Below, piece by piece: positions 1 to 58,768 of a stretch of DNA of 58,768 bases (positions are counted from its first letter, which is position 1; each line of letters opens with the position of its first letter). The notes beneath the pieces are model-generated. The model was not told where the DNA came from, ran no database searches, and was given only the letters and a program-made list of their open reading frames with translations. A program made the translations under genes and the position numbers. Source of the DNA: Nostoc sp. FACHB-152 (GTDB taxonomy: Bacteria; Cyanobacteriota; Cyanobacteriia; Cyanobacteriales; Nostocaceae); NCBI RefSeq assembly GCF_014697475.1, contig NZ_JACJRV010000046.1:1-58768 (forward strand), written 5' to 3'.

Positions 1-72
1 GCATCTTTGAGTTGCTCACAGTATAAGTTCACCCTATCATTGCTGTGTCTATTTTTGGATCTTATTTAATTC

Positions 73-213
73 TCAATCCTCAGCTAACGCATCACGCACT
101 GAGCCAACACCTAGTTCATCTCTGGTAGTCTTTTCGTTGAACAGGCTGATAACATCAAGCATTTTGCGCTTGTCTTGTTCTGAGTAGTCCAACCAGCTAA
201 AGGATGAAGCCAT
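73..213 (-). pseudogene. DUF6361 protein, N-terminal fragment
   Basis: A 46-codon reading frame that starts with ATG at 213 and ends in TGA at 75-73. The product begins MASSFSWLDYSEQDKRK and contains RDELGVGSVRDALAED. I recognise this as the conserved start of the DUF6361 family, which normally continues for several hundred residues; here it stops right after the RDELG..VRDA block and the DNA on the left is unrelated. It is therefore a 5' remnant of a larger gene. DUF6361 proteins have no established activity. Family assignment rests on this block alone; truncation is clear if the assignment is right. Confidence 0.6.
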
Positions 214-252
214 TTAAAAAATGATAATCTTTAATCTTTTTATTAGAGTTCC

Positions 253-432
253 CTATTCTCTGTATAAAATTTCAAACTGGTAGTTGGGAATTTTACATTG
301 CACAAGAGTGAAAGGAAATTGTCGGTAAATTGCTGCTTTATTTTTGTTAAGTAACTCTCGCGCTCTCGCGGAATGAATTGGGTTTAATGGTTGTTTATTG
401 GTGTCAACAAGAAAAACATAATTGGTTTGCAT
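253..432 (-). pseudogene. iscB N-terminal (PLMP domain) remnant
   Basis: Reading leftward from ATG at 432, with a good ribosome-binding site (AGGAG, 8 nt upstream), a 59-codon frame encodes VFLVDTNKQPLNPIHSARAR followed by ELLNKNKAAIYRQFPFTLV. This matches the PLMP domain that opens IscB proteins (compare VFVLDTERRPLNPIHPAQAR in the intact copy at 55411-56694). After about 44 residues the similarity ends and a TAG follows at 253, so the RuvC and HNH parts are gone. The upstream side still carries an omega-RNA-like region. This is a decayed IscB transposon whose 5' half is preserved. Confidence 0.8.
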
Positions 433-440
433 TTCTGCAT

Positions 441-690
441 CTCCTTACGGGTAAAGTTTGCCTCGTTCATGTTTACGATCGGTAACTATCCAAATTGCAC
501 GGTCCTAAACCTCCTCAGACGTTTAACAATCTGGTTTCAGAGCCTGGGGCTGGCACGCACCCCAAGGTGAGTTCTTAAACGCTTGTCGTAAACGTAGTCC
601 TTTAATGGACTTGAACTGGTCAACTAGAGTTAACTGCAAGCCCTTGCCTTATAGGGGTTTGCACTCAACGGTTAGGTCGTTGACTTACCT
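441..690 (-). ncRNA. omega-RNA-like region upstream of iscB remnant
   Basis: IscB guide RNAs are transcribed from just upstream of iscB. This stretch, upstream of the iscB remnant, resembles the region upstream of the intact iscB at its proximal edge (CTCCTTACGGGTAA versus CTCCTTGCGGGTAA) and again in a block containing ACGTAGTC..TTAA and ACTGGTCA. It also holds hairpins: CAACG/CGTTG at about 666-683, a CCCC/GGGG stem at about 543-565, and an AACCCC/GGGCTT-type stem at about 638-660. Limits are approximate. The guide would lie at the 5' end, near 685-705. Whether it is still expressed cannot be told. Confidence 0.55.
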
Positions 691-711
691 ATTTCAGTCA
701 CTGCAAATAAT

Positions 712-1347
712 TCAAGCTGCTTGTTTGTCCCAAGCTTTTGATGATTTGGAGATAGCAGCCAAGGCATAGCCCAAGGTGTGCTTGTGAATTTTGGGCATTT
801 TGTGAAACGACATATCCTGACCCCAATCTTGGACTGACTTGGTGCCAATATGTAATACTTGCGTGAGGGTTTTGACACAAGTTACACGAAAATTGGCGTG
901 AGAAACAGTTTGCAGTATTTGCTGTTCAGTTAACCCTTCAAGGAGTATTCTTTCAAGAAAGGTTTGAGCATCTACTTCCGGTGCGTTGTATTCTCCTCTC
1001 AAGATGCTTTTTAGCTGGTTTGGTATGATTTCGGCCGCGTGAATGTAAGCAAGTGAAATTTTGCAGTAGTTGGGTATTCCGTCAAAATTGAGATCGCTTC
1101 CCCATTTACGAACTGTTGGTCTTTGTACCCCTAAGACTGCACATAGTACAGTGATACATTTTTTGCGGTATTGTGAGTCGGTTTCTTCTTCCAGCAGTTC
1201 TCCTGCATTGAGTTCGGCGATACTAAAACAGTGGCGTAAGAACTGCCTGGGTTCTAAGGCTTCTTTGGGAAGATTTTTGAGGATTTCGCAGTATTTCATA
1301 TTCAATTCGTGCAGAAATTTTGATTGAAATAGGTGTTTTTCTGCCAT
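712..1347 (-). CDS. Unrecognised protein with internal duplication
   Basis: About 211 residues from ATG at 1347; a longer version would need TTG at 1383. No family recognised. The protein contains two copies of a roughly 45-residue unit. The first has YRKKCITVLCAVLGV followed by VRKWGSDLNFDGIP, the second FRVTCVKTLTQVLHI followed by VQDWGQDMSFHKMP; each then ends in an L.Y..AA segment. The shared pattern R..C...L..VL......V..WG.D..F...P suggests a duplicated small helical, possibly helix-turn-helix, domain. There is no signal peptide or membrane segment. It is divergent from the gene at 1533, and a 48-bp palindrome lies between them, so a DNA-binding role at that site is an inference worth testing. 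Confidence 0.7.
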   Translation of the reverse strand: MAEKHLFQSKFLHELNMKYCEILKNLPKEALEPRQFLRHCFSIAELNAGELLEEETDSQYRKKCITVLCAVLGVQRPTVRKWGSDLNFDGIPNYCKISLAYIHAAEIIPNQLKSILRGEYNAPEVDAQTFLERILLEGLTEQQILQTVSHANFRVTCVKTLTQVLHIGTKSVQDWGQDMSFHKMPKIHKHTLGYALAAISKSSKAWDKQAA

Positions 1348-1418
1348 CTCAACTTTTTTGTGCTTTTGGTTGAAGAATACCAAATTAACTAATTATGTAT
1401 GTGGTTTATTTACATTTT

Positions 1419-1466
1419 GTAACTATTTAGCAGTGTAAAAATATTTTTACACTGCTAAATAGTTAC
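1419..1466. repeat. Perfect 48-bp palindrome between divergent genes
   Basis: Bases 1419-1466 read the same on both strands: GTAACTATTTAGCAGTGTAA followed by AAAT, then the exact reverse complement ending in AGTTAC. There is no spacer, so as RNA or single-stranded DNA it could form a 22-23-bp hairpin with a tiny loop. It sits between the starts of the minus-strand gene (1347) and the plus-strand gene (1533). It could be an operator, a bidirectional terminator or a replication-related cruciform. There is no T-run typical of an intrinsic terminator outside the arms. Confidence 0.9.
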
Positions 1467-1532
1467 GTTTGTTAACGTTTTTGCATACAAAGGCTTCAAA
1501 TATGCTTTGTGGTTCCGATAAACTGAAGTAAC

Positions 1533-2513
1533 ATGAGTAAACAACAGCCCGAACAAAACCCAAAGCTACCTCCGAAGCGCGGTCGTCCTGTAGATGCAGA
1601 GAAAGATCGCGTGACAGTCCATATTAATGTTGATATGCGGAGTCAAATTGAGAAGTTAATACCTGACATGGGTAAAAGCTTGTCAATGGTAGTTAGGAAC
1701 TTAGTGAATTTGGGTTTAGAGCTTGTTGGTTTATCTCAAAAGGGGCTTACTGCTCCTCGGTCAGGTAATTTGGAGGAGTGGCTTGCGAGTTATACGTCTT
1801 TGGGAACTGAGCTGCTTATAGCCTGTGAAACTTTAAATTTATCAGCTCCAAAATCAGGACAAATAGCTATTTGGCTTTTAGACAAAATGGCTTTTGGGTC
1901 AAATGACCCTCAAATCATTAATGAAGAAGATACTGGTACAAAGCTTTTAGAAAGAATTCGTTTAGGAAAGAAATTACAAACATTTAGCCTTGAACAAGGC
2001 ATAGAATTACCTGAAAATGAGGAATTTGCTACTTGGTTGGGGCAGCTATATACTAATGCTGTTATTGGGCAAGAGTTTTTAGCTGCTTGTCAGACGCTGG
2101 GTTTGCAGTTACCAGAGACAGGAAAACTACAGGAATGGTTACAAGATTTGGTGGAGCGATCGCGCAGCCTGTCTACAGTAGAATCCCAATTATCAAATGA
2201 GTTATTAGAAGAATGTGAGCGATTGGGGATAGATCCGCCAAAACCTGGTGAGGTTGGAGCGTGGCTACAAAATACCCGCCCTGCGGTATTTGAGGAGCCA
2301 ATGCACGAACATAGGTTACCTTTTACAGATGATGGTTTGCCTTTAGGGGGGTCGCAACCGTTTTTGGAGCATTTACTGACGCTAAATGCACCGCCAACAG
2401 AAGATGAGGAGTATGACATTGCTAATAGGTTTGGTGTAGACCCAGCGCATCTGAAGGAACTCATATCGCGTATGAGATTTGACAGGAACGGACAGACAAA
2501 TAATTGTCATTAA
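1533..2513 (+). CDS. CopG/Arc-like N-terminus plus P..G..WL repeats
   Basis: 326 residues, cytoplasmic. The first 25 residues are basic (LPPKRGRPV). The next segment (RVTVHINVDMRSQIEKL, then VVRNLVNLGLEL) has the beta-helix-helix rhythm of a ribbon-helix-helix DNA-binding domain. After that come about five copies of a 40-50-residue unit with the core LGL..P..G.L..WL: GLTAPRSGNLEEWLA, NLSAPKSGQIAIWLL, GIELPENEEFATWLG, GLQLPETGKLQEWLQ and GIDPPKPGEVGAWLQ. I do not recognise the repeat family. A DNA-binding head with a repeated tail suggests a plasmid partition, copy-control or regulatory protein. The 2534 gene follows after 20 bp. Confidence 0.75.
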   Translation: MSKQQPEQNPKLPPKRGRPVDAEKDRVTVHINVDMRSQIEKLIPDMGKSLSMVVRNLVNLGLELVGLSQKGLTAPRSGNLEEWLASYTSLGTELLIACETLNLSAPKSGQIAIWLLDKMAFGSNDPQIINEEDTGTKLLERIRLGKKLQTFSLEQGIELPENEEFATWLGQLYTNAVIGQEFLAACQTLGLQLPETGKLQEWLQDLVERSRSLSTVESQLSNELLEECERLGIDPPKPGEVGAWLQNTRPAVFEEPMHEHRLPFTDDGLPLGGSQPFLEHLLTLNAPPTEDEEYDIANRFGVDPAHLKELISRMRFDRNGQTNNCH

Positions 2514-2533
2514 TTTGCTGAGGGGATAAATGC

Positions 2534-3355
2534 ATGGATGCCATTGAAGATTCCTCAACATTGTGGACTTTATTATCTAGACCTGGATGGGAGATTAAGC
2601 CGAATCCAGTAAAGCATTTACTCAAAATTAAAGCTCCTGACTACCAGGAAGCATTAATACTTTATACTAACTATCGAAAATTTCTAGCGACGTGGGCAGC
2701 GTCTCTCAACTGTACCTGTGCTTTGATTGGAATTCAGGGGATGCGCGGATCTGCATTTAAAATTCTTGCAGCAACGCCAGCATCGCAGCAGAAGTTATAC
2801 GAAGACTTAATTTTTGCAAGCTTACAAAAGTCGGTTCGTCTTGAATCTAATGGACTGGCCGAAAGCGATCGCTACGCCCACCGCAGGCATCGCTACTTTG
2901 AGGATAATATCTACGAATCTCCAGGCTTTTACATTGCCGAAACTTTTTTGTACCCTGAACTCAGACCAATTGTTGATGAAGTATTTTCAAACCCAGAAAA
3001 GAAACTTGCTTTAACACGAATGTCTGACAATTTTCAATTGATCGTGTCTGCATCAGCAGCACGGGCAATGAGTTCTGACTCACAAGATGTGGTGCGTCGT
3101 CGAACCACAGATTTTTGGCACGCTAGAGACTACCAGATTTTCATACAGAAGTTTGAGCAAGATGGTAGCACAGGTTTTGAAATCACTTACCAGGCAACGA
3201 CAAATTTGCCCAAGACTAATCCTTTAGCAGCGTGGGCACAGTTTACTACGAGTTATAGGTTTTTTGAGATTGATATAGGCGGGCGCAGGGAAGTTTACCG
3301 TTTGGGCGAAGGTAAAGACATTACACCCATCAGTCGTCCCAAGGTTGTTTCATAA
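2534..3355 (+). CDS. Unrecognised cytoplasmic protein, 273 aa
   Basis: ATG at 2534 is preceded by AGGGG at 2521-2525. No family recognised, and no signal peptide or membrane segment. Near residues 110-122 the sequence SDRYAHRRHRYF is encoded by a HIP1-type interspersed repeat (GCGATCGCTACGCC...GCAGGCATCGC), a repeat common between genes in Nostoc-type genomes. Here it sits in frame inside the gene and probably adds a surface loop. It lies in one direction with the genes at 1533 and 3369, with gaps of 20 and 13 bp, so the three probably form an operon. Confidence 0.7.
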   Translation: MDAIEDSSTLWTLLSRPGWEIKPNPVKHLLKIKAPDYQEALILYTNYRKFLATWAASLNCTCALIGIQGMRGSAFKILAATPASQQKLYEDLIFASLQKSVRLESNGLAESDRYAHRRHRYFEDNIYESPGFYIAETFLYPELRPIVDEVFSNPEKKLALTRMSDNFQLIVSASAARAMSSDSQDVVRRRTTDFWHARDYQIFIQKFEQDGSTGFEITYQATTNLPKTNPLAAWAQFTTSYRFFEIDIGGRREVYRLGEGKDITPISRPKVVS

Positions 3356-3368
3356 TTAGCGAGGTTTT

Positions 3369-4220
3369 ATGGCAGTAAGATTCCTAGAAAACAAGGGCAG
3401 TGGCAATATCCTAGAGATTAGTAAAGCTAGGCTTTTAGAACTTACTCCTAATGTTTATCCCCTTACTTGGGAAGCCATTCTTTCAGGTAAAGGTGGTAGT
3501 GTAGCTATTTTGGGTGCAGGTTTTGCCGAGCGAGAAGTTTTTTTTGGTTTTGAAGAAGTTGACCTAACGCGCTACCAACTTCCGACAATCGACTGTTACG
3601 ACATTGCTACTAATCCGCCAGAAAAGTTTTTAGCTTTACGCAGCCAATACCCAAACCTACAGCTAAATTATTTTTGCGATCGCAATTTAGCAGAACTTGA
3701 ACTGACAAAACTTTACGCTCCTAATAGCCTACGGCTAGTTTCAGTTCATGGAGTATTAGATTACTTACAATCAGATGCGGTTACCAAAACATTACTTGAT
3801 ATTGTGAAAGTACAGCCAGAGGCAATATCGATACGCCTATTTTTAATAGGTAACCCGTGGTCGCGGAATTTTGCAAGTATAGAGCAACTGGCAATGGAAT
3901 TAAATTCAATTGAAATTATTATAAGTGGCTTAGTTAAGTCGATTGACTTTGATGTATTTTGTAGTACAGGTGTGATGCAATTAAATATTTCAGACAAGGA
4001 TAAAATTGAACATAATTTATTACCAAGTTATGGCGCATCCCATGTCATGCCTGATAAATTAGTTGCTTATTTAATTAATCAAGGATATCAACTTATTGCA
4101 ACTGATGTGTACTCACTTTCAAGTCAAGATTTACAAGGAGATAAATTGGAAAATACCAATAGTAATAAAAATGTATCTTTAGATAATCCACATGGAATGT
4201 TGTTATTTTTTAAAAGATAA
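3369..4220 (+). CDS. Possible SAM-dependent methyltransferase-like protein
   Basis: 283 residues, with a GAGG ribosome-binding site upstream of ATG 3369. Residues about 45-52 (VAILGAGFAE) resemble the glycine-rich loop of class I methyltransferases. This is followed by an acidic strand end (IDCYDIA) and later SLRLVSVHGVLDYL, where motif IV/post-motif residues would be expected. The match is weak: only the general Rossmann pattern is visible and no target-specific motif is seen. An alternative is a non-enzymatic Rossmann-fold protein. It is the last gene of the 1533-4220 cluster and has no obvious terminator after it. Confidence 0.6.
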   Translation: MAVRFLENKGSGNILEISKARLLELTPNVYPLTWEAILSGKGGSVAILGAGFAEREVFFGFEEVDLTRYQLPTIDCYDIATNPPEKFLALRSQYPNLQLNYFCDRNLAELELTKLYAPNSLRLVSVHGVLDYLQSDAVTKTLLDIVKVQPEAISIRLFLIGNPWSRNFASIEQLAMELNSIEIIISGLVKSIDFDVFCSTGVMQLNISDKDKIEHNLLPSYGASHVMPDKLVAYLINQGYQLIATDVYSLSSQDLQGDKLENTNSNKNVSLDNPHGMLLFFKR

Positions 4221-4559
4221 AACACTCATTTTAATCGAGCTAATCAACGAAAATAAATCCGTCTATAAGGACAATTTATGAAATAATTTTGGTAATTAAT
4301 ATTGGCGGCTGAGGTTAAGTAATTGATTCTGGTGATCCGCGATGGCTGCGCCAATGTCTTCTACGAACGCGCGACAAAAGAGCGTTTATTTGCGTCTTCC
4401 TACTTATCACTTAAATAATTCCTTAATAAAAGCAAGAAATTTTACTATAAAAATACAAATATCGCGTATTTACTGATGAATGCTCAGGTTTCGCATGGTT
4501 AATATGTAGCAAATAATATAGCATCAGCTACTTAAGCTAGTGGATCAAGTAGAAGTTAA
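4221..4559. other. Non-coding gap upstream of XRE gene
   Basis: AT-rich stretch without a convincing reading frame. It holds a GC-rich patch at about 4335-4385 that includes CGCGCGACAAAAGAGC (4368-4383); nearly the same 16-mer recurs at 14671-14686. This looks like a dispersed cyanobacterial repeat rather than a gene. Confidence 0.5.
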
Positions 4560-4808
4560 ATGAGTATCAAAAAACCCTTGGCTATCAACCAGCCAGAGGT
4601 GGGGCAGATCATTCATAATTTGCGGCTTGCCTTCAAGCTTACGCAAGAACAATTTGCAGCCACTGTAGGCGTTACTTATACCACGATAAATCGTTGGGAA
4701 AATGGACGCTCTAAACCGTCACCGATGGCGATGAAGCTTATTGAGCAGAAGCTTGATGAGATGGGCAGTAAGGGTCAGGATTTATTGGCTAAGTATTTAC
4801 CGAATTAA
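4560..4808 (+). CDS. XRE-family helix-turn-helix regulator
   Basis: 82 residues forming a single HTH_3 (Cro/C1-type) domain: VGQIIHNLRLAFKLTQEQFA, then AATVGVTYTTINRWENGRSK, then a C-terminal helix. The pattern R...LTQEQFA..VGV....I..WE.G matches the five-helix XRE fold, with the recognition helix at TYTTINRWENG. It is cytoplasmic and presumably a dimeric DNA-binding repressor or antitoxin-like regulator. It stands alone, upstream of the small acidic gene at 4902 and of the sacsin-DarT cluster. A role in controlling that cluster is only a positional inference. Confidence 0.85.
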   Translation: MSIKKPLAINQPEVGQIIHNLRLAFKLTQEQFAATVGVTYTTINRWENGRSKPSPMAMKLIEQKLDEMGSKGQDLLAKYLPN

Positions 4809-4901
4809 CTGTTTGCTCAGTTTTAGTATGGGTGGTAGTTAGACGAAAAATTTTAATTAGTTCACCAACCTACACTTTTTTACATGGCAAGTGAGAAAAA
4901 C

Positions 4902-5105
4902 ATGAATCCTAAAGAAACCTGCCCAAAGAAAATACTTGATGCCATGCAGAAAATAAATACTAAATGGCACGGTTTTTATGATTCTTTTAATGGTGGTACA
5001 TTTCCACTTTCGGAATTACCAAACTTTGCAAATGATTTTGATGAGATAGTTTTTGAATTTTGCGAGTCAGTTCATGAAGCAGAGGAAGAATTGTTAGAGG
5101 AATAA
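4902..5105 (+). CDS. Small acidic protein, unknown
   Basis: 67 residues from ATG 4902, chosen because AAGTGAG lies about 7 nt upstream. An in-frame ATG at 4884 would add six residues but has no ribosome-binding site. The product is acidic (FANDFDEIVFEF ... EAEEELLEE) and probably helical. I recognise no domain. It could be a small DNA-mimic-like or regulatory protein, but nothing in the sequence establishes that. Confidence 0.5.
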   Translation: MNPKETCPKKILDAMQKINTKWHGFYDSFNGGTFPLSELPNFANDFDEIVFEFCESVHEAEEELLEE

Positions 5106-5428
5106 TTACTGCGCTCGCCCCACCCAATCAAACGTTCACGTAGTGTCTTGCAGAGAATAAATCTACTATGACCTACTGGCTATTTTAAAGCAACCTCGAA
5201 TATTACCGCATCATAGATGGCAGGCATCTGCGACTTTAAGCAGATGCTTTGGTTTGTAATACGCTATGCAAAGGATATGGTCGCTGGTGATGGGGTGCTG
5301 ATTTGGAAATTTGGGGTCAGGCTGGAGTATATGCCATAGCAGAGATTATCGAATCACTAAGTAATCTAAAAACCCAATTTCAACATTCTTGACCATTTCC
5401 AATTACAAAAACAAAAAGAGTATTAAGT
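5106..5428. other. Gap with terminator-like hairpin and possible coding remnant
   Basis: About 320 bp without an intact gene. A hairpin with arms GCATCTGC (5224-5231) and GCAGATGC (5240-5247) followed by TTTGGTTT could end the 4902 transcript. Near the right side one frame reads GADLEIWGQAGVYAIAEII without a start codon and with a stop just before it, so it looks like the tail of a decayed gene. No promoter was identified with confidence. Confidence 0.45.
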
Positions 5429-7999
5429 ATGGCAGGTTATCAAATTCCACCTGGAACAATTGTCAATAATATCAAAAGTTTATTGCGTGAGAGATATAAG
5501 CAAGGCTTTCCTATCATTAAAGAAATAATTCAAAATGCCAATGATGGACGAGCTACAACTTTAGAGTTTGGAATAGTGAAAGAACTGGGAGATGCAGTTA
5601 AGCATCCCCTTTTAAAGATACCAGGACTCTTTTTCCTCAATAATGGTACATTTTCTAAATCTGATAAAGAATCTATATCTTGCTTTGGCATTGATGCTAA
5701 TGCTAAAGATAAAGGGAAAATAGGTAAATTTGGACTTGGACAAAAGAGTATTTTTCATTTTTGTGAAGCCTTCTTTTATATTGCTCGTTCTCAGGATATT
5801 CAAGAAGGTTGCGGTGAATTTATTAATCCTTGGGCTAATCGTGATGGAATTGATTCTAAACGCCCAGAGTGGGGAGAAATTTCTCTTGAAGATCGCCAGT
5901 TTTTAGAAAATTATTTAATTCAGCAAAACTTAGTAAACCCTACATCTAATTACTTTTTATTATGGATACCACTGCGCCAAAGAATGCCAGATGAACGTTG
6001 TATTTTGGCTAACTATTATAATGATGCCAAATCAGTGGAATCCAACCTCCCTGAAGACATGAAAATGAGGATTGGGCAATTATTACCCTTGTTACGTCAT
6101 ATTAGAAAAGTTAGATATTGGCTAGAAAATAATAGTGGTTCTCTTCAAGCGCAATTTTCCGTTACTTTAGATAGCTATAATCCATGCGAACGCTGTATTT
6201 ATCCAAATTCAGAAAGTAAAACAATACAACAAGATGAACACGATTTGCAAGGGAGAATTATCATTAGTGCCGATGCAACAGGAATCCGGTTTGCAGGTAA
6301 AGAACGAATTTTACCAGAGAGTGACTTTTCATTACTACTAGGTCAAGATTCAGAAAGCGTATCAAATACTTTTTGGGATGATTTACAACAGTCACCTTAT
6401 TGGACAAAAAGAGTATCAATTAATGAATTGGCAGAATCAGAAAGTATACCTGATAAATCAATCCCTCATTGTGCTGTGGTTTTTACCAAGCAATCTCTAA
6501 ACAATAGACATAAAGCTAGGTTATTACTGCAATGGTCAGTTTTTCTGCCTTTAGCCAGTGATGAAACTAGTTATAGTTCAGAGGGAGCCGAACAAGAAGC
6601 CTACGAAGTCATTGATTGCAAAGGCGACCAAGATTATACAATTTTTTTACATGGCTATTTCTTTCTTGATTCTGGTAGAAAATATATTGAGGGATTGCAA
6701 AAAATTCGCACTGATGGGTTCGTGCAAAAGGCTCCTACGAATGAAGATGAAATGATAGCTCAGTGGAATTATTTGTTGGCTACTAAAGGAACTTTAAAAC
6801 TTTTTCTTCCTTCATTTGAAAAATTTGTGAAAACTCATAGTTTATCTACTCCAGATATATCTAATCTTTCGGAAGCAATTTTTCGATCGCAGTTATTCAA
6901 AAGTAAAGTATACAAACAGAGTATTTGTAGCGAGGCTCAGTGGGTATTTAGGATTAAATCATCTGGTAGTGCTTGGGAACTAATTCCGGTTAATGCAAAG
7001 GTGCGATCGCTACCTGGTGTTCCCCCCAACTGGGAAATCTTCCCTGGATTAAGCAATTTAGAAGAAAAGTATTATTTAATTGACAAAGAACAACCTAACC
7101 TCCTATCTAATGAAATATTAGTAGATTGGCAAAAGCAAGAAATTATTAATTTACTGACATCGTTAGATTTAAATTTACTTTTTGCTCAACCAAAAAATGT
7201 CAATTACTTTGTGAATTTTCTCAGCCAAAATAAGAAACTTATTGGGCAATCTGAAATTCAAACCTGCCTAATAAATATACTTCGACAAGCATTTATAACC
7301 ATTGGTGTCCAAAACCTCCAACAAGAGCAATTCAATGAAGCTGTTAAAAAAATAGTTGCATTAATTCATCCTGAAAAAAGGTTGAAACTTAAAAAAGTTA
7401 CTTATAGTGGGCAAGCTATACAACTTGTTTTAAACGCATTATATCAGCTAGATATTGAACAACCACTATTAATTTATGAATTATTTGAGTCAAATTCCTC
7501 TGCTAGTACTGGCTCTTTGAGTAATGAACAAGTAAAACTTACTCTAACTTGTCTTAGTCAATTATTAAAAACTGCAACTACCCAGACGGTAGCTAAAGAA
7601 ATTATTGAGCAAATTATTGAGCAGATTAATTCGCTGGAAACTGTTTTAAACCTTGTCTCGAATCTAGCTTTATTTTTTGGGTATAATCATCACCTGAATA
7701 AAACCTATATTTACTCCTACTTAGATTTACAAAAATCCAAGCAAAAATATTTGTTGTTTCGAGGTACTAAAAGAGACTATGAAACAGCGATCGCAACTGC
7801 TATAAAAGTAGCCTTGCCTGAATGCAGACTAATTTTCATAGAACCAAAAATTTCGCAGATTTTAGAAAAAACTAGCACCTTAAAAGCTATCCCTAAATTG
7901 GAGCCTCAAAGTTGCTTACAGCTTTTAGCTACAAAACCAGATTTAGGCAATTCCAGCCAACGAAGCAATTTATTGAAGGAGTTAATTAATCATGTCTAA
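5429..7999 (+). CDS. Sacsin-like GHKL ATPase protein
   Basis: 856 residues. The N-terminus carries a sacsin/HSP90-type ATP-binding (GHKL) domain: N-box IIKEIIQNANDG (Asn36 and Asp39 in the magnesium/ATP-binding helix), a G1-like PGLFFLNNG, and the lid motif GKFGLGQKS at residues 99-107. The rest is long, mainly helical and unrecognised. No membrane segment is visible. The stop overlaps the start of the next gene by 8 bp, and a DarG-like gene follows that one, so the product probably works as the ATPase or sensor partner of the sacsin-DarT protein. Related HATPase proteins occur in bacterial conflict systems; the exact role here is inferred. The start has a modest AAAAGAG upstream. Confidence 0.85.
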   Translation: MAGYQIPPGTIVNNIKSLLRERYKQGFPIIKEIIQNANDGRATTLEFGIVKELGDAVKHPLLKIPGLFFLNNGTFSKSDKESISCFGIDANAKDKGKIGKFGLGQKSIFHFCEAFFYIARSQDIQEGCGEFINPWANRDGIDSKRPEWGEISLEDRQFLENYLIQQNLVNPTSNYFLLWIPLRQRMPDERCILANYYNDAKSVESNLPEDMKMRIGQLLPLLRHIRKVRYWLENNSGSLQAQFSVTLDSYNPCERCIYPNSESKTIQQDEHDLQGRIIISADATGIRFAGKERILPESDFSLLLGQDSESVSNTFWDDLQQSPYWTKRVSINELAESESIPDKSIPHCAVVFTKQSLNNRHKARLLLQWSVFLPLASDETSYSSEGAEQEAYEVIDCKGDQDYTIFLHGYFFLDSGRKYIEGLQKIRTDGFVQKAPTNEDEMIAQWNYLLATKGTLKLFLPSFEKFVKTHSLSTPDISNLSEAIFRSQLFKSKVYKQSICSEAQWVFRIKSSGSAWELIPVNAKVRSLPGVPPNWEIFPGLSNLEEKYYLIDKEQPNLLSNEILVDWQKQEIINLLTSLDLNLLFAQPKNVNYFVNFLSQNKKLIGQSEIQTCLINILRQAFITIGVQNLQQEQFNEAVKKIVALIHPEKRLKLKKVTYSGQAIQLVLNALYQLDIEQPLLIYELFESNSSASTGSLSNEQVKLTLTCLSQLLKTATTQTVAKEIIEQIIEQINSLETVLNLVSNLALFFGYNHHLNKTYIYSYLDLQKSKQKYLLFRGTKRDYETAIATAIKVALPECRLIFIEPKISQILEKTSTLKAIPKLEPQSCLQLLATKPDLGNSSQRSNLLKELINHV

Positions 8000-10900
8000 G
8001 CAATTGCGTTACTTGTTACATGGAAATAAAGAAAAATACGAAGATATTACAACTCCTTTATATATCACTTCGCAAGAAAGTACAGTATGGCAAAAAGTTG
8101 GACAACAGGTTTTACAAATACGAGGTGAAGATTGGCGATTAATTGATCCGCTCATTGTTGAGTATATTCCCTCGGCTAAACGCCAAATACTGGGAATTAA
8201 ATTATTACAAACTGAAGAAGTTGTAGATTTAATTCGTGAATTAGGAGCAGACTGTGTAGATGGGAATTTACTAGAAGCATCTGAGAGATATGAGCTATTG
8301 CGCTATATTAGGCAAAGACCTAGTAATCAAGAGTTATGGAAATCTCTAAAACTCCATGAAACAGTCAATGGGGAGCTAGTTTCTATTGAATCTGGCAAAA
8401 TGTATTTAGAAAATCCAGATTTTACCCTTGATGAACGCCTGAAAAAATATATTATATTGATTCGCCAAAATAAACAAGAAATAGACCAAGAGTGGATTCC
8501 ATTTTGGACTCCAGATGAAGCAATAGCAAAAATTATCAATTTGACCAATCCTGAAAAATATTATAATTTAATTTTGAATGCTCTGCCACAATTGTCTACA
8601 TTAGAAAAAGATAAATGGGAAAGTGAACTAAAAAATCTTCAGTGGTTAGTGGATGTAGATAGTAAACCAATACAACCACGAGATGTAATTAAATTACCAA
8701 TAAATTTAGTACGACATCAACAGATGATCTGTACTTTAGATAATACCAAATATGGTGAACTATCTTTAAATCCCAGTATAAAAAATCATCCAGCATATAG
8801 TTATGTCAAAAAACTCTTTACCGTTTGGAAGACAGAAACTATCCTGGAACAAATTTTCGCTCGACCGAAAAAAACATTAGATTATTGGCGTGATTTTCTA
8901 CCAGTAATTTTAGACGCATTACAAGATATAGATATTTCTAAGAACCCAACATTAGAAACATTACTCACAACAGAAAGATGGCTAGTTTCTACTGATAAGC
9001 TAATTGCTCCTCAACAGGTAATTGAGATTGTATCCAAAGAAATTAGTAAACATTTATTTACATTGGTTGAGATAAGTGAAGGTGAATATGCAGAACTATC
9101 ACTTCTATCCCCAGATGTCCAAAATCACGATAGCTTGAAAATAGTCAAAAATCTGTTTTCTCGATGGAATGAAAATCATGTAATTGAGTTTATTCTGAGT
9201 CAGTCTCAACCTTACTTATATTTTGAGATTATTCTGGATGCTTTAAGTAGTGTATTTAGTAATGCAAATAAAAGGCTCTTAAAAGAGAATTATGAACAGC
9301 TGAAAATAGCACCTTGGCTTGTAGATATAAATGGAAATGCTGTTTATCCAGAAAATATTCTACATTATCCAGATATAGAAATAGAAATTGAAGAGTTACT
9401 ATTGAAAATTTCTAGTTCTTACATAACATCTTCACAATTAAATAAACAAATACGTAATTATGAAACTTGTTGGCAATGGTTATCTAAAGAATTATTTTTA
9501 ACTCAAGAGCAAGTATTGTCAGAAATTGGGACACTTTTAAAACAAGCAGATGACTACCAACTAGGAGAATTTGAAATCAATGAATTTCCATTAGATGAAG
9601 TTGTGCAAATCTTTAACAATATAGATGTTAGTTTTTTGCCAGTTTGGAATTTAGTTCAAAGAATTAGCTTAGAAAAATTTCAAAAATATCTACTTTCTAA
9701 TTTATTAGGTAGAATTGCTGAAGAAAAATTAATTAAAATTCTTCAAAATATTGCTGACTTAAATAATGAACCTGAAGCAATTACGATTAAAGTTTTTAAT
9801 TGTTACCTAAAATTAGCAATTCAATATAATAGCTTTTCACAAATCATAGGTCAAATTCGTTTACTTAACCATTACAATCAGTGGCAAACACCTGATAATT
9901 TAACTTGGGGAAATAGAGAAAATATTGATGGGGCCTATCTTCTCAATAAGGAGCAAACAGCAATTTTGCACCCTTATTTAAAAGATATACAGAAAAATAA
10001 TTCTTCAAATGCTTTACAAATTTCTGTAACAGCAACAGATGCAACAAACTCTGATGTTCTGCAAAATTACTTTCGGGCTTGGGAACAATATTGTCCTACA
10101 GAACCAATAGGTGCATTTTTAACTTTATTATATGGTAATGAAGGCAGTGTTAAAAACCTTGCTCATCTCTATTTAGGTAAACGAAATTTAGGCATCTTAC
10201 GCCAAAGATTATTTGAGTTTCAACCTGTAGCAAATCGCACCTTTCGTATCTATGTAGGTCAGGCAAGCGATCGCACTAGAGAAGTAGAGTCTATAATGGG
10301 CTTTACTTTTAAAGCAAGTCTCGTAAATACTAAAAATCCTCCTCATCTGTTTGTTAACAAACTTGCACCTGATGTTACAGAACTTGAGTTATTACCCATT
10401 CAACCTCAACATTTTATTCCCACACAATTAGTAAATATTTTAAAGAACTCTACAAAAATCTTATTGAAAGAAGTTTATGAAGTAACTCCCTCATCACTAA
10501 ATCAGATTTGGGAAGATTTATTAGAGTCTGATCAACTAGATATCCAAGTAGCGAAAAACTTTTTACTAGAAGGTGCGCCTTATGTAATGAGAATGCTAGG
10601 CGCACATGAACGTATTCCTCTGATTAAAACACTTTTGACAAATTGGGATAACTGTCGTCATCAGAGAGCAGAAATAAAGCAGCAAAATCGCTCTGTAGAG
10701 AATATCGATAAAAAAATTGAAAATCTGATTTCTGAATTATCTCATTTACTAGAAGATGAATCTTCAGAAAGTGAGGAGCTAAGAAAGCAGTTATTAGAAG
10801 CTGTACGAGCCAAGATAAATTTACACGGCTACAGGTGCCAAAGTATTCCATTTGAGTTATTTCAAAATGCTGATGATGCAGTAGTTGAATGGCAGTTTAT

Positions 10901-13871
10901 GTCATCCCAACAAAAACTTAATGATAGTAGAAAGCAATTTATTATTAAATTTGATGATAATAAAATTCAATTCATTCACGTAGGTAGACCAATTGGCTGT
11001 TTTCAACATCCTGACCACCCAGAGAAACAATATAGAGATAAAGGATTTGATCGCGACTTAGAAAAAATGTTAACTTTTAATATCTCTGATAAAGGAGAAG
11101 GAGTAACAGGGAAATTTGGCTTAGGATTTAAGAGTATTTATCTTGCTTGCAGAAAACCTTATGTATTAAGCAAAAATTTAGGTTTTTCTGTTGAAGGTGG
11201 GCTGATACCATCACGCTTAAAAGCACAAAAAGCCAGTGAACTTCGAGGCGATTTTAAACGCTATATCGGTTTATCCGATGCCACAATTATCGAATTGCAT
11301 CTTGAAGATAATCTAACTTGGCAAAATGTACTTCAAGATTTCCAATCTGTAGCTAATATTTTGTTAGTTTTTTCTAAAGCCATCAAAACCTGCAAATTAG
11401 TTGATTTCTATTGTCAAGAAACTACTTTACATTGGAATCCTTCTTCTGTTTTGAATATTCCGACAGTGGAAACAGGTAAATATCAAACTGCAAGTAATAC
11501 TCAAGATTCAATACTACTATGTCTAAAAACTGGCGGAGAAACAAAAGCCAGTTTAGTTTTAGGTCTATTTGAAAAAAACGGTTGCCTTTATAACGCTTTA
11601 CCAGAAAAGATACCAACTTTTTGGGTAACAGCACCCACAAGGGAAGAGTTATTTTTAGGTTTTGTTTTGAATGCTAACTTTGACATTACCACAGGCCGAG
11701 AAAGTTTAGTGAAGTCTTCAGTTCGTAACCGTGAGTTAGCGCAAGTTATAGGTAAAAATTTAGGAGAAGTTCTTCATAGCCTTTTCCGTGCCAGTGAGGG
11801 TAACTGGCAAGCTTTGGCAAAAACTTTTGGTTTTACAAATATTGATGAATATGAGTTTTGGAACTTCTTATGGAAGGAGTTGGCAGTTCGTTGGCAGCAA
11901 AAAGACCCCAGTGAAGGAATTGATATTATCAGTAATATGTTGGCGGGCGATCGCGCTATGGGTTATCTCATCACTCGCTGTCAGTCTTTACCCAGTGGTT
12001 TGTATGGTCGCTACCGTCAACTCGTCTCACTTGATAATGTGAACTATAAATTAACAGGTAAAATCTCAGAGCAAAACACTTTTTTACAAGTCGCAAATTG
12101 GCCAGGGTTTCAGCAACAGTATCAGAATAACCTCATCGCCCGTGATAAATGGCAAGAAGTTAAGAAACTATTAGGAGAGGATTTTGTTCAAACACATTAT
12201 GTTGTCAATGATTTACGGTTAGTTGATATATTAAAAAATGAAATAGGAAAGAATCAACCAAGAGTGGGGGCATCCCAAGCTATATATGTTGGTAGTCTGA
12301 TTTCCGAAAATTTTATTAATAACTTTAGTGCAGCTTATGAACTTAATGAACTTCAGAGTTTTTTAAAGACAGTTTACTTTATGTCTAAAGCTGGTAGTTA
12401 TTTGCCTTGCCAGCAACTATTAATCAGTAATCCCAATGCTATTGAAGAAAAATTGTTAGTTGATTTTGCACCAGATAGCCGCATCCTCCACAGTGAATAC
12501 AAGGATACTGCTTTAGGTTTCTTCTATGCTTGTCGTTCCCGAAGAGACAGTATTTCCAAAGACGAAATTATTAGATGGGTGCTACAAGCAGCAACTGAAG
12601 AGCAGCGTAAAGCTGTATATATATATCTTTTGCAGGGAGAGCAACGAGAAGAAATAGCATCTAGTTTATATGCTAATCGACAGCTTTATTGGTTTGCCAA
12701 TGATAAACAGATAATAGACATACTTGAGCTTATGGTACTGATTGTCATTGAAAGAGGAGACACTTTACCACCGATAACTATAAATCCGATTCCAGAAGAT
12801 AAACCAGAAACAGATGACTATAATCCTTTCTTTGAAATTCATACTAATTGTACAGAGGATGATTTTTCTTTACAGAGAACACCAGAACAAATAGAAGAAT
12901 TTGCACGTAAACTTCAAGCAGGGTTAAATCGTCAAAATTCCTCTTGGAAAGGATACATCTACCACTTTACTCACGTTGAAAATGCTGTTTCAATTCTCAC
13001 AGATAGAAAACTTCTAGCCAGAAATCTTTGCCGAAAATTCAGCGATTCAGCCGGCGCAAACCTTATTGACCGCACCAGAAGCAATGTAAAAGATTTTGCA
13101 CGTTTCTATTGCCGACCACAAACTCCAACTCAGTGGCATAATGAGGGGTTGGGCAAACGTAGAGGAAATATTTATGCTCTTTGTCCTGTACCAATTTTCT
13201 TCCGCTTCAATCTAAAGCGAGTCCTGGAAACTCATGGCAGCAAATGTGGTATAAGTAGTGGGAATCTTGCAGCTTCAGGCTCTCATTATGGTAACAGTAC
13301 AACTTTCTTGGAGCAGTGTTTTGATTTTGATCATGTCTATTCTACACTGGCAGTTGGTAAAGAAACTTTTTTGAGAGCATCCCAACAAGAATTTATCGTT
13401 CATAGTTACCTCGATTTTACTGAGTTAAATTTAGAGGATATAAGTATTATTTGTCGAACAACTCAGGATAAAGAAACTTTATTAAACCTCATTGGTACAG
13501 ACTCACAATATGCTAGTCGAGTATTTAAAGAACGAGAAATAGTTGCTGAGGGTAGTTTGTTTTATCATGATAACCCTTATGTATCAATTAAGGACGAGGG
13601 AAATTTTATTGATGTCAAAATTGATAACTACGATAAATATGGAAATATCAATGGGGAATTAATTCTGAGTTTTACAGAAGATCCTCCATTTAATCGAGAA
13701 ATTATTTCGCCGTTCAGAGATATTTCAAGAATTAAACTTGGAGAATATATGAATATTAGTTCATCTCGTCATCTCCAGTTACAATATAAACCTAATACTC
13801 GTATGAATATTAAATTTCAAGAAAACAGTCAGGAATGGTTAATTTATACAAATGAGCCTCAAAATTATTAA
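7992..13871 (+). CDS. Sacsin-like GHKL ATPase fused to DarT-like ADP-ribosyltransferase
   Basis: 1959 residues. The N-terminal half holds at least three related segments (cores LQWLVDVDSKPI, ERWLVSTDKLIA, APWLVDINGNAV), two followed by similar 60-residue blocks beginning ELSLNP or ELSLLSP. At about 950-1050 lies a second GHKL domain: FELFQNADDAVVE (Asn959, Asp961-962) and GKFGLGFKSIY from Gly1040. From about residue 1651 a DarT-type (DUF4433) domain follows: YIYHFTHVENAVSIL, ARFYCRPQTPTQWHN, then FDFDHVYSTL and QQEFIV, where Glu1800 fits the catalytic glutamate. DarT enzymes attach ADP-ribose from NAD to thymidine in single-stranded DNA. After it comes a beta-rich tail. The gene overlaps the macrodomain gene by 20 bp, as expected for a toxin with its antidote. 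The fusion reads continuously, with no internal stop. Confidence 0.85.
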   Translation: MSKQLRYLLHGNKEKYEDITTPLYITSQESTVWQKVGQQVLQIRGEDWRLIDPLIVEYIPSAKRQILGIKLLQTEEVVDLIRELGADCVDGNLLEASERYELLRYIRQRPSNQELWKSLKLHETVNGELVSIESGKMYLENPDFTLDERLKKYIILIRQNKQEIDQEWIPFWTPDEAIAKIINLTNPEKYYNLILNALPQLSTLEKDKWESELKNLQWLVDVDSKPIQPRDVIKLPINLVRHQQMICTLDNTKYGELSLNPSIKNHPAYSYVKKLFTVWKTETILEQIFARPKKTLDYWRDFLPVILDALQDIDISKNPTLETLLTTERWLVSTDKLIAPQQVIEIVSKEISKHLFTLVEISEGEYAELSLLSPDVQNHDSLKIVKNLFSRWNENHVIEFILSQSQPYLYFEIILDALSSVFSNANKRLLKENYEQLKIAPWLVDINGNAVYPENILHYPDIEIEIEELLLKISSSYITSSQLNKQIRNYETCWQWLSKELFLTQEQVLSEIGTLLKQADDYQLGEFEINEFPLDEVVQIFNNIDVSFLPVWNLVQRISLEKFQKYLLSNLLGRIAEEKLIKILQNIADLNNEPEAITIKVFNCYLKLAIQYNSFSQIIGQIRLLNHYNQWQTPDNLTWGNRENIDGAYLLNKEQTAILHPYLKDIQKNNSSNALQISVTATDATNSDVLQNYFRAWEQYCPTEPIGAFLTLLYGNEGSVKNLAHLYLGKRNLGILRQRLFEFQPVANRTFRIYVGQASDRTREVESIMGFTFKASLVNTKNPPHLFVNKLAPDVTELELLPIQPQHFIPTQLVNILKNSTKILLKEVYEVTPSSLNQIWEDLLESDQLDIQVAKNFLLEGAPYVMRMLGAHERIPLIKTLLTNWDNCRHQRAEIKQQNRSVENIDKKIENLISELSHLLEDESSESEELRKQLLEAVRAKINLHGYRCQSIPFELFQNADDAVVEWQFMSSQQKLNDSRKQFIIKFDDNKIQFIHVGRPIGCFQHPDHPEKQYRDKGFDRDLEKMLTFNISDKGEGVTGKFGLGFKSIYLACRKPYVLSKNLGFSVEGGLIPSRLKAQKASELRGDFKRYIGLSDATIIELHLEDNLTWQNVLQDFQSVANILLVFSKAIKTCKLVDFYCQETTLHWNPSSVLNIPTVETGKYQTASNTQDSILLCLKTGGETKASLVLGLFEKNGCLYNALPEKIPTFWVTAPTREELFLGFVLNANFDITTGRESLVKSSVRNRELAQVIGKNLGEVLHSLFRASEGNWQALAKTFGFTNIDEYEFWNFLWKELAVRWQQKDPSEGIDIISNMLAGDRAMGYLITRCQSLPSGLYGRYRQLVSLDNVNYKLTGKISEQNTFLQVANWPGFQQQYQNNLIARDKWQEVKKLLGEDFVQTHYVVNDLRLVDILKNEIGKNQPRVGASQAIYVGSLISENFINNFSAAYELNELQSFLKTVYFMSKAGSYLPCQQLLISNPNAIEEKLLVDFAPDSRILHSEYKDTALGFFYACRSRRDSISKDEIIRWVLQAATEEQRKAVYIYLLQGEQREEIASSLYANRQLYWFANDKQIIDILELMVLIVIERGDTLPPITINPIPEDKPETDDYNPFFEIHTNCTEDDFSLQRTPEQIEEFARKLQAGLNRQNSSWKGYIYHFTHVENAVSILTDRKLLARNLCRKFSDSAGANLIDRTRSNVKDFARFYCRPQTPTQWHNEGLGKRRGNIYALCPVPIFFRFNLKRVLETHGSKCGISSGNLAASGSHYGNSTTFLEQCFDFDHVYSTLAVGKETFLRASQQEFIVHSYLDFTELNLEDISIICRTTQDKETLLNLIGTDSQYASRVFKEREIVAEGSLFYHDNPYVSIKDEGNFIDVKIDNYDKYGNINGELILSFTEDPPFNREIISPFRDISRIKLGEYMNISSSRHLQLQYKPNTRMNIKFQENSQEWLIYTNEPQNY

Positions 13872-14541
13872 TGGCAATTTATTTACTTCAAATTGTCAAA
13901 CACTGGTAAACACCGTCAACTGTGTGGGAGTGATGGGTGCAGGTATTGCATTAGAGTTCCGCCTGAGATATCCAGAAATGTATACAGATTATGTAGAAAT
14001 ATGTAATCGAAATTTGATGGATATTGGTAAACTGTGGTTGTATAAATGTGAAAAACATTGGGTTCTTAACTTCCCAACTAAAAAACACTGGAAGAAATCA
14101 TCAAAGTTAGAATATCTGGAATTGGGTTTGCAAAAATTCGTCGATACCTACATAGAAAAAGAGATAACTTCTATCGCTTTTCCTCTGCTTGGAACACAAA
14201 ATGGAGGAATTCCCCAAGAGCAATCTCTAGAAATTATGAATAGGTATTTAGGTGAATGTGAATTACCTATAGAAATATATATATACGATCCTCAGACACC
14301 TGATGATATATTTAATGAATTAAAAACTATTTTTCTTTCACTATCAGATAGAGAAATTGTAGAGGGAACTGGATTGGCGAAAACATACATTAAAAAAGTC
14401 AAGCAAGCAATGCAAGAAGAAAATATATGTAATTTATCTAAATTTCTATCAACGAAAGGAATAGGAATTACTACAGTACAAAAAACTTTACTTCTACTCC
14501 AAAAATTTTACCCAACTATCTTACCTAACACTAACCAATAA
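13852..14541 (+). CDS. DarG-like macrodomain antitoxin
   Basis: 229 residues. A macrodomain occupies residues 1-150: LKIINGNLF at the N-terminus, NTVNCVGVMGAGIALEF (ADP-ribose-binding loop), NFPTKKHWKKSSKLEY, and FPLLGTQNGGIP. These are the hallmarks of DarG N-terminal domains, which remove ADP-ribose from thymidine in DNA and so undo DarT damage. The remaining 75 residues are helical and unlike the typical longer DarG C-terminus, which binds DarT directly. The ATG lies inside the end of the sacsin-DarT gene in another frame, implying coupled translation and tight stoichiometry. By analogy it should be the immunity factor of the three-gene system. Confidence 0.88.
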   Translation: MSLKIINGNLFTSNCQTLVNTVNCVGVMGAGIALEFRLRYPEMYTDYVEICNRNLMDIGKLWLYKCEKHWVLNFPTKKHWKKSSKLEYLELGLQKFVDTYIEKEITSIAFPLLGTQNGGIPQEQSLEIMNRYLGECELPIEIYIYDPQTPDDIFNELKTIFLSLSDREIVEGTGLAKTYIKKVKQAMQEENICNLSKFLSTKGIGITTVQKTLLLLQKFYPTILPNTNQ

Positions 14542-14670
14542 ATTTTCATTCAAAATCTAGGTGCGGAAATATCAGCATTCGAGTTAGGTGTTGTTAGTTG
14601 AGGAGACAGATTGCAATACAAACGACATTAGCGATAGCAAGGAACGAACATCAGCTATCCCGAAGGGAAT

Positions 14671-14686
14671 CGCGCGACAAAGGAGC
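14671..14686. repeat. Copy of a dispersed 16-bp repeat
   Basis: CGCGCGACAAAGGAGC differs by one base from 4368-4383. It follows a small inverted repeat (GATAGC...GCTATC at about 14632-14660). This is probably one of the interspersed palindromic repeats of Nostoc-type genomes. It lies between the convergent ends of the DarG-like gene and the Argonaute operon. Confidence 0.4.
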
Positions 14687-14735
14687 AACTTGACCAAATG
14701 CTCAAAACCTGGGACTATTTAATTGGCAGTAGACA

Positions 14736-16187
14736 TCACTCAATTTCAGCTTCCTGCCAACCTTTAATTGCTCCTACAATAAAAGCACCTACAGGATTAT
14801 CAATGGCTTTCTCGAAAGCTTGAAGGCCACCCTCTCTAACTGCGTTTACAACTCGTTGTTTCCAAGTTGAGTCACTTTCTATACGCTCAATAGCTTTTGT
14901 TGCAACTACCATCTGCTCCGTTGTGGTATTGGTGGGGTAAGTCTGCTCTAGCTGTTGCAGAAGCTGTTGAATTTCTGCGGCGGCTTCAGCAAGAGTCTGC
15001 TTCTGCTCAGAAGGGTAGTTGTTGATGGTGCCACCAAGTTGATTAGCCTCAACGTTCTCACTATAGCCAACACCAATTGATGCCCCACTTTGATTAATAT
15101 TTATTTTGCGCTCTGACATAGTTTCTACATAATTTTGATTGTTGCTCATGGTAACATTGCCTCCTGTGATTGTGATTCTTTGATGATTAATTATCTGATT
15201 ACCAAGTTTCTGTCTCCTTGTATCTATCACCTTAGTTACTACAGCATCAGTATCTGACCGAAGCTGCGATAGAGAGTTCAACAAATCTTGGATATCGTAC
15301 TCATCACTAATTTCAATTCCTTGATGTGGAGACTGGATCTGCCCAGCAACAAGATGGAAGCGATCGCAAAGAAATTTAATTAATTTCAGTGGTTCTTTTG
15401 CACTTTGACCAACTTGACAGTAATCTTCCCAATTTGCCTGAAACACCTGGGTAACACTTTTTTGCAGAGAAAAATATAGTACAGCAGCATGGGAAGTATC
15501 ATGCACTGAAATAGATGCTGTTATACAACTAGAAAGCAAAGCCTTATCTATTTCGCTCTCAAGGGATTTGAAACCAAGCAGTTGAGCCAAAGATGAATGA
15601 ACAGTACATATCAACTTGACTAGAGACAGTTCATCAATAGTCATTTCTTCTGGCAGTGGTAGATTTTTTAACTTCCAAGATACCGAAAGAATTTTTGCTG
15701 CATAAATGCCAAGGAGAAATGTCCATAATTCGCCATGAGCTAACTTCTGTTCTCCCTCGGCTAACACATCCTGTAACCAACGCAAATTTTGTGAGCTAAC
15801 CTTTGAGCAAGAGCTAACACCAAGCGATATACCCAATAGTTCTACGGGTCGATAGAAAAACGAAGCGCGATCTGAAGGAAATGCTTCACGAGAGGCTAGC
15901 CGCGCCACACCGTTTGCCCAAGCTGACAAAAAACTTTCACCAAAAACTCTACCACAAGCAAGCTCATAACCCACAGCAGCAAGAATAGGTGCTTGATGTA
16001 GTCGCCTTGGTTCTAAACTGTTAATTACTGCATCTGTTGCCAAACTAAAAGGTGGCTGGCTATCAGCACGGTAAAAAATATAACGTGCAAAGCCACTGTC
16101 TGGTGATTCCCAGTTATAGCTTGCTCTCAGATAATCTGTTAGAAAATCTAATTGATAACCGAAGCTTCTTGCTACTGCATCTGTCAT
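14736..16187 (-). CDS. Argonaute-coupled protein, candidate effector
   Basis: 483 residues from ATG at 16187, chosen because this ATG overlaps the Argonaute stop codon as ATGA; an upstream in-frame start at 16238 lies inside the Argonaute gene. The first 330 residues are mixed helical and unrecognised, with no clear nuclease, SIR2, TIR or membrane motif. Residues about 340-400 are beta-rich and Asn/Gly-rich (ITITGGNVTMSNNQNY, SGASIGVGYSENVEANQ). The last 80 residues (EQKQTLAEAAAEIQQLLQQL, then KQRVVNAVREGGLQAFEKA and GAIKGWQEAE) match a C-terminal module seen in many cyanobacterial multidomain proteins. Inactive long Argonautes usually have an effector encoded next door; this one would be of a type I cannot place. 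Confidence 0.75.
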   Translation of the reverse strand: MTDAVARSFGYQLDFLTDYLRASYNWESPDSGFARYIFYRADSQPPFSLATDAVINSLEPRRLHQAPILAAVGYELACGRVFGESFLSAWANGVARLASREAFPSDRASFFYRPVELLGISLGVSSCSKVSSQNLRWLQDVLAEGEQKLAHGELWTFLLGIYAAKILSVSWKLKNLPLPEEMTIDELSLVKLICTVHSSLAQLLGFKSLESEIDKALLSSCITASISVHDTSHAAVLYFSLQKSVTQVFQANWEDYCQVGQSAKEPLKLIKFLCDRFHLVAGQIQSPHQGIEISDEYDIQDLLNSLSQLRSDTDAVVTKVIDTRRQKLGNQIINHQRITITGGNVTMSNNQNYVETMSERKININQSGASIGVGYSENVEANQLGGTINNYPSEQKQTLAEAAAEIQQLLQQLEQTYPTNTTTEQMVVATKAIERIESDSTWKQRVVNAVREGGLQAFEKAIDNPVGAFIVGAIKGWQEAEIE

Positions 16188-18514
16188 AAAAACCACTTGC
16201 TTGCACGAAGTTTTATATTGAGCAATGCAGGTGACCAATCTCGAATATTGCGAAGGCGGGCAAGTAGTTCGGCAATTAGTTCAGAGTAGTAGATAGTGAC
16301 AGGTTTGCTAGCTGGAAGCAAGGAACGCCACGATAATGATGTAAACTTTAACACTTGTTCAGAAAGATACGTTAAGTCACGATAAGTAGACTGTGGGTGT
16401 AGGTGAATTAATAAAGGGGTTGGTAGAGGCGATCGCGCCATTTTCACTAATGCTGGGCCGTTAGTACACAAAAGTCGGGTATATCTTCCAAGTTGCACAA
16501 TTATGCCTCGTTGTGGTGCTAATTGTCCTTTTTTAGCACCATCTTTGAGAGAAATACCTTGTTGTGACTTATCTAGCAGAGTAAACGGGTGTTCGTGAGA
16601 AACTGTTAGGAAAGCAAATTCAATATTTTGTTCTTCTCCAACCTCTGCAACGCACTGTGCCACAATATCTGCAACATCAAGGTTCTTGAAAGGTCTTGCA
16701 GCATGAAATACAAGGCGAATAGTATCTCCTGGTTGCCAACCGTTGCGTCGCTTAATGTCCTGTAAGATTGATACAGTAGATGTTTTCAAAATATTTGGAT
16801 ATTCAGAATAAGAACACTCTTGGGAAAGATTGCCCAAGAGGTAGTTCCCATCACCTCTAAAAACTGTTGTGATACCTACAAACCTTTGTCGCTCAAAGAA
16901 GCGACTCCCAGAAAGTTCACAGTTTCCTATGCCAATGACCAGTTCATCGCTAATCGTCAGATCATGATCTACTGTCCACGGCAACCCGTTCATTTTGGCG
17001 TAGAGAGCAACACTGAGATTTTGCAGCGTGTATTGCAATGAATAACGTGATTGCCCCAGAGTAGATGCCCGAATACCTTGCACAGGGATTCCAGCCATTA
17101 GTAACAGAGCTTTGGACTGAAGATATGGATTCTCTGAGTCTGGAAGCCTTGCGTGTTCGTCTAAGACAATAACGATAGCTGCATCTGGCATGGTTTTTTC
17201 TAAAACCTGCGCCACAGCTTCTCTATAAGCGACTGCTGGCGGTTTCTGTTTACTATTGAGCCAGGGAATTTGCCGCAGAGTCAACTTAGGATTAACAAGA
17301 CCAAAAATTTTGGCAAATCCACCTGAGTATTTGGAGTTTTCCTCCCAATATTCAATCCCATCTTGAAATACTTTTTTCTTGATACTAATTCCGTCTCGAA
17401 ATGATTTTAAAAAATTTTCCACTGCACCCTGAACGGTATCTGGAAAAATAACCAATATTTCAGGGGATTTTTTTGAGAAAATCTCACGGCTAAAAGGCCC
17501 GTATTTCTCGATTCCACTCCAAGCATATAAACTTCGTTTTGTTCTGGCTGCATCAAAGCAATACTCTACTGGTGAAGCAGAAATCACTGTTTGGTAACTA
17601 TCATCATTCACTGCTTCAATACGACCTTTAACATAAGCAGATAAATTGGGTGCAAGCTGCATAGGAGATTTTTTTGCTAGAAAGGTCTCCATGCGAGTCA
17701 AAATATTGTCTAGTGCAGGGCCAGTTAAAAAATTAGCTTCTTGAATAAATCTTTCTGATTCAAAGACATCATAATTATCTCCCAGCAATGTTTTAAGGCA
17801 ACGGACAAAAGACGTTTTGGAGCCTTCTAGCCATACTTCATCTTCATTGATAGAAGTAATCCCATCAAATGATTCTAATAAATTAACCGTTCCTTCACAT
17901 ATATGACTGATTTTTCCAACCAAACGGCGTTGTCCTGGTTGAGGTTGGCGACGAACAACATATAAATCTTGAAGATTCACTCCTGCATTTTGTAGATCGC
18001 TCAGGGATGCAAGGATTTCCCAACGAGTTTCTAATCGCAGGAATAGACCAATAAATGTCTCCTCGTGGCGGAGTTCAACCAACTTTGCTTCAAGTGCAAA
18101 TTTAGGTTTAATTTTGAAGGCAGAAATTAGTGATGGTAAGTCTTTGATTTTAGTAGCAATAGAACTGACTAATTCCTCTTTTTGAGCAAGGAATGTGAAG
18201 GGTTTAAATCGAAAAACTGAATATTGGTAAAATATATCTGGCAAGGCACTATTAATGCGATCTGCTAGAAGTTGCAGGTGTTCGTCACACTTCAGTTCAA
18301 CGGGTTTACCAAAACTTTGTGTTAGCTGAGATACGTTAACTTTAGGAATTCCGTAGACTTTACCAGCTCGCCAATGAAGAAACCAGTCAGGCTGGAGTTG
18401 TTCTCGTAATGCTCGTAGTCCTCTATTATCTGGCATATCTTGAACATACGCAGTGAAGGTGTTAGCGGAAAGTTCTACCTTAAATCCGTTGAAGCACATG
18501 GACATATCTAACAC
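16184..18514 (-). CDS. Long prokaryotic Argonaute with inactive PIWI domain
   Basis: Up to 776 residues; GTG at 18514 or ATG at 18505 is the likely start. The MID region keeps the guide 5'-end pocket: Tyr464 and Lys468 (NPYLQSKALLLMAGIPVQG), Gln479, and Lys507 (YAKMNGLPW). The PIWI domain has lost its catalytic DEDX residues. The first Asp is replaced in LVIGIGNCELS (Gly530 at the expected place) and the third in LVFHAARPF (Ala606). It should therefore bind a guide and target but not cut, as in long-B Argonautes that trigger a partner effector on sensing invader nucleic acid. PAZ-like sequence is not obvious, though the N-terminal 420 residues are long enough for N and PAZ-like domains. The partner gene overlaps by 4 bp. 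Confidence 0.85.
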   Translation of the reverse strand: MLDMSMCFNGFKVELSANTFTAYVQDMPDNRGLRALREQLQPDWFLHWRAGKVYGIPKVNVSQLTQSFGKPVELKCDEHLQLLADRINSALPDIFYQYSVFRFKPFTFLAQKEELVSSIATKIKDLPSLISAFKIKPKFALEAKLVELRHEETFIGLFLRLETRWEILASLSDLQNAGVNLQDLYVVRRQPQPGQRRLVGKISHICEGTVNLLESFDGITSINEDEVWLEGSKTSFVRCLKTLLGDNYDVFESERFIQEANFLTGPALDNILTRMETFLAKKSPMQLAPNLSAYVKGRIEAVNDDSYQTVISASPVEYCFDAARTKRSLYAWSGIEKYGPFSREIFSKKSPEILVIFPDTVQGAVENFLKSFRDGISIKKKVFQDGIEYWEENSKYSGGFAKIFGLVNPKLTLRQIPWLNSKQKPPAVAYREAVAQVLEKTMPDAAIVIVLDEHARLPDSENPYLQSKALLLMAGIPVQGIRASTLGQSRYSLQYTLQNLSVALYAKMNGLPWTVDHDLTISDELVIGIGNCELSGSRFFERQRFVGITTVFRGDGNYLLGNLSQECSYSEYPNILKTSTVSILQDIKRRNGWQPGDTIRLVFHAARPFKNLDVADIVAQCVAEVGEEQNIEFAFLTVSHEHPFTLLDKSQQGISLKDGAKKGQLAPQRGIIVQLGRYTRLLCTNGPALVKMARSPLPTPLLIHLHPQSTYRDLTYLSEQVLKFTSLSWRSLLPASKPVTIYYSELIAELLARLRNIRDWSPALLNIKLRASKWFL

Positions 18515-19273
18515 TTACTTTATATCTGTGAAAATTTTGATGCAGTTTGTACCTCAGTTCCCTTGGTTATCTGAACTAAGTCAAGTACATTAGTACTGGC
18601 TAATTATTCTATATTTAACGTATTTATTTACACTTGATAGAATAATGAACTATTCTCTAGATTTTTTTAAGATTTTAAGTTGACTTTTTATAGATAAGCG
18701 ATCGCTACTACCTACTTTTTAAATAAATAATTGCTAAATTCTATACTTGTACTGAATTCGCCAGAACCCAGTCAAAATTTGCTGCTGAAGATGTTACAGC
18801 CAATTGGTGATGTAGTTTAGTGTATTATCAATTATCCTCAAATACTGAAATTGGTAGTGATAACCGTAATCAAAAGTGGAAATTATTGCCTGATTCTTGA
18901 GAATTTTTGCGATCGCCTACAATGCGCCCATCATCTCAACAAAGCTCCACATTATTGTCGCCTACCCTTAGCAAGGAAATAATACAGTTAATCAACCCAC
19001 CCGTTGAGATATACAGGTGATATCTAAGGTAAGCTGCGACTACACAAACTACAGATATCTCTAAGTAAAAAATATGACGCAAATTCCACATTTTGATTTA
19101 CTGCGTGTGCTTACATAGCAGATGCTTTGCAACACTATTTTGAGAACACATCGTAGAGAATTTTGACTGTATTAGAAAATAGCAGTAACAATAGTAACAA
19201 TACAAAGCTGTATTTGGGAATTGGTGATTGGTAATTACTCATTCCCAATTACTCATTCCTCGCTCCCCAAACT
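18515..19273. other. Divergent intergenic region, Argonaute operon versus DISARM
   Basis: About 760 bp, AT-rich, with HIP1-type sites at about 18698 and 18909 but no convincing gene. Short motifs around GATATC recur near 19008-19060 (GAGATATACAGGTGATATCT and CAGATATCTC), which might be an operator. The right end holds a tandem 13-mer. Promoters for both operons presumably lie here, but no -35/-10 pair stood out. Confidence 0.5.
19233..19259. repeat. Tandem 13-mer, STRR-type
   Basis: AATTACTCATTCC occurs twice, at 19233-19245 and 19247-19259, immediately before the drmD start. It resembles the short tandemly repeated sequences of heterocyst-forming cyanobacteria. Confidence 0.75.
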
Positions 19274-22200
19274 ATGGCCATAGTCAGAGCTATCCCAGAA
19301 CAAGGTCAACTGGTTAACGTTCGCTCCCGGCAATTCGTTGTTACGGATGTGCGTAATACGACTTTACCCACCAATCCAATGCTGAGTGCAGTGGAAAAGA
19401 CCCAGCATTTGGTTAGTCTATCCTCTGTTGAAGATGATGGTTTGGGAGAAGAATTACAAGTAATTTGGGAATTGGAGCCTGGGGCAGTAGTTTATGAAAA
19501 GATGGAGTTGCCCAAACCCACAGGATTTGACCCACCTGGGAGGTTAGATGCTTTTCTTGACGCTGTGCGCTGGGGGGCAGCATCAACAGCTGATATTCGC
19601 ACTTTACAATCCCCCTTTCGCAGTGGCATCGATATTGAAGATTATCAGCTTGACCCAGTAGTACGAGCAATTCAAATGCCTCGCGTTAATTTGCTGATTG
19701 CAGATGATGTTGGGTTGGGTAAAACCATTGAGGCGGGGTTAGTTGCTCAAGAATTAATTATCCGTCATCGCTGTCGGCGCATTTTAATAGTGTGTCCATC
19801 TTCACTGCAAATTCAGTGGCGAGACCAAATGCGCGATAAGTTTGGTTTGGATTTCCGCGTTGTGGACAGTGCCTTAATGAAGGAATTGCGACGGAAGCGG
19901 GGAATTCACGTCAACCCTTGGCAACATTTTCCCCGGTTAATTACTTCGGTAGATTTTCTCAAACGCGATCGCCCTCTGCGCTTATTGCGCGAAATCTTAC
20001 CCGCAGAAGGCGAACCGATGTATCCCCGGCGATTTGATTTGCTGATTGTGGATGAAGCACATAATGTTGCCCCCTCTGGCGGTGGGAACTATGCTGTGGA
20101 TTCTTTGAGAACGGCTGCTATTCGGTTTTTAGTGCCGCATTTTGAACACAAGTTATTTTTAACAGCGACACCACATAACGGCTATCCCGAAAGTTTTACT
20201 GCACTGTTGGAATTACTGGATAGTCAACGCTTTGCACGCGGAGTAGCACCAGACCGCAAGCAGTTACAAGTAATCATGGTTCGCCGTCTCAAATCGGAGA
20301 TGAAAGGTTGGGACGGTTCTGACTTATTTCCACAGCGTTTGTTAGAAGCAATTCCTGTAGATTATCCCGCAGCCGAACGCCAAGCACACGCTGCTCTTAA
20401 GCGTTATACCGAATTGCGCTGCAAAGGAGTAAAAGATAATACAGAAAAATATGCCACTGAATTTGTGCTGAAACTGTTAAAAAAGCGGCTGTTTTCCTCT
20501 CCTCAAGCCTTCGCTCTCACTCTCGCCCAGCATGAAGAATCTCTACAAAATGCCCGTCGCCGCACTTCTAGCAGTTTATCCCGGCCAACCGAAGGAATTT
20601 TACGCCGTCAGTTAGCACAAATTGAAGAAGATTTTGCAGATGATGAGGTTTATGAAGAATCAGCAGATGAGGCAATTACTAATACAACTCGGTTATTTAG
20701 GGAACTGAGTGCAGAAGAACAGACGCTGCTGCGGCAGATGCGAGAATGGGCAGAGACAACATCAAATACTTTAGATGCCAAAGCTAGAGAATTACTGAAT
20801 TGGATTAATACCTACATTAAACCAGGTGGTAAATGGTCTAACGAAAGAGTAATAATTTTTACAGAATATCGAGCTACACAGAAATGGTTATATAACTTAT
20901 TTGCCACAGAAGGGTTAGTAGATGGCGATCGCCTAATGACGCTTTATGGTGGCATGAAATCAGAAGACCGAGAACAGGTAAAAGCAGCGTTTCAAGCATC
21001 CCCTGATATTTCTCCAGTGCGAATTTTGCTGGCGACGGATGCGGCGAGTGAGGGTTTGGATTTGCAGAATTTCTGTTCACGCCTCATTCACTACGAAATT
21101 CCTTGGAACCCGAACCGTATGGAACAGCGTAACGGTCGAATTGATCGTCACGGGCAAAAAGCTAAAGAAGTGAGGATTTACCACTTTGTCGGTAAAGATT
21201 ATCAACATAATGCAGCGACTGGCCTACGTCCTGGTGAGTTGGAAGGGGATTTAGAATTTCTCATGCGGGCGGCTTTGAAAATTAACAACATCCGCGAAGA
21301 TTTAGGTAAGGTGGGGCCAGTGATTGCGGCGCAGGTGGAAGAAGCGATGATGGGGTATCGCAGCGTTTTGGATACTTCAGTCGCAGAAAGGGAATCTGAA
21401 GTTGTACGGCGGATGTTAAAGTTTGAGCGTCAGGTGCGGGAGCAAATTGAGAAACTAAGGGAACAGCTAGATGAAACGCGCCAGCATTTGCGGCTGACAC
21501 CGGATAATATTGAGGCGGTAGTCAAAATTGGTTTGGAATTAGCCCAACAACCAGCTTTAATTGCTACCGAGGTAGAGGGAGTAAATGGACAAGCATTTTA
21601 CCTACCACCATTAAAAAGTAGTTGGGCAGTTTGCAGCGAAGGTTTAGCCCATCCCCACACTAAAAAAATTCGTCCGATTGTTTTTGACCCGGAATTAGCA
21701 CATGGTAGAGATGATGTAGTGTTAGCGCACTTAAATCATCGTTTGGTGCAGATGTGCTTGCGCTTGTTACGTGCTGAAGTTTGGTCAAAAGAAGGTAGAA
21801 AAGCTTTGTACCGGGTAACGGCGCGTTTAGTTCCTAATTCGGTGTTGGATACACCAGCAGTTATTGCTTACGGTCGATTGGTGATTTTAGGTAGTGACCA
21901 GCAAAGATTGCATGAGGAAGTAATTACGGCGGGTGGGTTGATCAAAGAAGGAAAATTTAGCCGTTTGGGTGTGATGAAAATTCAAGAAGCTTTAGCAGCC
22001 GCTTTACCAGAATTAGCACCGGAAAATATCACGCAGAGATTAGCCCAGTTATGGGATAGTCATGCACCGTCTTTAATGCAAGCTTTGGAGGCGCGGATGC
22101 AAGACCGTAGTAAAAGTTTACAACGAGATTTAGGCGATCGCGCTGCAAAAGAGGCAGCTGATATTACGGCGATTTTGACGGAACTGCGTCAAAGCATTCT

Positions 22201-22423
22201 CAATGAATTGGATGAACCTGAGTTTAAGCAGTTGGAACTGTTTAATACTACAGAAAAAGAACAGTTCGAGCGTAATATTAACAGCCTGAAAGCCAGAGTT
22301 GAACAAATACCCGCAGAAATTGAGCGTGAGGTGGCTGCAATTGGAGCGAGGTTTGCTAATCCAACACCAAGATTGTTTCCCTTGGCAGTTACTTACTTAA
22401 TTCCCCAAAAGTTAGCACGATAA
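19274..22423 (+). CDS. drmD: DISARM SNF2-family helicase DrmD
   Basis: 1049 residues. This is an SNF2/RapA-type superfamily 2 ATPase: Walker A in DDVGLGKTIEAG (Gly147-Thr151), DEAH box at 260-263 (VDEAHN), FLTATPHNGYPESF (motif III), then VIIFTEYRATQKWL, LLATDAASEGLDLQ and NRMEQRNGRIDRHGQ (motifs IV-VI). A coiled-coil-rich C-terminus follows. DrmD is the marker of class 1 DISARM, a restriction-like anti-phage system that also needs a methyltransferase and DrmA/DrmB. The context fits: drmMI, drmA, drmB and drmC follow on the same strand. The start ATG lacks a clear ribosome-binding site and is preceded by a tandem repeat. It acts on DNA in the cytoplasm. Confidence 0.93.
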   Translation: MAIVRAIPEQGQLVNVRSRQFVVTDVRNTTLPTNPMLSAVEKTQHLVSLSSVEDDGLGEELQVIWELEPGAVVYEKMELPKPTGFDPPGRLDAFLDAVRWGAASTADIRTLQSPFRSGIDIEDYQLDPVVRAIQMPRVNLLIADDVGLGKTIEAGLVAQELIIRHRCRRILIVCPSSLQIQWRDQMRDKFGLDFRVVDSALMKELRRKRGIHVNPWQHFPRLITSVDFLKRDRPLRLLREILPAEGEPMYPRRFDLLIVDEAHNVAPSGGGNYAVDSLRTAAIRFLVPHFEHKLFLTATPHNGYPESFTALLELLDSQRFARGVAPDRKQLQVIMVRRLKSEMKGWDGSDLFPQRLLEAIPVDYPAAERQAHAALKRYTELRCKGVKDNTEKYATEFVLKLLKKRLFSSPQAFALTLAQHEESLQNARRRTSSSLSRPTEGILRRQLAQIEEDFADDEVYEESADEAITNTTRLFRELSAEEQTLLRQMREWAETTSNTLDAKARELLNWINTYIKPGGKWSNERVIIFTEYRATQKWLYNLFATEGLVDGDRLMTLYGGMKSEDREQVKAAFQASPDISPVRILLATDAASEGLDLQNFCSRLIHYEIPWNPNRMEQRNGRIDRHGQKAKEVRIYHFVGKDYQHNAATGLRPGELEGDLEFLMRAALKINNIREDLGKVGPVIAAQVEEAMMGYRSVLDTSVAERESEVVRRMLKFERQVREQIEKLREQLDETRQHLRLTPDNIEAVVKIGLELAQQPALIATEVEGVNGQAFYLPPLKSSWAVCSEGLAHPHTKKIRPIVFDPELAHGRDDVVLAHLNHRLVQMCLRLLRAEVWSKEGRKALYRVTARLVPNSVLDTPAVIAYGRLVILGSDQQRLHEEVITAGGLIKEGKFSRLGVMKIQEALAAALPELAPENITQRLAQLWDSHAPSLMQALEARMQDRSKSLQRDLGDRAAKEAADITAILTELRQSILNELDEPEFKQLELFNTTEKEQFERNINSLKARVEQIPAEIEREVAAIGARFANPTPRLFPLAVTYLIPQKLAR

Positions 22424-22505
22424 TGTTACCGAGAGGATTGGATAACTTACTGAGAATAAAATTCATTTATTTTGTGACATCTAGAAAATTTTTATTGGAA
22501 ACCAA

Positions 22506-23762
22506 ATGAACATAGATATTGAATTAATTCCTAGTGTCAAAAAATCAAGTATTAAGCAGAGATTGAAGGAGTCTTTGTGTAAATGTGAAAATGTTAAAGG
22601 AGCAGTTGCTTACTGGACAATTGATATTGACTTTATTGAGGAGTTAGCATCAGTTCTTAAAAGAGATGAGTCCTATTATTGCATTGATATTCATAGCCCT
22701 ACCAATATTGATTATTTAGCAAAATTTAAACACTTTGGATCTAATATACTATTACATAATTATGAAATAAAAATAAACTCAAAGAATTATGAATTAGAAG
22801 AAAAAAAGAAAGTATCTTATTTATTGCATTCCAAAATAATTCTGTTTGAGATGCCTGATAACAATGTTGAAATATGGTTAGGTAGTCATAACTTCACCCA
22901 AAGGGCTATTCTTGGGGTAAATATTGAATCTTCTTTTATTGTTAAAAGCAATAAGGATAGCAAAATATACAAAGATGTATTAGATTATCTTACTTTTATT
23001 AAAGATAATTGTATTGTTTTTGATGTTAATGATGTAGATTTTTATAAAAAGCTGCAAGGACAACAAGAAGAAGATAGTGCTAAATGGGTTCTAGAATTAG
23101 TTGGTAAGAATGTAGATAACCTCGTTGAGGAGAAAACGATACAGTTATTGGGTGTTGGTAATAACGATATAGGTGATACATTAGGAAAAGAAATTATTAT
23201 TCAAATTTTAGATGTAGATAACGGTAAAGAATATATTTATGAAGCGAAAATCATCCAAGCAGGAGAAATAGATCCGCAAAATCCAAAGTCACTAGAAATT
23301 GAATTTTCGGCGAGACGATATGCTGTGCGCGGGGAAGATAAACTTCCATATTTAAAACAAGAAAAGGAAATAGATTCAGCTATTTTAATAAAGCACAATT
23401 ACTTTATTAATTTGGAAGTCACTAATTTAGTGACGGGGCATAAAATTTATGTGAAACCACAAAGAGGTAAATCTATTTGGAGTGATATTGCAAGCTCTCC
23501 TCATTTAGAAAGAATGAACGAGGAAGATATAAAGCTAGTATTTAAAGATGCAGGTAAACCTATCAAACGTTCATGCAAATCTGAAGTGAAATATAAAGAG
23601 GTTTCGCTACAAAGAATTTATCGTTTTAGGAGTGAAATCGTAAATTACTTGTTAGAAGACAATATTACTTCCTCTAACAATGAAAAAATGGTCAAGGAAA
23701 TCGAAAGAAAAACTATCCTAATTAAAAGATTATTAAAACCAATGAATAAAGATGAGAAATAA
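22506..23762 (+). CDS. PLD-fold protein inside the DISARM locus
   Basis: 418 residues. Residues 105-145 carry one phospholipase D-type signature: LLHSKIILFE (His-x-Lys) followed by IWLGSHNFTQRAILG.N.E, as in PLD-family nucleases. The rest, residues 160-418, is beta-rich then helical and unrecognised. There is a single HxK motif, so an active enzyme would need a dimer. It lies between drmD and drmMI, where the standard class 1 locus has no gene, and it differs from DrmC at the end of the locus. Its coding sequence is more AT-rich than its neighbours, which suggests a later insertion. A nuclease accessory to DISARM is inferred. Confidence 0.75.
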   Translation: MNIDIELIPSVKKSSIKQRLKESLCKCENVKGAVAYWTIDIDFIEELASVLKRDESYYCIDIHSPTNIDYLAKFKHFGSNILLHNYEIKINSKNYELEEKKKVSYLLHSKIILFEMPDNNVEIWLGSHNFTQRAILGVNIESSFIVKSNKDSKIYKDVLDYLTFIKDNCIVFDVNDVDFYKKLQGQQEEDSAKWVLELVGKNVDNLVEEKTIQLLGVGNNDIGDTLGKEIIIQILDVDNGKEYIYEAKIIQAGEIDPQNPKSLEIEFSARRYAVRGEDKLPYLKQEKEIDSAILIKHNYFINLEVTNLVTGHKIYVKPQRGKSIWSDIASSPHLERMNEEDIKLVFKDAGKPIKRSCKSEVKYKEVSLQRIYRFRSEIVNYLLEDNITSSNNEKMVKEIERKTILIKRLLKPMNKDEK

Positions 23763-23829
23763 TTTCAAACTTATCGCTAACTTGATCGTGTAACTCTTCA
23801 AATTATAATCTCTCCCTTATTTATTTCCT

Positions 23830-26800
23830 ATGTCTACAGCCCGTCATCACGCCGAATGGTTATCTTTAGTTGAAGCTTCTGGCCCATTTCTCAGTTTACC
23901 CGTACTGGTAAAAGCATTTCCTAATGGATTGGATGCCCATGACCCAGAACACTTGAAGCTACTGCGGTTGGCTTACGAGGAATGGCAGGATAACCAATTT
24001 GGCGCACGTCCTGACTCAGCTATTCATCGGGCTTGGGTAGATTTTGTGCTGCGGCAGACTTTAGAATTTACGGATGAGGTATTGCTGTCAGGCCAGCGCA
24101 TTTCTACAGGGTTGGCTGCGACTATTGCAGAACATGGGGAAACGTTACGTCCTGATTGGGTAGTAGTAAATCCTACAGGAACATCAGACGCAGGGACACC
24201 TCGGTTGCTGGTACAAATTGTACCGCCTGAGCAAGATTTAGAAAAACCCCTGAAAGACCGTCGATGGAAAGCCAGCCCAGCAACGCGGATGATGGAGTTG
24301 CTGCACGCCTGTAATGTGCGGTTGGGGTTGGTGACGAATGGAGAACATTGGCTGCTGGTAAACGCGCCACGGGGGGAAACGACTGGTTTTATTTCCTGGT
24401 ATGGGGTGCTGTGGCTGGAAGAACACATTACGCTGCGGGCGTTTCGGAGTTTGCTGGGTGTACAACGCTTTTTTGGGGTGGATGACTCCCAAACCTTGGA
24501 GACTTTGCTAAAAGAAAGTGTTACCGACCAGCAAGAAGTTACCGACCAACTTGGCTATCAAGTCCGCAAAGCAGTAGAGGTGTTGGTAGAGGCGTTAGAC
24601 CGCATTGACCAAGATAGAAACCGCACTCTCCTGCAAGGTATTTCGGAAACCCAACTGTACGAAGCTGCGTTGACAGTGATGATGCGGCTGGTGTTTTTGT
24701 TTTCGGCGGAGGAACGGGGTTTGTTGCTACTAGGCGATCCCCTTTACGACCAGTATTATGCTGTTTCTACCCTGCGGGAACAGTTGCAGCAACGGGCTGA
24801 TAAAGAAGGTGAGGAAGTTTTAGAACGGCGTTATGATGCTTGGTGTCGGCTGTTGGCGACATTTCGGGCAGTTTATGGCGGTGTTCAGCATGATACTTTG
24901 CAGCTTCCCGCCTATGGTGGTAGTTTGTTTGACCCTGACAGGTTTCCATTTTTAGAAGGTCGAATGTCAGGGACAAAGTGGGAAGAAACTCCGGCCGACC
25001 CGATTCCAGTAAATAACCGGATTGTGCTGCACCTGTTGGAAGCTTTGCAGGTATTACAAGTGAAGGTGGCTGGTGCGGTAGAACCACGTAGGCTATCCTT
25101 CCGGGCATTAGATATTGAACAAATTGGTCATGTTTATGAAGGTTTACTCGACCATACAGCAGTCAGGGCAGCTTCGCCTGTTTTAGGGTTGCTGGGAACA
25201 CGGTATCAGGAACCGGAAGTTGCTTTGGCAAGGTTGGAAGGGATAGAGAATGGGGAATTGGTTAAGTTTTTGAAAGGGGAAACGGGGCGATCGCAGTCAG
25301 CTTTGCAGAAGGCATTACAGCCGGAGTTGACACCCCATGAAGAACAACGTTTGTTAACGGCTTGTAACAATGACCAAGAATTATTTAACCGGGTGTTGCC
25401 TTTTGCTGGGTTAGTAAGATTAGATACTTTAGGTTATCCGGTGGTGATTCCCACGGGAAGCGTGTATGTGACGCAGGGAAGCGATCGCCGGGAGACAGGG
25501 ACACACTACACGCCGCGCAGTTTGACGGAAGAAATTGTGCAGTACACCTTGGAACCGTTGGTGTATGAGGGTGTGGCTGAGGGTAAGCCGAAAGAACAGT
25601 GGAAACTCAAGTCAGCAGCAGATTTATTGAAGCTGAAAATTTGTGATATGGCGATGGGTTCCGGTGCGTTTTTGGTGCAGACTTGTCGCTATTTAGCGGA
25701 ACGGTTGGTTGAGGCGTGGGAAAATGCGGAAAAGGCGAATCCTGGTAAAGTGGTCACAGCACCGGAGGGAACTTTATCTAAGTCGCGTCCAGAGGAGTGT
25801 GTAATTCCCAAGGATGCGGATGAACGGTTGATGGTGGCGCGGCGGATAATTGCGGATAGGTGTTTGTATGGGGTGGATAAAAATCCCTTGGCGGTGGAGA
25901 TGGCGAAGTTATCGCTGTGGTTGATCACGCTGCAAAAGAACCGTCCGTTTACGTTTGTGGATCATGCTTTAAAGTGTGGGGATTCGCTGATTGGGGTGAG
26001 TTTGGAACAGTTGCGTTATTGGAATTTGGACACAAGTAAATCGAAACAGAAATCGGAACAATTAGATATTTTAACTGATACAATTAGGCGAGAAATTCAG
26101 CAAGTAATTGAGTTACGACTACAAATTGAGTCAAAGCCTGTTTTAACTCCTCAAGACCAAAAAGAGAAACAATGGCTGTTACATGAAGCTAATTCTAGAA
26201 TTAATGATTTAGCTTCTGGTTGTAATTTATTAATTTCTAGTTATTTAGTTAGTTTACCTACTGATGAACAGGAAAAGTTAAGGCAAAGATTGTTAATTTC
26301 TTTTCAACGGCGAGAAGACATTTCCTCCGAAGATAGAGCAATCTGCCCTGATTTAGAAAAGTTGCGTCCATTTCACTGGGAGTTGGAATTTCCAGAGGTG
26401 TTTGTAGTAAGCGATTTATCGCTGAATAATGATAAAAGTAGTAAGAAAAGCACTTTATTACTTACTAAATACGAAAATCAAAAGTTAGGATTTGATGCGA
26501 TTGTGGGAAATCCGCCATTTATGGGTGGAAAAAAAATTACGGGTATATTTGGTACAGCTTATCGAGATTTTTTAGTTAAATGGATTGCAAATAATAAACG
26601 TGGTAATGCTGACATTTGTGCTTATTTTTTCTTAAAAGCGAAACAGATGTTAAATGATAATGGCAATTTTGGATTAATCGCTACTAATACAATTTCTGAA
26701 GGTGATACTCGTGAAGTAGCACTTGATGAACTAATGAAAAATAGTGTTGTTTACAGAGCTTTAAGTAGTTTAAAATGGCAGGGCAATGCCACAGTAAGAG

Positions 26801-28005
26801 TTGCTAATGTTTGGCTACATAACGGTAAATGGAGTGGATTATATTGTTTAGATGGTCAGCTTGTTTCTGGAATTACATCTTTTCTTACTAAACCAGGTAT
26901 AGCTTTAGGAAAACCTGAACGTTTAGTGTCCAATAAAAGTAAAGCTTTTATTGGTTCTTATGTATTAGGTATGGGTTTTATCTTAACTTCAGAAGAAGCT
27001 AAGATACTAATTGATAAAAACCCAGACAATGCGGATGTTGTATTTCCATATTTAAATGGAGAAGATTTAAATTCTAGCCCTGAACAATTACCAAGCCGTT
27101 GGATAATTAATTTTTTTGATTGGCCTTTAGATGCTGAACATGATGATCCCCAAAATCCAAAAAGGACTCCCTATGCCTCTGACTATCATGAATGTTTATC
27201 TATTATTAGAAATAAGGTTAAACCAGAGCGAGAAAAGCTTGGAGAAAAATCGGACTCTTCTGCTAAAGGTTATGCAAAATTTTGGTGGCTTTATGCAAGA
27301 AGAGCATTAGAACTTTATGATGCAATTTCAGGAATGAAACGTGTCTTGGCACTTTCATTAATCAATAATCATTTAAGTTTCGCGTTTGTACCAGCACAAT
27401 GGGTTTTTGCTCATAAGTTGGCTATTTTCCCATTAGAGAATTATGCAAATTTTACTATTCTTCAATCTAATGCTCATTATGTTTGGAGTTGGAATTATTC
27501 TTCAACAAATCTCTCACTTCTAAACTACTCTCCTTCGGATGTTTTTGAAACCTTCCCCTTCCCGACATCAACCGCAAACTTAGAAGAAATAGGCGAAAAA
27601 TACTACACCCATCGCCAAAACATCATGCAAAAACGCCAAGAAGGATTAACCAAAACCTACAACCGCTTCCACAACCCCGACGAAACCGCCGCCGACATTC
27701 AACAATTGCGCGAATTGCACATAGAAATGGATAATGCTGTCGCCGCCGCTTACGGTTGGCAAGATTTAGAATTAGGTCATGGTTTCCACGAAACCAAACA
27801 AGGCTTACGCTTCACCATCAGCGAAACTGCACGGCGAGAAGTGCTAGATAGATTATTAGAATTAAATCATCAACGCTATGCTGAAGAGGAAGCAGAGGGT
27901 TTACATGATAAAGGCAAGAAAAAAGGTAAATCTGGAGGTAAGAAAAAGGCGCAATTACAACCTAAAAAATCAGATAATGATAGTGAGCAATTGAGTTTAT
28001 TTTAG
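23830..28005 (+). CDS. drmMI: DISARM adenine methyltransferase DrmMI
   Basis: 1391 residues. A large gamma-class N6-adenine DNA methyltransferase: SAM-binding motif I at Asp606-Phe614 (CDMAMGSGAFLVQ), LYGVDKNPLAVEMAKLSLW (motif II/III), and the catalytic IVGNPPFMGG with NPPF at 894-897. A long N-terminal region, reminiscent of the nuclease-like part of type IIG enzymes, and a C-terminal target-recognition region are present; the tail is Lys-rich. In DISARM it marks host DNA so that the DrmA-DrmB complex ignores it. Large size and adenine type fit class 1. Codons of the last 450 residues shift from AT-rich back to GC-richer at about 27550, possibly reflecting a recombined recognition domain. 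Confidence 0.9.
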   Translation: MSTARHHAEWLSLVEASGPFLSLPVLVKAFPNGLDAHDPEHLKLLRLAYEEWQDNQFGARPDSAIHRAWVDFVLRQTLEFTDEVLLSGQRISTGLAATIAEHGETLRPDWVVVNPTGTSDAGTPRLLVQIVPPEQDLEKPLKDRRWKASPATRMMELLHACNVRLGLVTNGEHWLLVNAPRGETTGFISWYGVLWLEEHITLRAFRSLLGVQRFFGVDDSQTLETLLKESVTDQQEVTDQLGYQVRKAVEVLVEALDRIDQDRNRTLLQGISETQLYEAALTVMMRLVFLFSAEERGLLLLGDPLYDQYYAVSTLREQLQQRADKEGEEVLERRYDAWCRLLATFRAVYGGVQHDTLQLPAYGGSLFDPDRFPFLEGRMSGTKWEETPADPIPVNNRIVLHLLEALQVLQVKVAGAVEPRRLSFRALDIEQIGHVYEGLLDHTAVRAASPVLGLLGTRYQEPEVALARLEGIENGELVKFLKGETGRSQSALQKALQPELTPHEEQRLLTACNNDQELFNRVLPFAGLVRLDTLGYPVVIPTGSVYVTQGSDRRETGTHYTPRSLTEEIVQYTLEPLVYEGVAEGKPKEQWKLKSAADLLKLKICDMAMGSGAFLVQTCRYLAERLVEAWENAEKANPGKVVTAPEGTLSKSRPEECVIPKDADERLMVARRIIADRCLYGVDKNPLAVEMAKLSLWLITLQKNRPFTFVDHALKCGDSLIGVSLEQLRYWNLDTSKSKQKSEQLDILTDTIRREIQQVIELRLQIESKPVLTPQDQKEKQWLLHEANSRINDLASGCNLLISSYLVSLPTDEQEKLRQRLLISFQRREDISSEDRAICPDLEKLRPFHWELEFPEVFVVSDLSLNNDKSSKKSTLLLTKYENQKLGFDAIVGNPPFMGGKKITGIFGTAYRDFLVKWIANNKRGNADICAYFFLKAKQMLNDNGNFGLIATNTISEGDTREVALDELMKNSVVYRALSSLKWQGNATVRVANVWLHNGKWSGLYCLDGQLVSGITSFLTKPGIALGKPERLVSNKSKAFIGSYVLGMGFILTSEEAKILIDKNPDNADVVFPYLNGEDLNSSPEQLPSRWIINFFDWPLDAEHDDPQNPKRTPYASDYHECLSIIRNKVKPEREKLGEKSDSSAKGYAKFWWLYARRALELYDAISGMKRVLALSLINNHLSFAFVPAQWVFAHKLAIFPLENYANFTILQSNAHYVWSWNYSSTNLSLLNYSPSDVFETFPFPTSTANLEEIGEKYYTHRQNIMQKRQEGLTKTYNRFHNPDETAADIQQLRELHIEMDNAVAAAYGWQDLELGHGFHETKQGLRFTISETARREVLDRLLELNHQRYAEEEAEGLHDKGKKKGKSGGKKKAQLQPKKSDNDSEQLSLF

Positions 28006-28028
28006 GGAATAGGGAATGGGAGGATAAG

Positions 28029-28525
28029 CTAATAATTTCCTATCTTTTTTACAAAGCGATTTTCCCAATCTTTTTCATGTTCATATTCATCCAACCAAAC
28101 CTTTAAATCAATTGCATCTGTAAATTCCATAAAAGCTATTGCAAACCCTTCTATCTGTTGCAGATTCAATCCCCGAATGCGTGCGGAGATTCCAGGTATT
28201 TCTTCCTCAAGTTCATCAAGAGTACCAAAGCGACTACGAACTAAACAAGTAAATAAATGATACGCACCAGGATATAAAATATCATAATTATTTACTGACT
28301 CTTGCATAATATCTTCTCTAAGAATTGCTGAATTAAATCTTTTTAAAACTTCAAACCTGCTAATATCTCTGTGTAAGCTGCGATATTCTGCCTTGTCTCC
28401 CTATCCGAAATTTTAGCAACAGTTTGGGCAACCTGCGATAATAACCTCTGGGGTGAATCTGTCTGTGTTAAAGGTGCTAACGGTAATAATGCAGGATTAT
28501 CTAGAAAGAACGCCGAATCTTTCAC
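28029..28525 (-). pseudogene. Broken Rpn-family (DUF4351) nuclease gene
   Basis: Two minus-strand pieces make one family pattern. The upstream piece (28343-28525) reads ALLPLAPLTQTDSP ... TEILAGLKF, typical of the middle of Rpn recombination-promoting nucleases. It ends at an in-frame TAA, after which KDLIQQF continues, and a one-base shift leads to REDIMQESV, the start of the second piece (28029-28307). That piece ends in a DUF4351-like tail (IRGLNLQQIEGFAIAFMEF, DLKVWLDEY). The nuclease N-terminus is absent. So this is a gene remnant with one stop, one frameshift and a 5' truncation, lying between drmMI and the toxin-antitoxin pair. Confidence 0.7.
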
Positions 28526-28581
28526 ATTCTCACAACACGATAGCAGTAATGTATCATTCTTACTAAACTGAGGAAGAATTT

Positions 28582-28836
28582 ATGCGAACAGTACCAATCC
28601 AATTACCCGAAACAGTATTTTCAGCACTCCGCAAAAATCCTGAAGAATTTATTCAAGAAATGCGAATCGCAGCAGCAGTCAAATGGTATGAATTAGGCGA
28701 AATATCACAAGCCAAAGCAGCAGAAATTGCTGGACTAACTCGTGCTGAATTTATTCATGCTTTATCACGCTACAAAGTAGATTTTATGCAATATACTGCC
28801 CAAGAGTTAGCTGAGGAATTGGCAAATGTCGATTAA
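28582..28836 (+). CDS. UPF0175 family antitoxin
   Basis: 84 residues with AGGAAG upstream of ATG. The sequence VPIQLPETVFSALRKNPEEF followed by AAAVKWYELGEISQAKAAEI and AGLTRAEFIHALSRYKV is the UPF0175 pattern, a small helical DNA-binding protein usually encoded just before a DUF3368 PIN-like protein. It overlaps the next gene by 11 bp. It should neutralise the partner and repress the operon. It lies inside the DISARM locus, in the same direction. Confidence 0.88.
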   Translation: MRTVPIQLPETVFSALRKNPEEFIQEMRIAAAVKWYELGEISQAKAAEIAGLTRAEFIHALSRYKVDFMQYTAQELAEELANVD

Positions 28837-29308
28837 TCGTGCAATTATTAATTCTTCACCGTTGATTGTGCTTTTAAAAAGTCAACAAGCGCAATTAATT
28901 CCACAATTATTCACAGAAATATTAGTTCCATCAGGTGTTTTTGAAGAAGTCACCACAAAAGATGATGTAGCATCAACCCAATTACCTAGTATCTCTTGGG
29001 TACAAATAATAGAAGTTAATACTATTGCACCTGAAGTAGCAGCTTGGGATTTGGGAAAAGGAGAATCACAAGTATTGAGTTTGGCACTAAAAAATTCAGA
29101 TTGTGCGGCTATTGTTGACGATAGGGCAGCACGGCGTTGTGGTCAAGCTTTAGGTGTTAGGACTATTGGGACAGGGGGTTTGCTAATATTAGCAAAAAGA
29201 CGTGGACTGATCCCCAGCATATCTCCTGGTATTCAAGCTTTGCGTGACGCTGGGTTGTGGTTATCCGATACTTTGGTCAATTTGCTCAAACAACAAGCTG
29301 GGGAATAG
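28826..29308 (+). CDS. DUF3368 PIN-like toxin
   Basis: 160 residues. A DUF3368 PIN-fold protein: N-terminal AIINSSPLIVLLKS, then LGKGESQVLSLAL, then AIVDDRAARRCGQALG, then TGGLLILAKRRGLIP. PIN proteins are metal-dependent ribonucleases. The usual first aspartate of (V)(I)DTSPLI is Asn here (INSSPL), which could weaken metal binding, while Glu in GKGES and Asp-Asp in VDDRAA remain. GAGGAA precedes the ATG, which overlaps the antitoxin gene. This is a typical type II toxin-antitoxin pair, possibly stabilising the DISARM locus. Confidence 0.85.
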   Translation: MSINRAIINSSPLIVLLKSQQAQLIPQLFTEILVPSGVFEEVTTKDDVASTQLPSISWVQIIEVNTIAPEVAAWDLGKGESQVLSLALKNSDCAAIVDDRAARRCGQALGVRTIGTGGLLILAKRRGLIPSISPGIQALRDAGLWLSDTLVNLLKQQAGE

Positions 29309-29329
29309 GGAATGGGTAATGGGTAATGG
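29301..29329. repeat. STRR-type heptamer repeat
   Basis: GGGAATAGGGAATGGGTAAT followed by GGGTAATGG: tandem copies of a GGGAATR/GGGTAAT heptamer. It overlaps the toxin stop codon. Similar tracts follow drmMI (about 28003-28022) and the RelE-UvrD gene (about 31495-31508). Confidence 0.8.
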
Positions 29330-29405
29330 AGAAGTATATAACTAACCAGTTTCAGTTTTATTTTATACAATGAGTTTAAGCTTTGTATAGAAATAGCCAT
29401 TTACC

Positions 29406-31508
29406 ATGACCTTCGAGATCATCCACAAACCCACCTTCACGAACCAACTCTTGGCTATTCCTAAAGAGTATGTAGTGCAAATCTTAGAGAAAATCGAAGT
29501 ATTGCGCGATGATCCCAAACCTCACGGTAATTTAAAGAAGAAATTACACGGCTATAAGGGTGATGTCTATCGCCTGCGTTCAGGGGACTATCGCATAATT
29601 TATACTTTTGGCGATAAATGGGTAGCTTTGCTGGGTGTAGATGCTCGTAAAGATATATACAAAGGTGATAAGCTCGTTGCTGAAACAACCGATATCGATA
29701 TCAGCAACTTACCAGATGTAGAAGCAGTGCTGACTGTTAAACCAACTTATACCCCAAGCTTTGCTTTACCTAATGTCTCCAGCACAGAAACCCCACTACC
29801 TGTGGAAATTACAGAAGATTTGCTTCGTAGGCTGCGAGTACCGGAAGAATATTGGTCAACATTAACTGCTTGTCGGACATTAGATGATTTGATGGCAGTC
29901 AATTTACCCGGTAAGTGGTGCGATCGCATTTTTGATTGTATTGCTGAACCCAATTTTGACCAAGTTCTTAATCAACCCAGCTTTGTTACAGGTAGTACCG
30001 ATGATTTACTGCGCTTCACTGAAGGTGAGTTGCTGGGATTTTTGCTGAAACTCAACCCCGAACAAGAGAAATTTGTCAGTTGGGCAATTAATGCCAGTGG
30101 CCCTACCCTATTAAAAGGTGGCCCCGGTACAGGTAAAAGTACCGTCGCACTTTACCGTGTTCGTGCGTTACTAGAAACACTTCAAGCCAACGGGGTCGAA
30201 AAACCCAAGATATTATTCACAACCTATACAAATGCGCTAGTTGCGTTTTCTCAACAACTTTTAGCAAGTCTCTTAGGCGAAGACATCCGGTATGTTGAGG
30301 TAAAAACTGCCGATGCCATAATAGCTGCAATAATTTCCCAAAGCACCGGAAAACCCAATATTGCTTCTGGTGAAGTCCTCCGAAAAACCATGAAGCAGGC
30401 GTTAAATAATACTATTGATTCTCTCGAAGGCAATCTACTACAACGCCAAGCCCAAGAACAAACGTTAAAACGCCTAAGCATCGATTATTTAATTGATGAA
30501 ATCGGTACAGTTATCGAAGCACGCGAACTCAAAACCCTCGATGCTTACCAAGCAACACCACGAAACGGTAGAACAATTTCTCTTAATAAAACACAACGTC
30601 AAGCAATCTGGCATCTGCGTCAACAATTTTACCAACTGCTAGAAAAACAAGAACTCGAAACGTGGCAGCAACTTCGTACCCGTGCTTTGTCAACATTGCA
30701 GGAGATGGATAACCCGCCAATTTATGATGCAGTAGTGATTGACGAAGCCCAAGATTTAGATCCCAACACTTTGCGTATCCTCACCCGGCTTTGCCGTTAC
30801 CCCAACCGCCTGTTTATCACCGCCGATGCTAATCAATCCATATATGGTAGTAGCTTCCGATGGACTGACGTTAGCCAAGACTTGAAATTTGTTGGACGCA
30901 CAGGAGTATTGCGTGTTAACCACCGCACTACCCGCGAAATTAACGAAGCGGCGATTTTGTACTTGACTAACGGTGCATTAGATGAGATTGAAAATACACA
31001 GGACTATATTCACAATGGGCCGCCGCCGGCTGTCCGTGCTGTAAACAATCCTGGGGATGAAGCCGAATTGCTGGTACGCTTTTGTAAAAGTGCAGCCCGT
31101 GAATTTCGCTTGGGTATTAACGCTTGTGCGGTAATTGTGCCAACAGAGAGTGTTGGTACAAAAATAGCTGCTCAACTTTCATACTTAGGCTTAGAAGCGC
31201 ATTTCATGACCAGCAAAGACTTAGATTTAAATAAACAAGGTGTTAAGGTTATTACGCTGAAAGCTGCCAAGGGGTTAGAATTTCCTATCGTAGCGTTAGC
31301 CGGATTTTTGGATTCACCCTATCCGACAATTGCCAAAGGCACGCCGGAGGATGAAGTTCTAGAAATTTTGGCACGCGAACGCCGTACTTTGTTTGTTGGT
31401 ATGACTCGCGCTATGAGGGCATTACTCATTATCGTTCCTGCAACTCATTCTTCTGCTTTATTGGAAAATTTTGACTCCCAATTGTGGAATCTAAGGAATA
31501 GGGAATAA
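29406..31508 (+). CDS. RelE/ParE-like domain fused to UvrD-type helicase
   Basis: 700 residues. Residues 1-90 look like a RelE/ParE toxin fold (FTNQLLAIPKEYVVQILEKI ... GDVYRLRSGDYRIIYTF, then WVALLGVDARKDIYK). After a linker comes a superfamily 1 helicase: Walker A KGGPGTGKST (Gly238-Ser245), VVIDEAQDLDPN (motif II), ADANQSIYGSSFRW (motif III), VNHRTTREINEA (motif IV), VITLKAAKGLEFPIV (motif V) and FVGMTRAMRALLI (motif VI). Such fusions occur in bacteria, but here the gene sits between drmMI and drmA. It may be a separate toxin-linked helicase or an extra DISARM component. No ribosome-binding site is seen; start chosen as the first ATG before the RelE domain. Confidence 0.87.
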   Translation: MTFEIIHKPTFTNQLLAIPKEYVVQILEKIEVLRDDPKPHGNLKKKLHGYKGDVYRLRSGDYRIIYTFGDKWVALLGVDARKDIYKGDKLVAETTDIDISNLPDVEAVLTVKPTYTPSFALPNVSSTETPLPVEITEDLLRRLRVPEEYWSTLTACRTLDDLMAVNLPGKWCDRIFDCIAEPNFDQVLNQPSFVTGSTDDLLRFTEGELLGFLLKLNPEQEKFVSWAINASGPTLLKGGPGTGKSTVALYRVRALLETLQANGVEKPKILFTTYTNALVAFSQQLLASLLGEDIRYVEVKTADAIIAAIISQSTGKPNIASGEVLRKTMKQALNNTIDSLEGNLLQRQAQEQTLKRLSIDYLIDEIGTVIEARELKTLDAYQATPRNGRTISLNKTQRQAIWHLRQQFYQLLEKQELETWQQLRTRALSTLQEMDNPPIYDAVVIDEAQDLDPNTLRILTRLCRYPNRLFITADANQSIYGSSFRWTDVSQDLKFVGRTGVLRVNHRTTREINEAAILYLTNGALDEIENTQDYIHNGPPPAVRAVNNPGDEAELLVRFCKSAAREFRLGINACAVIVPTESVGTKIAAQLSYLGLEAHFMTSKDLDLNKQGVKVITLKAAKGLEFPIVALAGFLDSPYPTIAKGTPEDEVLEILARERRTLFVGMTRAMRALLIIVPATHSSALLENFDSQLWNLRNRE

Positions 31509-31554
31509 GAAAAAAATGGCATTGCTGAATTGCGGAATTTGCCCTCATCCCCAG

Positions 31555-31577
31555 CCCTTCTCCCTGGGGGAGAAGGG
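31555..31577. terminator. GC-rich hairpin in intergenic repeat
   Basis: CCCTTCTCCC (31555-31564), loop TGG, GGGAGAAGGG (31568-31577): a perfect 10-bp stem. It belongs to the widespread cyanobacterial repeat containing CCCTCATCCCCAGCCC. There is no U-run after it, so termination is possible but unproven. Confidence 0.55.
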
Positions 31578-31636
31578 AGTTAGAAAGAAGTTTACACGCA
31601 TAATTTAGGCTAACTATATATACTTTTATCAGCAAC

Positions 31637-34600
31637 ATGGATATTATTAAGCTTCCTTCTATACTTCCAGGTGATTTAGATTTAGCTACAGTTAATCAAC
31701 AACTACGGGAACACACTGGTCAATTGGATTGGAGTGCGGTAGTGTCTGCACCGGAGCCTCAACTGGCGATTTTGCTCCAAGGACTCGACCTGACAAATGA
31801 TGCAGATTGGTTGGGAGTTGAGGGTGCGATCGCTGATAATGTTATTGAGGATATTCTGCGTTATTTTCAACAGCACCAGAAAAAACCAAAGAAATCCCGT
31901 GCTAAGAAAAAGCCACAAGAAACCAAAGTCACTCCACAAGTTTGGGTACAGGGGAATTTATTAGAATCGCAATTTGTGCCAGCCCAAACAGAAGGTCAGC
32001 TATTAAAAGAACAATTTATCCCTGCTAGTAATAATTTAGTTGTTGAAGACCAGCCAGAAACAATACAAGCTGAAATTTCCAACATTCTTGAATCAAAGAT
32101 ACCTACGCCCTATGAAATCCGTAATGAATTAGAAAAGGCAGTATTGGCAGATTTACTGGGGCCTGCGGGTGGAGAGGAAGAAGAGGTAGATGAGGATAGT
32201 GTAAGCGATCGCTATCTTGTGGGGTTACTCGCACCACTACAACGCAGCATGAGTGCTGGGACTATTAATAAATCGGCTGTTGCTGGTAGCCTAGTGTCTC
32301 GTACAGCAGCAGAGAAAGTCACAGCACCTGTTGATTCCGAACTGCCAAACCCAGAAAGTGAAATACAAGACGAACCCTTCAGAGAAGTTGACTTTCAACA
32401 GCCAGAAAATCTTGATGAATTAGCTGTAGTTGGCAAAGGTACTGCCGAGGAAGGCACGACCGAAGTTAGTGTACCACCTGCTGAAACCATGTTTCCCTCT
32501 TCCTTCGGCATGACTTTCTGTGTTAGTGGTGCAGCTAAAAAATTACAAATTAACGCAGGCTGGGGACAATATAAACGCGAAAAAAGCGAAACTATTACTA
32601 AAAAAGATGACACACCCAAAATGGTGTGGAAGCGGCAACAAATTCGAGAAAATTCACCTCCCATTTCTTTAATTGAGGGAGACATTGCCACTTGGATAGT
32701 TCATCCTGATTATCCTCAAGTGCAAGTAAAAGGCAAAATTCGCCAACAAAATAACGGCGATTGGATTGTTAGCTTGTTTTTAATTAACGGACAAAAAGAA
32801 CCCGCCAAGTTACGTGATGAAGCGTGGTTATTTCAACCAGAATTAAGCGTACAATCAGCAGATCCTCAATATCCCGACATTTTTCTCAAACGCAAGGAAC
32901 CGCGTCAGGCAGGTAAGCTTGACCCGGTGATTTATGCTGAAGAAAAAGCAATGTCAATGCTTTATCGTAAACAAGTAGAATTCGCCATTGGTCATGGAGT
33001 AAGCGTCCACGCCGAAACAGCACAAGACACTAAAGAACGTGCTATTAAATTATCTACCAGTGTAGTACCTGTATACGAAGTTCCCAAAACCTCTCCACCT
33101 CAAGCAGATGAAATCCCTGAATTAGCGGGATTGGTTTTAGATATGAAGGAATTGGGGGAAACTGCTACCCCAGATTTTATCAGTAAACTAAATCCCTTAG
33201 TCACAGCTTATACAGTCTGGATTCAGCAACAAGCACAACGCATCTCTGACCCGAATGAAGGATTAGTGGATTACCAAGATGTTGCAAAAGAAGCGATTAA
33301 AAAATGCGATCGCACTCTGCAACGTATTCAAGAAGGTTTGACGCTGCTGCAAACTAACTCCCAAGCAGCTGAAGCTTTTCGATTTATGAATCAAGCCATG
33401 TACTTGCAGCGTCTTCGTTCCATTTACTCAGAACAAGTACGCCAAGGTAAAACACCAGAATTAGACAAAATACCTAATCCTACTTGGTTTCCCTTCCAGT
33501 TAGCCTTTATTTTACTGAATTTACCCAGCATAACCGATTTACACCATTGCGATCGCAGTCATGAAACTGATGCTGTTGCAGACTTACTATGGTTCCCCAC
33601 TGGTGGTGGTAAAACCGAAGCTTACCTGGGATTAACCGCATATACTATTGGCCTGCGGAGGTTACAAGGGGTAATTGCAGGACGTTCCGGAGAATATGGC
33701 GTTGCAGTGCTGATGCGCTATACCCTACGCCTGCTTACCCTACAACAATTTCAACGCGCCACTGCCTTAATTTGTGCTTGTGAATCTATCCGTCGAGACA
33801 ACCCAGCTAAATGGGGCAACGAACCATTCCGCATCGGTTTATGGGTAGGTCAGCGCACTACCCCCAACCACACCGACCAAAGCGAAGAATTTTGCAAGCA
33901 AGCGCGAGGACAGTACCAACAAAGTGCTAGCGGTTCCCCTCACCAACTCACAAATTGCCCGTGGTGCGGTTCTAAAATCGACCCAGGTAAAAATATTGAA
34001 GTCGAAGCTTTTAGTAAAGGTCGCGCCCGTACCCTAATATACTGTGGCGACTCTTTGGGGCGTTGCCTGTTTAGTAAAAAACAATCTTCAAACGAAGGTT
34101 TACCCATTCTCGTAGTTGATGAAGAAATCTACCGTCGCTTACCCACACTGTTAATTGCTACTGTAGATAAATTTGCCCAGATGCCTTGGAAGGGCGAAAT
34201 TCAAATGCTTTTTGGACAGGTAGACGGTTACTGTGAACGGCATGGGTTCCGGACTTCGGATATCGAAGATACTGATTCACATAAAAAAACTGCGTATTTG
34301 TCCGCAGCCAAAACAATTCCTAGCAATGCCCTACGTCCACCCGATTTGATCATCCAAGATGAGTTGCACTTAATTAGTGGCCCCCTTGGTACATTAGTGG
34401 GACTTTATGAAACCGCAGTAGACCAGTTATGTTCCTGGGAAGTTAATGGACAAAAGATTCGTCCCAAAGTTATAGCTTCTACCGCCACAATACGTCAGGC
34501 AGAAACTCAGATGCATAACCTTTTTCTGCGGAAAGTACAAGTGTTTCCACCGCAAGGTTTGGATGTAGGGGATAATTTATTCTCACGCCAGCGAGAACCA

Positions 34601-35743
34601 AATGAGACAAATCCAGGACGGCGTTATGTCGGTATTTGTGCCACAGGGCGACGGTTAAAAGCTGCATTAATTCGAGTTTATGTTGCTATCCTTGCGGCAT
34701 CTCAAGACCTGTATGAAAATAAACAATATGGCAACCGTGTTGACCCCTGGATGACATTAGTCGGTTACTTCAACTCGATGCGGGAACTAGGAGGTATGCG
34801 ACGCTTGGTAGATGATGATATCCGCATCCGCCTTGCCAAAATGGATAGCCGGGGACTAGCGAAACGCCTACGAATTAACTTAGAAGAACTAACATCTCGT
34901 AAGGATTCCACCGATATTCCCGTAGTTCTAGATAGACTAGAAACATCCTTCGATCCAGTGCGAGAAGCACAAATCAAAGCCAAACGCAAAGCTGGGGAAA
35001 AAGTCGAGGAGCTTGAACCACTAGATGTTTTACTTGCTACTAATATGATTTCCGTGGGTGTAGACGTGAAACGTTTGGGGGTGATGGCTGTTACAGGTCA
35101 ACCAAAAAATACCGCCGAGTATATTCAAGCCACCAGCCGTGTCGGGCGGACATTCCCTGGTATCGTATTTACAGTTTATAACTGGGCGCGTCCTAGAGAT
35201 TTATCACACTACGAACGGTTTGAGCATTATCACGCTACATTTTATCAACACGTAGAAGCGTTATCTTTGACTCCCTTTGCGCCTCGTGCCATTGACAGGG
35301 GATTAGCTGCATTGTTTATATCCCTTGTGCGTTTGGCGGGTAGAGAATTTAACGGTAACAGCCAAGCAGGAAGAATTGAACGCAACCATCCTTATATACA
35401 ATCTGCCATTAATACAATTTGCGATCGCGCTAATTTAATTGCAGGTACAGAAACCCAAAAACTTGTTAAACAAGCCCTGGAAGCTAAGTTAGATGTCTGG
35501 TTAAGTAAAGCGCAAAACTTGATTGGTGGCGGTACTCTCAAATATCAGACAGATAAGCGCGATGGTTTGACCATTGAATTATTAGAGTCGGCAGGTCAAG
35601 GAATTTGGCAAGACTTTACTTGTTTAAACTCCCTGCGAAATGTCGAACCGACAGTGGGATTAATTTTTCAAGACCAAGTGCCTGATGATGACTTTAATCG
35701 CTTACCTCAACCAATGAAAGAAGAGGGAATCGGTAATGGGTAA
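31637..35743 (+). CDS. drmA: DISARM helicase DrmA
   Basis: 1368 residues. A superfamily 2 helicase with an unusually long N-terminal part: Walker A WFPTGGGKTEAYLG (Thr655-Thr660), a DEAH-like IIQDELHLISGPLG (Asp908-Glu909), ASTATIRQAE, and the C-terminal core LLATNMISVGVDVKRLGV with EYIQATSRVGR (motifs V-VI). A cysteine pair region NCPWCGSK near residue 775 may bind zinc. DrmA with DrmB forms the core complex that loads on single-stranded 5' DNA ends and translocates. The N-terminal 250 residues are acidic and low in complexity. It ends in a repeat tract and is followed by drmB. Confidence 0.93.
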   Translation: MDIIKLPSILPGDLDLATVNQQLREHTGQLDWSAVVSAPEPQLAILLQGLDLTNDADWLGVEGAIADNVIEDILRYFQQHQKKPKKSRAKKKPQETKVTPQVWVQGNLLESQFVPAQTEGQLLKEQFIPASNNLVVEDQPETIQAEISNILESKIPTPYEIRNELEKAVLADLLGPAGGEEEEVDEDSVSDRYLVGLLAPLQRSMSAGTINKSAVAGSLVSRTAAEKVTAPVDSELPNPESEIQDEPFREVDFQQPENLDELAVVGKGTAEEGTTEVSVPPAETMFPSSFGMTFCVSGAAKKLQINAGWGQYKREKSETITKKDDTPKMVWKRQQIRENSPPISLIEGDIATWIVHPDYPQVQVKGKIRQQNNGDWIVSLFLINGQKEPAKLRDEAWLFQPELSVQSADPQYPDIFLKRKEPRQAGKLDPVIYAEEKAMSMLYRKQVEFAIGHGVSVHAETAQDTKERAIKLSTSVVPVYEVPKTSPPQADEIPELAGLVLDMKELGETATPDFISKLNPLVTAYTVWIQQQAQRISDPNEGLVDYQDVAKEAIKKCDRTLQRIQEGLTLLQTNSQAAEAFRFMNQAMYLQRLRSIYSEQVRQGKTPELDKIPNPTWFPFQLAFILLNLPSITDLHHCDRSHETDAVADLLWFPTGGGKTEAYLGLTAYTIGLRRLQGVIAGRSGEYGVAVLMRYTLRLLTLQQFQRATALICACESIRRDNPAKWGNEPFRIGLWVGQRTTPNHTDQSEEFCKQARGQYQQSASGSPHQLTNCPWCGSKIDPGKNIEVEAFSKGRARTLIYCGDSLGRCLFSKKQSSNEGLPILVVDEEIYRRLPTLLIATVDKFAQMPWKGEIQMLFGQVDGYCERHGFRTSDIEDTDSHKKTAYLSAAKTIPSNALRPPDLIIQDELHLISGPLGTLVGLYETAVDQLCSWEVNGQKIRPKVIASTATIRQAETQMHNLFLRKVQVFPPQGLDVGDNLFSRQREPNETNPGRRYVGICATGRRLKAALIRVYVAILAASQDLYENKQYGNRVDPWMTLVGYFNSMRELGGMRRLVDDDIRIRLAKMDSRGLAKRLRINLEELTSRKDSTDIPVVLDRLETSFDPVREAQIKAKRKAGEKVEELEPLDVLLATNMISVGVDVKRLGVMAVTGQPKNTAEYIQATSRVGRTFPGIVFTVYNWARPRDLSHYERFEHYHATFYQHVEALSLTPFAPRAIDRGLAALFISLVRLAGREFNGNSQAGRIERNHPYIQSAINTICDRANLIAGTETQKLVKQALEAKLDVWLSKAQNLIGGGTLKYQTDKRDGLTIELLESAGQGIWQDFTCLNSLRNVEPTVGLIFQDQVPDDDFNRLPQPMKEEGIGNG

Positions 35744-35744
35744 A

Positions 35745-35829
35745 CTTTCAATTACCAATTATCAATCACTAATCAGCAAACCCTAATCCCTGATTACCAA
35801 TTACTAATCACCAATTACCCATTACCAAA
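35745..35829. repeat. STRR-type tract before drmB
   Basis: An 85-bp tract of CAATTAC/CAATCAC/CCCTAAT-like heptamers fills the whole space between drmA and drmB and runs up to the drmB ATG, leaving no room for a normal ribosome-binding site. It resembles the tracts at 19233, 28003, 29301 and 31495 in opposite orientation. Confidence 0.8.
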
Positions 35830-37716
35830 ATGAGCCAATCTAACTATAAATACAGAGTAGGTGAACTGCGACCCAGCCAAATTTTATTTTCCTTTGGTGT
35901 AGGTGCTGTACTCGACCTGCCCAATCTTTCAGTTATGGTTATGGGTTTGGAAGACTGGAATACATTTCTAGGGGTAGTTGAGTTGGGGGAGCAGCGTCTC
36001 CTGGCAGCTATTCGCCGTGAATTGGGTCAACAAGTTAAAAAATTACTTGCCCCTCCAATACCTGCTGAAGATGGCTCCTCCGGCAGCCCATTTGATGAAT
36101 ACGCCAGAACAGGAATCCCCGTTGCGCCCTTTCCTGGATGGATGGTATGCCCAAAATGTCGTTTGCTAGCACCCTTATATCCTTATTTCCAACTTAAGGA
36201 AAATCCTTATCGTCCAGACCAAACCCGTTATGTTCATCTCAACTGTTCTAAAAGTCAAAAAAAAGATCCAACAGCAATACCATCGCGCTTTCTCGTCTCT
36301 TGCGATCGCGGACATTTAGATGATTTTCCTTGGTTATATTTTGTTCATCGTGGCAATACAGCCTGTAAGGGGCCATTAAGGCTGGAGGAATACGGTGTAT
36401 CTGGTTCACCTACAGATATTGTAGTCAAATGCAGTGGCTGCAATATTGAGCGACGATTGTCTGATGCGTTTGGTGAACTAGCCAAGAAAAATATGCCGCG
36501 TTGTCGTGGTCGTCATCCGCATTTACGTAGTTTTGATGAAAGCTGTGATGAACAAATGAAAACTATCTTATTGGGGGCATCTAATAGCTGGTTTCCAATC
36601 ACACTCTCAGCCCTATCAATTCCTGTCACTTCTAATCAATTAGAGCAGTTGATTGAACAAAATTGGACTGTTTTGGGAAAAGCTAATGATTTAAACGCCT
36701 TAGAAGTACTGTTACAAGCGTTATCCGCTATAGGGCAACTTCAGGAATTCTCTAAATACAAAACCGGTAAAATTTGGGCGGTAATCCAACAAAAACAACT
36801 TCAGCAGCAAAGCAATCTTGATGATGAAAACGTCAGGGATTTGAAAACACCTGAATGGCAAATTTTTTCATCTGCTGATCCAAATCTTAATACTCCAGAT
36901 TTTCAACTGCGGCCTGTAAACCCACCATCTGGGTATGAAAAATATTTTTCACAAGTAGTGTTAGTAGAAAGACTGCGAGAAGTGCGTGCCTTAATTGGTT
37001 TTACACGTATTCAATCTCCAGGTGACTTTATTGACTCTGGACAAATTCTTACAGAGCATCGAGTAGCTTTAAGCCGCAGCAAACCTAAATGGGTACCAGC
37101 AAGTGAAGTCAAAGGCGAGGGTATTTTTATCCAGTTTCAAGAAACAATTCTTCATCAATGGGAAAAAAATCAACAGTTACGGGATTATGAGCGTCAAGCT
37201 TTTGATGCTCATAAAAAGTGGTGTAACATCCGTTCCCTAGATCCAGACAAAGTTAAGTTTCCTGGTATACGCTATATTTTACTACATTCCTTTGCTCACG
37301 CCTTGATGCGGCAAATGGCTCTTGAGTGTGGTTACAATGCTGCCAGCTTAAAAGAGCGAATTTACTCCAAACGACCAGAGGAAGAAGGTGGGCCAATGGC
37401 AGGCATACTAATTTATACTGCCGCACCTGATAGCGAAGGTACTTTGGGTGGGTTAGTCAGTTTGGGAGAGCCTAAAACACTTGGATATCATATAGATCAA
37501 GCTTTAGAACAAATGCGCTTATGTGCTTCTGACCCATTGTGTGCAGAACACACTCCATTTAAAGGAGCTACATCTCTGCATTGGGCAGCTTGCCATGCTT
37601 GTCTGTTTAGCCCGGAAACCTCTTGTGAACGCGGTAATAAGTATCTTGATCGTGCAGTTTTGATTCCCACTGTCTTAACTACAGATTTGGCATTTTTCCC
37701 AGAGGTAAAAGTGTGA
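35830..37716 (+). CDS. drmB: DISARM DUF1998 protein DrmB
   Basis: 628 residues. N-terminal RVGELRPSQILFSFGVGAVL is typical of DrmB. Cysteine pairs at CPKCRLLAPLY and CSGCNIERR, with CRGRHPHL, suggest a zinc site. The C-terminal third is the DUF1998 domain: LLHSFAHALMRQMALECGY, GILIYTAAPDSEGTLGGL, and a Cys-rich CASDPLCAEH ... HWAACHACLF ... TSCERGN. DrmB partners DrmA in the DISARM core. The stop codon overlaps the drmC start as GTGA. No clear Shine-Dalgarno sequence precedes the ATG because a repeat tract abuts it. Confidence 0.92.
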   Translation: MSQSNYKYRVGELRPSQILFSFGVGAVLDLPNLSVMVMGLEDWNTFLGVVELGEQRLLAAIRRELGQQVKKLLAPPIPAEDGSSGSPFDEYARTGIPVAPFPGWMVCPKCRLLAPLYPYFQLKENPYRPDQTRYVHLNCSKSQKKDPTAIPSRFLVSCDRGHLDDFPWLYFVHRGNTACKGPLRLEEYGVSGSPTDIVVKCSGCNIERRLSDAFGELAKKNMPRCRGRHPHLRSFDESCDEQMKTILLGASNSWFPITLSALSIPVTSNQLEQLIEQNWTVLGKANDLNALEVLLQALSAIGQLQEFSKYKTGKIWAVIQQKQLQQQSNLDDENVRDLKTPEWQIFSSADPNLNTPDFQLRPVNPPSGYEKYFSQVVLVERLREVRALIGFTRIQSPGDFIDSGQILTEHRVALSRSKPKWVPASEVKGEGIFIQFQETILHQWEKNQQLRDYERQAFDAHKKWCNIRSLDPDKVKFPGIRYILLHSFAHALMRQMALECGYNAASLKERIYSKRPEEEGGPMAGILIYTAAPDSEGTLGGLVSLGEPKTLGYHIDQALEQMRLCASDPLCAEHTPFKGATSLHWAACHACLFSPETSCERGNKYLDRAVLIPTVLTTDLAFFPEVKV

Positions 37717-38528
37717 GTTTCTTGCCACCGCTTTTATTAGCTCAAATTCGCACTTGTGCCAAACAACTTCCATCTCCTATTTTGGAAGCTGTGATTGATT
37801 TGTTGAGGAACAGTGCAGCAAAATATTGTAATTTTGAATTGAAAGCATCTATCTTGAAACAATTGCCCAATGTTAACTTTCGCCGACTCGTAGGGGAATT
37901 GTTAGAAACTTGGTGTCGGGAAGCTGTTTATTTAGACAGTACTGCGATCGCTGCTGCCCTTTCTACAGCAAGCTACTGTGAAGTAGCAGCACAGGATGAG
38001 TTATCGGTTGAGGTAGTATGGACTGGGCCTGTGACTGAAGGAATGCCTCTACGCAGAACTGAACAGGTGTTGCTACAAATGATTCGGGAAGCCCAACAGG
38101 AATTTATCTTGATAAGCTTTGCTGTATATAAAATTCCAGAGATTACAAAAGCATTAGTAGCTGCTATTAATCGGGGAGTTAGGGTGCAGATTATTGCTGA
38201 AACTCCAGAAGCAAGTGAGGGTAAAATTTCTTTTGGAGCGAGTACCGCCCTTGGTCAAGAAATTGCAAGAAAAGCACAATTGTTTATTTGGCCGCGACAT
38301 AAGCGGTTGACAGATTCAGAGGGACACTACGGTTCATTACACATCAAGTGCGCGATCGCTGATAGAAAGCATCTGTTTATTTCCAGTGCTAACCTCACTG
38401 AGTACGCTCTGACACTAAATATGGAAATGGGGCTATTGGTTCACAGTGAATATATAGCTCACCAAGTAGCGGAACACATCGAACGTTTAATTCAAGAAGA
38501 GTTTCTTGTATCTTTAAACTTACCATAG
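37713..38528 (+). CDS. drmC: DISARM PLD-domain protein DrmC
   Basis: 271 residues, GTG start overlapping the drmB stop (GTGA). Residues 110-265 form a phospholipase D-type nuclease domain with the HKD signature SLHIKCAIADRKHLFISSAN (His-x-Lys-x4-Asp), followed by LTEYALTLNMEMGLLV. An N-terminal helical region precedes it. In DISARM, DrmC is reported to be dispensable or weakly contributing to protection. It is the last gene of the locus; no obvious terminator hairpin follows in the next 100 bp. Confidence 0.9.
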   Translation: MSFLPPLLLAQIRTCAKQLPSPILEAVIDLLRNSAAKYCNFELKASILKQLPNVNFRRLVGELLETWCREAVYLDSTAIAAALSTASYCEVAAQDELSVEVVWTGPVTEGMPLRRTEQVLLQMIREAQQEFILISFAVYKIPEITKALVAAINRGVRVQIIAETPEASEGKISFGASTALGQEIARKAQLFIWPRHKRLTDSEGHYGSLHIKCAIADRKHLFISSANLTEYALTLNMEMGLLVHSEYIAHQVAEHIERLIQEEFLVSLNLP

Positions 38529-38829
38529 CGTAAGTATTTAGTTTTGGCTACACATTTCTGTGATAGCAGTTTTTTACCTAAAGAGTTATTTTTCTATTTT
38601 TTATTACTCATATATACAAACGTGCTTGCATTATCAATAGGCAGTATGTAACTTGGCTATTGTGCAGTTTATTAACAAATGAACTGAAATATAGATGTAT
38701 TTGAGTTGAGCTATACCTGTACTAAACTGGCATATTTGGTAAATTATTTTCTAATTTACAAACAATTTAGTAATGTGCTAGTTGAATTCGCTTCTCATTG
38801 ATGTTGTCTTTCACTTGGAATTGAGTTTG
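38529..38829. other. Intergenic gap after DISARM
   Basis: About 300 bp, AT-rich, no gene seen. It separates the DISARM locus from the next operon, whose promoter probably lies here; no specific element was recognised. Confidence 0.5.
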
Positions 38830-39228
38830 ATGATATGTGAAAACGTTATCTACACCCAAAAAACACTTGCCGAAAGATATGGGATTTCAATCTCTGCTTT
38901 ACAAAAGTGGTATCCCTATGCCGGTATAGTAAAACCGCGAAAGCGGGGAGGATATTTTGATGCAGCAACAGTTGAGATTGCTGATGTTTTCTACGTTGCT
39001 ACCAAAATTAGGCGGTTGACGTATAAGGAATATTTACAGCAAGTAATTCCTGCTGGTGGCTTAGATGCTTATTTACAAAAAGTTAATGGCTTAACCCTTT
39101 ATAACTTTTTGACCAAGCATATATCTGAGGAAGAAAAAAATAACCCGATTGTGCAATCAGTAATTAGGAGAATTGAGCGCAATGAAGCATATCAACAAAG
39201 TGGCAGAGACTTTGCAGGTGTCGCCTGA
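38830..39228 (+). CDS. MerR-like helix-turn-helix protein
   Basis: 132 residues from ATG 38830, where the fold begins (MICENVIYTQKTLAERYGIS); a TTG at 38782 would add a hydrophobic stretch unlike the fold. YTQKTLAERYGISISALQKW looks like an N-terminal winged HTH of MerR/excisionase type, followed by KPRKRGGYFDAATVEIADVF, which fits the wing and helix of those proteins. The C-terminal half is helical. It is the first gene of the operon that runs to about 47.2 kb and overlaps the next gene, so it may regulate the module. Confidence 0.65.
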   Translation: MICENVIYTQKTLAERYGISISALQKWYPYAGIVKPRKRGGYFDAATVEIADVFYVATKIRRLTYKEYLQQVIPAGGLDAYLQKVNGLTLYNFLTKHISEEEKNNPIVQSVIRRIERNEAYQQSGRDFAGVA

Positions 39229-39802
39229 TGTAGTACGTACCTGCTGTCGGTTGTTAGATTTAGCTTTACAGCCAAATGATACGCTTGACGAAACAATCGA
39301 ACAGCAATTAGTTCAACTTAAAGAGATAGCTTCTCGTGAAGGTATGTCCTTGGAAGAAGCTGCCCAGCACTTGATTGCAATGCGCGATCGCAAATCAGAA
39401 GTAGGTGAACATAAGTTCGATAAGCGCGAGTATATTAAACAGCGATTTGGCGTAGACCCAGAACAAGCTTCTCCCGATAGTTTTGTAGGAATACTTTATC
39501 GGGATGCAGACAGAGGAATTCAGTTAGGAGAATTACGCCATAAAGTGGTGCTTGAATCTTCCACACTTGCTCTAGAAGAATTTGTTTTTCATGGCAGTAG
39601 TTCGCTGGCTGAAGGTAATACTTCCGTTGCGGCTGGTTACGACCAGGCGCAAGAGCGAATCAATTCGCGCATTGATAACGATTTTTTCGGCAAGGTGAAC
39701 TGGGGGGAAGAGACTCATCCACTGTTGGTCGGTACATCGACACCGCAGCCCAGACAGTTGAAGTCCTCGCAGCCGAAAACCGGGCAATCTCCGAAGAAAT
39801 AG
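39182..39802 (+). CDS. Unrecognised cytoplasmic protein with helical N-terminus
   Basis: 206 residues from ATG 39182 (AGGAG at 39166-39170; a TTG at 39173 is also possible). It overlaps the end of the previous gene. Residues 1-60 could form a small helical DNA-binding fold (HINKVAETLQVSPDVVRTCC), then QLKEIASREGMSLEEAAQHL. The remainder has no recognised domain and ends in a Pro/Ser/Lys-rich tail. No membrane segment. Genes for small membrane proteins follow directly, so it may be a cytoplasmic component of the same apparatus. Confidence 0.65.
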   Translation: MKHINKVAETLQVSPDVVRTCCRLLDLALQPNDTLDETIEQQLVQLKEIASREGMSLEEAAQHLIAMRDRKSEVGEHKFDKREYIKQRFGVDPEQASPDSFVGILYRDADRGIQLGELRHKVVLESSTLALEEFVFHGSSSLAEGNTSVAAGYDQAQERINSRIDNDFFGKVNWGEETHPLLVGTSTPQPRQLKSSQPKTGQSPKK

Positions 39803-39810
39803 TAGCTCAG

Positions 39811-40059
39811 ATGCTACCCATCTGCTATCGAATACGGGATGAGAGTTTACTTAATTTGAGAAAAACATCTACTCAGGCAGTTGGTATAAATTTACTTTCG
39901 GTAGTAGCTGGTACTGTAGTTGGGACATGGGTAGCAATTCCGCCAACGCAGGATAAACAGGAGATTTACAGCATCCAGCCAATTTTGGTGGGTGTAGGCA
40001 TAGGTGAATTAGTTGGTTTAATTCTGGCATTAGTAGTTATCTGGTTTACCAGGGAGTAA
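39811..40059 (+). CDS. Small membrane protein, two TM segments
   Basis: 82 residues. Hydrophobic segments GINLLSVVAGTVVGTWVAI (about 25-43) and LVGVGIGELVGLILALVVI (about 59-77) predict two membrane helices joined by a short loop. There is no recognised family. The ATG follows the preceding stop by 8 bp with a poor ribosome-binding site, so translation may be coupled. Part of a run of small membrane genes before the cell-wall hydrolases and the FtsK-like ATPase. Confidence 0.6.
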   Translation: MLPICYRIRDESLLNLRKTSTQAVGINLLSVVAGTVVGTWVAIPPTQDKQEIYSIQPILVGVGIGELVGLILALVVIWFTRE

Positions 40060-40061
40060 GT

Positions 40062-40280
40062 ATGAGTGCAGCATTTGACTTTTTGGTTAACACAGCAGGT
40101 GGTTTGTTGATGAACCTGGGTGTTTCTGGGATGGTAGGACAGCTATTGGGAGTGGGTGCTGCTCTTGCCCTGCACCCTCTGTTACTACTAACCGGAATAG
40201 TTGTGGGTGGTGCAGGAATTGCGATCGCACGCGAGTTAAACAAGCGCCCTCAGTTGCAGTTGGTTGTTGATAATACGTGA
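40062..40280 (+). CDS. Small hydrophobic membrane protein
   Basis: 72 residues with GGGAG about 5 nt before ATG 40062. Nearly the whole length is hydrophobic, with Gly/Ala/Leu-rich segments at 10-34 and 38-56 (LLLLTGIVVGGAGIAIA), and a short polar C-terminus. It resembles, in size and composition only, VirB2/VirB3-like or holin-like small membrane proteins; no family match is claimed. Gap to the previous gene is 2 bp. Confidence 0.6.
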   Translation: MSAAFDFLVNTAGGLLMNLGVSGMVGQLLGVGAALALHPLLLLTGIVVGGAGIAIARELNKRPQLQLVVDNT

Positions 40281-40290
40281 GGGGTAAATT

Positions 40291-41133
40291 ATGTTTACTC
40301 CTACACCTGTCCGAAATAAACAACCAAATCGAAGAAGACAAAAGGTAAATGTCACCCTGTGGACGGTTTGTTCGACTGTTAGTGCGCTGTCTGTTATTGG
40401 GGCGGTTGCATTAATGGTTGGATGGAAGCAACAAATTCCAAGTAATCAGATATCGGAGGTACAGCAAGTAAAGGCGCAAGTTGCCCAAATTCGAGAAGTG
40501 TACTTAGAAAAGCTTTCCCGTACTGACTACAATATAGACCATCTGTCCAGTTACTCCTCAGTAGAGGGTGCGCCTACTCTTACAGGCTGGCGACAGTTGG
40601 CGGCGGCATTGTGGGGACAGCAATTGCGGGGTGAAATATCCAGAATGCAAGCTAATGAGAAATCTGGGTTTTACCGCCTTCATTATATGCCAGCACTGGA
40701 AATAGTTAAATTCAACTCGCTGGATGTTTTACTAGAAGCGGCTTCTGGAAATAATAGTTTTTATTGGGGATACCGCAAAACCGATGGTACGAAAGTTGAA
40801 GAGAAGATACCAACCGGGGCTGCTGCTGTTTTGATCTTGGGTAAATTAGAGGCGATTGATTACGCCCAGAATTTAGAATCTCAACCATCGGTCGATCTCA
40901 ATCAAATGCTAATTCAGATTAGGAATGCTCAAGAACCATACTCGCTTGCACAGGCGCAGCTGTTACGGGCGCGGGGGTATTTAGACCCAGTAGAGCAGAT
41001 GGCACAGGTGGCAGACATCCGCGAGAAAATACGCCAAAAAGAGGAGCAAAGGCAAATATATCTCCAACAAATGAAGAAGCAATTACCTCAGCCGATTCCT
41101 AATAGAAAGCCTGTTAATAAATCAGGGGAGTGA
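40291..41133 (+). CDS. Membrane-anchored protein with extracytoplasmic domain
   Basis: 280 residues, AGGGG upstream. A basic N-terminus (NKQPNRRRQK) precedes a single membrane helix at about 22-46 (VCSTVSALSVIGAVALMVG), giving an N-in, C-out topology. The external part has a coiled-coil-like start (ISEVQQVKAQVAQIREVY), a middle domain, and a helical Gln/Lys-rich end. No family recognised. Membrane fusion or scaffold proteins of secretion and transfer machines often have this architecture; function is inferred from neighbours only. Confidence 0.65.
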   Translation: MFTPTPVRNKQPNRRRQKVNVTLWTVCSTVSALSVIGAVALMVGWKQQIPSNQISEVQQVKAQVAQIREVYLEKLSRTDYNIDHLSSYSSVEGAPTLTGWRQLAAALWGQQLRGEISRMQANEKSGFYRLHYMPALEIVKFNSLDVLLEAASGNNSFYWGYRKTDGTKVEEKIPTGAAAVLILGKLEAIDYAQNLESQPSVDLNQMLIQIRNAQEPYSLAQAQLLRARGYLDPVEQMAQVADIREKIRQKEEQRQIYLQQMKKQLPQPIPNRKPVNKSGE

Positions 41134-41137
41134 TGTC

Positions 41138-41704
41138 ATGTATGTCAAGTTTGCTGCTGCGATAATTTGCATAGCTTTGTGTTCGCTCAATGTTGTAGCG
41201 GCAGTCAAACGTACCCCTATTCGTACTACCCTGGAAGGCTCAACTCGCACAACGGTTGAAATGATGCCATCTCCCAATTCAGAAGTGCATTGGATGAGTG
41301 CAGTTATATTTCTGGCTGGGTTTGCTTGTTTCTTGAGTTGGGGAATTTCTGACTATAACAATGCAGTTGAAGAAACAGATGAAGTTTCTGATAAATTGGG
41401 AAAATCTGGCAATCAACAACTTTATGTTGGTGTTCCTAATACTGATATTCAGCCTTCTTTAATCCCCCCAACTTCGCCTCCTGGTATAAGATTTAATAAC
41501 GAGTTTTCTGCTAAAAATGTCGTTCAATTTTCTCCTCGTTCTGCTGTTTCTGGATTAGAGCGAGTAGATAGTAGCCAGTTTGTTGAAGATGGAGTACAAA
41601 ATCAACCTGGAATCTTATCTCCAGAAGAGTTTTACGCTCAACTTCAAGATGAAGATTTTTGGGAAGATACTAACTCCCAAATAAATAATAAACCCGCCAG
41701 CTAG
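41138..41704 (+). CDS. Membrane protein with signal-like N-terminus
   Basis: 188 residues. The N-terminus FAAAIICIALCSLNVVAAV looks like a signal sequence or first membrane helix, and HWMSAVIFLAGFACFLSWG at about 50-69 is a second helix. The rest is polar, acidic and disordered-looking (Pro/Ser/Asn-rich). GGGGAG lies before the ATG and the gap to the previous gene is 4 bp. Family not recognised. The acidic tail would be cytoplasmic if both hydrophobic segments span the membrane. Confidence 0.6.
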   Translation: MYVKFAAAIICIALCSLNVVAAVKRTPIRTTLEGSTRTTVEMMPSPNSEVHWMSAVIFLAGFACFLSWGISDYNNAVEETDEVSDKLGKSGNQQLYVGVPNTDIQPSLIPPTSPPGIRFNNEFSAKNVVQFSPRSAVSGLERVDSSQFVEDGVQNQPGILSPEEFYAQLQDEDFWEDTNSQINNKPAS

Positions 41705-41722
41705 TTAATTTGAGGTCATATT

Positions 41723-42211
41723 ATGAGTAGAAATCAACGCCGTAATTTTGATGTTGATTATTCTGAAGGTGGAGCAATTGTGCCTGCCAATCGGTTGCAA
41801 AATATGTTGCAGCAGGTACAGCAAGGAGGAATGGTAAATCAGCAATCTAGCGTTTCTCCTATGACTACTTATGATACTCAACCCGTAGAAGTTAGGTATA
41901 TCAATGCACCTACTGCCTATAAGCCGAGAGTTCCTCAGATAGAAATTCCCTACATTGAGACTTGGAAAGCACATAGGTTGCATCCACAAAATCCCTGGAG
42001 ATTTGGCTGGTATCCAGTATATTTTTTATCTGATGTAATTAAATCTCCTGTGGGTGTCGCTGCTGTAGGAGTGTGGTTATTAATAATGCTGTTGAATTTT
42101 CTCCTTAATGGCAGTTACACCGGGCCAGGATATGCAGCTGGGAAGAAGATTGAAGTGGTACCCAAGGAAGTTCCTTCTTTTGCCCTGCCTGTGGTTAAGC
42201 AGTTGGATTAA
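41723..42211 (+). CDS. Membrane protein with one C-terminal TM segment
   Basis: 162 residues with GAGG upstream. A polar, Gln/Pro-rich N-terminal 105 residues are followed by a hydrophobic stretch with SPVGVAAVGVWLLIMLLNFL at about 109-130 and a short tail. Its stop overlaps the next ATG as TAATG, a sign of coupled translation. No family recognised. Confidence 0.6.
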   Translation: MSRNQRRNFDVDYSEGGAIVPANRLQNMLQQVQQGGMVNQQSSVSPMTTYDTQPVEVRYINAPTAYKPRVPQIEIPYIETWKAHRLHPQNPWRFGWYPVYFLSDVIKSPVGVAAVGVWLLIMLLNFLLNGSYTGPGYAAGKKIEVVPKEVPSFALPVVKQLD

Positions 42212-42552
42212 TGTGGGTAAAGGCAATTTTTTGGTTCGTACTGCTGGTATGGATTGCAGATATCTTGCAACCAGGATATTTGCAGTTTTATAACTGGCGT
42301 AATGCTGTGGCATTAGCACAAAAGCTTCAATTTTTATCGCCAACAGTTGTTTCTACTGCTGCACCTAGTGTGAATATATCTTCTAATCCTGTCTCTACTC
42401 GCTATTCCCCTAAAGTTAAGGAATCTGCAACATCCGGAGATGGCCTAAGTTATCCTGATTGTCGTGTAGCTCAGAATGATTTTGAGGAAGTATTGAGTAC
42501 TGCAAAGATTGGTTGTTGGCAGGTTTCTCCTGCTAATGCAAAAAGGCGTTGA
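42211..42552 (+). CDS. Small exported or membrane-anchored protein
   Basis: 113 residues; ATG overlaps the preceding stop (TAATG). N-terminal helix AIFWFVLLVWIADIL (about 4-19) is a membrane anchor or uncleaved signal. The rest is Ser/Val-rich, with two cysteines near the end (YPDCRVAQNDF ... IGCWQVSP) that could form a disulfide outside the cytoplasm. No family recognised. Coupled to the membrane genes on either side. Confidence 0.55.
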   Translation: MWVKAIFWFVLLVWIADILQPGYLQFYNWRNAVALAQKLQFLSPTVVSTAAPSVNISSNPVSTRYSPKVKESATSGDGLSYPDCRVAQNDFEEVLSTAKIGCWQVSPANAKRR

Positions 42553-42556
42553 GACA

Positions 42557-43207
42557 ATGCGAATAATCTTTGAAACTGACGGTAAAAAGGAGGTTAGTAA
42601 TTCGACTGTAACTAGTTTGGATGAGACAGCCGATACTAATTCGAGTGAAAGTTGGAGATATGCGATCGCAACCTCAGTTGTCATTGCAGCTATGGTCATT
42701 CCCCAGGTTTCTGGATGGATTGAATCTCAATTGTTAGTTAAATCTCTCCAGAATCTAATACTACCTAGAACTTTTGTTAGTAATAAGGTTTTAAATAACG
42801 GTCGAATTGCCTTTCCTACAGCGGCTGGTACTCCTGTAACTAGTGAATTTGGTTGGCGGACACATCCCATTACAGGCGATCGCAAGTTTCACAGGGGAAT
42901 TGATTTTGGCGCAGCCAAGGGTACGCCAATTTATGCGATTGATGCTGGCCGAGTAGCTTTTGCGGGTGACAAGGATGGTTACGGCAAAGCAGTTATTATT
43001 CAGCATCAGGGAAGTTTATCTACTCTCTATGGTCATGCCAGTCAGCTGTATGTACAGCAGGGACAACAAGTTGTTCGTGGGCAGATGATTGCAGCAGTAG
43101 GTAGTACGGGGTTTTCGACGGGGCCACATTTACATTTTGAGGTTCACGTTAACGGTGTAGCGCAGAACCCCCGCCCTTATTTACACGAATATTTAGCAAA
43201 CCGTTGA
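42557..43207 (+). CDS. M23 family zinc metallopeptidase
   Basis: 216 residues from ATG 42557. A membrane helix at about 34-52 anchors a periplasmic LytM-type domain: SEFGWRTHPITG, FHRGIDFGAA (zinc ligands His112 and Asp116), LYGHASQL (His160), and GPHLHFEVHVNG (His191, His193). All zinc and catalytic residues are present, so it should cut peptidoglycan cross-links. It lies beside a lysozyme-like gene and a DNA translocase gene, so it probably opens the cell wall for an envelope-spanning structure rather than acting in growth. Confidence 0.9.
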   Translation: MRIIFETDGKKEVSNSTVTSLDETADTNSSESWRYAIATSVVIAAMVIPQVSGWIESQLLVKSLQNLILPRTFVSNKVLNNGRIAFPTAAGTPVTSEFGWRTHPITGDRKFHRGIDFGAAKGTPIYAIDAGRVAFAGDKDGYGKAVIIQHQGSLSTLYGHASQLYVQQGQQVVRGQMIAAVGSTGFSTGPHLHFEVHVNGVAQNPRPYLHEYLANR

Positions 43208-43233
43208 AAGTTATTTAGCTATTGGCAAGAGCA

Positions 43234-44061
43234 ATGCAAATTGTACCGATTTTTATATCAGGTGTAGTTGGTGCAGCCTGCTCTGTTGCATTTTCTTATG
43301 GAGTAGCTTCACTGCCATGTGGATTGGTATCCAAGGGTGCGGATACTGTTTGTCAGGTGCGTAGTTTTGGTAAAGCAGTTGATAGTTGGAAATTTGGGTT
43401 TATTGTTGGTGGTTTAGTAGGATTGATTTTCAGTCCTCGTCATCAATTTATATCCCGTTTTCAACCCATTCATTTGTCAACTGCTTCTTTAATTACTTTA
43501 GGCATTTATTTCTCAATTTCTCAAGGTAATAGTGTTTCTTCATTGTCGTCAAATAGTTTAAAAAAAACAGGTAGTACAAGCTCTTACCAAACATATTCTT
43601 ATTCACCAAGATTGAGTGCTTTTTTAGCAACAATTCGTTGGGCAGAAACAGGAACCAGTGAGCCAGAAAGTTATCGCAAGTTAGTATTTAACGGAACTTT
43701 TAATGATTTTTCTACGCACCCGTTAAAGAAACAGTGCGCTCCTATTAATGGTAAAAATGTTTGTTCGACTGCGGCTGGTGCTTATCAAATGTTGGATATA
43801 AGTTGGTATGACCTTCGGCCAAAGTTAAACTTAAAAGATTTTAGTCCAGCTTCTCAGGACAAGATGGCAATTGAATATATTCGTCGTAATAATGCTTTAA
43901 GTGACATTGAAGCAGGAAGATTTGATACTGCTGTATGCAAAGTAGGTAGGGTATGGGCCAGTCTTATTTGCAATTCGTACAATCAAAATCCTAAATCAAT
44001 TGTTCAATTAAGAACTTACTATCAGCAGCAATTACAGAAGTTTGAAATTTCTAGAAAGTGA
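43234..44061 (+). CDS. Membrane-anchored lambda-R-type lysozyme-like protein
   Basis: 275 residues from ATG 43234 (TTG at 43222 is also possible). Hydrophobic segments at about 5-27, 55-67 and 82-96 place the C-terminus outside. Residues 125-275 resemble phage lambda endolysin-type lytic transglycosylases: IRWAETGTSEPESYRKLV (general-acid Glu), FNDFSTHP, and STAAGAYQMLDISWYDL, all landmarks of that family. It should cleave glycan strands of peptidoglycan. Together with the M23 peptidase it gives a two-enzyme wall-opening pair. A phage lysis role is less likely because no phage structural genes are near. Confidence 0.82.
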   Translation: MQIVPIFISGVVGAACSVAFSYGVASLPCGLVSKGADTVCQVRSFGKAVDSWKFGFIVGGLVGLIFSPRHQFISRFQPIHLSTASLITLGIYFSISQGNSVSSLSSNSLKKTGSTSSYQTYSYSPRLSAFLATIRWAETGTSEPESYRKLVFNGTFNDFSTHPLKKQCAPINGKNVCSTAAGAYQMLDISWYDLRPKLNLKDFSPASQDKMAIEYIRRNNALSDIEAGRFDTAVCKVGRVWASLICNSYNQNPKSIVQLRTYYQQQLQKFEISRK

Positions 44062-44070
44062 AACTTAGTA

Positions 44071-46251
44071 ATGTTACTACCATACAATAACACTAATGGT
44101 AATACTGAAATTCAAAAACAACAGCTTTGGGCTGCAATTGTACAAGCCAAACAAGATGCTTTGAGCAATGAAGAGATTATAGAGAATGTACGGGAAGCTT
44201 TACCAGATGCAATGGTTTTTTATGCTGAAACTGTTTTAAAGCAGATTGACTTTAGAGCAAAATTATCACGTCCAGTCGTTGAATTTAATTTAGAATTTTT
44301 ATTTCAGGTAATATACGAATCAGTAATTGCAGGTACAAACGATGAGGAAATATTATCAATATGTGCAGAACACTGTACTTTAAACCAGTACGAGTTTGTA
44401 CGTTACGCACTTGAGTATATTCACCTCAATCGAATGCCATCACAGTGGGAGCAAAATAACGTATATCAAAAAATGATTCAGATAGTTAATCTATCACCCA
44501 TTGAATCTTTATTTGAATATATAGAATCAATCAAAAATATTTATCTTAAGCAAATTGGTTATAAAGTAGTTCAGGATAATCTTTATAATTTATTTTTGAG
44601 CAATAAAGAAACTAGTTATTTTACTGATTTGGCGAATAAATCGAGAGATGAATTTATTAAAAACTATTGCTGCCGAACGGCAGTGCTTGTTGCGCGTGCC
44701 ACAGGTAAACCATTAGATTTAAAAGTGACAGTTAATGGATCAATTCTTTTAAAAGAACCTAAATATCTGGATAGTGAAATTGCTAATAATAAGATTGTTG
44801 GCTCAAATATTTTAACTATGGGACAAGCAGGAAAACTATTAGTTGATACTTTAGAAGATTTTAATATTAATGCTAAGTATGTTGATGCCAAAAATGGCCC
44901 TACTTTTAACCGTATTAGGGTAAAACTGGGACGGGGTGTTAGTTACAAGAAAGTAGAAGACATAGGTAATGACTTAGTACAGCAGCTTGGTGAAGAATTA
45001 GGCTTGAAAGTTGCGCCAATGGTCAGTGTAGTGCCTGGGGGAGTTGTATTTGACATACCCAGGTTAGACAGACAATTTGCTTATTTTCGTGATTATTTTA
45101 CTTTTGAGGGCGAACCTGACATTTATTCGGTGTCTATCCCCGGTGGTGTTGATGTTGATGGCACTTATGTCGAAATTCCCCTTTATAGCGATAACGTGAC
45201 TCATATCCTGGGTGGTGGGCGGACGCGGGGTGGAAAGTCGCAGTTTGAGAAAGCCGCCATCTTATACTTAGTGCGACGATATCCCCCTTCTGTTGTTCGA
45301 TTGGCACTTTCAGATGTTAAACGTGTGACCTTTGGTAAATTTGATGGGCTTCCCCATCTTATTGCCCCAGTTGCGCGTGATGCAGAGTCTACCGCTAACT
45401 TGCTTGATTACTTGGTCGAAGAAATGGAATTGCGTTACCAGGAATTTGAGCGCCACAGCAGCATTGAAACGATCGCACAGTACAACTCACGGTTCGCACC
45501 TGATTGTGTCATGCCACGAGTAATTTGTCTAATTGACGAGTGTTTTGATCTACTTTCCGATGATAACTACTGCGATCGCATTGAGACTGCGCTGATGAAG
45601 TTGCTTGCAAAAGCGGGTGGTGCGGGGATTCATGTATTGTTATACACCCAGCGACCTGACAAAAACGTGATAGATCCGTTGATTCGCTCAAACTTTCCAG
45701 CCAAGACAGCCTTTGTTACAACCCGTCCTGAAGATAGTTGTATTATCCTGGGGGACGATAAAGATAAGCGTGCAGTTTATTTGCTGGGATACGGTGATTT
45801 TTTGTACAAGACGACTGAAGTTTTACGACTCCAAGCTTTATATGTTGCTGACGATGAAGATCCTGAATACTTCCAGCAATTACTCTTGGAAGCAAAAAAC
45901 CAGAACGATCCTTATACAGCATGGAAATCTGGGTTAGATTTTGATGAATTTGTCGCTAGTCTGTATGGCGAGAGTAGTAGTAATGATAATGGTAAATTTA
46001 AAGCCACTACTGCTACTAAAACTAAGCAGTCTAAGACTGATTTTGAGGGCAGTTTTAGTTTTAAGGTGCAGCTTGACGAAGAAGCAAGAAATTCTATTTT
46101 GAATTTGCATCATAAGGGCTATCAACTTGATGAAATTGTCAAAGCAGTATTCAATTTATCCCGTCAAGATGGTAGATCATACAAGAAATTTAGAAACGTT
46201 GTCGAAGAATTTTTAAATAACTTTAAAGATGGTGGTGAAGATGATATTTGA
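44071..46251 (+). CDS. FtsK/TraB-like DNA translocase
   Basis: 726 residues. FtsK/SpoIIIE-type ATPase domain: Walker A LGGGRTRGGKSQFEKA (Gly381-Ser390) and Walker B VICLIDECFDLL (Asp489-Glu490), then GGAGIHVLLYTQRPD and PLIRSNFPAKTAFVTT, typical of FtsK. There is no N-terminal membrane region; residues 1-220 are helical and unrecognised, and a small C-terminal helical domain may bind DNA (LDEIVKAVFNLSRQ). Cytoplasmic FtsK-like pumps drive chromosome segregation or, in TraB form, conjugal transfer of double-stranded DNA. Downstream RusA and AAA genes and upstream wall hydrolases favour DNA transfer. It overlaps the RusA-like gene. Confidence 0.87.
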   Translation: MLLPYNNTNGNTEIQKQQLWAAIVQAKQDALSNEEIIENVREALPDAMVFYAETVLKQIDFRAKLSRPVVEFNLEFLFQVIYESVIAGTNDEEILSICAEHCTLNQYEFVRYALEYIHLNRMPSQWEQNNVYQKMIQIVNLSPIESLFEYIESIKNIYLKQIGYKVVQDNLYNLFLSNKETSYFTDLANKSRDEFIKNYCCRTAVLVARATGKPLDLKVTVNGSILLKEPKYLDSEIANNKIVGSNILTMGQAGKLLVDTLEDFNINAKYVDAKNGPTFNRIRVKLGRGVSYKKVEDIGNDLVQQLGEELGLKVAPMVSVVPGGVVFDIPRLDRQFAYFRDYFTFEGEPDIYSVSIPGGVDVDGTYVEIPLYSDNVTHILGGGRTRGGKSQFEKAAILYLVRRYPPSVVRLALSDVKRVTFGKFDGLPHLIAPVARDAESTANLLDYLVEEMELRYQEFERHSSIETIAQYNSRFAPDCVMPRVICLIDECFDLLSDDNYCDRIETALMKLLAKAGGAGIHVLLYTQRPDKNVIDPLIRSNFPAKTAFVTTRPEDSCIILGDDKDKRAVYLLGYGDFLYKTTEVLRLQALYVADDEDPEYFQQLLLEAKNQNDPYTAWKSGLDFDEFVASLYGESSSNDNGKFKATTATKTKQSKTDFEGSFSFKVQLDEEARNSILNLHHKGYQLDEIVKAVFNLSRQDGRSYKKFRNVVEEFLNNFKDGGEDDI

Positions 46252-46705
46252 ACTAACCATGCCTTTACCCCCTTGTATGAACGAAATTATTAACCAGGCA
46301 CGGTCAAGTTGGCAAGCAAGTGCTGAACTTAAGAAGTACTGGACAAACTTAATTGGTGAATTTGTTAGAGAATGTGAATTCTGTTTAGATAGTACAGTGT
46401 GGATTGAGTTTCATTGGTATCTCAAAAATTTTGCACGAGATAGTGATAATGTAGCTGCTGCCGCTAAATTTATTATGGATGGGCTAGTTACAGGGCGAGC
46501 AATTCGTAACGATAACCTGACAGTTATCCAATCACCTGTTGTTCATTACTATCATCGCAGTAGTGGTGATGATGGTGTGCTGTTAAGACTTTCACAATCA
46601 CCTGATTTTTTATTAGATAATTTTATTGTATCTAACAAATTTTCCAGAACTAGTTTAGAAAGACACAATCAGAAAATCACACATTTAATCTCAAGCAAAT
46701 TGTAG
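46241..46705 (+). CDS. RusA-like Holliday junction resolvase
   Basis: 154 residues from ATG 46241, with GGTGAAG just upstream; the gene overlaps the FtsK-like gene by 11 bp. MPLPPCMNE near the N-terminus and the acidic pattern FARDSDNVAAAAKFIMDGLV (Asp67, Asp69, Asp80) and RNDNLTVIQ (Asp91) match the RusA endonuclease family, whose metal site is built from such aspartates. RusA enzymes resolve four-way junctions, mostly in phages and mobile elements. Next to a DNA pump it may process recombination or replication intermediates. Confidence 0.82.
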   Translation: MIFELTMPLPPCMNEIINQARSSWQASAELKKYWTNLIGEFVRECEFCLDSTVWIEFHWYLKNFARDSDNVAAAAKFIMDGLVTGRAIRNDNLTVIQSPVVHYYHRSSGDDGVLLRLSQSPDFLLDNFIVSNKFSRTSLERHNQKITHLISSKL

Positions 46706-46726
46706 TTTATCTAAAGGTTAATAGTA

Positions 46727-47206
46727 ATGTTACGTTATAAAGAATATACTTGGTTGATTGGTAAACTAAATGCAGGCAAGAATGTTAATTTATGGGGTAA
46801 ACAGGATATTGGTAAGACTTTTACTGTTAAAAACTGTTTACTTAAAGATATTACTTTAAAGTCTGTCTATCTCAATCTTGAATATCCTTTTAGTGTGGCT
46901 CATCTCTTTGATGTTATTCCTATGAGTTTTGATTTGTACTACCAGCAGGATTGGCAAAATATAATAACCGAATTATCTGATGGATTAAATAGACTACTTG
47001 TGATTGATAATTTTGATAGGTTGCACTTTGTGAGCGATAGTTTTAGCAATGATTTATTGAGATTACAACAGTTAGCAAAACTAGAAAATTTTTCTTTACT
47101 ATTAATATCTCGGATGCCGCTAAGATGTTTTCATTTTACGGGTTTTGTTAACTATTTTGAAGAATTGGAATTAAACGAAACTAATACTTGGACTTTTAGA
47201 AAGTAG
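46727..47206 (+). CDS. Small AAA-type ATPase
   Basis: 159 residues. Walker A NLWGKQDIGKTFTVKN (GKQDIGKT at about 24-31), Walker B LLVIDNFDRL, and a sensor-1-like LLLISRM. The domain is short for a full AAA+ protein (no clear lid), resembling phage or plasmid ATPases of the TniB/DnaA-like type. It is the last protein gene of the operon and ends just before a tRNA-like sequence. A role in loading DNA or proteins for transfer or replication is inferred. Confidence 0.72.
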   Translation: MLRYKEYTWLIGKLNAGKNVNLWGKQDIGKTFTVKNCLLKDITLKSVYLNLEYPFSVAHLFDVIPMSFDLYYQQDWQNIITELSDGLNRLLVIDNFDRLHFVSDSFSNDLLRLQQLAKLENFSLLLISRMPLRCFHFTGFVNYFEELELNETNTWTFRK

Positions 47207-47233
47207 ATATGGGATTTCTAGATATTGTTATTT

Positions 47234-47301
47234 GGTGATATTTCAGTTCGGGTAGATTGTTGTTTTAAGCAACAAAGCAAGTTCGACTCTTGCTATCACC
47301 A
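47234..47301 (+). tRNA. tRNA-like gene with anticodon UUA (reduced D arm)
   Basis: The 68-nt sequence folds like a tRNA. The acceptor stem GGTGATA/TATCACC is perfect (47234-47240 with 47294-47300), the T arm GCAAG-TTCGACT-CTTGC has the TTCRANY loop, and the anticodon stem TGTTG/CAACA closes a 7-nt loop TTTTAAG. The anticodon would be UUA, which reads the stop codon UAA. The D arm (TCAGTTCGGGTAGA) keeps the consensus core but only two base pairs, and the variable loop is only two bases. The discriminator is A, and CCA is not encoded. It could be a suppressor-type tRNA, a decayed tRNA or a tRNA-like signal. It follows the AAA ATPase gene by 27 bp. Confidence 0.6.
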
Positions 47302-47476
47302 TTGGGAATGAAACTACTACTGAGACTGAAAATTAACTATTACGAATCTATTAAATAGTTTTGGAGTTATTAATAGAGTAAGGGGTAGGTTAGTAGTGTA
47401 GTTCTCAGGAAATCCCAATTTGTGCCGGGGCGAGAGTAATTAAAAACCTTGTGACCTGCATTTGGAGGGATGAATT

Positions 47477-48757
47477 ATGTTCAAGAAGTTTGCGTTTAAT
47501 TGCTTGAGAAATCTTAATGCCGCTTTTGGAATGGTGTCTTTGACTGCTATTGCTTTAGGCACTGTAGCAACTTTTTCTGGTTTGGGCTTATTGTGTTTAG
47601 CTAAGGGCGGATTCCCAATAATTGAGAAAGAACGCTCTGAACAAATTGCCTATATTGGCACTGGTGCTATTGTATTGGGCTTTACCGGAATTATTTTTGC
47701 TTCCTTGGGTGGTGCTTCCTTGGGTGGTGCTTTCTTAAGTGTTGTTGAAGAATCGGAGGAAACTAATTCGAGTAGAGAAATTGCAAAAATAGCTGACACA
47801 AAACCGCTTGTATTAACAAAAGCTGAGAACTCTGAAAAATCTGATTTTCTGCCTTCAATTTACACTTACACGGTGATGATTTTTGAAAGAAATTCTGATT
47901 CAAAGTGCTTGGTTATTTGTAGATTTGAGGAAGAACCATATCGGAAATTCGTACTTTACGAAGAACTACGTTCTCACCAAATTGACGACTTGGCAGTAAT
48001 CTATGATGAAACAGATCCAGACAGATTAATTGGACAAACATTCTCCTCATATAAACCTTTGCCTTGTGAAGCTTTAGAGGAGCATTTAGATATACACCGA
48101 CGCTATATTAATGCAGTTAATAGCGAAGAATTTAGTTCTTGCTATTTGCAAGTATGTGCTGGGTGTAAGTTACTGCATGGTGCCAATAATATTGTTTGTG
48201 GTATTCATCCACATGGATGGGTTGAAAATGGCTGCTGTCCAGATAAGCAATGGGATGAACGTAAGGCGTTGTTTCCATTTGAAGATGATGCTGTTGTCGA
48301 AAATTTAAATAGAGAAATATCGTCCAATCAAGCGAATATTTACAAATTTTACGGCAATCTTATCTTGTGGGATGAATACGCTAACCGTAGGTTTTCTTTT
48401 TCCTATTCCGGTATCTTGCTTAAACATTCTGACAGACTGCTTGAGCTTGGTATGGAAGCAAAACTTCTTTCTTACATCCAGTATTTCCGTACTCGAAATG
48501 TAGTGGTCTTTGACTACGTAGCATCAGGACGAGTTTTAGAGTTTGCAAAGGAACTCAAGGGCATAGCTCAAATCGAAGTTGATGGAGATGAAATATCTAT
48601 CTTTTTTGATATATATGCGCCCTGTCATCGCTTTCGTCGTGATGGTGTATCGCTGCATCCTTACTCAACTTTCGTTCCTCAAGAACTCAGGTATAACTAC
48701 AACTTGGTTAGCTACGTTAACTACCTTAAGAGTAAAAAATCTGGAGTTTTGAGATGA
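47477..48757 (+). CDS. Membrane protein with cyanobacterial Cys/His cluster
   Basis: 426 residues; GGAGGG precedes ATG. Two hydrophobic segments (about 16-42 and 57-80, the second Gly-rich, FASLGGASLGGAFLS) form an N-terminal membrane part. A long cytoplasmic or external region follows. At about 225-262 the pattern CYLQVCAGCKLLHG ... IVCGIHPHGW ... CCPDKQWDE matches a short Cys/His motif (C..C..LHG....VC.IHP.G....CPD) frequent in cyanobacterial proteins and probably binding a metal. The rest is unrecognised. It stands between the tRNA-like gene and a structured leader, same strand as the transfer module. Confidence 0.68.
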   Translation: MFKKFAFNCLRNLNAAFGMVSLTAIALGTVATFSGLGLLCLAKGGFPIIEKERSEQIAYIGTGAIVLGFTGIIFASLGGASLGGAFLSVVEESEETNSSREIAKIADTKPLVLTKAENSEKSDFLPSIYTYTVMIFERNSDSKCLVICRFEEEPYRKFVLYEELRSHQIDDLAVIYDETDPDRLIGQTFSSYKPLPCEALEEHLDIHRRYINAVNSEEFSSCYLQVCAGCKLLHGANNIVCGIHPHGWVENGCCPDKQWDERKALFPFEDDAVVENLNREISSNQANIYKFYGNLILWDEYANRRFSFSYSGILLKHSDRLLELGMEAKLLSYIQYFRTRNVVVFDYVASGRVLEFAKELKGIAQIEVDGDEISIFFDIYAPCHRFRRDGVSLHPYSTFVPQELRYNYNLVSYVNYLKSKKSGVLR

Positions 48758-48957
48758 ATAAGGAAGTTTCTAAAAGCTGCGAGTACAAGCCGGAAAAATC
48801 GCATTTCGCATTTTTGCAATTTCTGTATCTTGAACTGATAATTTCTCCAATTTAACAACTGCAAATTTTGGAAAACTTAGTTCATCTAATTGCTTAAAAA
48901 GGCAATTTACCCTCCTTTCTCCTGCTATCGGTTGGGATACGTATAAAAGCTTTCACT

Positions 48958-49010
48958 CAGTACGGGGGTTTCCCCCGCTACTGGGTGGTAAGTCGTTATA
49001 ACGCCGCCCA
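48958..49010 (+). promoter_or_regulatory. Two consecutive hairpins in leader of the 49037 gene
   Basis: Hairpin 1: CAGTACGGGGG / TTT / CCCCCG-C-TACTG at 48958-48983, an 11-bp stem with one bulge. Hairpin 2: TGGGTGG (48982-48988) with CCGCCCA (49004-49010), enclosing the palindrome CGTTATAACG. A strong GGAGGA follows at about 49022, before ATG 49037. The first stem could end transcription from upstream or fold in the 5' leader to control translation. It does not match any riboswitch class I know. Confidence 0.6.
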
Positions 49011-49036
49011 TCAGTAATTCATGGAGGAACTACCCT

Positions 49037-49543
49037 ATGTCTGCTTTTGCAGTATCGCCTTTTGTGCAATCTGTTAACGATGTTTTGTTTCCAATCGAGT
49101 TGTTTTTGATGGTCTTCCCAATCTTCTATGTGATATTTGTTCCTGCTCAATCAGTATCACTTCAAGTTAGTAATAGCGTTGGGGTGATTTCTGAAGAGTT
49201 GCCAGTTTTGGAAACTCATGGGGATTTGACTGGTGTTGGTGCTGTTTCTGTTCGGGAAGAATTTTCTAAACCGGAATCTTCGATTATTGAAACTGCGCCG
49301 CCAGTTGTTGAAACTGGGGTTGCGGATGAAGCTAGACAGCTTGTGCTGGTAGACGTTAAGGAAGAAAGGAAGAAGCTTTTAGATTTAGGTGTGCGGAAGC
49401 TGCGACAGTTCTGCAAAGAACGCCGAATTCAAGGCTATTCTACTGTATATAACCGTAAAAAACTCGATGGACTCGTTGACTTTCTGATCGCACAACAAGT
49501 GACCTCTGCTCAAGTGGTCGAGTGTGTGGAAATGCTTGCTTAG
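49037..49543 (+). CDS. SAP-like domain protein with N-terminal TM segment
   Basis: 168 residues with GGAGGA upstream. One membrane helix at about 13-36 (PIELFLMVFPIFYVIFV), a Ser/Glu/Val-rich linker, and a C-terminal helical segment LGVRKLRQFCKERRIQGYST followed by YNRKKLDGLVDFLIA. This has the helix-loop-helix spacing of a SAP/rho-N-like DNA-binding motif (L...C.......Y....K..L...L). A membrane-tethered DNA-binding protein could position the plasmid or its transfer complex at the membrane; that is inference. No other domain is visible. Confidence 0.65.
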   Translation: MSAFAVSPFVQSVNDVLFPIELFLMVFPIFYVIFVPAQSVSLQVSNSVGVISEELPVLETHGDLTGVGAVSVREEFSKPESSIIETAPPVVETGVADEARQLVLVDVKEERKKLLDLGVRKLRQFCKERRIQGYSTVYNRKKLDGLVDFLIAQQVTSAQVVECVEMLA

Positions 49544-49634
49544 AATTAGAATTTGGTGAAAAGCCTCGGTAAAAACTGGGATTGCAAAACTACTCCCTTG
49601 GGCTAGGATAATACTTGCTTGATGACTCTTTCTA

Positions 49635-50087
49635 TTAAGGTTGAGCTTCTAAAATGCGTCCTATACTTCTTGGCGATAGTGTTGGTAAACCTCTCCTAGC
49701 GGCTTCTTCTGCTACCTGCATATGGTAGTGGTGCTTGGAACGACTAGGTTTTCGGTTCTTGCTCCATTCGCTAATTTCGACAATTTTGCTTGCCTCTGTA
49801 CTTTTGCACTTCTTAGGTCTGCCTACGTTGACACCCAATACTTCATTAGCTTTTGCGATCGCCGACTCCTGGGTTTCTGACAAGATGGTACTTGATGTCC
49901 ATCTTTTTTTCCACTTTGCTATTGAGTTTTCGGTTACACCAATTTCTTGCGCTAAGGCTAAGTATTTCTTGCCTTCGTTTAGCCCTAGCAGAATTTTAGC
50001 TCTTTTGCTAACTTCATCGCTGCCAGTTGCCGCTATGTGTTCTAGTGCTTGTTTTTCAAGAGAATTTAATATCTGAAGATGAGGCAT
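49635..50087 (-). CDS. Helix-turn-helix protein, IS630-like transposase N-terminus
   Basis: 150 residues. EKQALEHIAATGSDEVSKRA followed by KILLGLNEGKKYLALAQEIG and VTENSIAKWKKRW is the homeodomain-like HTH that opens IS630/Tc1-mariner-type transposases; a second part ends in ARRGLPTLSPRSIGRILEAQ. The DDE catalytic domain is missing and the frame stops there. It may be a transposase remnant or a stand-alone HTH regulator, a form common in cyanobacteria. It is on the opposite strand to its neighbours. Confidence 0.68.
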   Translation of the reverse strand: MPHLQILNSLEKQALEHIAATGSDEVSKRAKILLGLNEGKKYLALAQEIGVTENSIAKWKKRWTSSTILSETQESAIAKANEVLGVNVGRPKKCKSTEASKIVEISEWSKNRKPSRSKHHYHMQVAEEAARRGLPTLSPRSIGRILEAQP

Positions 50088-50182
50088 CTAAAAATTTACC
50101 CCTCTTTACTGTACAATTTTGCCAAATGGAATGAAGCCTGATATACTCTTTTTGTAGCGTTCATTTTTTCTAAAAACCCACC

Positions 50183-50209
50183 CAAAGCCCTGTTTGCACC
50201 AGGGCTTTG
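50183..50209. terminator. 10-bp hairpin between convergent or divergent units
   Basis: CAAAGCCCTG (50183-50192), loop TTTGCAC, CAGGGCTTTG (50200-50209) is a perfect inverted repeat. It is preceded by a T-rich run on the left (CATTTTTTCTAAAAA), so it could act as a terminator on the minus strand or as an operator. Confidence 0.55.
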
Positions 50210-50288
50210 AGGAGAAAACAAGCCCACCTGTTAGTAAAACAAGGCGGAACGTTGTTTTGTCAATTTAATTAACTAGAGACATCATATC

Positions 50289-50465
50289 ATGAGTTTAACC
50301 AGTTTTACAAACCTTTCTTTAGGTAGATGTATTTTTCCAAAAAATAACATCATAAAATCTCTCTTCAATCGCGCTGGTTTTAAATGGGTCAATAATAATA
50401 TTTCTCTCCTGGAAAAATTTTATTTAAGAGATTGTTTGATAAGTAATTGTTCATTATTTACATAA
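50289..50465 (+). CDS. Possible small protein, 58 aa
   Basis: ATG at 50289 after TAGAGA, ending TAA at 50463-50465. The product begins MSLTSFTNLSLGRCIFPKNN and is basic with some hydrophobic residues. No family recognised. The reading frame is short and could be chance; support is its length in AT-rich DNA and an acceptable ribosome-binding site. Confidence 0.3.
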   Translation: MSLTSFTNLSLGRCIFPKNNIIKSLFNRAGFKWVNNNISLLEKFYLRDCLISNCSLFT

Positions 50466-50602
50466 GTTAATTATTTTTTAATAATATTACTTCACTGTAG
50501 AAAGTGCCATCAGTCCTGCTGCTTAAGTTTTCCTGCTTTCTGCTCAGGCTTTTCAAAATTGAACTTATCTTTTTTAGGCAATTTGTGACCCGGAGTATCG
50601 AT

Positions 50603-51787
50603 ATGTCTGAGGTGCATAATCCGGCAATTACATATATTTCTCCTACGGAGTTGGTCGTTCATCCGAAGCTGATAGAAATATATGGTGAATATGAGGTTCG
50701 TCCCGCTTTAGAAAAAAGTATCTCGGAAAAAGGGATTCTGGAATCTTTAAAGGTATCTGCACGCACTGGTGTAAATGTTGTCTTGGCAGGTAAGTGCCGC
50801 TTGCAGATAGCCCGCCAGTTGGGAATCTCTGCTGTGAAGGTGGAATTTGTCGAGTCTAGTTCGCCTGAAGAAGATTTGAAATTAGTGCTTGATTTTAATC
50901 TTCATCGGGAAGGCGGAAAGACTCATTACCAAAAATTTCACGAAGGGCAGTACTGGGAGAGCGTACTTCGTCCCCAAGCGAAAGAAAGACAACGGGAAAG
51001 TGCCCGTCGTTTGAATGAAACGAAGTATTCAAATTTGAACACTTCGATAGATGAGAATCAATTTCAATTAAAGAAAGGTAAACCTGTGATTCAGGAGGTT
51101 TCAGAGAATTTAAGGATAAGCGTTGGTAGTTATCACAAGGGTAAAAAAGTATTTGAATATATTTCTCAATTAAGGGAACTGCAAAAATTTAAGGCAGTTG
51201 TTGCACTGGAGGCGGAATTTAACCGGAGTATTGATGCAGCTTACAAGTTTGTTTGCAATCAAGATATCTGTGACCAGGTTATAGAGCTGATTGAAGCAGA
51301 CGAGATAGGTAGTATAAGTGATGGTATCGCTTGGATGCGGAATGGCGATCGCAATCCGTTTCGGCGTTTCCAAGTTGGTCAAGTATATCAATTTAAGGAA
51401 AGACTGCGGCCAGAGTTGGAAATCGTGGGGCGTGTTATTGGTATAACTAATGAATTTGTTGTGTTTGGATTGAGGAATTTAGTAAATATGAACCTAGAAA
51501 TTGTGAATCTACGTCCGCGACAGATTGATGCAGAGTTGCGAGATGAACCATCTGCTGAACAGAGAGAAAGAATACTTCACTTAATGGAAAAGTTTAGGGA
51601 TGTTTTTCCAGTTCAGGTATCTTTAGCTGAATTGTTAAAACTACCAAATTTAACTGATAAAGAGGAGGTTTTATTGCGGATGTATGAATCTGACGTATTT
51701 GAAAAAACTTGGGAGGACTATAAGAGCCAAATGCAAGCAATAGAAGTGTCTACAAATAGAAAAAAGGATAATATTCGTGCTGCATAG
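50603..51787 (+). CDS. ParB-like nuclease/partition protein
   Basis: 394 residues from ATG 50603, chosen because CGGAG lies 7 nt upstream and the conserved fold starts here; the frame is open further upstream but reads an unlikely hydrophobic leader. ITYISPTELVVHPKLIEIYG, SISEKGILESLKVSARTGVN, VVLAGKCRLQIARQLGI and VKVEFVESSSPEEDLKLVLD form a ParB N-terminal (CTP-binding/ParBc) domain, including the GKCR variant of GxRR. Helical regions that could bind DNA follow, then an unrecognised C-terminal part. It lies before the candidate origin and primase gene and probably serves plasmid partition or replication control. Confidence 0.82.
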   Translation: MSEVHNPAITYISPTELVVHPKLIEIYGEYEVRPALEKSISEKGILESLKVSARTGVNVVLAGKCRLQIARQLGISAVKVEFVESSSPEEDLKLVLDFNLHREGGKTHYQKFHEGQYWESVLRPQAKERQRESARRLNETKYSNLNTSIDENQFQLKKGKPVIQEVSENLRISVGSYHKGKKVFEYISQLRELQKFKAVVALEAEFNRSIDAAYKFVCNQDICDQVIELIEADEIGSISDGIAWMRNGDRNPFRRFQVGQVYQFKERLRPELEIVGRVIGITNEFVVFGLRNLVNMNLEIVNLRPRQIDAELRDEPSAEQRERILHLMEKFRDVFPVQVSLAELLKLPNLTDKEEVLLRMYESDVFEKTWEDYKSQMQAIEVSTNRKKDNIRAA

Positions 51788-52345
51788 GTAGCTGTGAGCA
51801 GTTAATCTAGCAGAGAATTTATCCTACAATTTAACGTTACCTAATAGATTAGCATCTCAATACTGATTGCAGTACGAGTTCATATTTTGGGTGCTGAACT
51901 CGTATGGATATATTTGACTGTTTTTTGTTTTTAAATTCGTTGGTGAAGTGTAATTTCATCTTCACCAATTGTACTAAACTTTGCCAGTTTTTGGTGACAC
52001 TTTTAGGTGTTACTAGCTTTGCATTCTTATTCCAAAACTATTTTCTAGATTTAGTCACAACTTCGCTAGAACTGACGTATTTAAATAGCTCTCAAAAAAA
52101 AGTTGGGTAGCCGCATTGTTGTTGGTGAAGCGTGTTGGACTAAATCTTAGCCTAAGCCTACGTATGTCTAAGCCTAAACAAGTATAACCTCTGTTTGCTT
52201 TCAACCATGAGACGATTACCAGTCGCCTCCAACAAGCGGATAACCAACCGCTTCTTAATCAAAATAAAAATTTCAAATTTAGGCTAACACATTTTGACCA
52301 ACAGCGAGGCTACCTGATGCACTAAAACCATCAGGACAGTCACTC
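51788..52345. other. Candidate replication or partition region
   Basis: 560 bp between parB-like and primase genes with several repeats. TACGAGTTCA/TGAACTCGTA form an inverted repeat at 51873-51882 and 51895-51904. TTGGTGAAG occurs at 51940-51948, inverted at 51960-51968 (CTTCACCAA), and again at 52122-52130. AAGCCTA occurs twice near 52150-52175, with TTAGGCTAA inverted near 52280. AAGCGG/CCGCTT flank an 8-nt spacer near 52235. Iteron-like copies next to a primase gene fit an origin or centromere. A 68-codon frame inside (51904-52110) is judged non-coding. Confidence 0.55.
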
Positions 52346-54625
52346 ATGTTCCAAGAAGATTTCGGGGCAGATGTTGATAACAGGCCCCAATTAAGTCTTT
52401 CGCAGCCTGCAAAAAAGAAAATCAAACCCCACCTACCCGCAGAATCTTTAGGTAAACGCTACGTAGAGCGTTTTTGGCATCCATTTGGGGCAATAGTTGC
52501 CCCTTCTTTAGTAGAAGGTGCAAAACCAGCATGGCGTACTATCGACCATTACCTGCAACCTTCCCAACTGTGGAAGCTGCACCAAGATAAGTCAAAATTA
52601 GTAGGTCTGCGTTTTGACAACACAACCCGTTACGGCACAATCGATTTAGACTTTTGTGGCGACTACCATAACATTGAATCTATAAATCGCATCAAAGCCG
52701 CACTAGAGGACATTGGCATAGTCGATATCGTCATTCTCCAGTCCAGCTTTAGTGGTGGTTATCATTTGATTTTAAACTTTGCATCTCCCCTGCCAACCTT
52801 TGCCGTAGCTTGCGCCTTAGAAATTACTTTGAGAAATGCAGGCTTTATCCTACGCCAAGGACACCTAGAAATCTTCCCTAACACTAAACCATATAGTGCC
52901 AAACAAATAACTAACTACAAAGCCATCCGTTGTCCCATGCAACCGGGTAGTGGGTCATTTTTACTTGATGATGACCTACAACCAATTAGCGATTCCGTTT
53001 CTATCTTCCTCGATTATTGCGATCGCGCGGCCAGTCGGCAAGATTTAACCAAATTAAAACGGGTAGCGAACAAAGCCAAAAAACAAATTGCACAGGAGAG
53101 ATATCGTAAGCAAGAGTCTGCTGATGCTGCACAGTGGCGTGCCAACTGGGAAGAAACAATTGTGATCGGTTGGACGGGGCAAGGACAAACAAACACCCTC
53201 CTACAAATCTTTGCAGGTTACGGAATCGTCTTTCTAGACTTAAGAGGCGATAAATTAGTCGAATTTTGCCTTTCTACCGCAATTAACGCCCCTGGCTATG
53301 AGCAATATTGCCGACACCAACATGAAATCGAAGCTAGAGTACGGCATTGGGTAGAATGCACAATTCGTAACAAATGGTACAGTGCCTACGTTAGTTATCC
53401 CGAACGGTTGTTGGGTACATTCGCCAACACATTTGCAGAAGCCATAGCAGGTGTTAGCAGGATCGATCAACCCAAAGATAACGTAATTCCATTTGACCGC
53501 CGCCACCAGCAGAACTGGGAACGTAGCCAACAAGCCCAAAGACGCATCCAGATAGTAGTAACAGCAATAGAGTGGGGTAGTGGGTTACCAGCAGGGGCTA
53601 CTGAACGGGCAAAAGCTATACGTGCTGAGTATAAACACCGCTTTAACAAAACTATCTCTCAAGAGACACTACAAAAGCACTTACATTTGTGGCATCCCAC
53701 ACGCTACATTTTAGACCCTTGGGCAGAAAATAGCTCAAACCCTTATCAATCAAAAGAGAACGGGCAATTTTACGAATTTCAAAGCTCATTTGTAAAACAC
53801 GATACTCAAAATCCTTGTGGAATAAGTAATTACGTTCATTCTTTTTATATGAAGGTTTTGTGTAAGTGTTTACCTCCTGCTGCTACAGCCCCCCAAGGGC
53901 TGGAGTCAGCAGGTTTAGTTGAACAGCCTGATGTTTCTCAGTCAGACTCAGCTGTCATCCAGCCCGCGGAAAATCTTGAATTCATAAATTCTGCTAATAC
54001 TGCTGAAATTAATTTAAATAAAACCAGCAATCAATTAGAGAATTCAGTTCATACAAACATTTTACAATCAGATGAATTTAGTTCTCATCAGGATTTTATA
54101 TATCTCTGTAGCTCCAGCACGTTGTCAAAAGTTGATAATCAAAACTTATCTAACAGGGAGGATAACGGGCTGGGTGTAGTTTCGATACCTGCTGCGGTTG
54201 CGCCAGAACCACTACAGGAAATTGCCAACAATGGGCGGCAGAGTGCATCCGAGGGTAATTCAACACCTGCTAGAGTGACAGCAGAATCATCACTCCAAAA
54301 CCCAAACAACGGCTTGCAGGGTGCATCTGTTGGTGAAAAGACTGCTGATGTTTCCTACCGCATCGAGGAACTCAAGCGAGTAACAAAACTGCGGCTAATG
54401 GCTTTAAACCAAGCTAGGACTAAGGTGCGCCAATACTGCGTAATCACGGGACATATTCTCAGTACTCAAGAACGCGATCGCTTAGAGCAACGTGCCAAAA
54501 TGCAATTTTACCTCGATTCAGGTAATGAAACTCTAATTGCAGAAGCTAACGAGTGGGCTGCTGCCAATCCTGAGTGTCTACCATTTTCCTTGGAGTTAGA
54601 GAGCGAAAAATTTTGGGAAAAATGA
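52346..54625 (+). CDS. AEP-type primase/replication protein
   Basis: 759 residues. Residues 90-220 show the archaeo-eukaryotic primase core: GTIDLDFCG with Asp100 and Asp102 (hhhDhD motif), SSFSGGYHLILNF with His140 (sxH motif), and NYKAIRCPMQPGSGSFLLDD as the third acidic motif. A helical middle region (about 240-480) follows; the next 180 residues are low-complexity and the last 90 are helical with coiled-coil character. No helicase motif is visible, so it differs from primase-polymerase-helicase fusions. Plasmid primases of this type start replication. The upstream repeats support a role as the replication initiator of this plasmid. Confidence 0.8.
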   Translation: MFQEDFGADVDNRPQLSLSQPAKKKIKPHLPAESLGKRYVERFWHPFGAIVAPSLVEGAKPAWRTIDHYLQPSQLWKLHQDKSKLVGLRFDNTTRYGTIDLDFCGDYHNIESINRIKAALEDIGIVDIVILQSSFSGGYHLILNFASPLPTFAVACALEITLRNAGFILRQGHLEIFPNTKPYSAKQITNYKAIRCPMQPGSGSFLLDDDLQPISDSVSIFLDYCDRAASRQDLTKLKRVANKAKKQIAQERYRKQESADAAQWRANWEETIVIGWTGQGQTNTLLQIFAGYGIVFLDLRGDKLVEFCLSTAINAPGYEQYCRHQHEIEARVRHWVECTIRNKWYSAYVSYPERLLGTFANTFAEAIAGVSRIDQPKDNVIPFDRRHQQNWERSQQAQRRIQIVVTAIEWGSGLPAGATERAKAIRAEYKHRFNKTISQETLQKHLHLWHPTRYILDPWAENSSNPYQSKENGQFYEFQSSFVKHDTQNPCGISNYVHSFYMKVLCKCLPPAATAPQGLESAGLVEQPDVSQSDSAVIQPAENLEFINSANTAEINLNKTSNQLENSVHTNILQSDEFSSHQDFIYLCSSSTLSKVDNQNLSNREDNGLGVVSIPAAVAPEPLQEIANNGRQSASEGNSTPARVTAESSLQNPNNGLQGASVGEKTADVSYRIEELKRVTKLRLMALNQARTKVRQYCVITGHILSTQERDRLEQRAKMQFYLDSGNETLIAEANEWAAANPECLPFSLELESEKFWEK

Positions 54626-54746
54626 GGGATATAAGGCAGTAAGATGCTTGGTACTTCAGACTTTAACTGCACAAAAAGAGGTAATTCAGCTTACAGAAGT
54701 TATTATACTTGTGAGTATAATTTTGTACAAAAATATAGAAGGAGAT

Positions 54747-55028
54747 ATGAAAGATATCTTAATGGAGAAACTGTTTAATCAAGCAGTTGAACCAATCTTC
54801 CAAGCCAACAATTTAACTAAATATTCAGCACTCAAACAAAGAGAGGATGAATTTAAATCGTTGTTTCATATTGAATTAGCAGAATACGTGGACTCGAAAA
54901 GAGGATTTAATTTTTCTTTATTTATTCGTGACTTTTTAAGTGAAGATTGCTTGCCGTACAGGGATGCTATTCAACAAAAATATGGAAAGCGGGCAGCGGA
55001 TTTAATTAGGGAATTAATTTGTATTTGA
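54747..55028 (+). CDS. Small unknown protein, 93 aa
   Basis: Start ATG 54747, just after AAGGAG (54739-54744). Spacing is only 2 nt but is the best option; a start at 54648 would give a hydrophobic leader unrelated to the rest. The product (MKDILMEKLFNQAVEPIFQA ... YGKRAADLIRELICI) is helical and soluble. No family recognised. It follows the primase gene on the same strand and may be a plasmid accessory factor. Confidence 0.55.
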   Translation: MKDILMEKLFNQAVEPIFQANNLTKYSALKQREDEFKSLFHIELAEYVDSKRGFNFSLFIRDFLSEDCLPYRDAIQQKYGKRAADLIRELICI

Positions 55029-55098
55029 AAGCAAAAAAAAGTTGGCTGTTAGTTAGAATTTTATAACTGTACAATCAGCATTCCGTGCAAATTTGAAA

Positions 55099-55326
55099 CT
55101 ATGTATTTGTATCTTCCTGACTTAATTGTTGCCCAAACTCAGATATTGAACCTGTAGTTACGGCTTTTTCTAACAATTGATTCAATAACTCAATGTCATA
55201 TAATTCATTTAGTTTTTCTACTAATTCAGTAGGAACATCTTTAAATCGAATTGTTAGGATTTGAGCAATATATTTCTGGGTAGCTTTTGCTATACCTATG
55301 CGTTCTATGCTTGTCATGTATGTCAT
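55099..55326 (-). pseudogene. Rpn-family nuclease C-terminal fragment
   Basis: 75 codons. MTYMTSIERIGIAKATQKYI, then TELVEKLNELYDIELLNQLL and EKAVTTGSISEFGQ, matches the C-terminal tail of cyanobacterial Rpn recombination-promoting nucleases, where an SIERIG(I)xKG segment joins the nuclease to a helical tail. The PD-(D/E)XK part is missing upstream. The IS605-type end of the IscB element lies about 60 bp away, on the side where the missing part should be, so insertion or recombination there probably truncated the gene. Confidence 0.65.
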
Positions 55327-55386
55327 AAAAAATCCTCGGTAAGCGGTAAACTCAGAGGCTTGATCCCTGAGAGGGAAGCGATAGGA

Positions 55387-55400
55387 GCGAATTTATTCGC
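55387..55400 (-). mobile_element. IS200/IS605-type end hairpin of the IscB element
   Basis: GCGAATTTATTCGC is a perfect palindrome 10 bp downstream of the iscB stop. On the minus strand GGCGAATAAATTCGC resembles the right-end hairpins of IS200/IS605-family elements, which transposase TnpA recognises as single-stranded DNA. No tnpA is present here, so this element would depend on TnpA in trans. The left boundary should lie near 56935, between omega-RNA scaffold and guide. Confidence 0.65.
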
Positions 55401-55410
55401 CGTGGTCTTT

Positions 55411-56694
55411 TTAACTTGAATAACTGTAACCATCTTTTTTGTGAATTGATTTACAGAACTTATAGTTTATTCCTTGAATCAATCCTTTCTGAGCAGAGAT
55501 ATTAAAGCTACCTGTAGAACGTACAGCTACACGTCCAATGTATTCACCAATTTTTTTTCCATTGGTGACAACAGCTTTAACAATATCACCTGTCTGAAAA
55601 CCTTTGATAAATTTCAGTTTGGGAACATATCTATTAGGAAATCCAAATTTGTCAGTTCTACACATCTGCCTTGTTCCGTGCCCATTAGCGGTAATTAACA
55701 ACGGTTTGATACCTTTGATAATTAATATTGGAGTTGATTGACCAACACAAGCAGCGTCTAACCAATGAGTCTTGATTAATTGCTGCCTAGTTCTGTTGAA
55801 CTTTGTTAATCCACCAGAACCACACTCAACGGGTAAGCCAGTTGATTTCAAAACCTCTAAAAGCTTGTATCTAGTAGCATTAACTGCTGCTGCGTCAGCT
55901 AATGGTTTCTTAGCTTGTGCCAAGATTTTCTGTAACTTAGTAGGGTCTTTTTTGAGGAAATCCTTAATATCCTTAGTCCCTTTTTTGACGTTACATTTTT
56001 CGCAACTTAATGTAAGGTTTGTGATTGAATTAGACCCACCTTTAGAACGTGGGTGAATGTGTTCAATTTGCAAAGGTATATCTTTGATACCACAATAGGC
56101 GCATTGTCTGTTCCACTTTTCAAGTAGATATTCTCTGGCTTCATATCCAGCTAATGTACCTTGTTGATATTCCTTACCTTCGATTTCAGGATTACGCATT
56201 AATTGCATATCAAACTTGACTAACTCGGTGCTAATCGCTGTGATTGGTGCGAATTTGCGTAATCTGTTTACCCATGTTTCAACATTGTGAACCCGACTCA
56301 TAAGGCTAGGAGCTAACCATCCTTCTGGTCTAGTTCTGTTGAGAAATCTTGGCTTTCTGTAACGGGTTTTACGATTTCTTCTACTACTCCTTAATTGTCT
56401 CCTTGAAATAAGAGCATCTCTGATTGCAAAACCTCTATGTTTTAGTTCAGCAGCAAAAACTACTTCACCAGTTGAATCGTTAACTAATGCTATACCTGTG
56501 GTTTTAGCACCAGGGTCAAGCTTTAATCGCAGTGCTGTTACTGGCAAATCTGCTCTAGCTTCCTTCAAAATTATTGTGAAAGGAAAACGCCGAAATATTG
56601 CAGCTTTCCCGTTGCTTAATAACTGTCTAGCCTGTGCTGGATGAATTGGATTTAGCGGTCTTCTTTCTGTATCTAAAACAAATACTTTGCACAT
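55411..56694 (-). CDS. iscB: IscB RNA-guided nuclease (RuvC-HNH)
   Basis: 427 residues from ATG 56694, the usual start just before VFVLDTERRPLNPIHPAQAR; a longer frame exists upstream. PLMP domain at the N-terminus; RuvC-I RLKLDPGAKTTGIALV (Asp60); an arginine-rich bridge helix RRQLRSSRRNRKTRYRKPRF; RuvC-II ITAISTELVKFD (Glu157); HNH with CAYC...CEKC zinc pairs and IEHIHPRSKGG (His222, His224); RuvC-III THWLDAACVG (His310, Asp313). All catalytic residues are present, so it should be an active DNA nuclease guided by an omega-RNA. It is the ancestor-type relative of Cas9, found in IS200/IS605 elements. An omega-RNA-like region lies directly upstream. Confidence 0.93.
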   Translation of the reverse strand: MCKVFVLDTERRPLNPIHPAQARQLLSNGKAAIFRRFPFTIILKEARADLPVTALRLKLDPGAKTTGIALVNDSTGEVVFAAELKHRGFAIRDALISRRQLRSSRRNRKTRYRKPRFLNRTRPEGWLAPSLMSRVHNVETWVNRLRKFAPITAISTELVKFDMQLMRNPEIEGKEYQQGTLAGYEAREYLLEKWNRQCAYCGIKDIPLQIEHIHPRSKGGSNSITNLTLSCEKCNVKKGTKDIKDFLKKDPTKLQKILAQAKKPLADAAAVNATRYKLLEVLKSTGLPVECGSGGLTKFNRTRQQLIKTHWLDAACVGQSTPILIIKGIKPLLITANGHGTRQMCRTDKFGFPNRYVPKLKFIKGFQTGDIVKAVVTNGKKIGEYIGRVAVRSTGSFNISAQKGLIQGINYKFCKSIHKKDGYSYSS

Positions 56695-56696
56695 CA

Positions 56697-56940
56697 AGTG
56701 CCTCCTTGCGGGTAATGTTAGCTTCGTCAATGTTTTAAGAGCTTTTTAGATTTGCAACACTGTTTCAGTGACTTTAAAACTGTTTAATTGCAAATGATAG
56801 AGCAGAAAACTAGCTACGCATTCTCTGGTATCGTGACTCAAAAAACGTAGTCAGTTAAGACTTAGACTGGTCAGTACAGCTTGTTTGATTTCTCTTACAA
56901 GCTCAGTGGCTTTAGCCATGAGTTACTGACACATTCGTTT
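56697..56940 (-). ncRNA. Omega-RNA of IscB
   Basis: The 240 nt upstream of iscB contain the proximal block CTCCTTGCGGGTAA shared with the remnant at 441, small hairpins such as CACTG-TTT-CAGTG at about 56757-56769, and a distal block ACGTAGTC..TTAA...ACTGGTCA also shared. Near 56885-56915 TTACAAGCTC and the following GGCTTTAGCC palindrome add structure. The 5' end, holding the guide, should be just right of about 56935. Limits are approximate, as only two copies are compared by eye. Confidence 0.65.
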
Positions 56941-57291
56941 AATTAAGCTCAACTTCCACTGAAAATGACTTCACTCATAGATTATTTCCGATCAAAATAT
57001 CATAATGCCTTTTTTGAAAGTCAAATTACTTTAAACAACATAAAATTTATGACTAATTTACATATCAACAAATGTTGGTTTAATGTGGAATTTTGTTGCT
57101 TGGCTTTTTGAGCGAGAGGTTGCATACTCAAAGTAGTTTATTCAAAATAAATTAGGAAAATTTTATTGAGCAATATAGTTGCTGATTTCTCTATTTTATT
57201 AATTAATTTATTGATTTTTGTTTACAAATTTAAAATTTTAGATTGACATTAACCTAACACAACAAAGTTTAGTCACTTTCTAAACAATATT
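56941..57291. other. AT-rich intergenic region
   Basis: About 350 bp of AT-rich DNA between the IscB element and the first ParA-like gene. No gene found. The left edge should contain the genomic sequence that serves as guide for the IscB RNA. The ParA-like gene's promoter is presumably on the right, but no clear element was identified. Confidence 0.5.
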
Positions 57292-58194
57292 ATGACCCGA
57301 AAAAATAAAGAACAACCAGCCATGTCAAATAATACTTCCTCCAATACTAATGATAAGCCTCAAAAGCAACTGATAATTATAACAGGTGATAAAGGTGGCG
57401 TGGGTAAAAGTACTTTTGCACGAGCAATATTTCAACTTTACATTAATAAAAATCTACCCTGTGTTGCTTATGAAGCTGACTTAAGAAATCCTCAGATAGA
57501 AAGATATTTTCAAAAAGATTACCGCCCTATAATACGTTATATTGATATTTTTCATAGAGGTGGTGCTGACGATTTATTAATTAATCTAGATGAGAGTGAT
57601 TGTCCTATCACATTATTAGACTTACCTGCACAATCTGGAGGTTTTTTTGAAAGTTATGTCAAAGAGCTTGCATTTTTTGAAGTTTTAAAAACTGAAATTA
57701 ATTGTCGAGTGACAATGGTTTCAGTGATTAGTAGAGTTCTTGACTCTATAAATGTTTTAGAAAAACTTCGTGAACTTTGTAAAGACCAAGTAGATTATAT
57801 TGTTGTCAAAAATCTATTTCATGGTGAAGAAGAAAAGTTTGAGCGATATAATGACTCTTCCCTACGTCAGAATATGCTTGCAGAAGGTCTAATAGAACTT
57901 GTAATGCCAGATTTATTCTACAAGTCTTATGACTTTATTGACCGCCATGCTTTAACCTTTAATGAAGGTCAGACTCATAAAGAAACAAATATTGTAATTA
58001 AGTCAAGAATTAAATCTTGGCTTGCTGAATTTGAAGCACAAATTAAGCAAGCATTTAATTTATTAGGTTTTGATATACAACCAGATGACTGTTACTACCC
58101 GGCAGTTGTAGAAAAATCTAAAGAGCTTAGAGAAAACGAAGAAAAAGCTAAAAATCAAGATGCAAATTTAACATCTGAAAATATAGCTGCTTAA
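57292..58194 (+). CDS. ParA/MinD-like P-loop ATPase
   Basis: 300 residues. Residues about 25-40 have the deviant Walker A of ParA/MinD proteins: LIIITGDKGGVGKSTFARAI (KGGVGKST). Then YEADLRNPQIERYF takes the place of the usual D..PQ (switch I) and CPITLLDLPAQSGG gives the Walker B-like acidic strand. The C-terminal 60 residues are charged and helical. ParA-type ATPases move plasmids or protein complexes. It is 24 bp upstream of a shorter paralogue and several kb from parB, so a classic parAB operon is not present; a cargo-positioning role is also possible. An ATG at 57322 is an alternative start. Confidence 0.8.
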   Translation: MTRKNKEQPAMSNNTSSNTNDKPQKQLIIITGDKGGVGKSTFARAIFQLYINKNLPCVAYEADLRNPQIERYFQKDYRPIIRYIDIFHRGGADDLLINLDESDCPITLLDLPAQSGGFFESYVKELAFFEVLKTEINCRVTMVSVISRVLDSINVLEKLRELCKDQVDYIVVKNLFHGEEEKFERYNDSSLRQNMLAEGLIELVMPDLFYKSYDFIDRHALTFNEGQTHKETNIVIKSRIKSWLAEFEAQIKQAFNLLGFDIQPDDCYYPAVVEKSKELRENEEKAKNQDANLTSENIAA

Positions 58195-58217
58195 TTGAAT
58201 AAGTTGCTTGATTTATT

Positions 58218-58697
58218 ATGTTTGGAAAGCGTTTTGTAATGACATCGGGTGATGCTCGTGTGGGTAAGTCCACAGTTTCTCGGCTCTTGCTGGAGTTATA
58301 CTTGAAAAGTAAATGCAATGCGCGTGTTTTCTACCACGGTTATCGTAACAAGCTATCGATGTATAAAACAAAAGGTTTTGAAATAAACCATTTGGGATTG
58401 TCTAGAGGTGATTCGGATAGATTATTACTGGACTTAGAAATGTTTCCCAATATTGATGTAGTTTTGACAGATATGCCAGGTCAAAATCATCAAGAGTTCA
58501 AGTTTTTTGATAAAGATGTTTCACTGATAGAAAATCTTAACCATCTTGGATATCGTGTTACTTTCTTGCACCCGATATCACATCGTAAAGACTGTGTTGA
58601 AGATTATCTTCAGGATTTATACCAGCATTTTGGTAGTCAAGTTGACTATGTTGTTATCAAAAATTATGGCTCTCCCAGACTAGATATGATAAATTAG
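58218..58697 (+). CDS. Short ParA-like ATPase paralogue
   Basis: 159 residues. FVMTSGDARVGKSTVSRLLL is a P-loop resembling the ParA deviant Walker A, but with DARVGKST instead of KGGVGKST. The signature lysine is replaced by Ala/Arg. DVVLTDMPGQNHQEF matches the acidic strand of the previous gene (ITLLDLPAQSGGFF), and VDYVVIKNYG parallels VDYIVVKNLF there. It stops about 110 residues earlier than that paralogue. It may be a regulatory partner, or a truncated copy. The sequence after the stop continues for about 70 bases to the window end without a gene. Confidence 0.7.
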   Translation: MFGKRFVMTSGDARVGKSTVSRLLLELYLKSKCNARVFYHGYRNKLSMYKTKGFEINHLGLSRGDSDRLLLDLEMFPNIDVVLTDMPGQNHQEFKFFDKDVSLIENLNHLGYRVTFLHPISHRKDCVEDYLQDLYQHFGSQVDYVVIKNYGSPRLDMIN

Positions 58698-58768
58698 TAG
58701 CAGAAATACCAATTGAGTAGAATTCTTCTTCTAAAATTATCAAAGTTAGTTAAACCATAAGCTCTTCT

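Follow-up and report, generated by a model that had tools for sequence, protein, structure and literature searches.

Sacsin-like ATPases joined to a DarT-type end and a DarG-type macrodomain gene in Nostoc sp. FACHB-152: a candidate anti-phage platform with exchangeable C-terminal cassettes

Three overlapping genes in a 58,768-nucleotide stretch of DNA from Nostoc sp. FACHB-152 (contig NZ_JACJRV010000046.1 of an 8.6 Mb genome; hereafter the window) encode two sacsin-like ATPases, the second ending in a DarT ADP-ribosyltransferase fold, and a short DarG-type macrodomain protein. The same order of domains recurs in related loci, with the DarT end coupled to DarG and exchanged for other ends on homologous ATPases. 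We consider it probable (roughly 60%) that the trio is an anti-phage sensor in which the sacsin-like ATPases act as a gate on a DNA ADP-ribosyltransferase whose leak is cleared by DarG, the platform also accepting other warheads. In its layout, the trio resembles a DarTG pair remodelled to serve as the output of a receptor related to sacsin.

Gene 1 (5429..7999, + strand, 856 aa), gene 2 (7992..13871, +, 1959 aa), and gene 3 (13852..14541, +, 229 aa) overlap by 8 bp and 20 bp respectively. The open reading frames confirm the arrangement and overlaps described in an earlier, sequence-only reading of this DNA, and the identities it assigned (sacsin-type ATPases, DarT, and a DarG-type macrodomain) are borne out by Pfam, NCBIfam, and PADLOC profiles. 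The N-terminal Hsp90/GHKL ATPase domain of gene 1 (residues 11–235, 5459..6133, +) passes the cut-offs of both Pfam SACS (PF25794, 1.9e-17, 64.3 bits, cut-off 32.8) and the NCBIfam sacsin N-terminal domain (5.4e-19, 68.4 bits, cut-off 50), and the N-box residues E32, N36, and D39 are shared by 27 of the 28 gene 1 rows, with L077 lacking that stretch. The SACS match of gene 2 (PF25794, residues 944–1062) falls under the Pfam cut-off (20.1 against 32.8); the modelled structure of its Hsp90/sacsin-type ATPase domain (residues 903–1149, 10698..11438, +), a domain also proposed by the sequence-only reading, fits sacsin SR1 best. The G1-type motif of this domain has diverged to GRPI, so that ATP binding by gene 2 may be weak. 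No HEPN or DnaJ domain was detected by Pfam in the window genes, and the homologue P0058 carries a DnaJ domain (PF00226). Upstream of the trio lies a small helix-turn-helix gene (4560..4805, +), XRE-like by sequence inspection and not part of the core, which in the DNA available for the 34 loci searched occurs only in the window and L002 (89% identity). Three further genes at 1533-4220 (+), with no family match over cut-off, are likewise otherwise found only in L002 (60–88%) among these 34 loci.

The predicted DarT fold occupies residues 1640–1858 of gene 2 (12909..13565, +), with residues 1657–1836 matching DarT PF14487 at 3.4e-24 and 86.1 bits (cut-off 22.5), in agreement with the proposed assignment. 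The QQEFIV motif singled out in the sequence-only reading is present, its Glu (residue 1800) being invariant in 23/23 aligned rows and corresponding to Thermus DarT E160 in the register of the profile alignment. Following the residue roles given for the Thermus enzyme in the available text of PMC9967889, the equivalent of the NAD-pocket residue Y71 is found in 23/23 rows, and those of H13 and N19 in all 20 rows with letters there. Candidate positions for the catalytic R51 hold Arg in 10 and 11 of the 23 rows, in a part where the alignment is uncertain, and R1704 of gene 2 is invariant, yet aligns away from Thermus R51. The position of Thermus M78 (PMLY motif) is Thr in all 23 DarT rows, and membership of the Thermus-like DarT2 subgroup was rejected on this ground. 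The domain is best classed as a divergent DarT, a predicted enzyme whose activity and base specificity are not certain, given that the positions aligned with R51 lack a conserved Arg and that Thr stands in for M78. Its partnership with a macrodomain rather than a NADAR protein suggests thymidine in single-stranded DNA as a possible target (available text of PMC11543638). DarT and DarG are both under purifying selection, with dN/dS of 0.10–0.22 in two pairs. The DarT fold is followed by a C-terminal tail (residues 1862–1959, 13575..13868, +), beta-rich and possibly an Ig/FN3-like sandwich from weak matches.

The fusion of DarT to the sacsin part recurs outside the window. At least 37 of the 120 gene 2 homologues listed (from 252 matches) are DarT-ended, with 27 of these spanning 1,928–1,971 aa, and some are named after DarT or DUF4433 in public records. 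The closest named homologues among the matches listed are from Nostoc, Nodularia, and Anabaena. In the phylum sample, 43 of 386 genomes have some form of DarT, and only 4 have the ~1,960-aa DarT frame. The sacsin chassis formed by genes 1 and 2 is found in 7/386 genomes of the phylum, 12/388 of the class, 17/388 of the order, and 12/217 of the family sample, these samples overlapping and the counts including broken copies.

Gene 3 matches Macro (7.3e-17) and PADLOC DarG (3.1e-52), its first ~151 residues aligning with DarG profiles as anticipated, and its residues K77 and W80 are equivalent to K80 and W83 of Thermus DarG (alignment to 5m31) and invariant in 20/20 rows. As the match to the NCBIfam DarG equivalog NF048014 (169.5 bits, covering 2–152 of 338) lies below the cut-off of 250, gene 3 is filed here as a DarG-type macrodomain protein only, and a putative antidote. 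Its C-terminal 77 aa (14308..14538, +), with a conserved GIGxxTVxK, may form a helix-hairpin-helix DNA-binding element; HHH_3/HHH_5 matches, all below cut-offs, have E-values of 0.0023–0.14 in 4 of 7 proteins scanned and are absent from the window copy.

A survey of gene neighbourhoods recovers the trio well beyond the window. Among 14 DarT-ended loci, DarG lies directly downstream of gene 2 in all 14 (split in the decayed L047) and gene 1 upstream in 12, with L044 beginning inside gene 2 at a contig edge and no gene 1 found in L047. Gene 2 is intact in 11 of the 14, being broken in L045 and L047; these 11 show a gene 1/gene 2 overlap of 8 bp in 10, the exception being L077 (1 bp, with gene 1 split), and a DarG overlap of 20 bp in 9 and 11 bp in 2. 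DarT also occurs at the C-terminus of another giant protein, on a Hymenobacter plasmid (L062/L084; NZ_CP043645.1, 4314-9389), which has no other Pfam match and is located after an AAA-protein gene; no macrodomain gene is annotated in the 20 kb inspected, and DarT fusions are thus not always coupled to DarG.

Judging by the homologous sequences, the sacsin chassis carries at least three kinds of interchangeable 3' cassette, namely DarT with DarG, a NO VEIN (NOV) nuclease-like domain, and a helical tail with a DrmD-like helicase. The ends of the 120 listed homologues comprise 37 DarT, 22 NOV, 47 helical-tail, 9 other, and 5 truncated, and the 34 loci with context comprise 14 DarT-ended, 8 NOV, and 12 helical-tail. 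The latter counts come from 37 loci after removal of L056 (the same system as L046 in another strain), L004 (the other piece of the L044 genome, without a 3' end), and L057 (broken up beside insertion sequences, with no effector end found), with L075 and L076 also left out as repeats of L005 and L003. As the loci are related (L036 and L037 are near-copies), these counts represent non-independent events, and 3 of the NOV and 6 of the helical-tail loci had themselves served to build the profiles that labelled them. Three NOV ends exceed the Pfam NOV_C cut-off. Intact DarG is absent from all 8 NOV and all 12 helical-tail loci (0/20). In the helical-tail loci (L039, L041, L046, L048-L050, L052-L055, L058, and L082) a DrmD-like helicase adjoins downstream in 12/12, 11 of these being 48–83% identical to the L046 copy, and in L039 the tail is a separate gene. 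The ~270-aa helical tail on the sacsin chassis, together with its helicase, forms a second candidate system, also present in Deinococcus.

In a quick tree of the chassis, built from 115 of the 120 proteins (short ones excluded) and 29 loci and comprising 135 rows after identical sequences were dropped, the DarT, NOV, and helical-tail ends require 8 changes against a minimum of 2, with 28 of 132 inner branches unresolved and long branches limiting finer branching. A single clade was rejected for the DarT-ended chassis (AU p 4.5e-33) and for the NOV-ended chassis (AU p 3.2e-5), both with 90 rows. Taken with the 8 changes, this means that the ends have changed repeatedly, by gain or loss. In the pairs L005/L003 and L077/L080, whose chassis share at least 70% identity, one member ends in DarT and the other in NOV. 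Furthermore, the DNA 3' of gene 2 in the NOV-ended L079 and L080 retains a DrmD-like helicase remnant of 94–95 residues (87–88% identical to L046) together with a DarG that is missing its N-terminal 66 residues and is 83–84% identical to that of the DarT-ended L077. We read these remnants as showing the fossils of a swap, including one case of DarG left behind.

The centre of gene 2 (~residues 146–1345, 8429..12028, +) is mosaic when compared with the relative L002, with DNA identity of 58–85% per 300-base block. Gene 1, DarT, and gene 3 are 91–98% identical in most blocks, the exceptions being a single block of gene 1 (85%), the linker that precedes DarT (74%), and the tail (83%). Values of dS follow the same pattern: gene 2 residues 1–930 and 931–1640 reach 0.50–0.57, gene 1, DarT, and gene 3 stay at 0.15–0.22, and the tail lies between at 0.33. 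We read the centre, from this one pair, as a replaced recognition region and a possible sensor or specificity region. L004 shows no identity step up to the contig end, and L036 shows only a mild dip (0.77–0.81 at 8429-10228 against 0.82–0.92 elsewhere).

In the mechanism we favour, genes 1 and 2 would each supply one half of a double-ATPase platform of the sacsin type, and a trigger, probably a phage component, would be recognised by the long centre of gene 2. In response, an ATP-driven, Hsp90-like rearrangement would free or align the C-terminal DarT. DarT would then ADP-ribosylate DNA and stop replication of the phage, and probably also of the cell, with the macrodomain protein removing ADP-ribose leaked from the resting toxin. 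The same platform would take the NO VEIN nuclease-like domain, or the helical tail with its DrmD-like helicase, in place of DarT. That the ATPases act as sensors or gates for DarT, as the sequence-only reading proposed, fits several patterns: genes 1 and 2 form one protein in 41 of the 120 gene 2 homologues listed (none of these DarT-ended), effectors are swapped on one chassis, DarG accompanies the DarT end alone, and gene 2 has a mosaic middle when compared with one near relative. The antidote-free warheads on the same chassis suggest that the chassis itself probably holds its effectors in check, and that DarG would be required against leak even from a gated DarT. The setting is also in keeping with defence, as the window trio stands next to DISARM genes and a long-type Argonaute and the L038 trio between DISARM-type genes.

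The trio may instead be a constitutive DarTG on a sacsin scaffold, in which low-level DarT activity is permanent and constantly neutralised by DarG, the sacsin part does no more than localise or stabilise the toxin, and phage interference with DarG is the trigger. The coupling of DarG in 14/14 DarT loci, mostly by the 20-bp overlap, supports this account, and on a Klebsiella plasmid a stand-alone DarT adjoins a DarG that is likewise of the short type (53% identity). However, the NOV and helicase forms of the chassis persist without intact DarG, which argues that the chassis has a role independent of DarG, and the end is swapped while the chassis stays; we find this account unlikely. A stress or protein-quality-control device, in which misfolding sensed by a sacsin-like chaperone leads to DarT-mediated arrest of replication, would draw on the description of eukaryotic sacsin as a chaperone in the available text of PMC3710099. 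It would also draw on the DnaJ domain of P0058. The patchy distribution of the chassis (7/386 genomes), its defence-island setting, and its mosaic and swapped parts form a pattern usual for defence genes, and make this the least credible of the explanations considered.

A further explanation, improbable in our view, is that the sacsin-like pair does not act independently and is an accessory module of a DISARM-type or other multi-gene defence, working with a DrmD-family helicase and its neighbours. DISARM genes lie near the window trio (DrmD, DrmMI, DrmA, DrmB, and DrmC, with a UvrD-like helicase between, 19274-38528, +), the L038 trio sits between DrmMI and UvrD/DrmA genes, and one NOV form is located before PglZ. 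The helical-tail cassette is accompanied by a DrmD-like helicase in 12/12 loci, and distant DrmD-like helicases (25–30% identical to L046) occur in 4 of 14 DarT loci (the window, L002, L005, and L043), that of L002 beginning ~0.4 kb after DarG. The window DISARM, however, has its own DrmD, a close relative of the cassette helicase occurs in 0/14 DarT loci, and no DISARM match was obtained among 4 scanned neighbours of L001, L036, and L042. When 10 neighbours of 5 DarT loci were compared with PADLOC, 4 had no match at 1e-5 (two at L001, one at L036, and one at L043), and a neighbour in L042 had only a weak match.

The trio shares with DarTG (DarTG2) the DarT fold with its NAD-pocket residues and catalytic Glu, and an adjoining macrodomain gene with the K80/W83 equivalents. 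It differs in that the toxin forms the C-terminal end of a 1959-aa sacsin-like ATPase and is not a free small protein, on which ground a plain two-gene toxin-antitoxin operon was rejected; in the 77-aa C-terminus of gene 3, where canonical DarG has a long one; in the R51 and M78 positions; and in the ATPase gene upstream in 12/14 DarT loci. As in eukaryotic sacsin, Hsp90-like SR1 ATPase domains occur more than once, gene 1 passing the SACS cut-off and the gene 2 model fitting SR1; unlike sacsin, the window proteins lack HEPN and DnaJ by Pfam, are split in two, and end in DarT. The NOV-ended and DrmD-helicase-linked proteins have the homologous gene 1/gene 2 chassis in the same order, but a different C-terminal end and no intact DarG; NO VEIN (DUF3883) is called a novel REase domain in the available text of PMC3710099. 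PADLOC TmtA matches the ATPase domains weakly and partially (3.3e-10 for gene 1, 2.2e-9 for gene 2), over only ~80–115 residues of models 1063–1782 long, and no literature on this candidate defence protein appeared among the matches listed. A TmtA-like fragment, P0129 (512 aa), is itself fused to DarT, which follows the TmtA-like stretch, and adds another HATPase-type family to those that end in DarT.

Among the openly accessible journal papers listed, no title or abstract on DarT with sacsin, or on sacsin in defence, describes the trio arrangement; the available portion of PMC8195603 mentions sacsin once and DarT not at all, and that of PMC8011034 mentions neither. The DarT-sacsin fusion is visible in databases and, as far as searched, undiscussed. 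More broadly, and with somewhat less than even odds, bacterial sacsin-like proteins may constitute an Hsp90-type immune receptor family with a two-ATPase chassis whose central sensor recombines and whose C-terminal warhead can be swapped, and eukaryotic sacsin, itself a HEPN-containing chaperone, may follow the same plan. The warheads would be a DNA ADP-ribosyltransferase with its own antidote, a nuclease-like NOV, and a tail working with a helicase. If our favoured mechanism is correct, the trio represents a gated form of DarT, a DNA-tagging toxin inside a large ATPase rather than a free toxin held by an antitoxin. Bacterial sacsin-like proteins, for which no established role appeared among the literature matches listed, would gain a testable one as immune platforms with exchangeable weapons, and would offer a simple bacterial system for asking what paired sacsin/Hsp90-like ATPases do. 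The natural DarT/NOV swaps L005/L003 and L077/L080 are ready-made experiments.

Elsewhere in the window, a long-type prokaryotic Argonaute (NCBIfam, 890 bits) and a helical-REase partner gene occupy 14736-18514 (-). Two HEARO RNAs (Rfam), the RNA of IscB/IsrB-type elements, lie at 451-684 (-) and 56712-56930 (-), with scores of 124.5 and 158.3 bits, the second adjoined by a 439-aa open reading frame at 55411-56730 (-).
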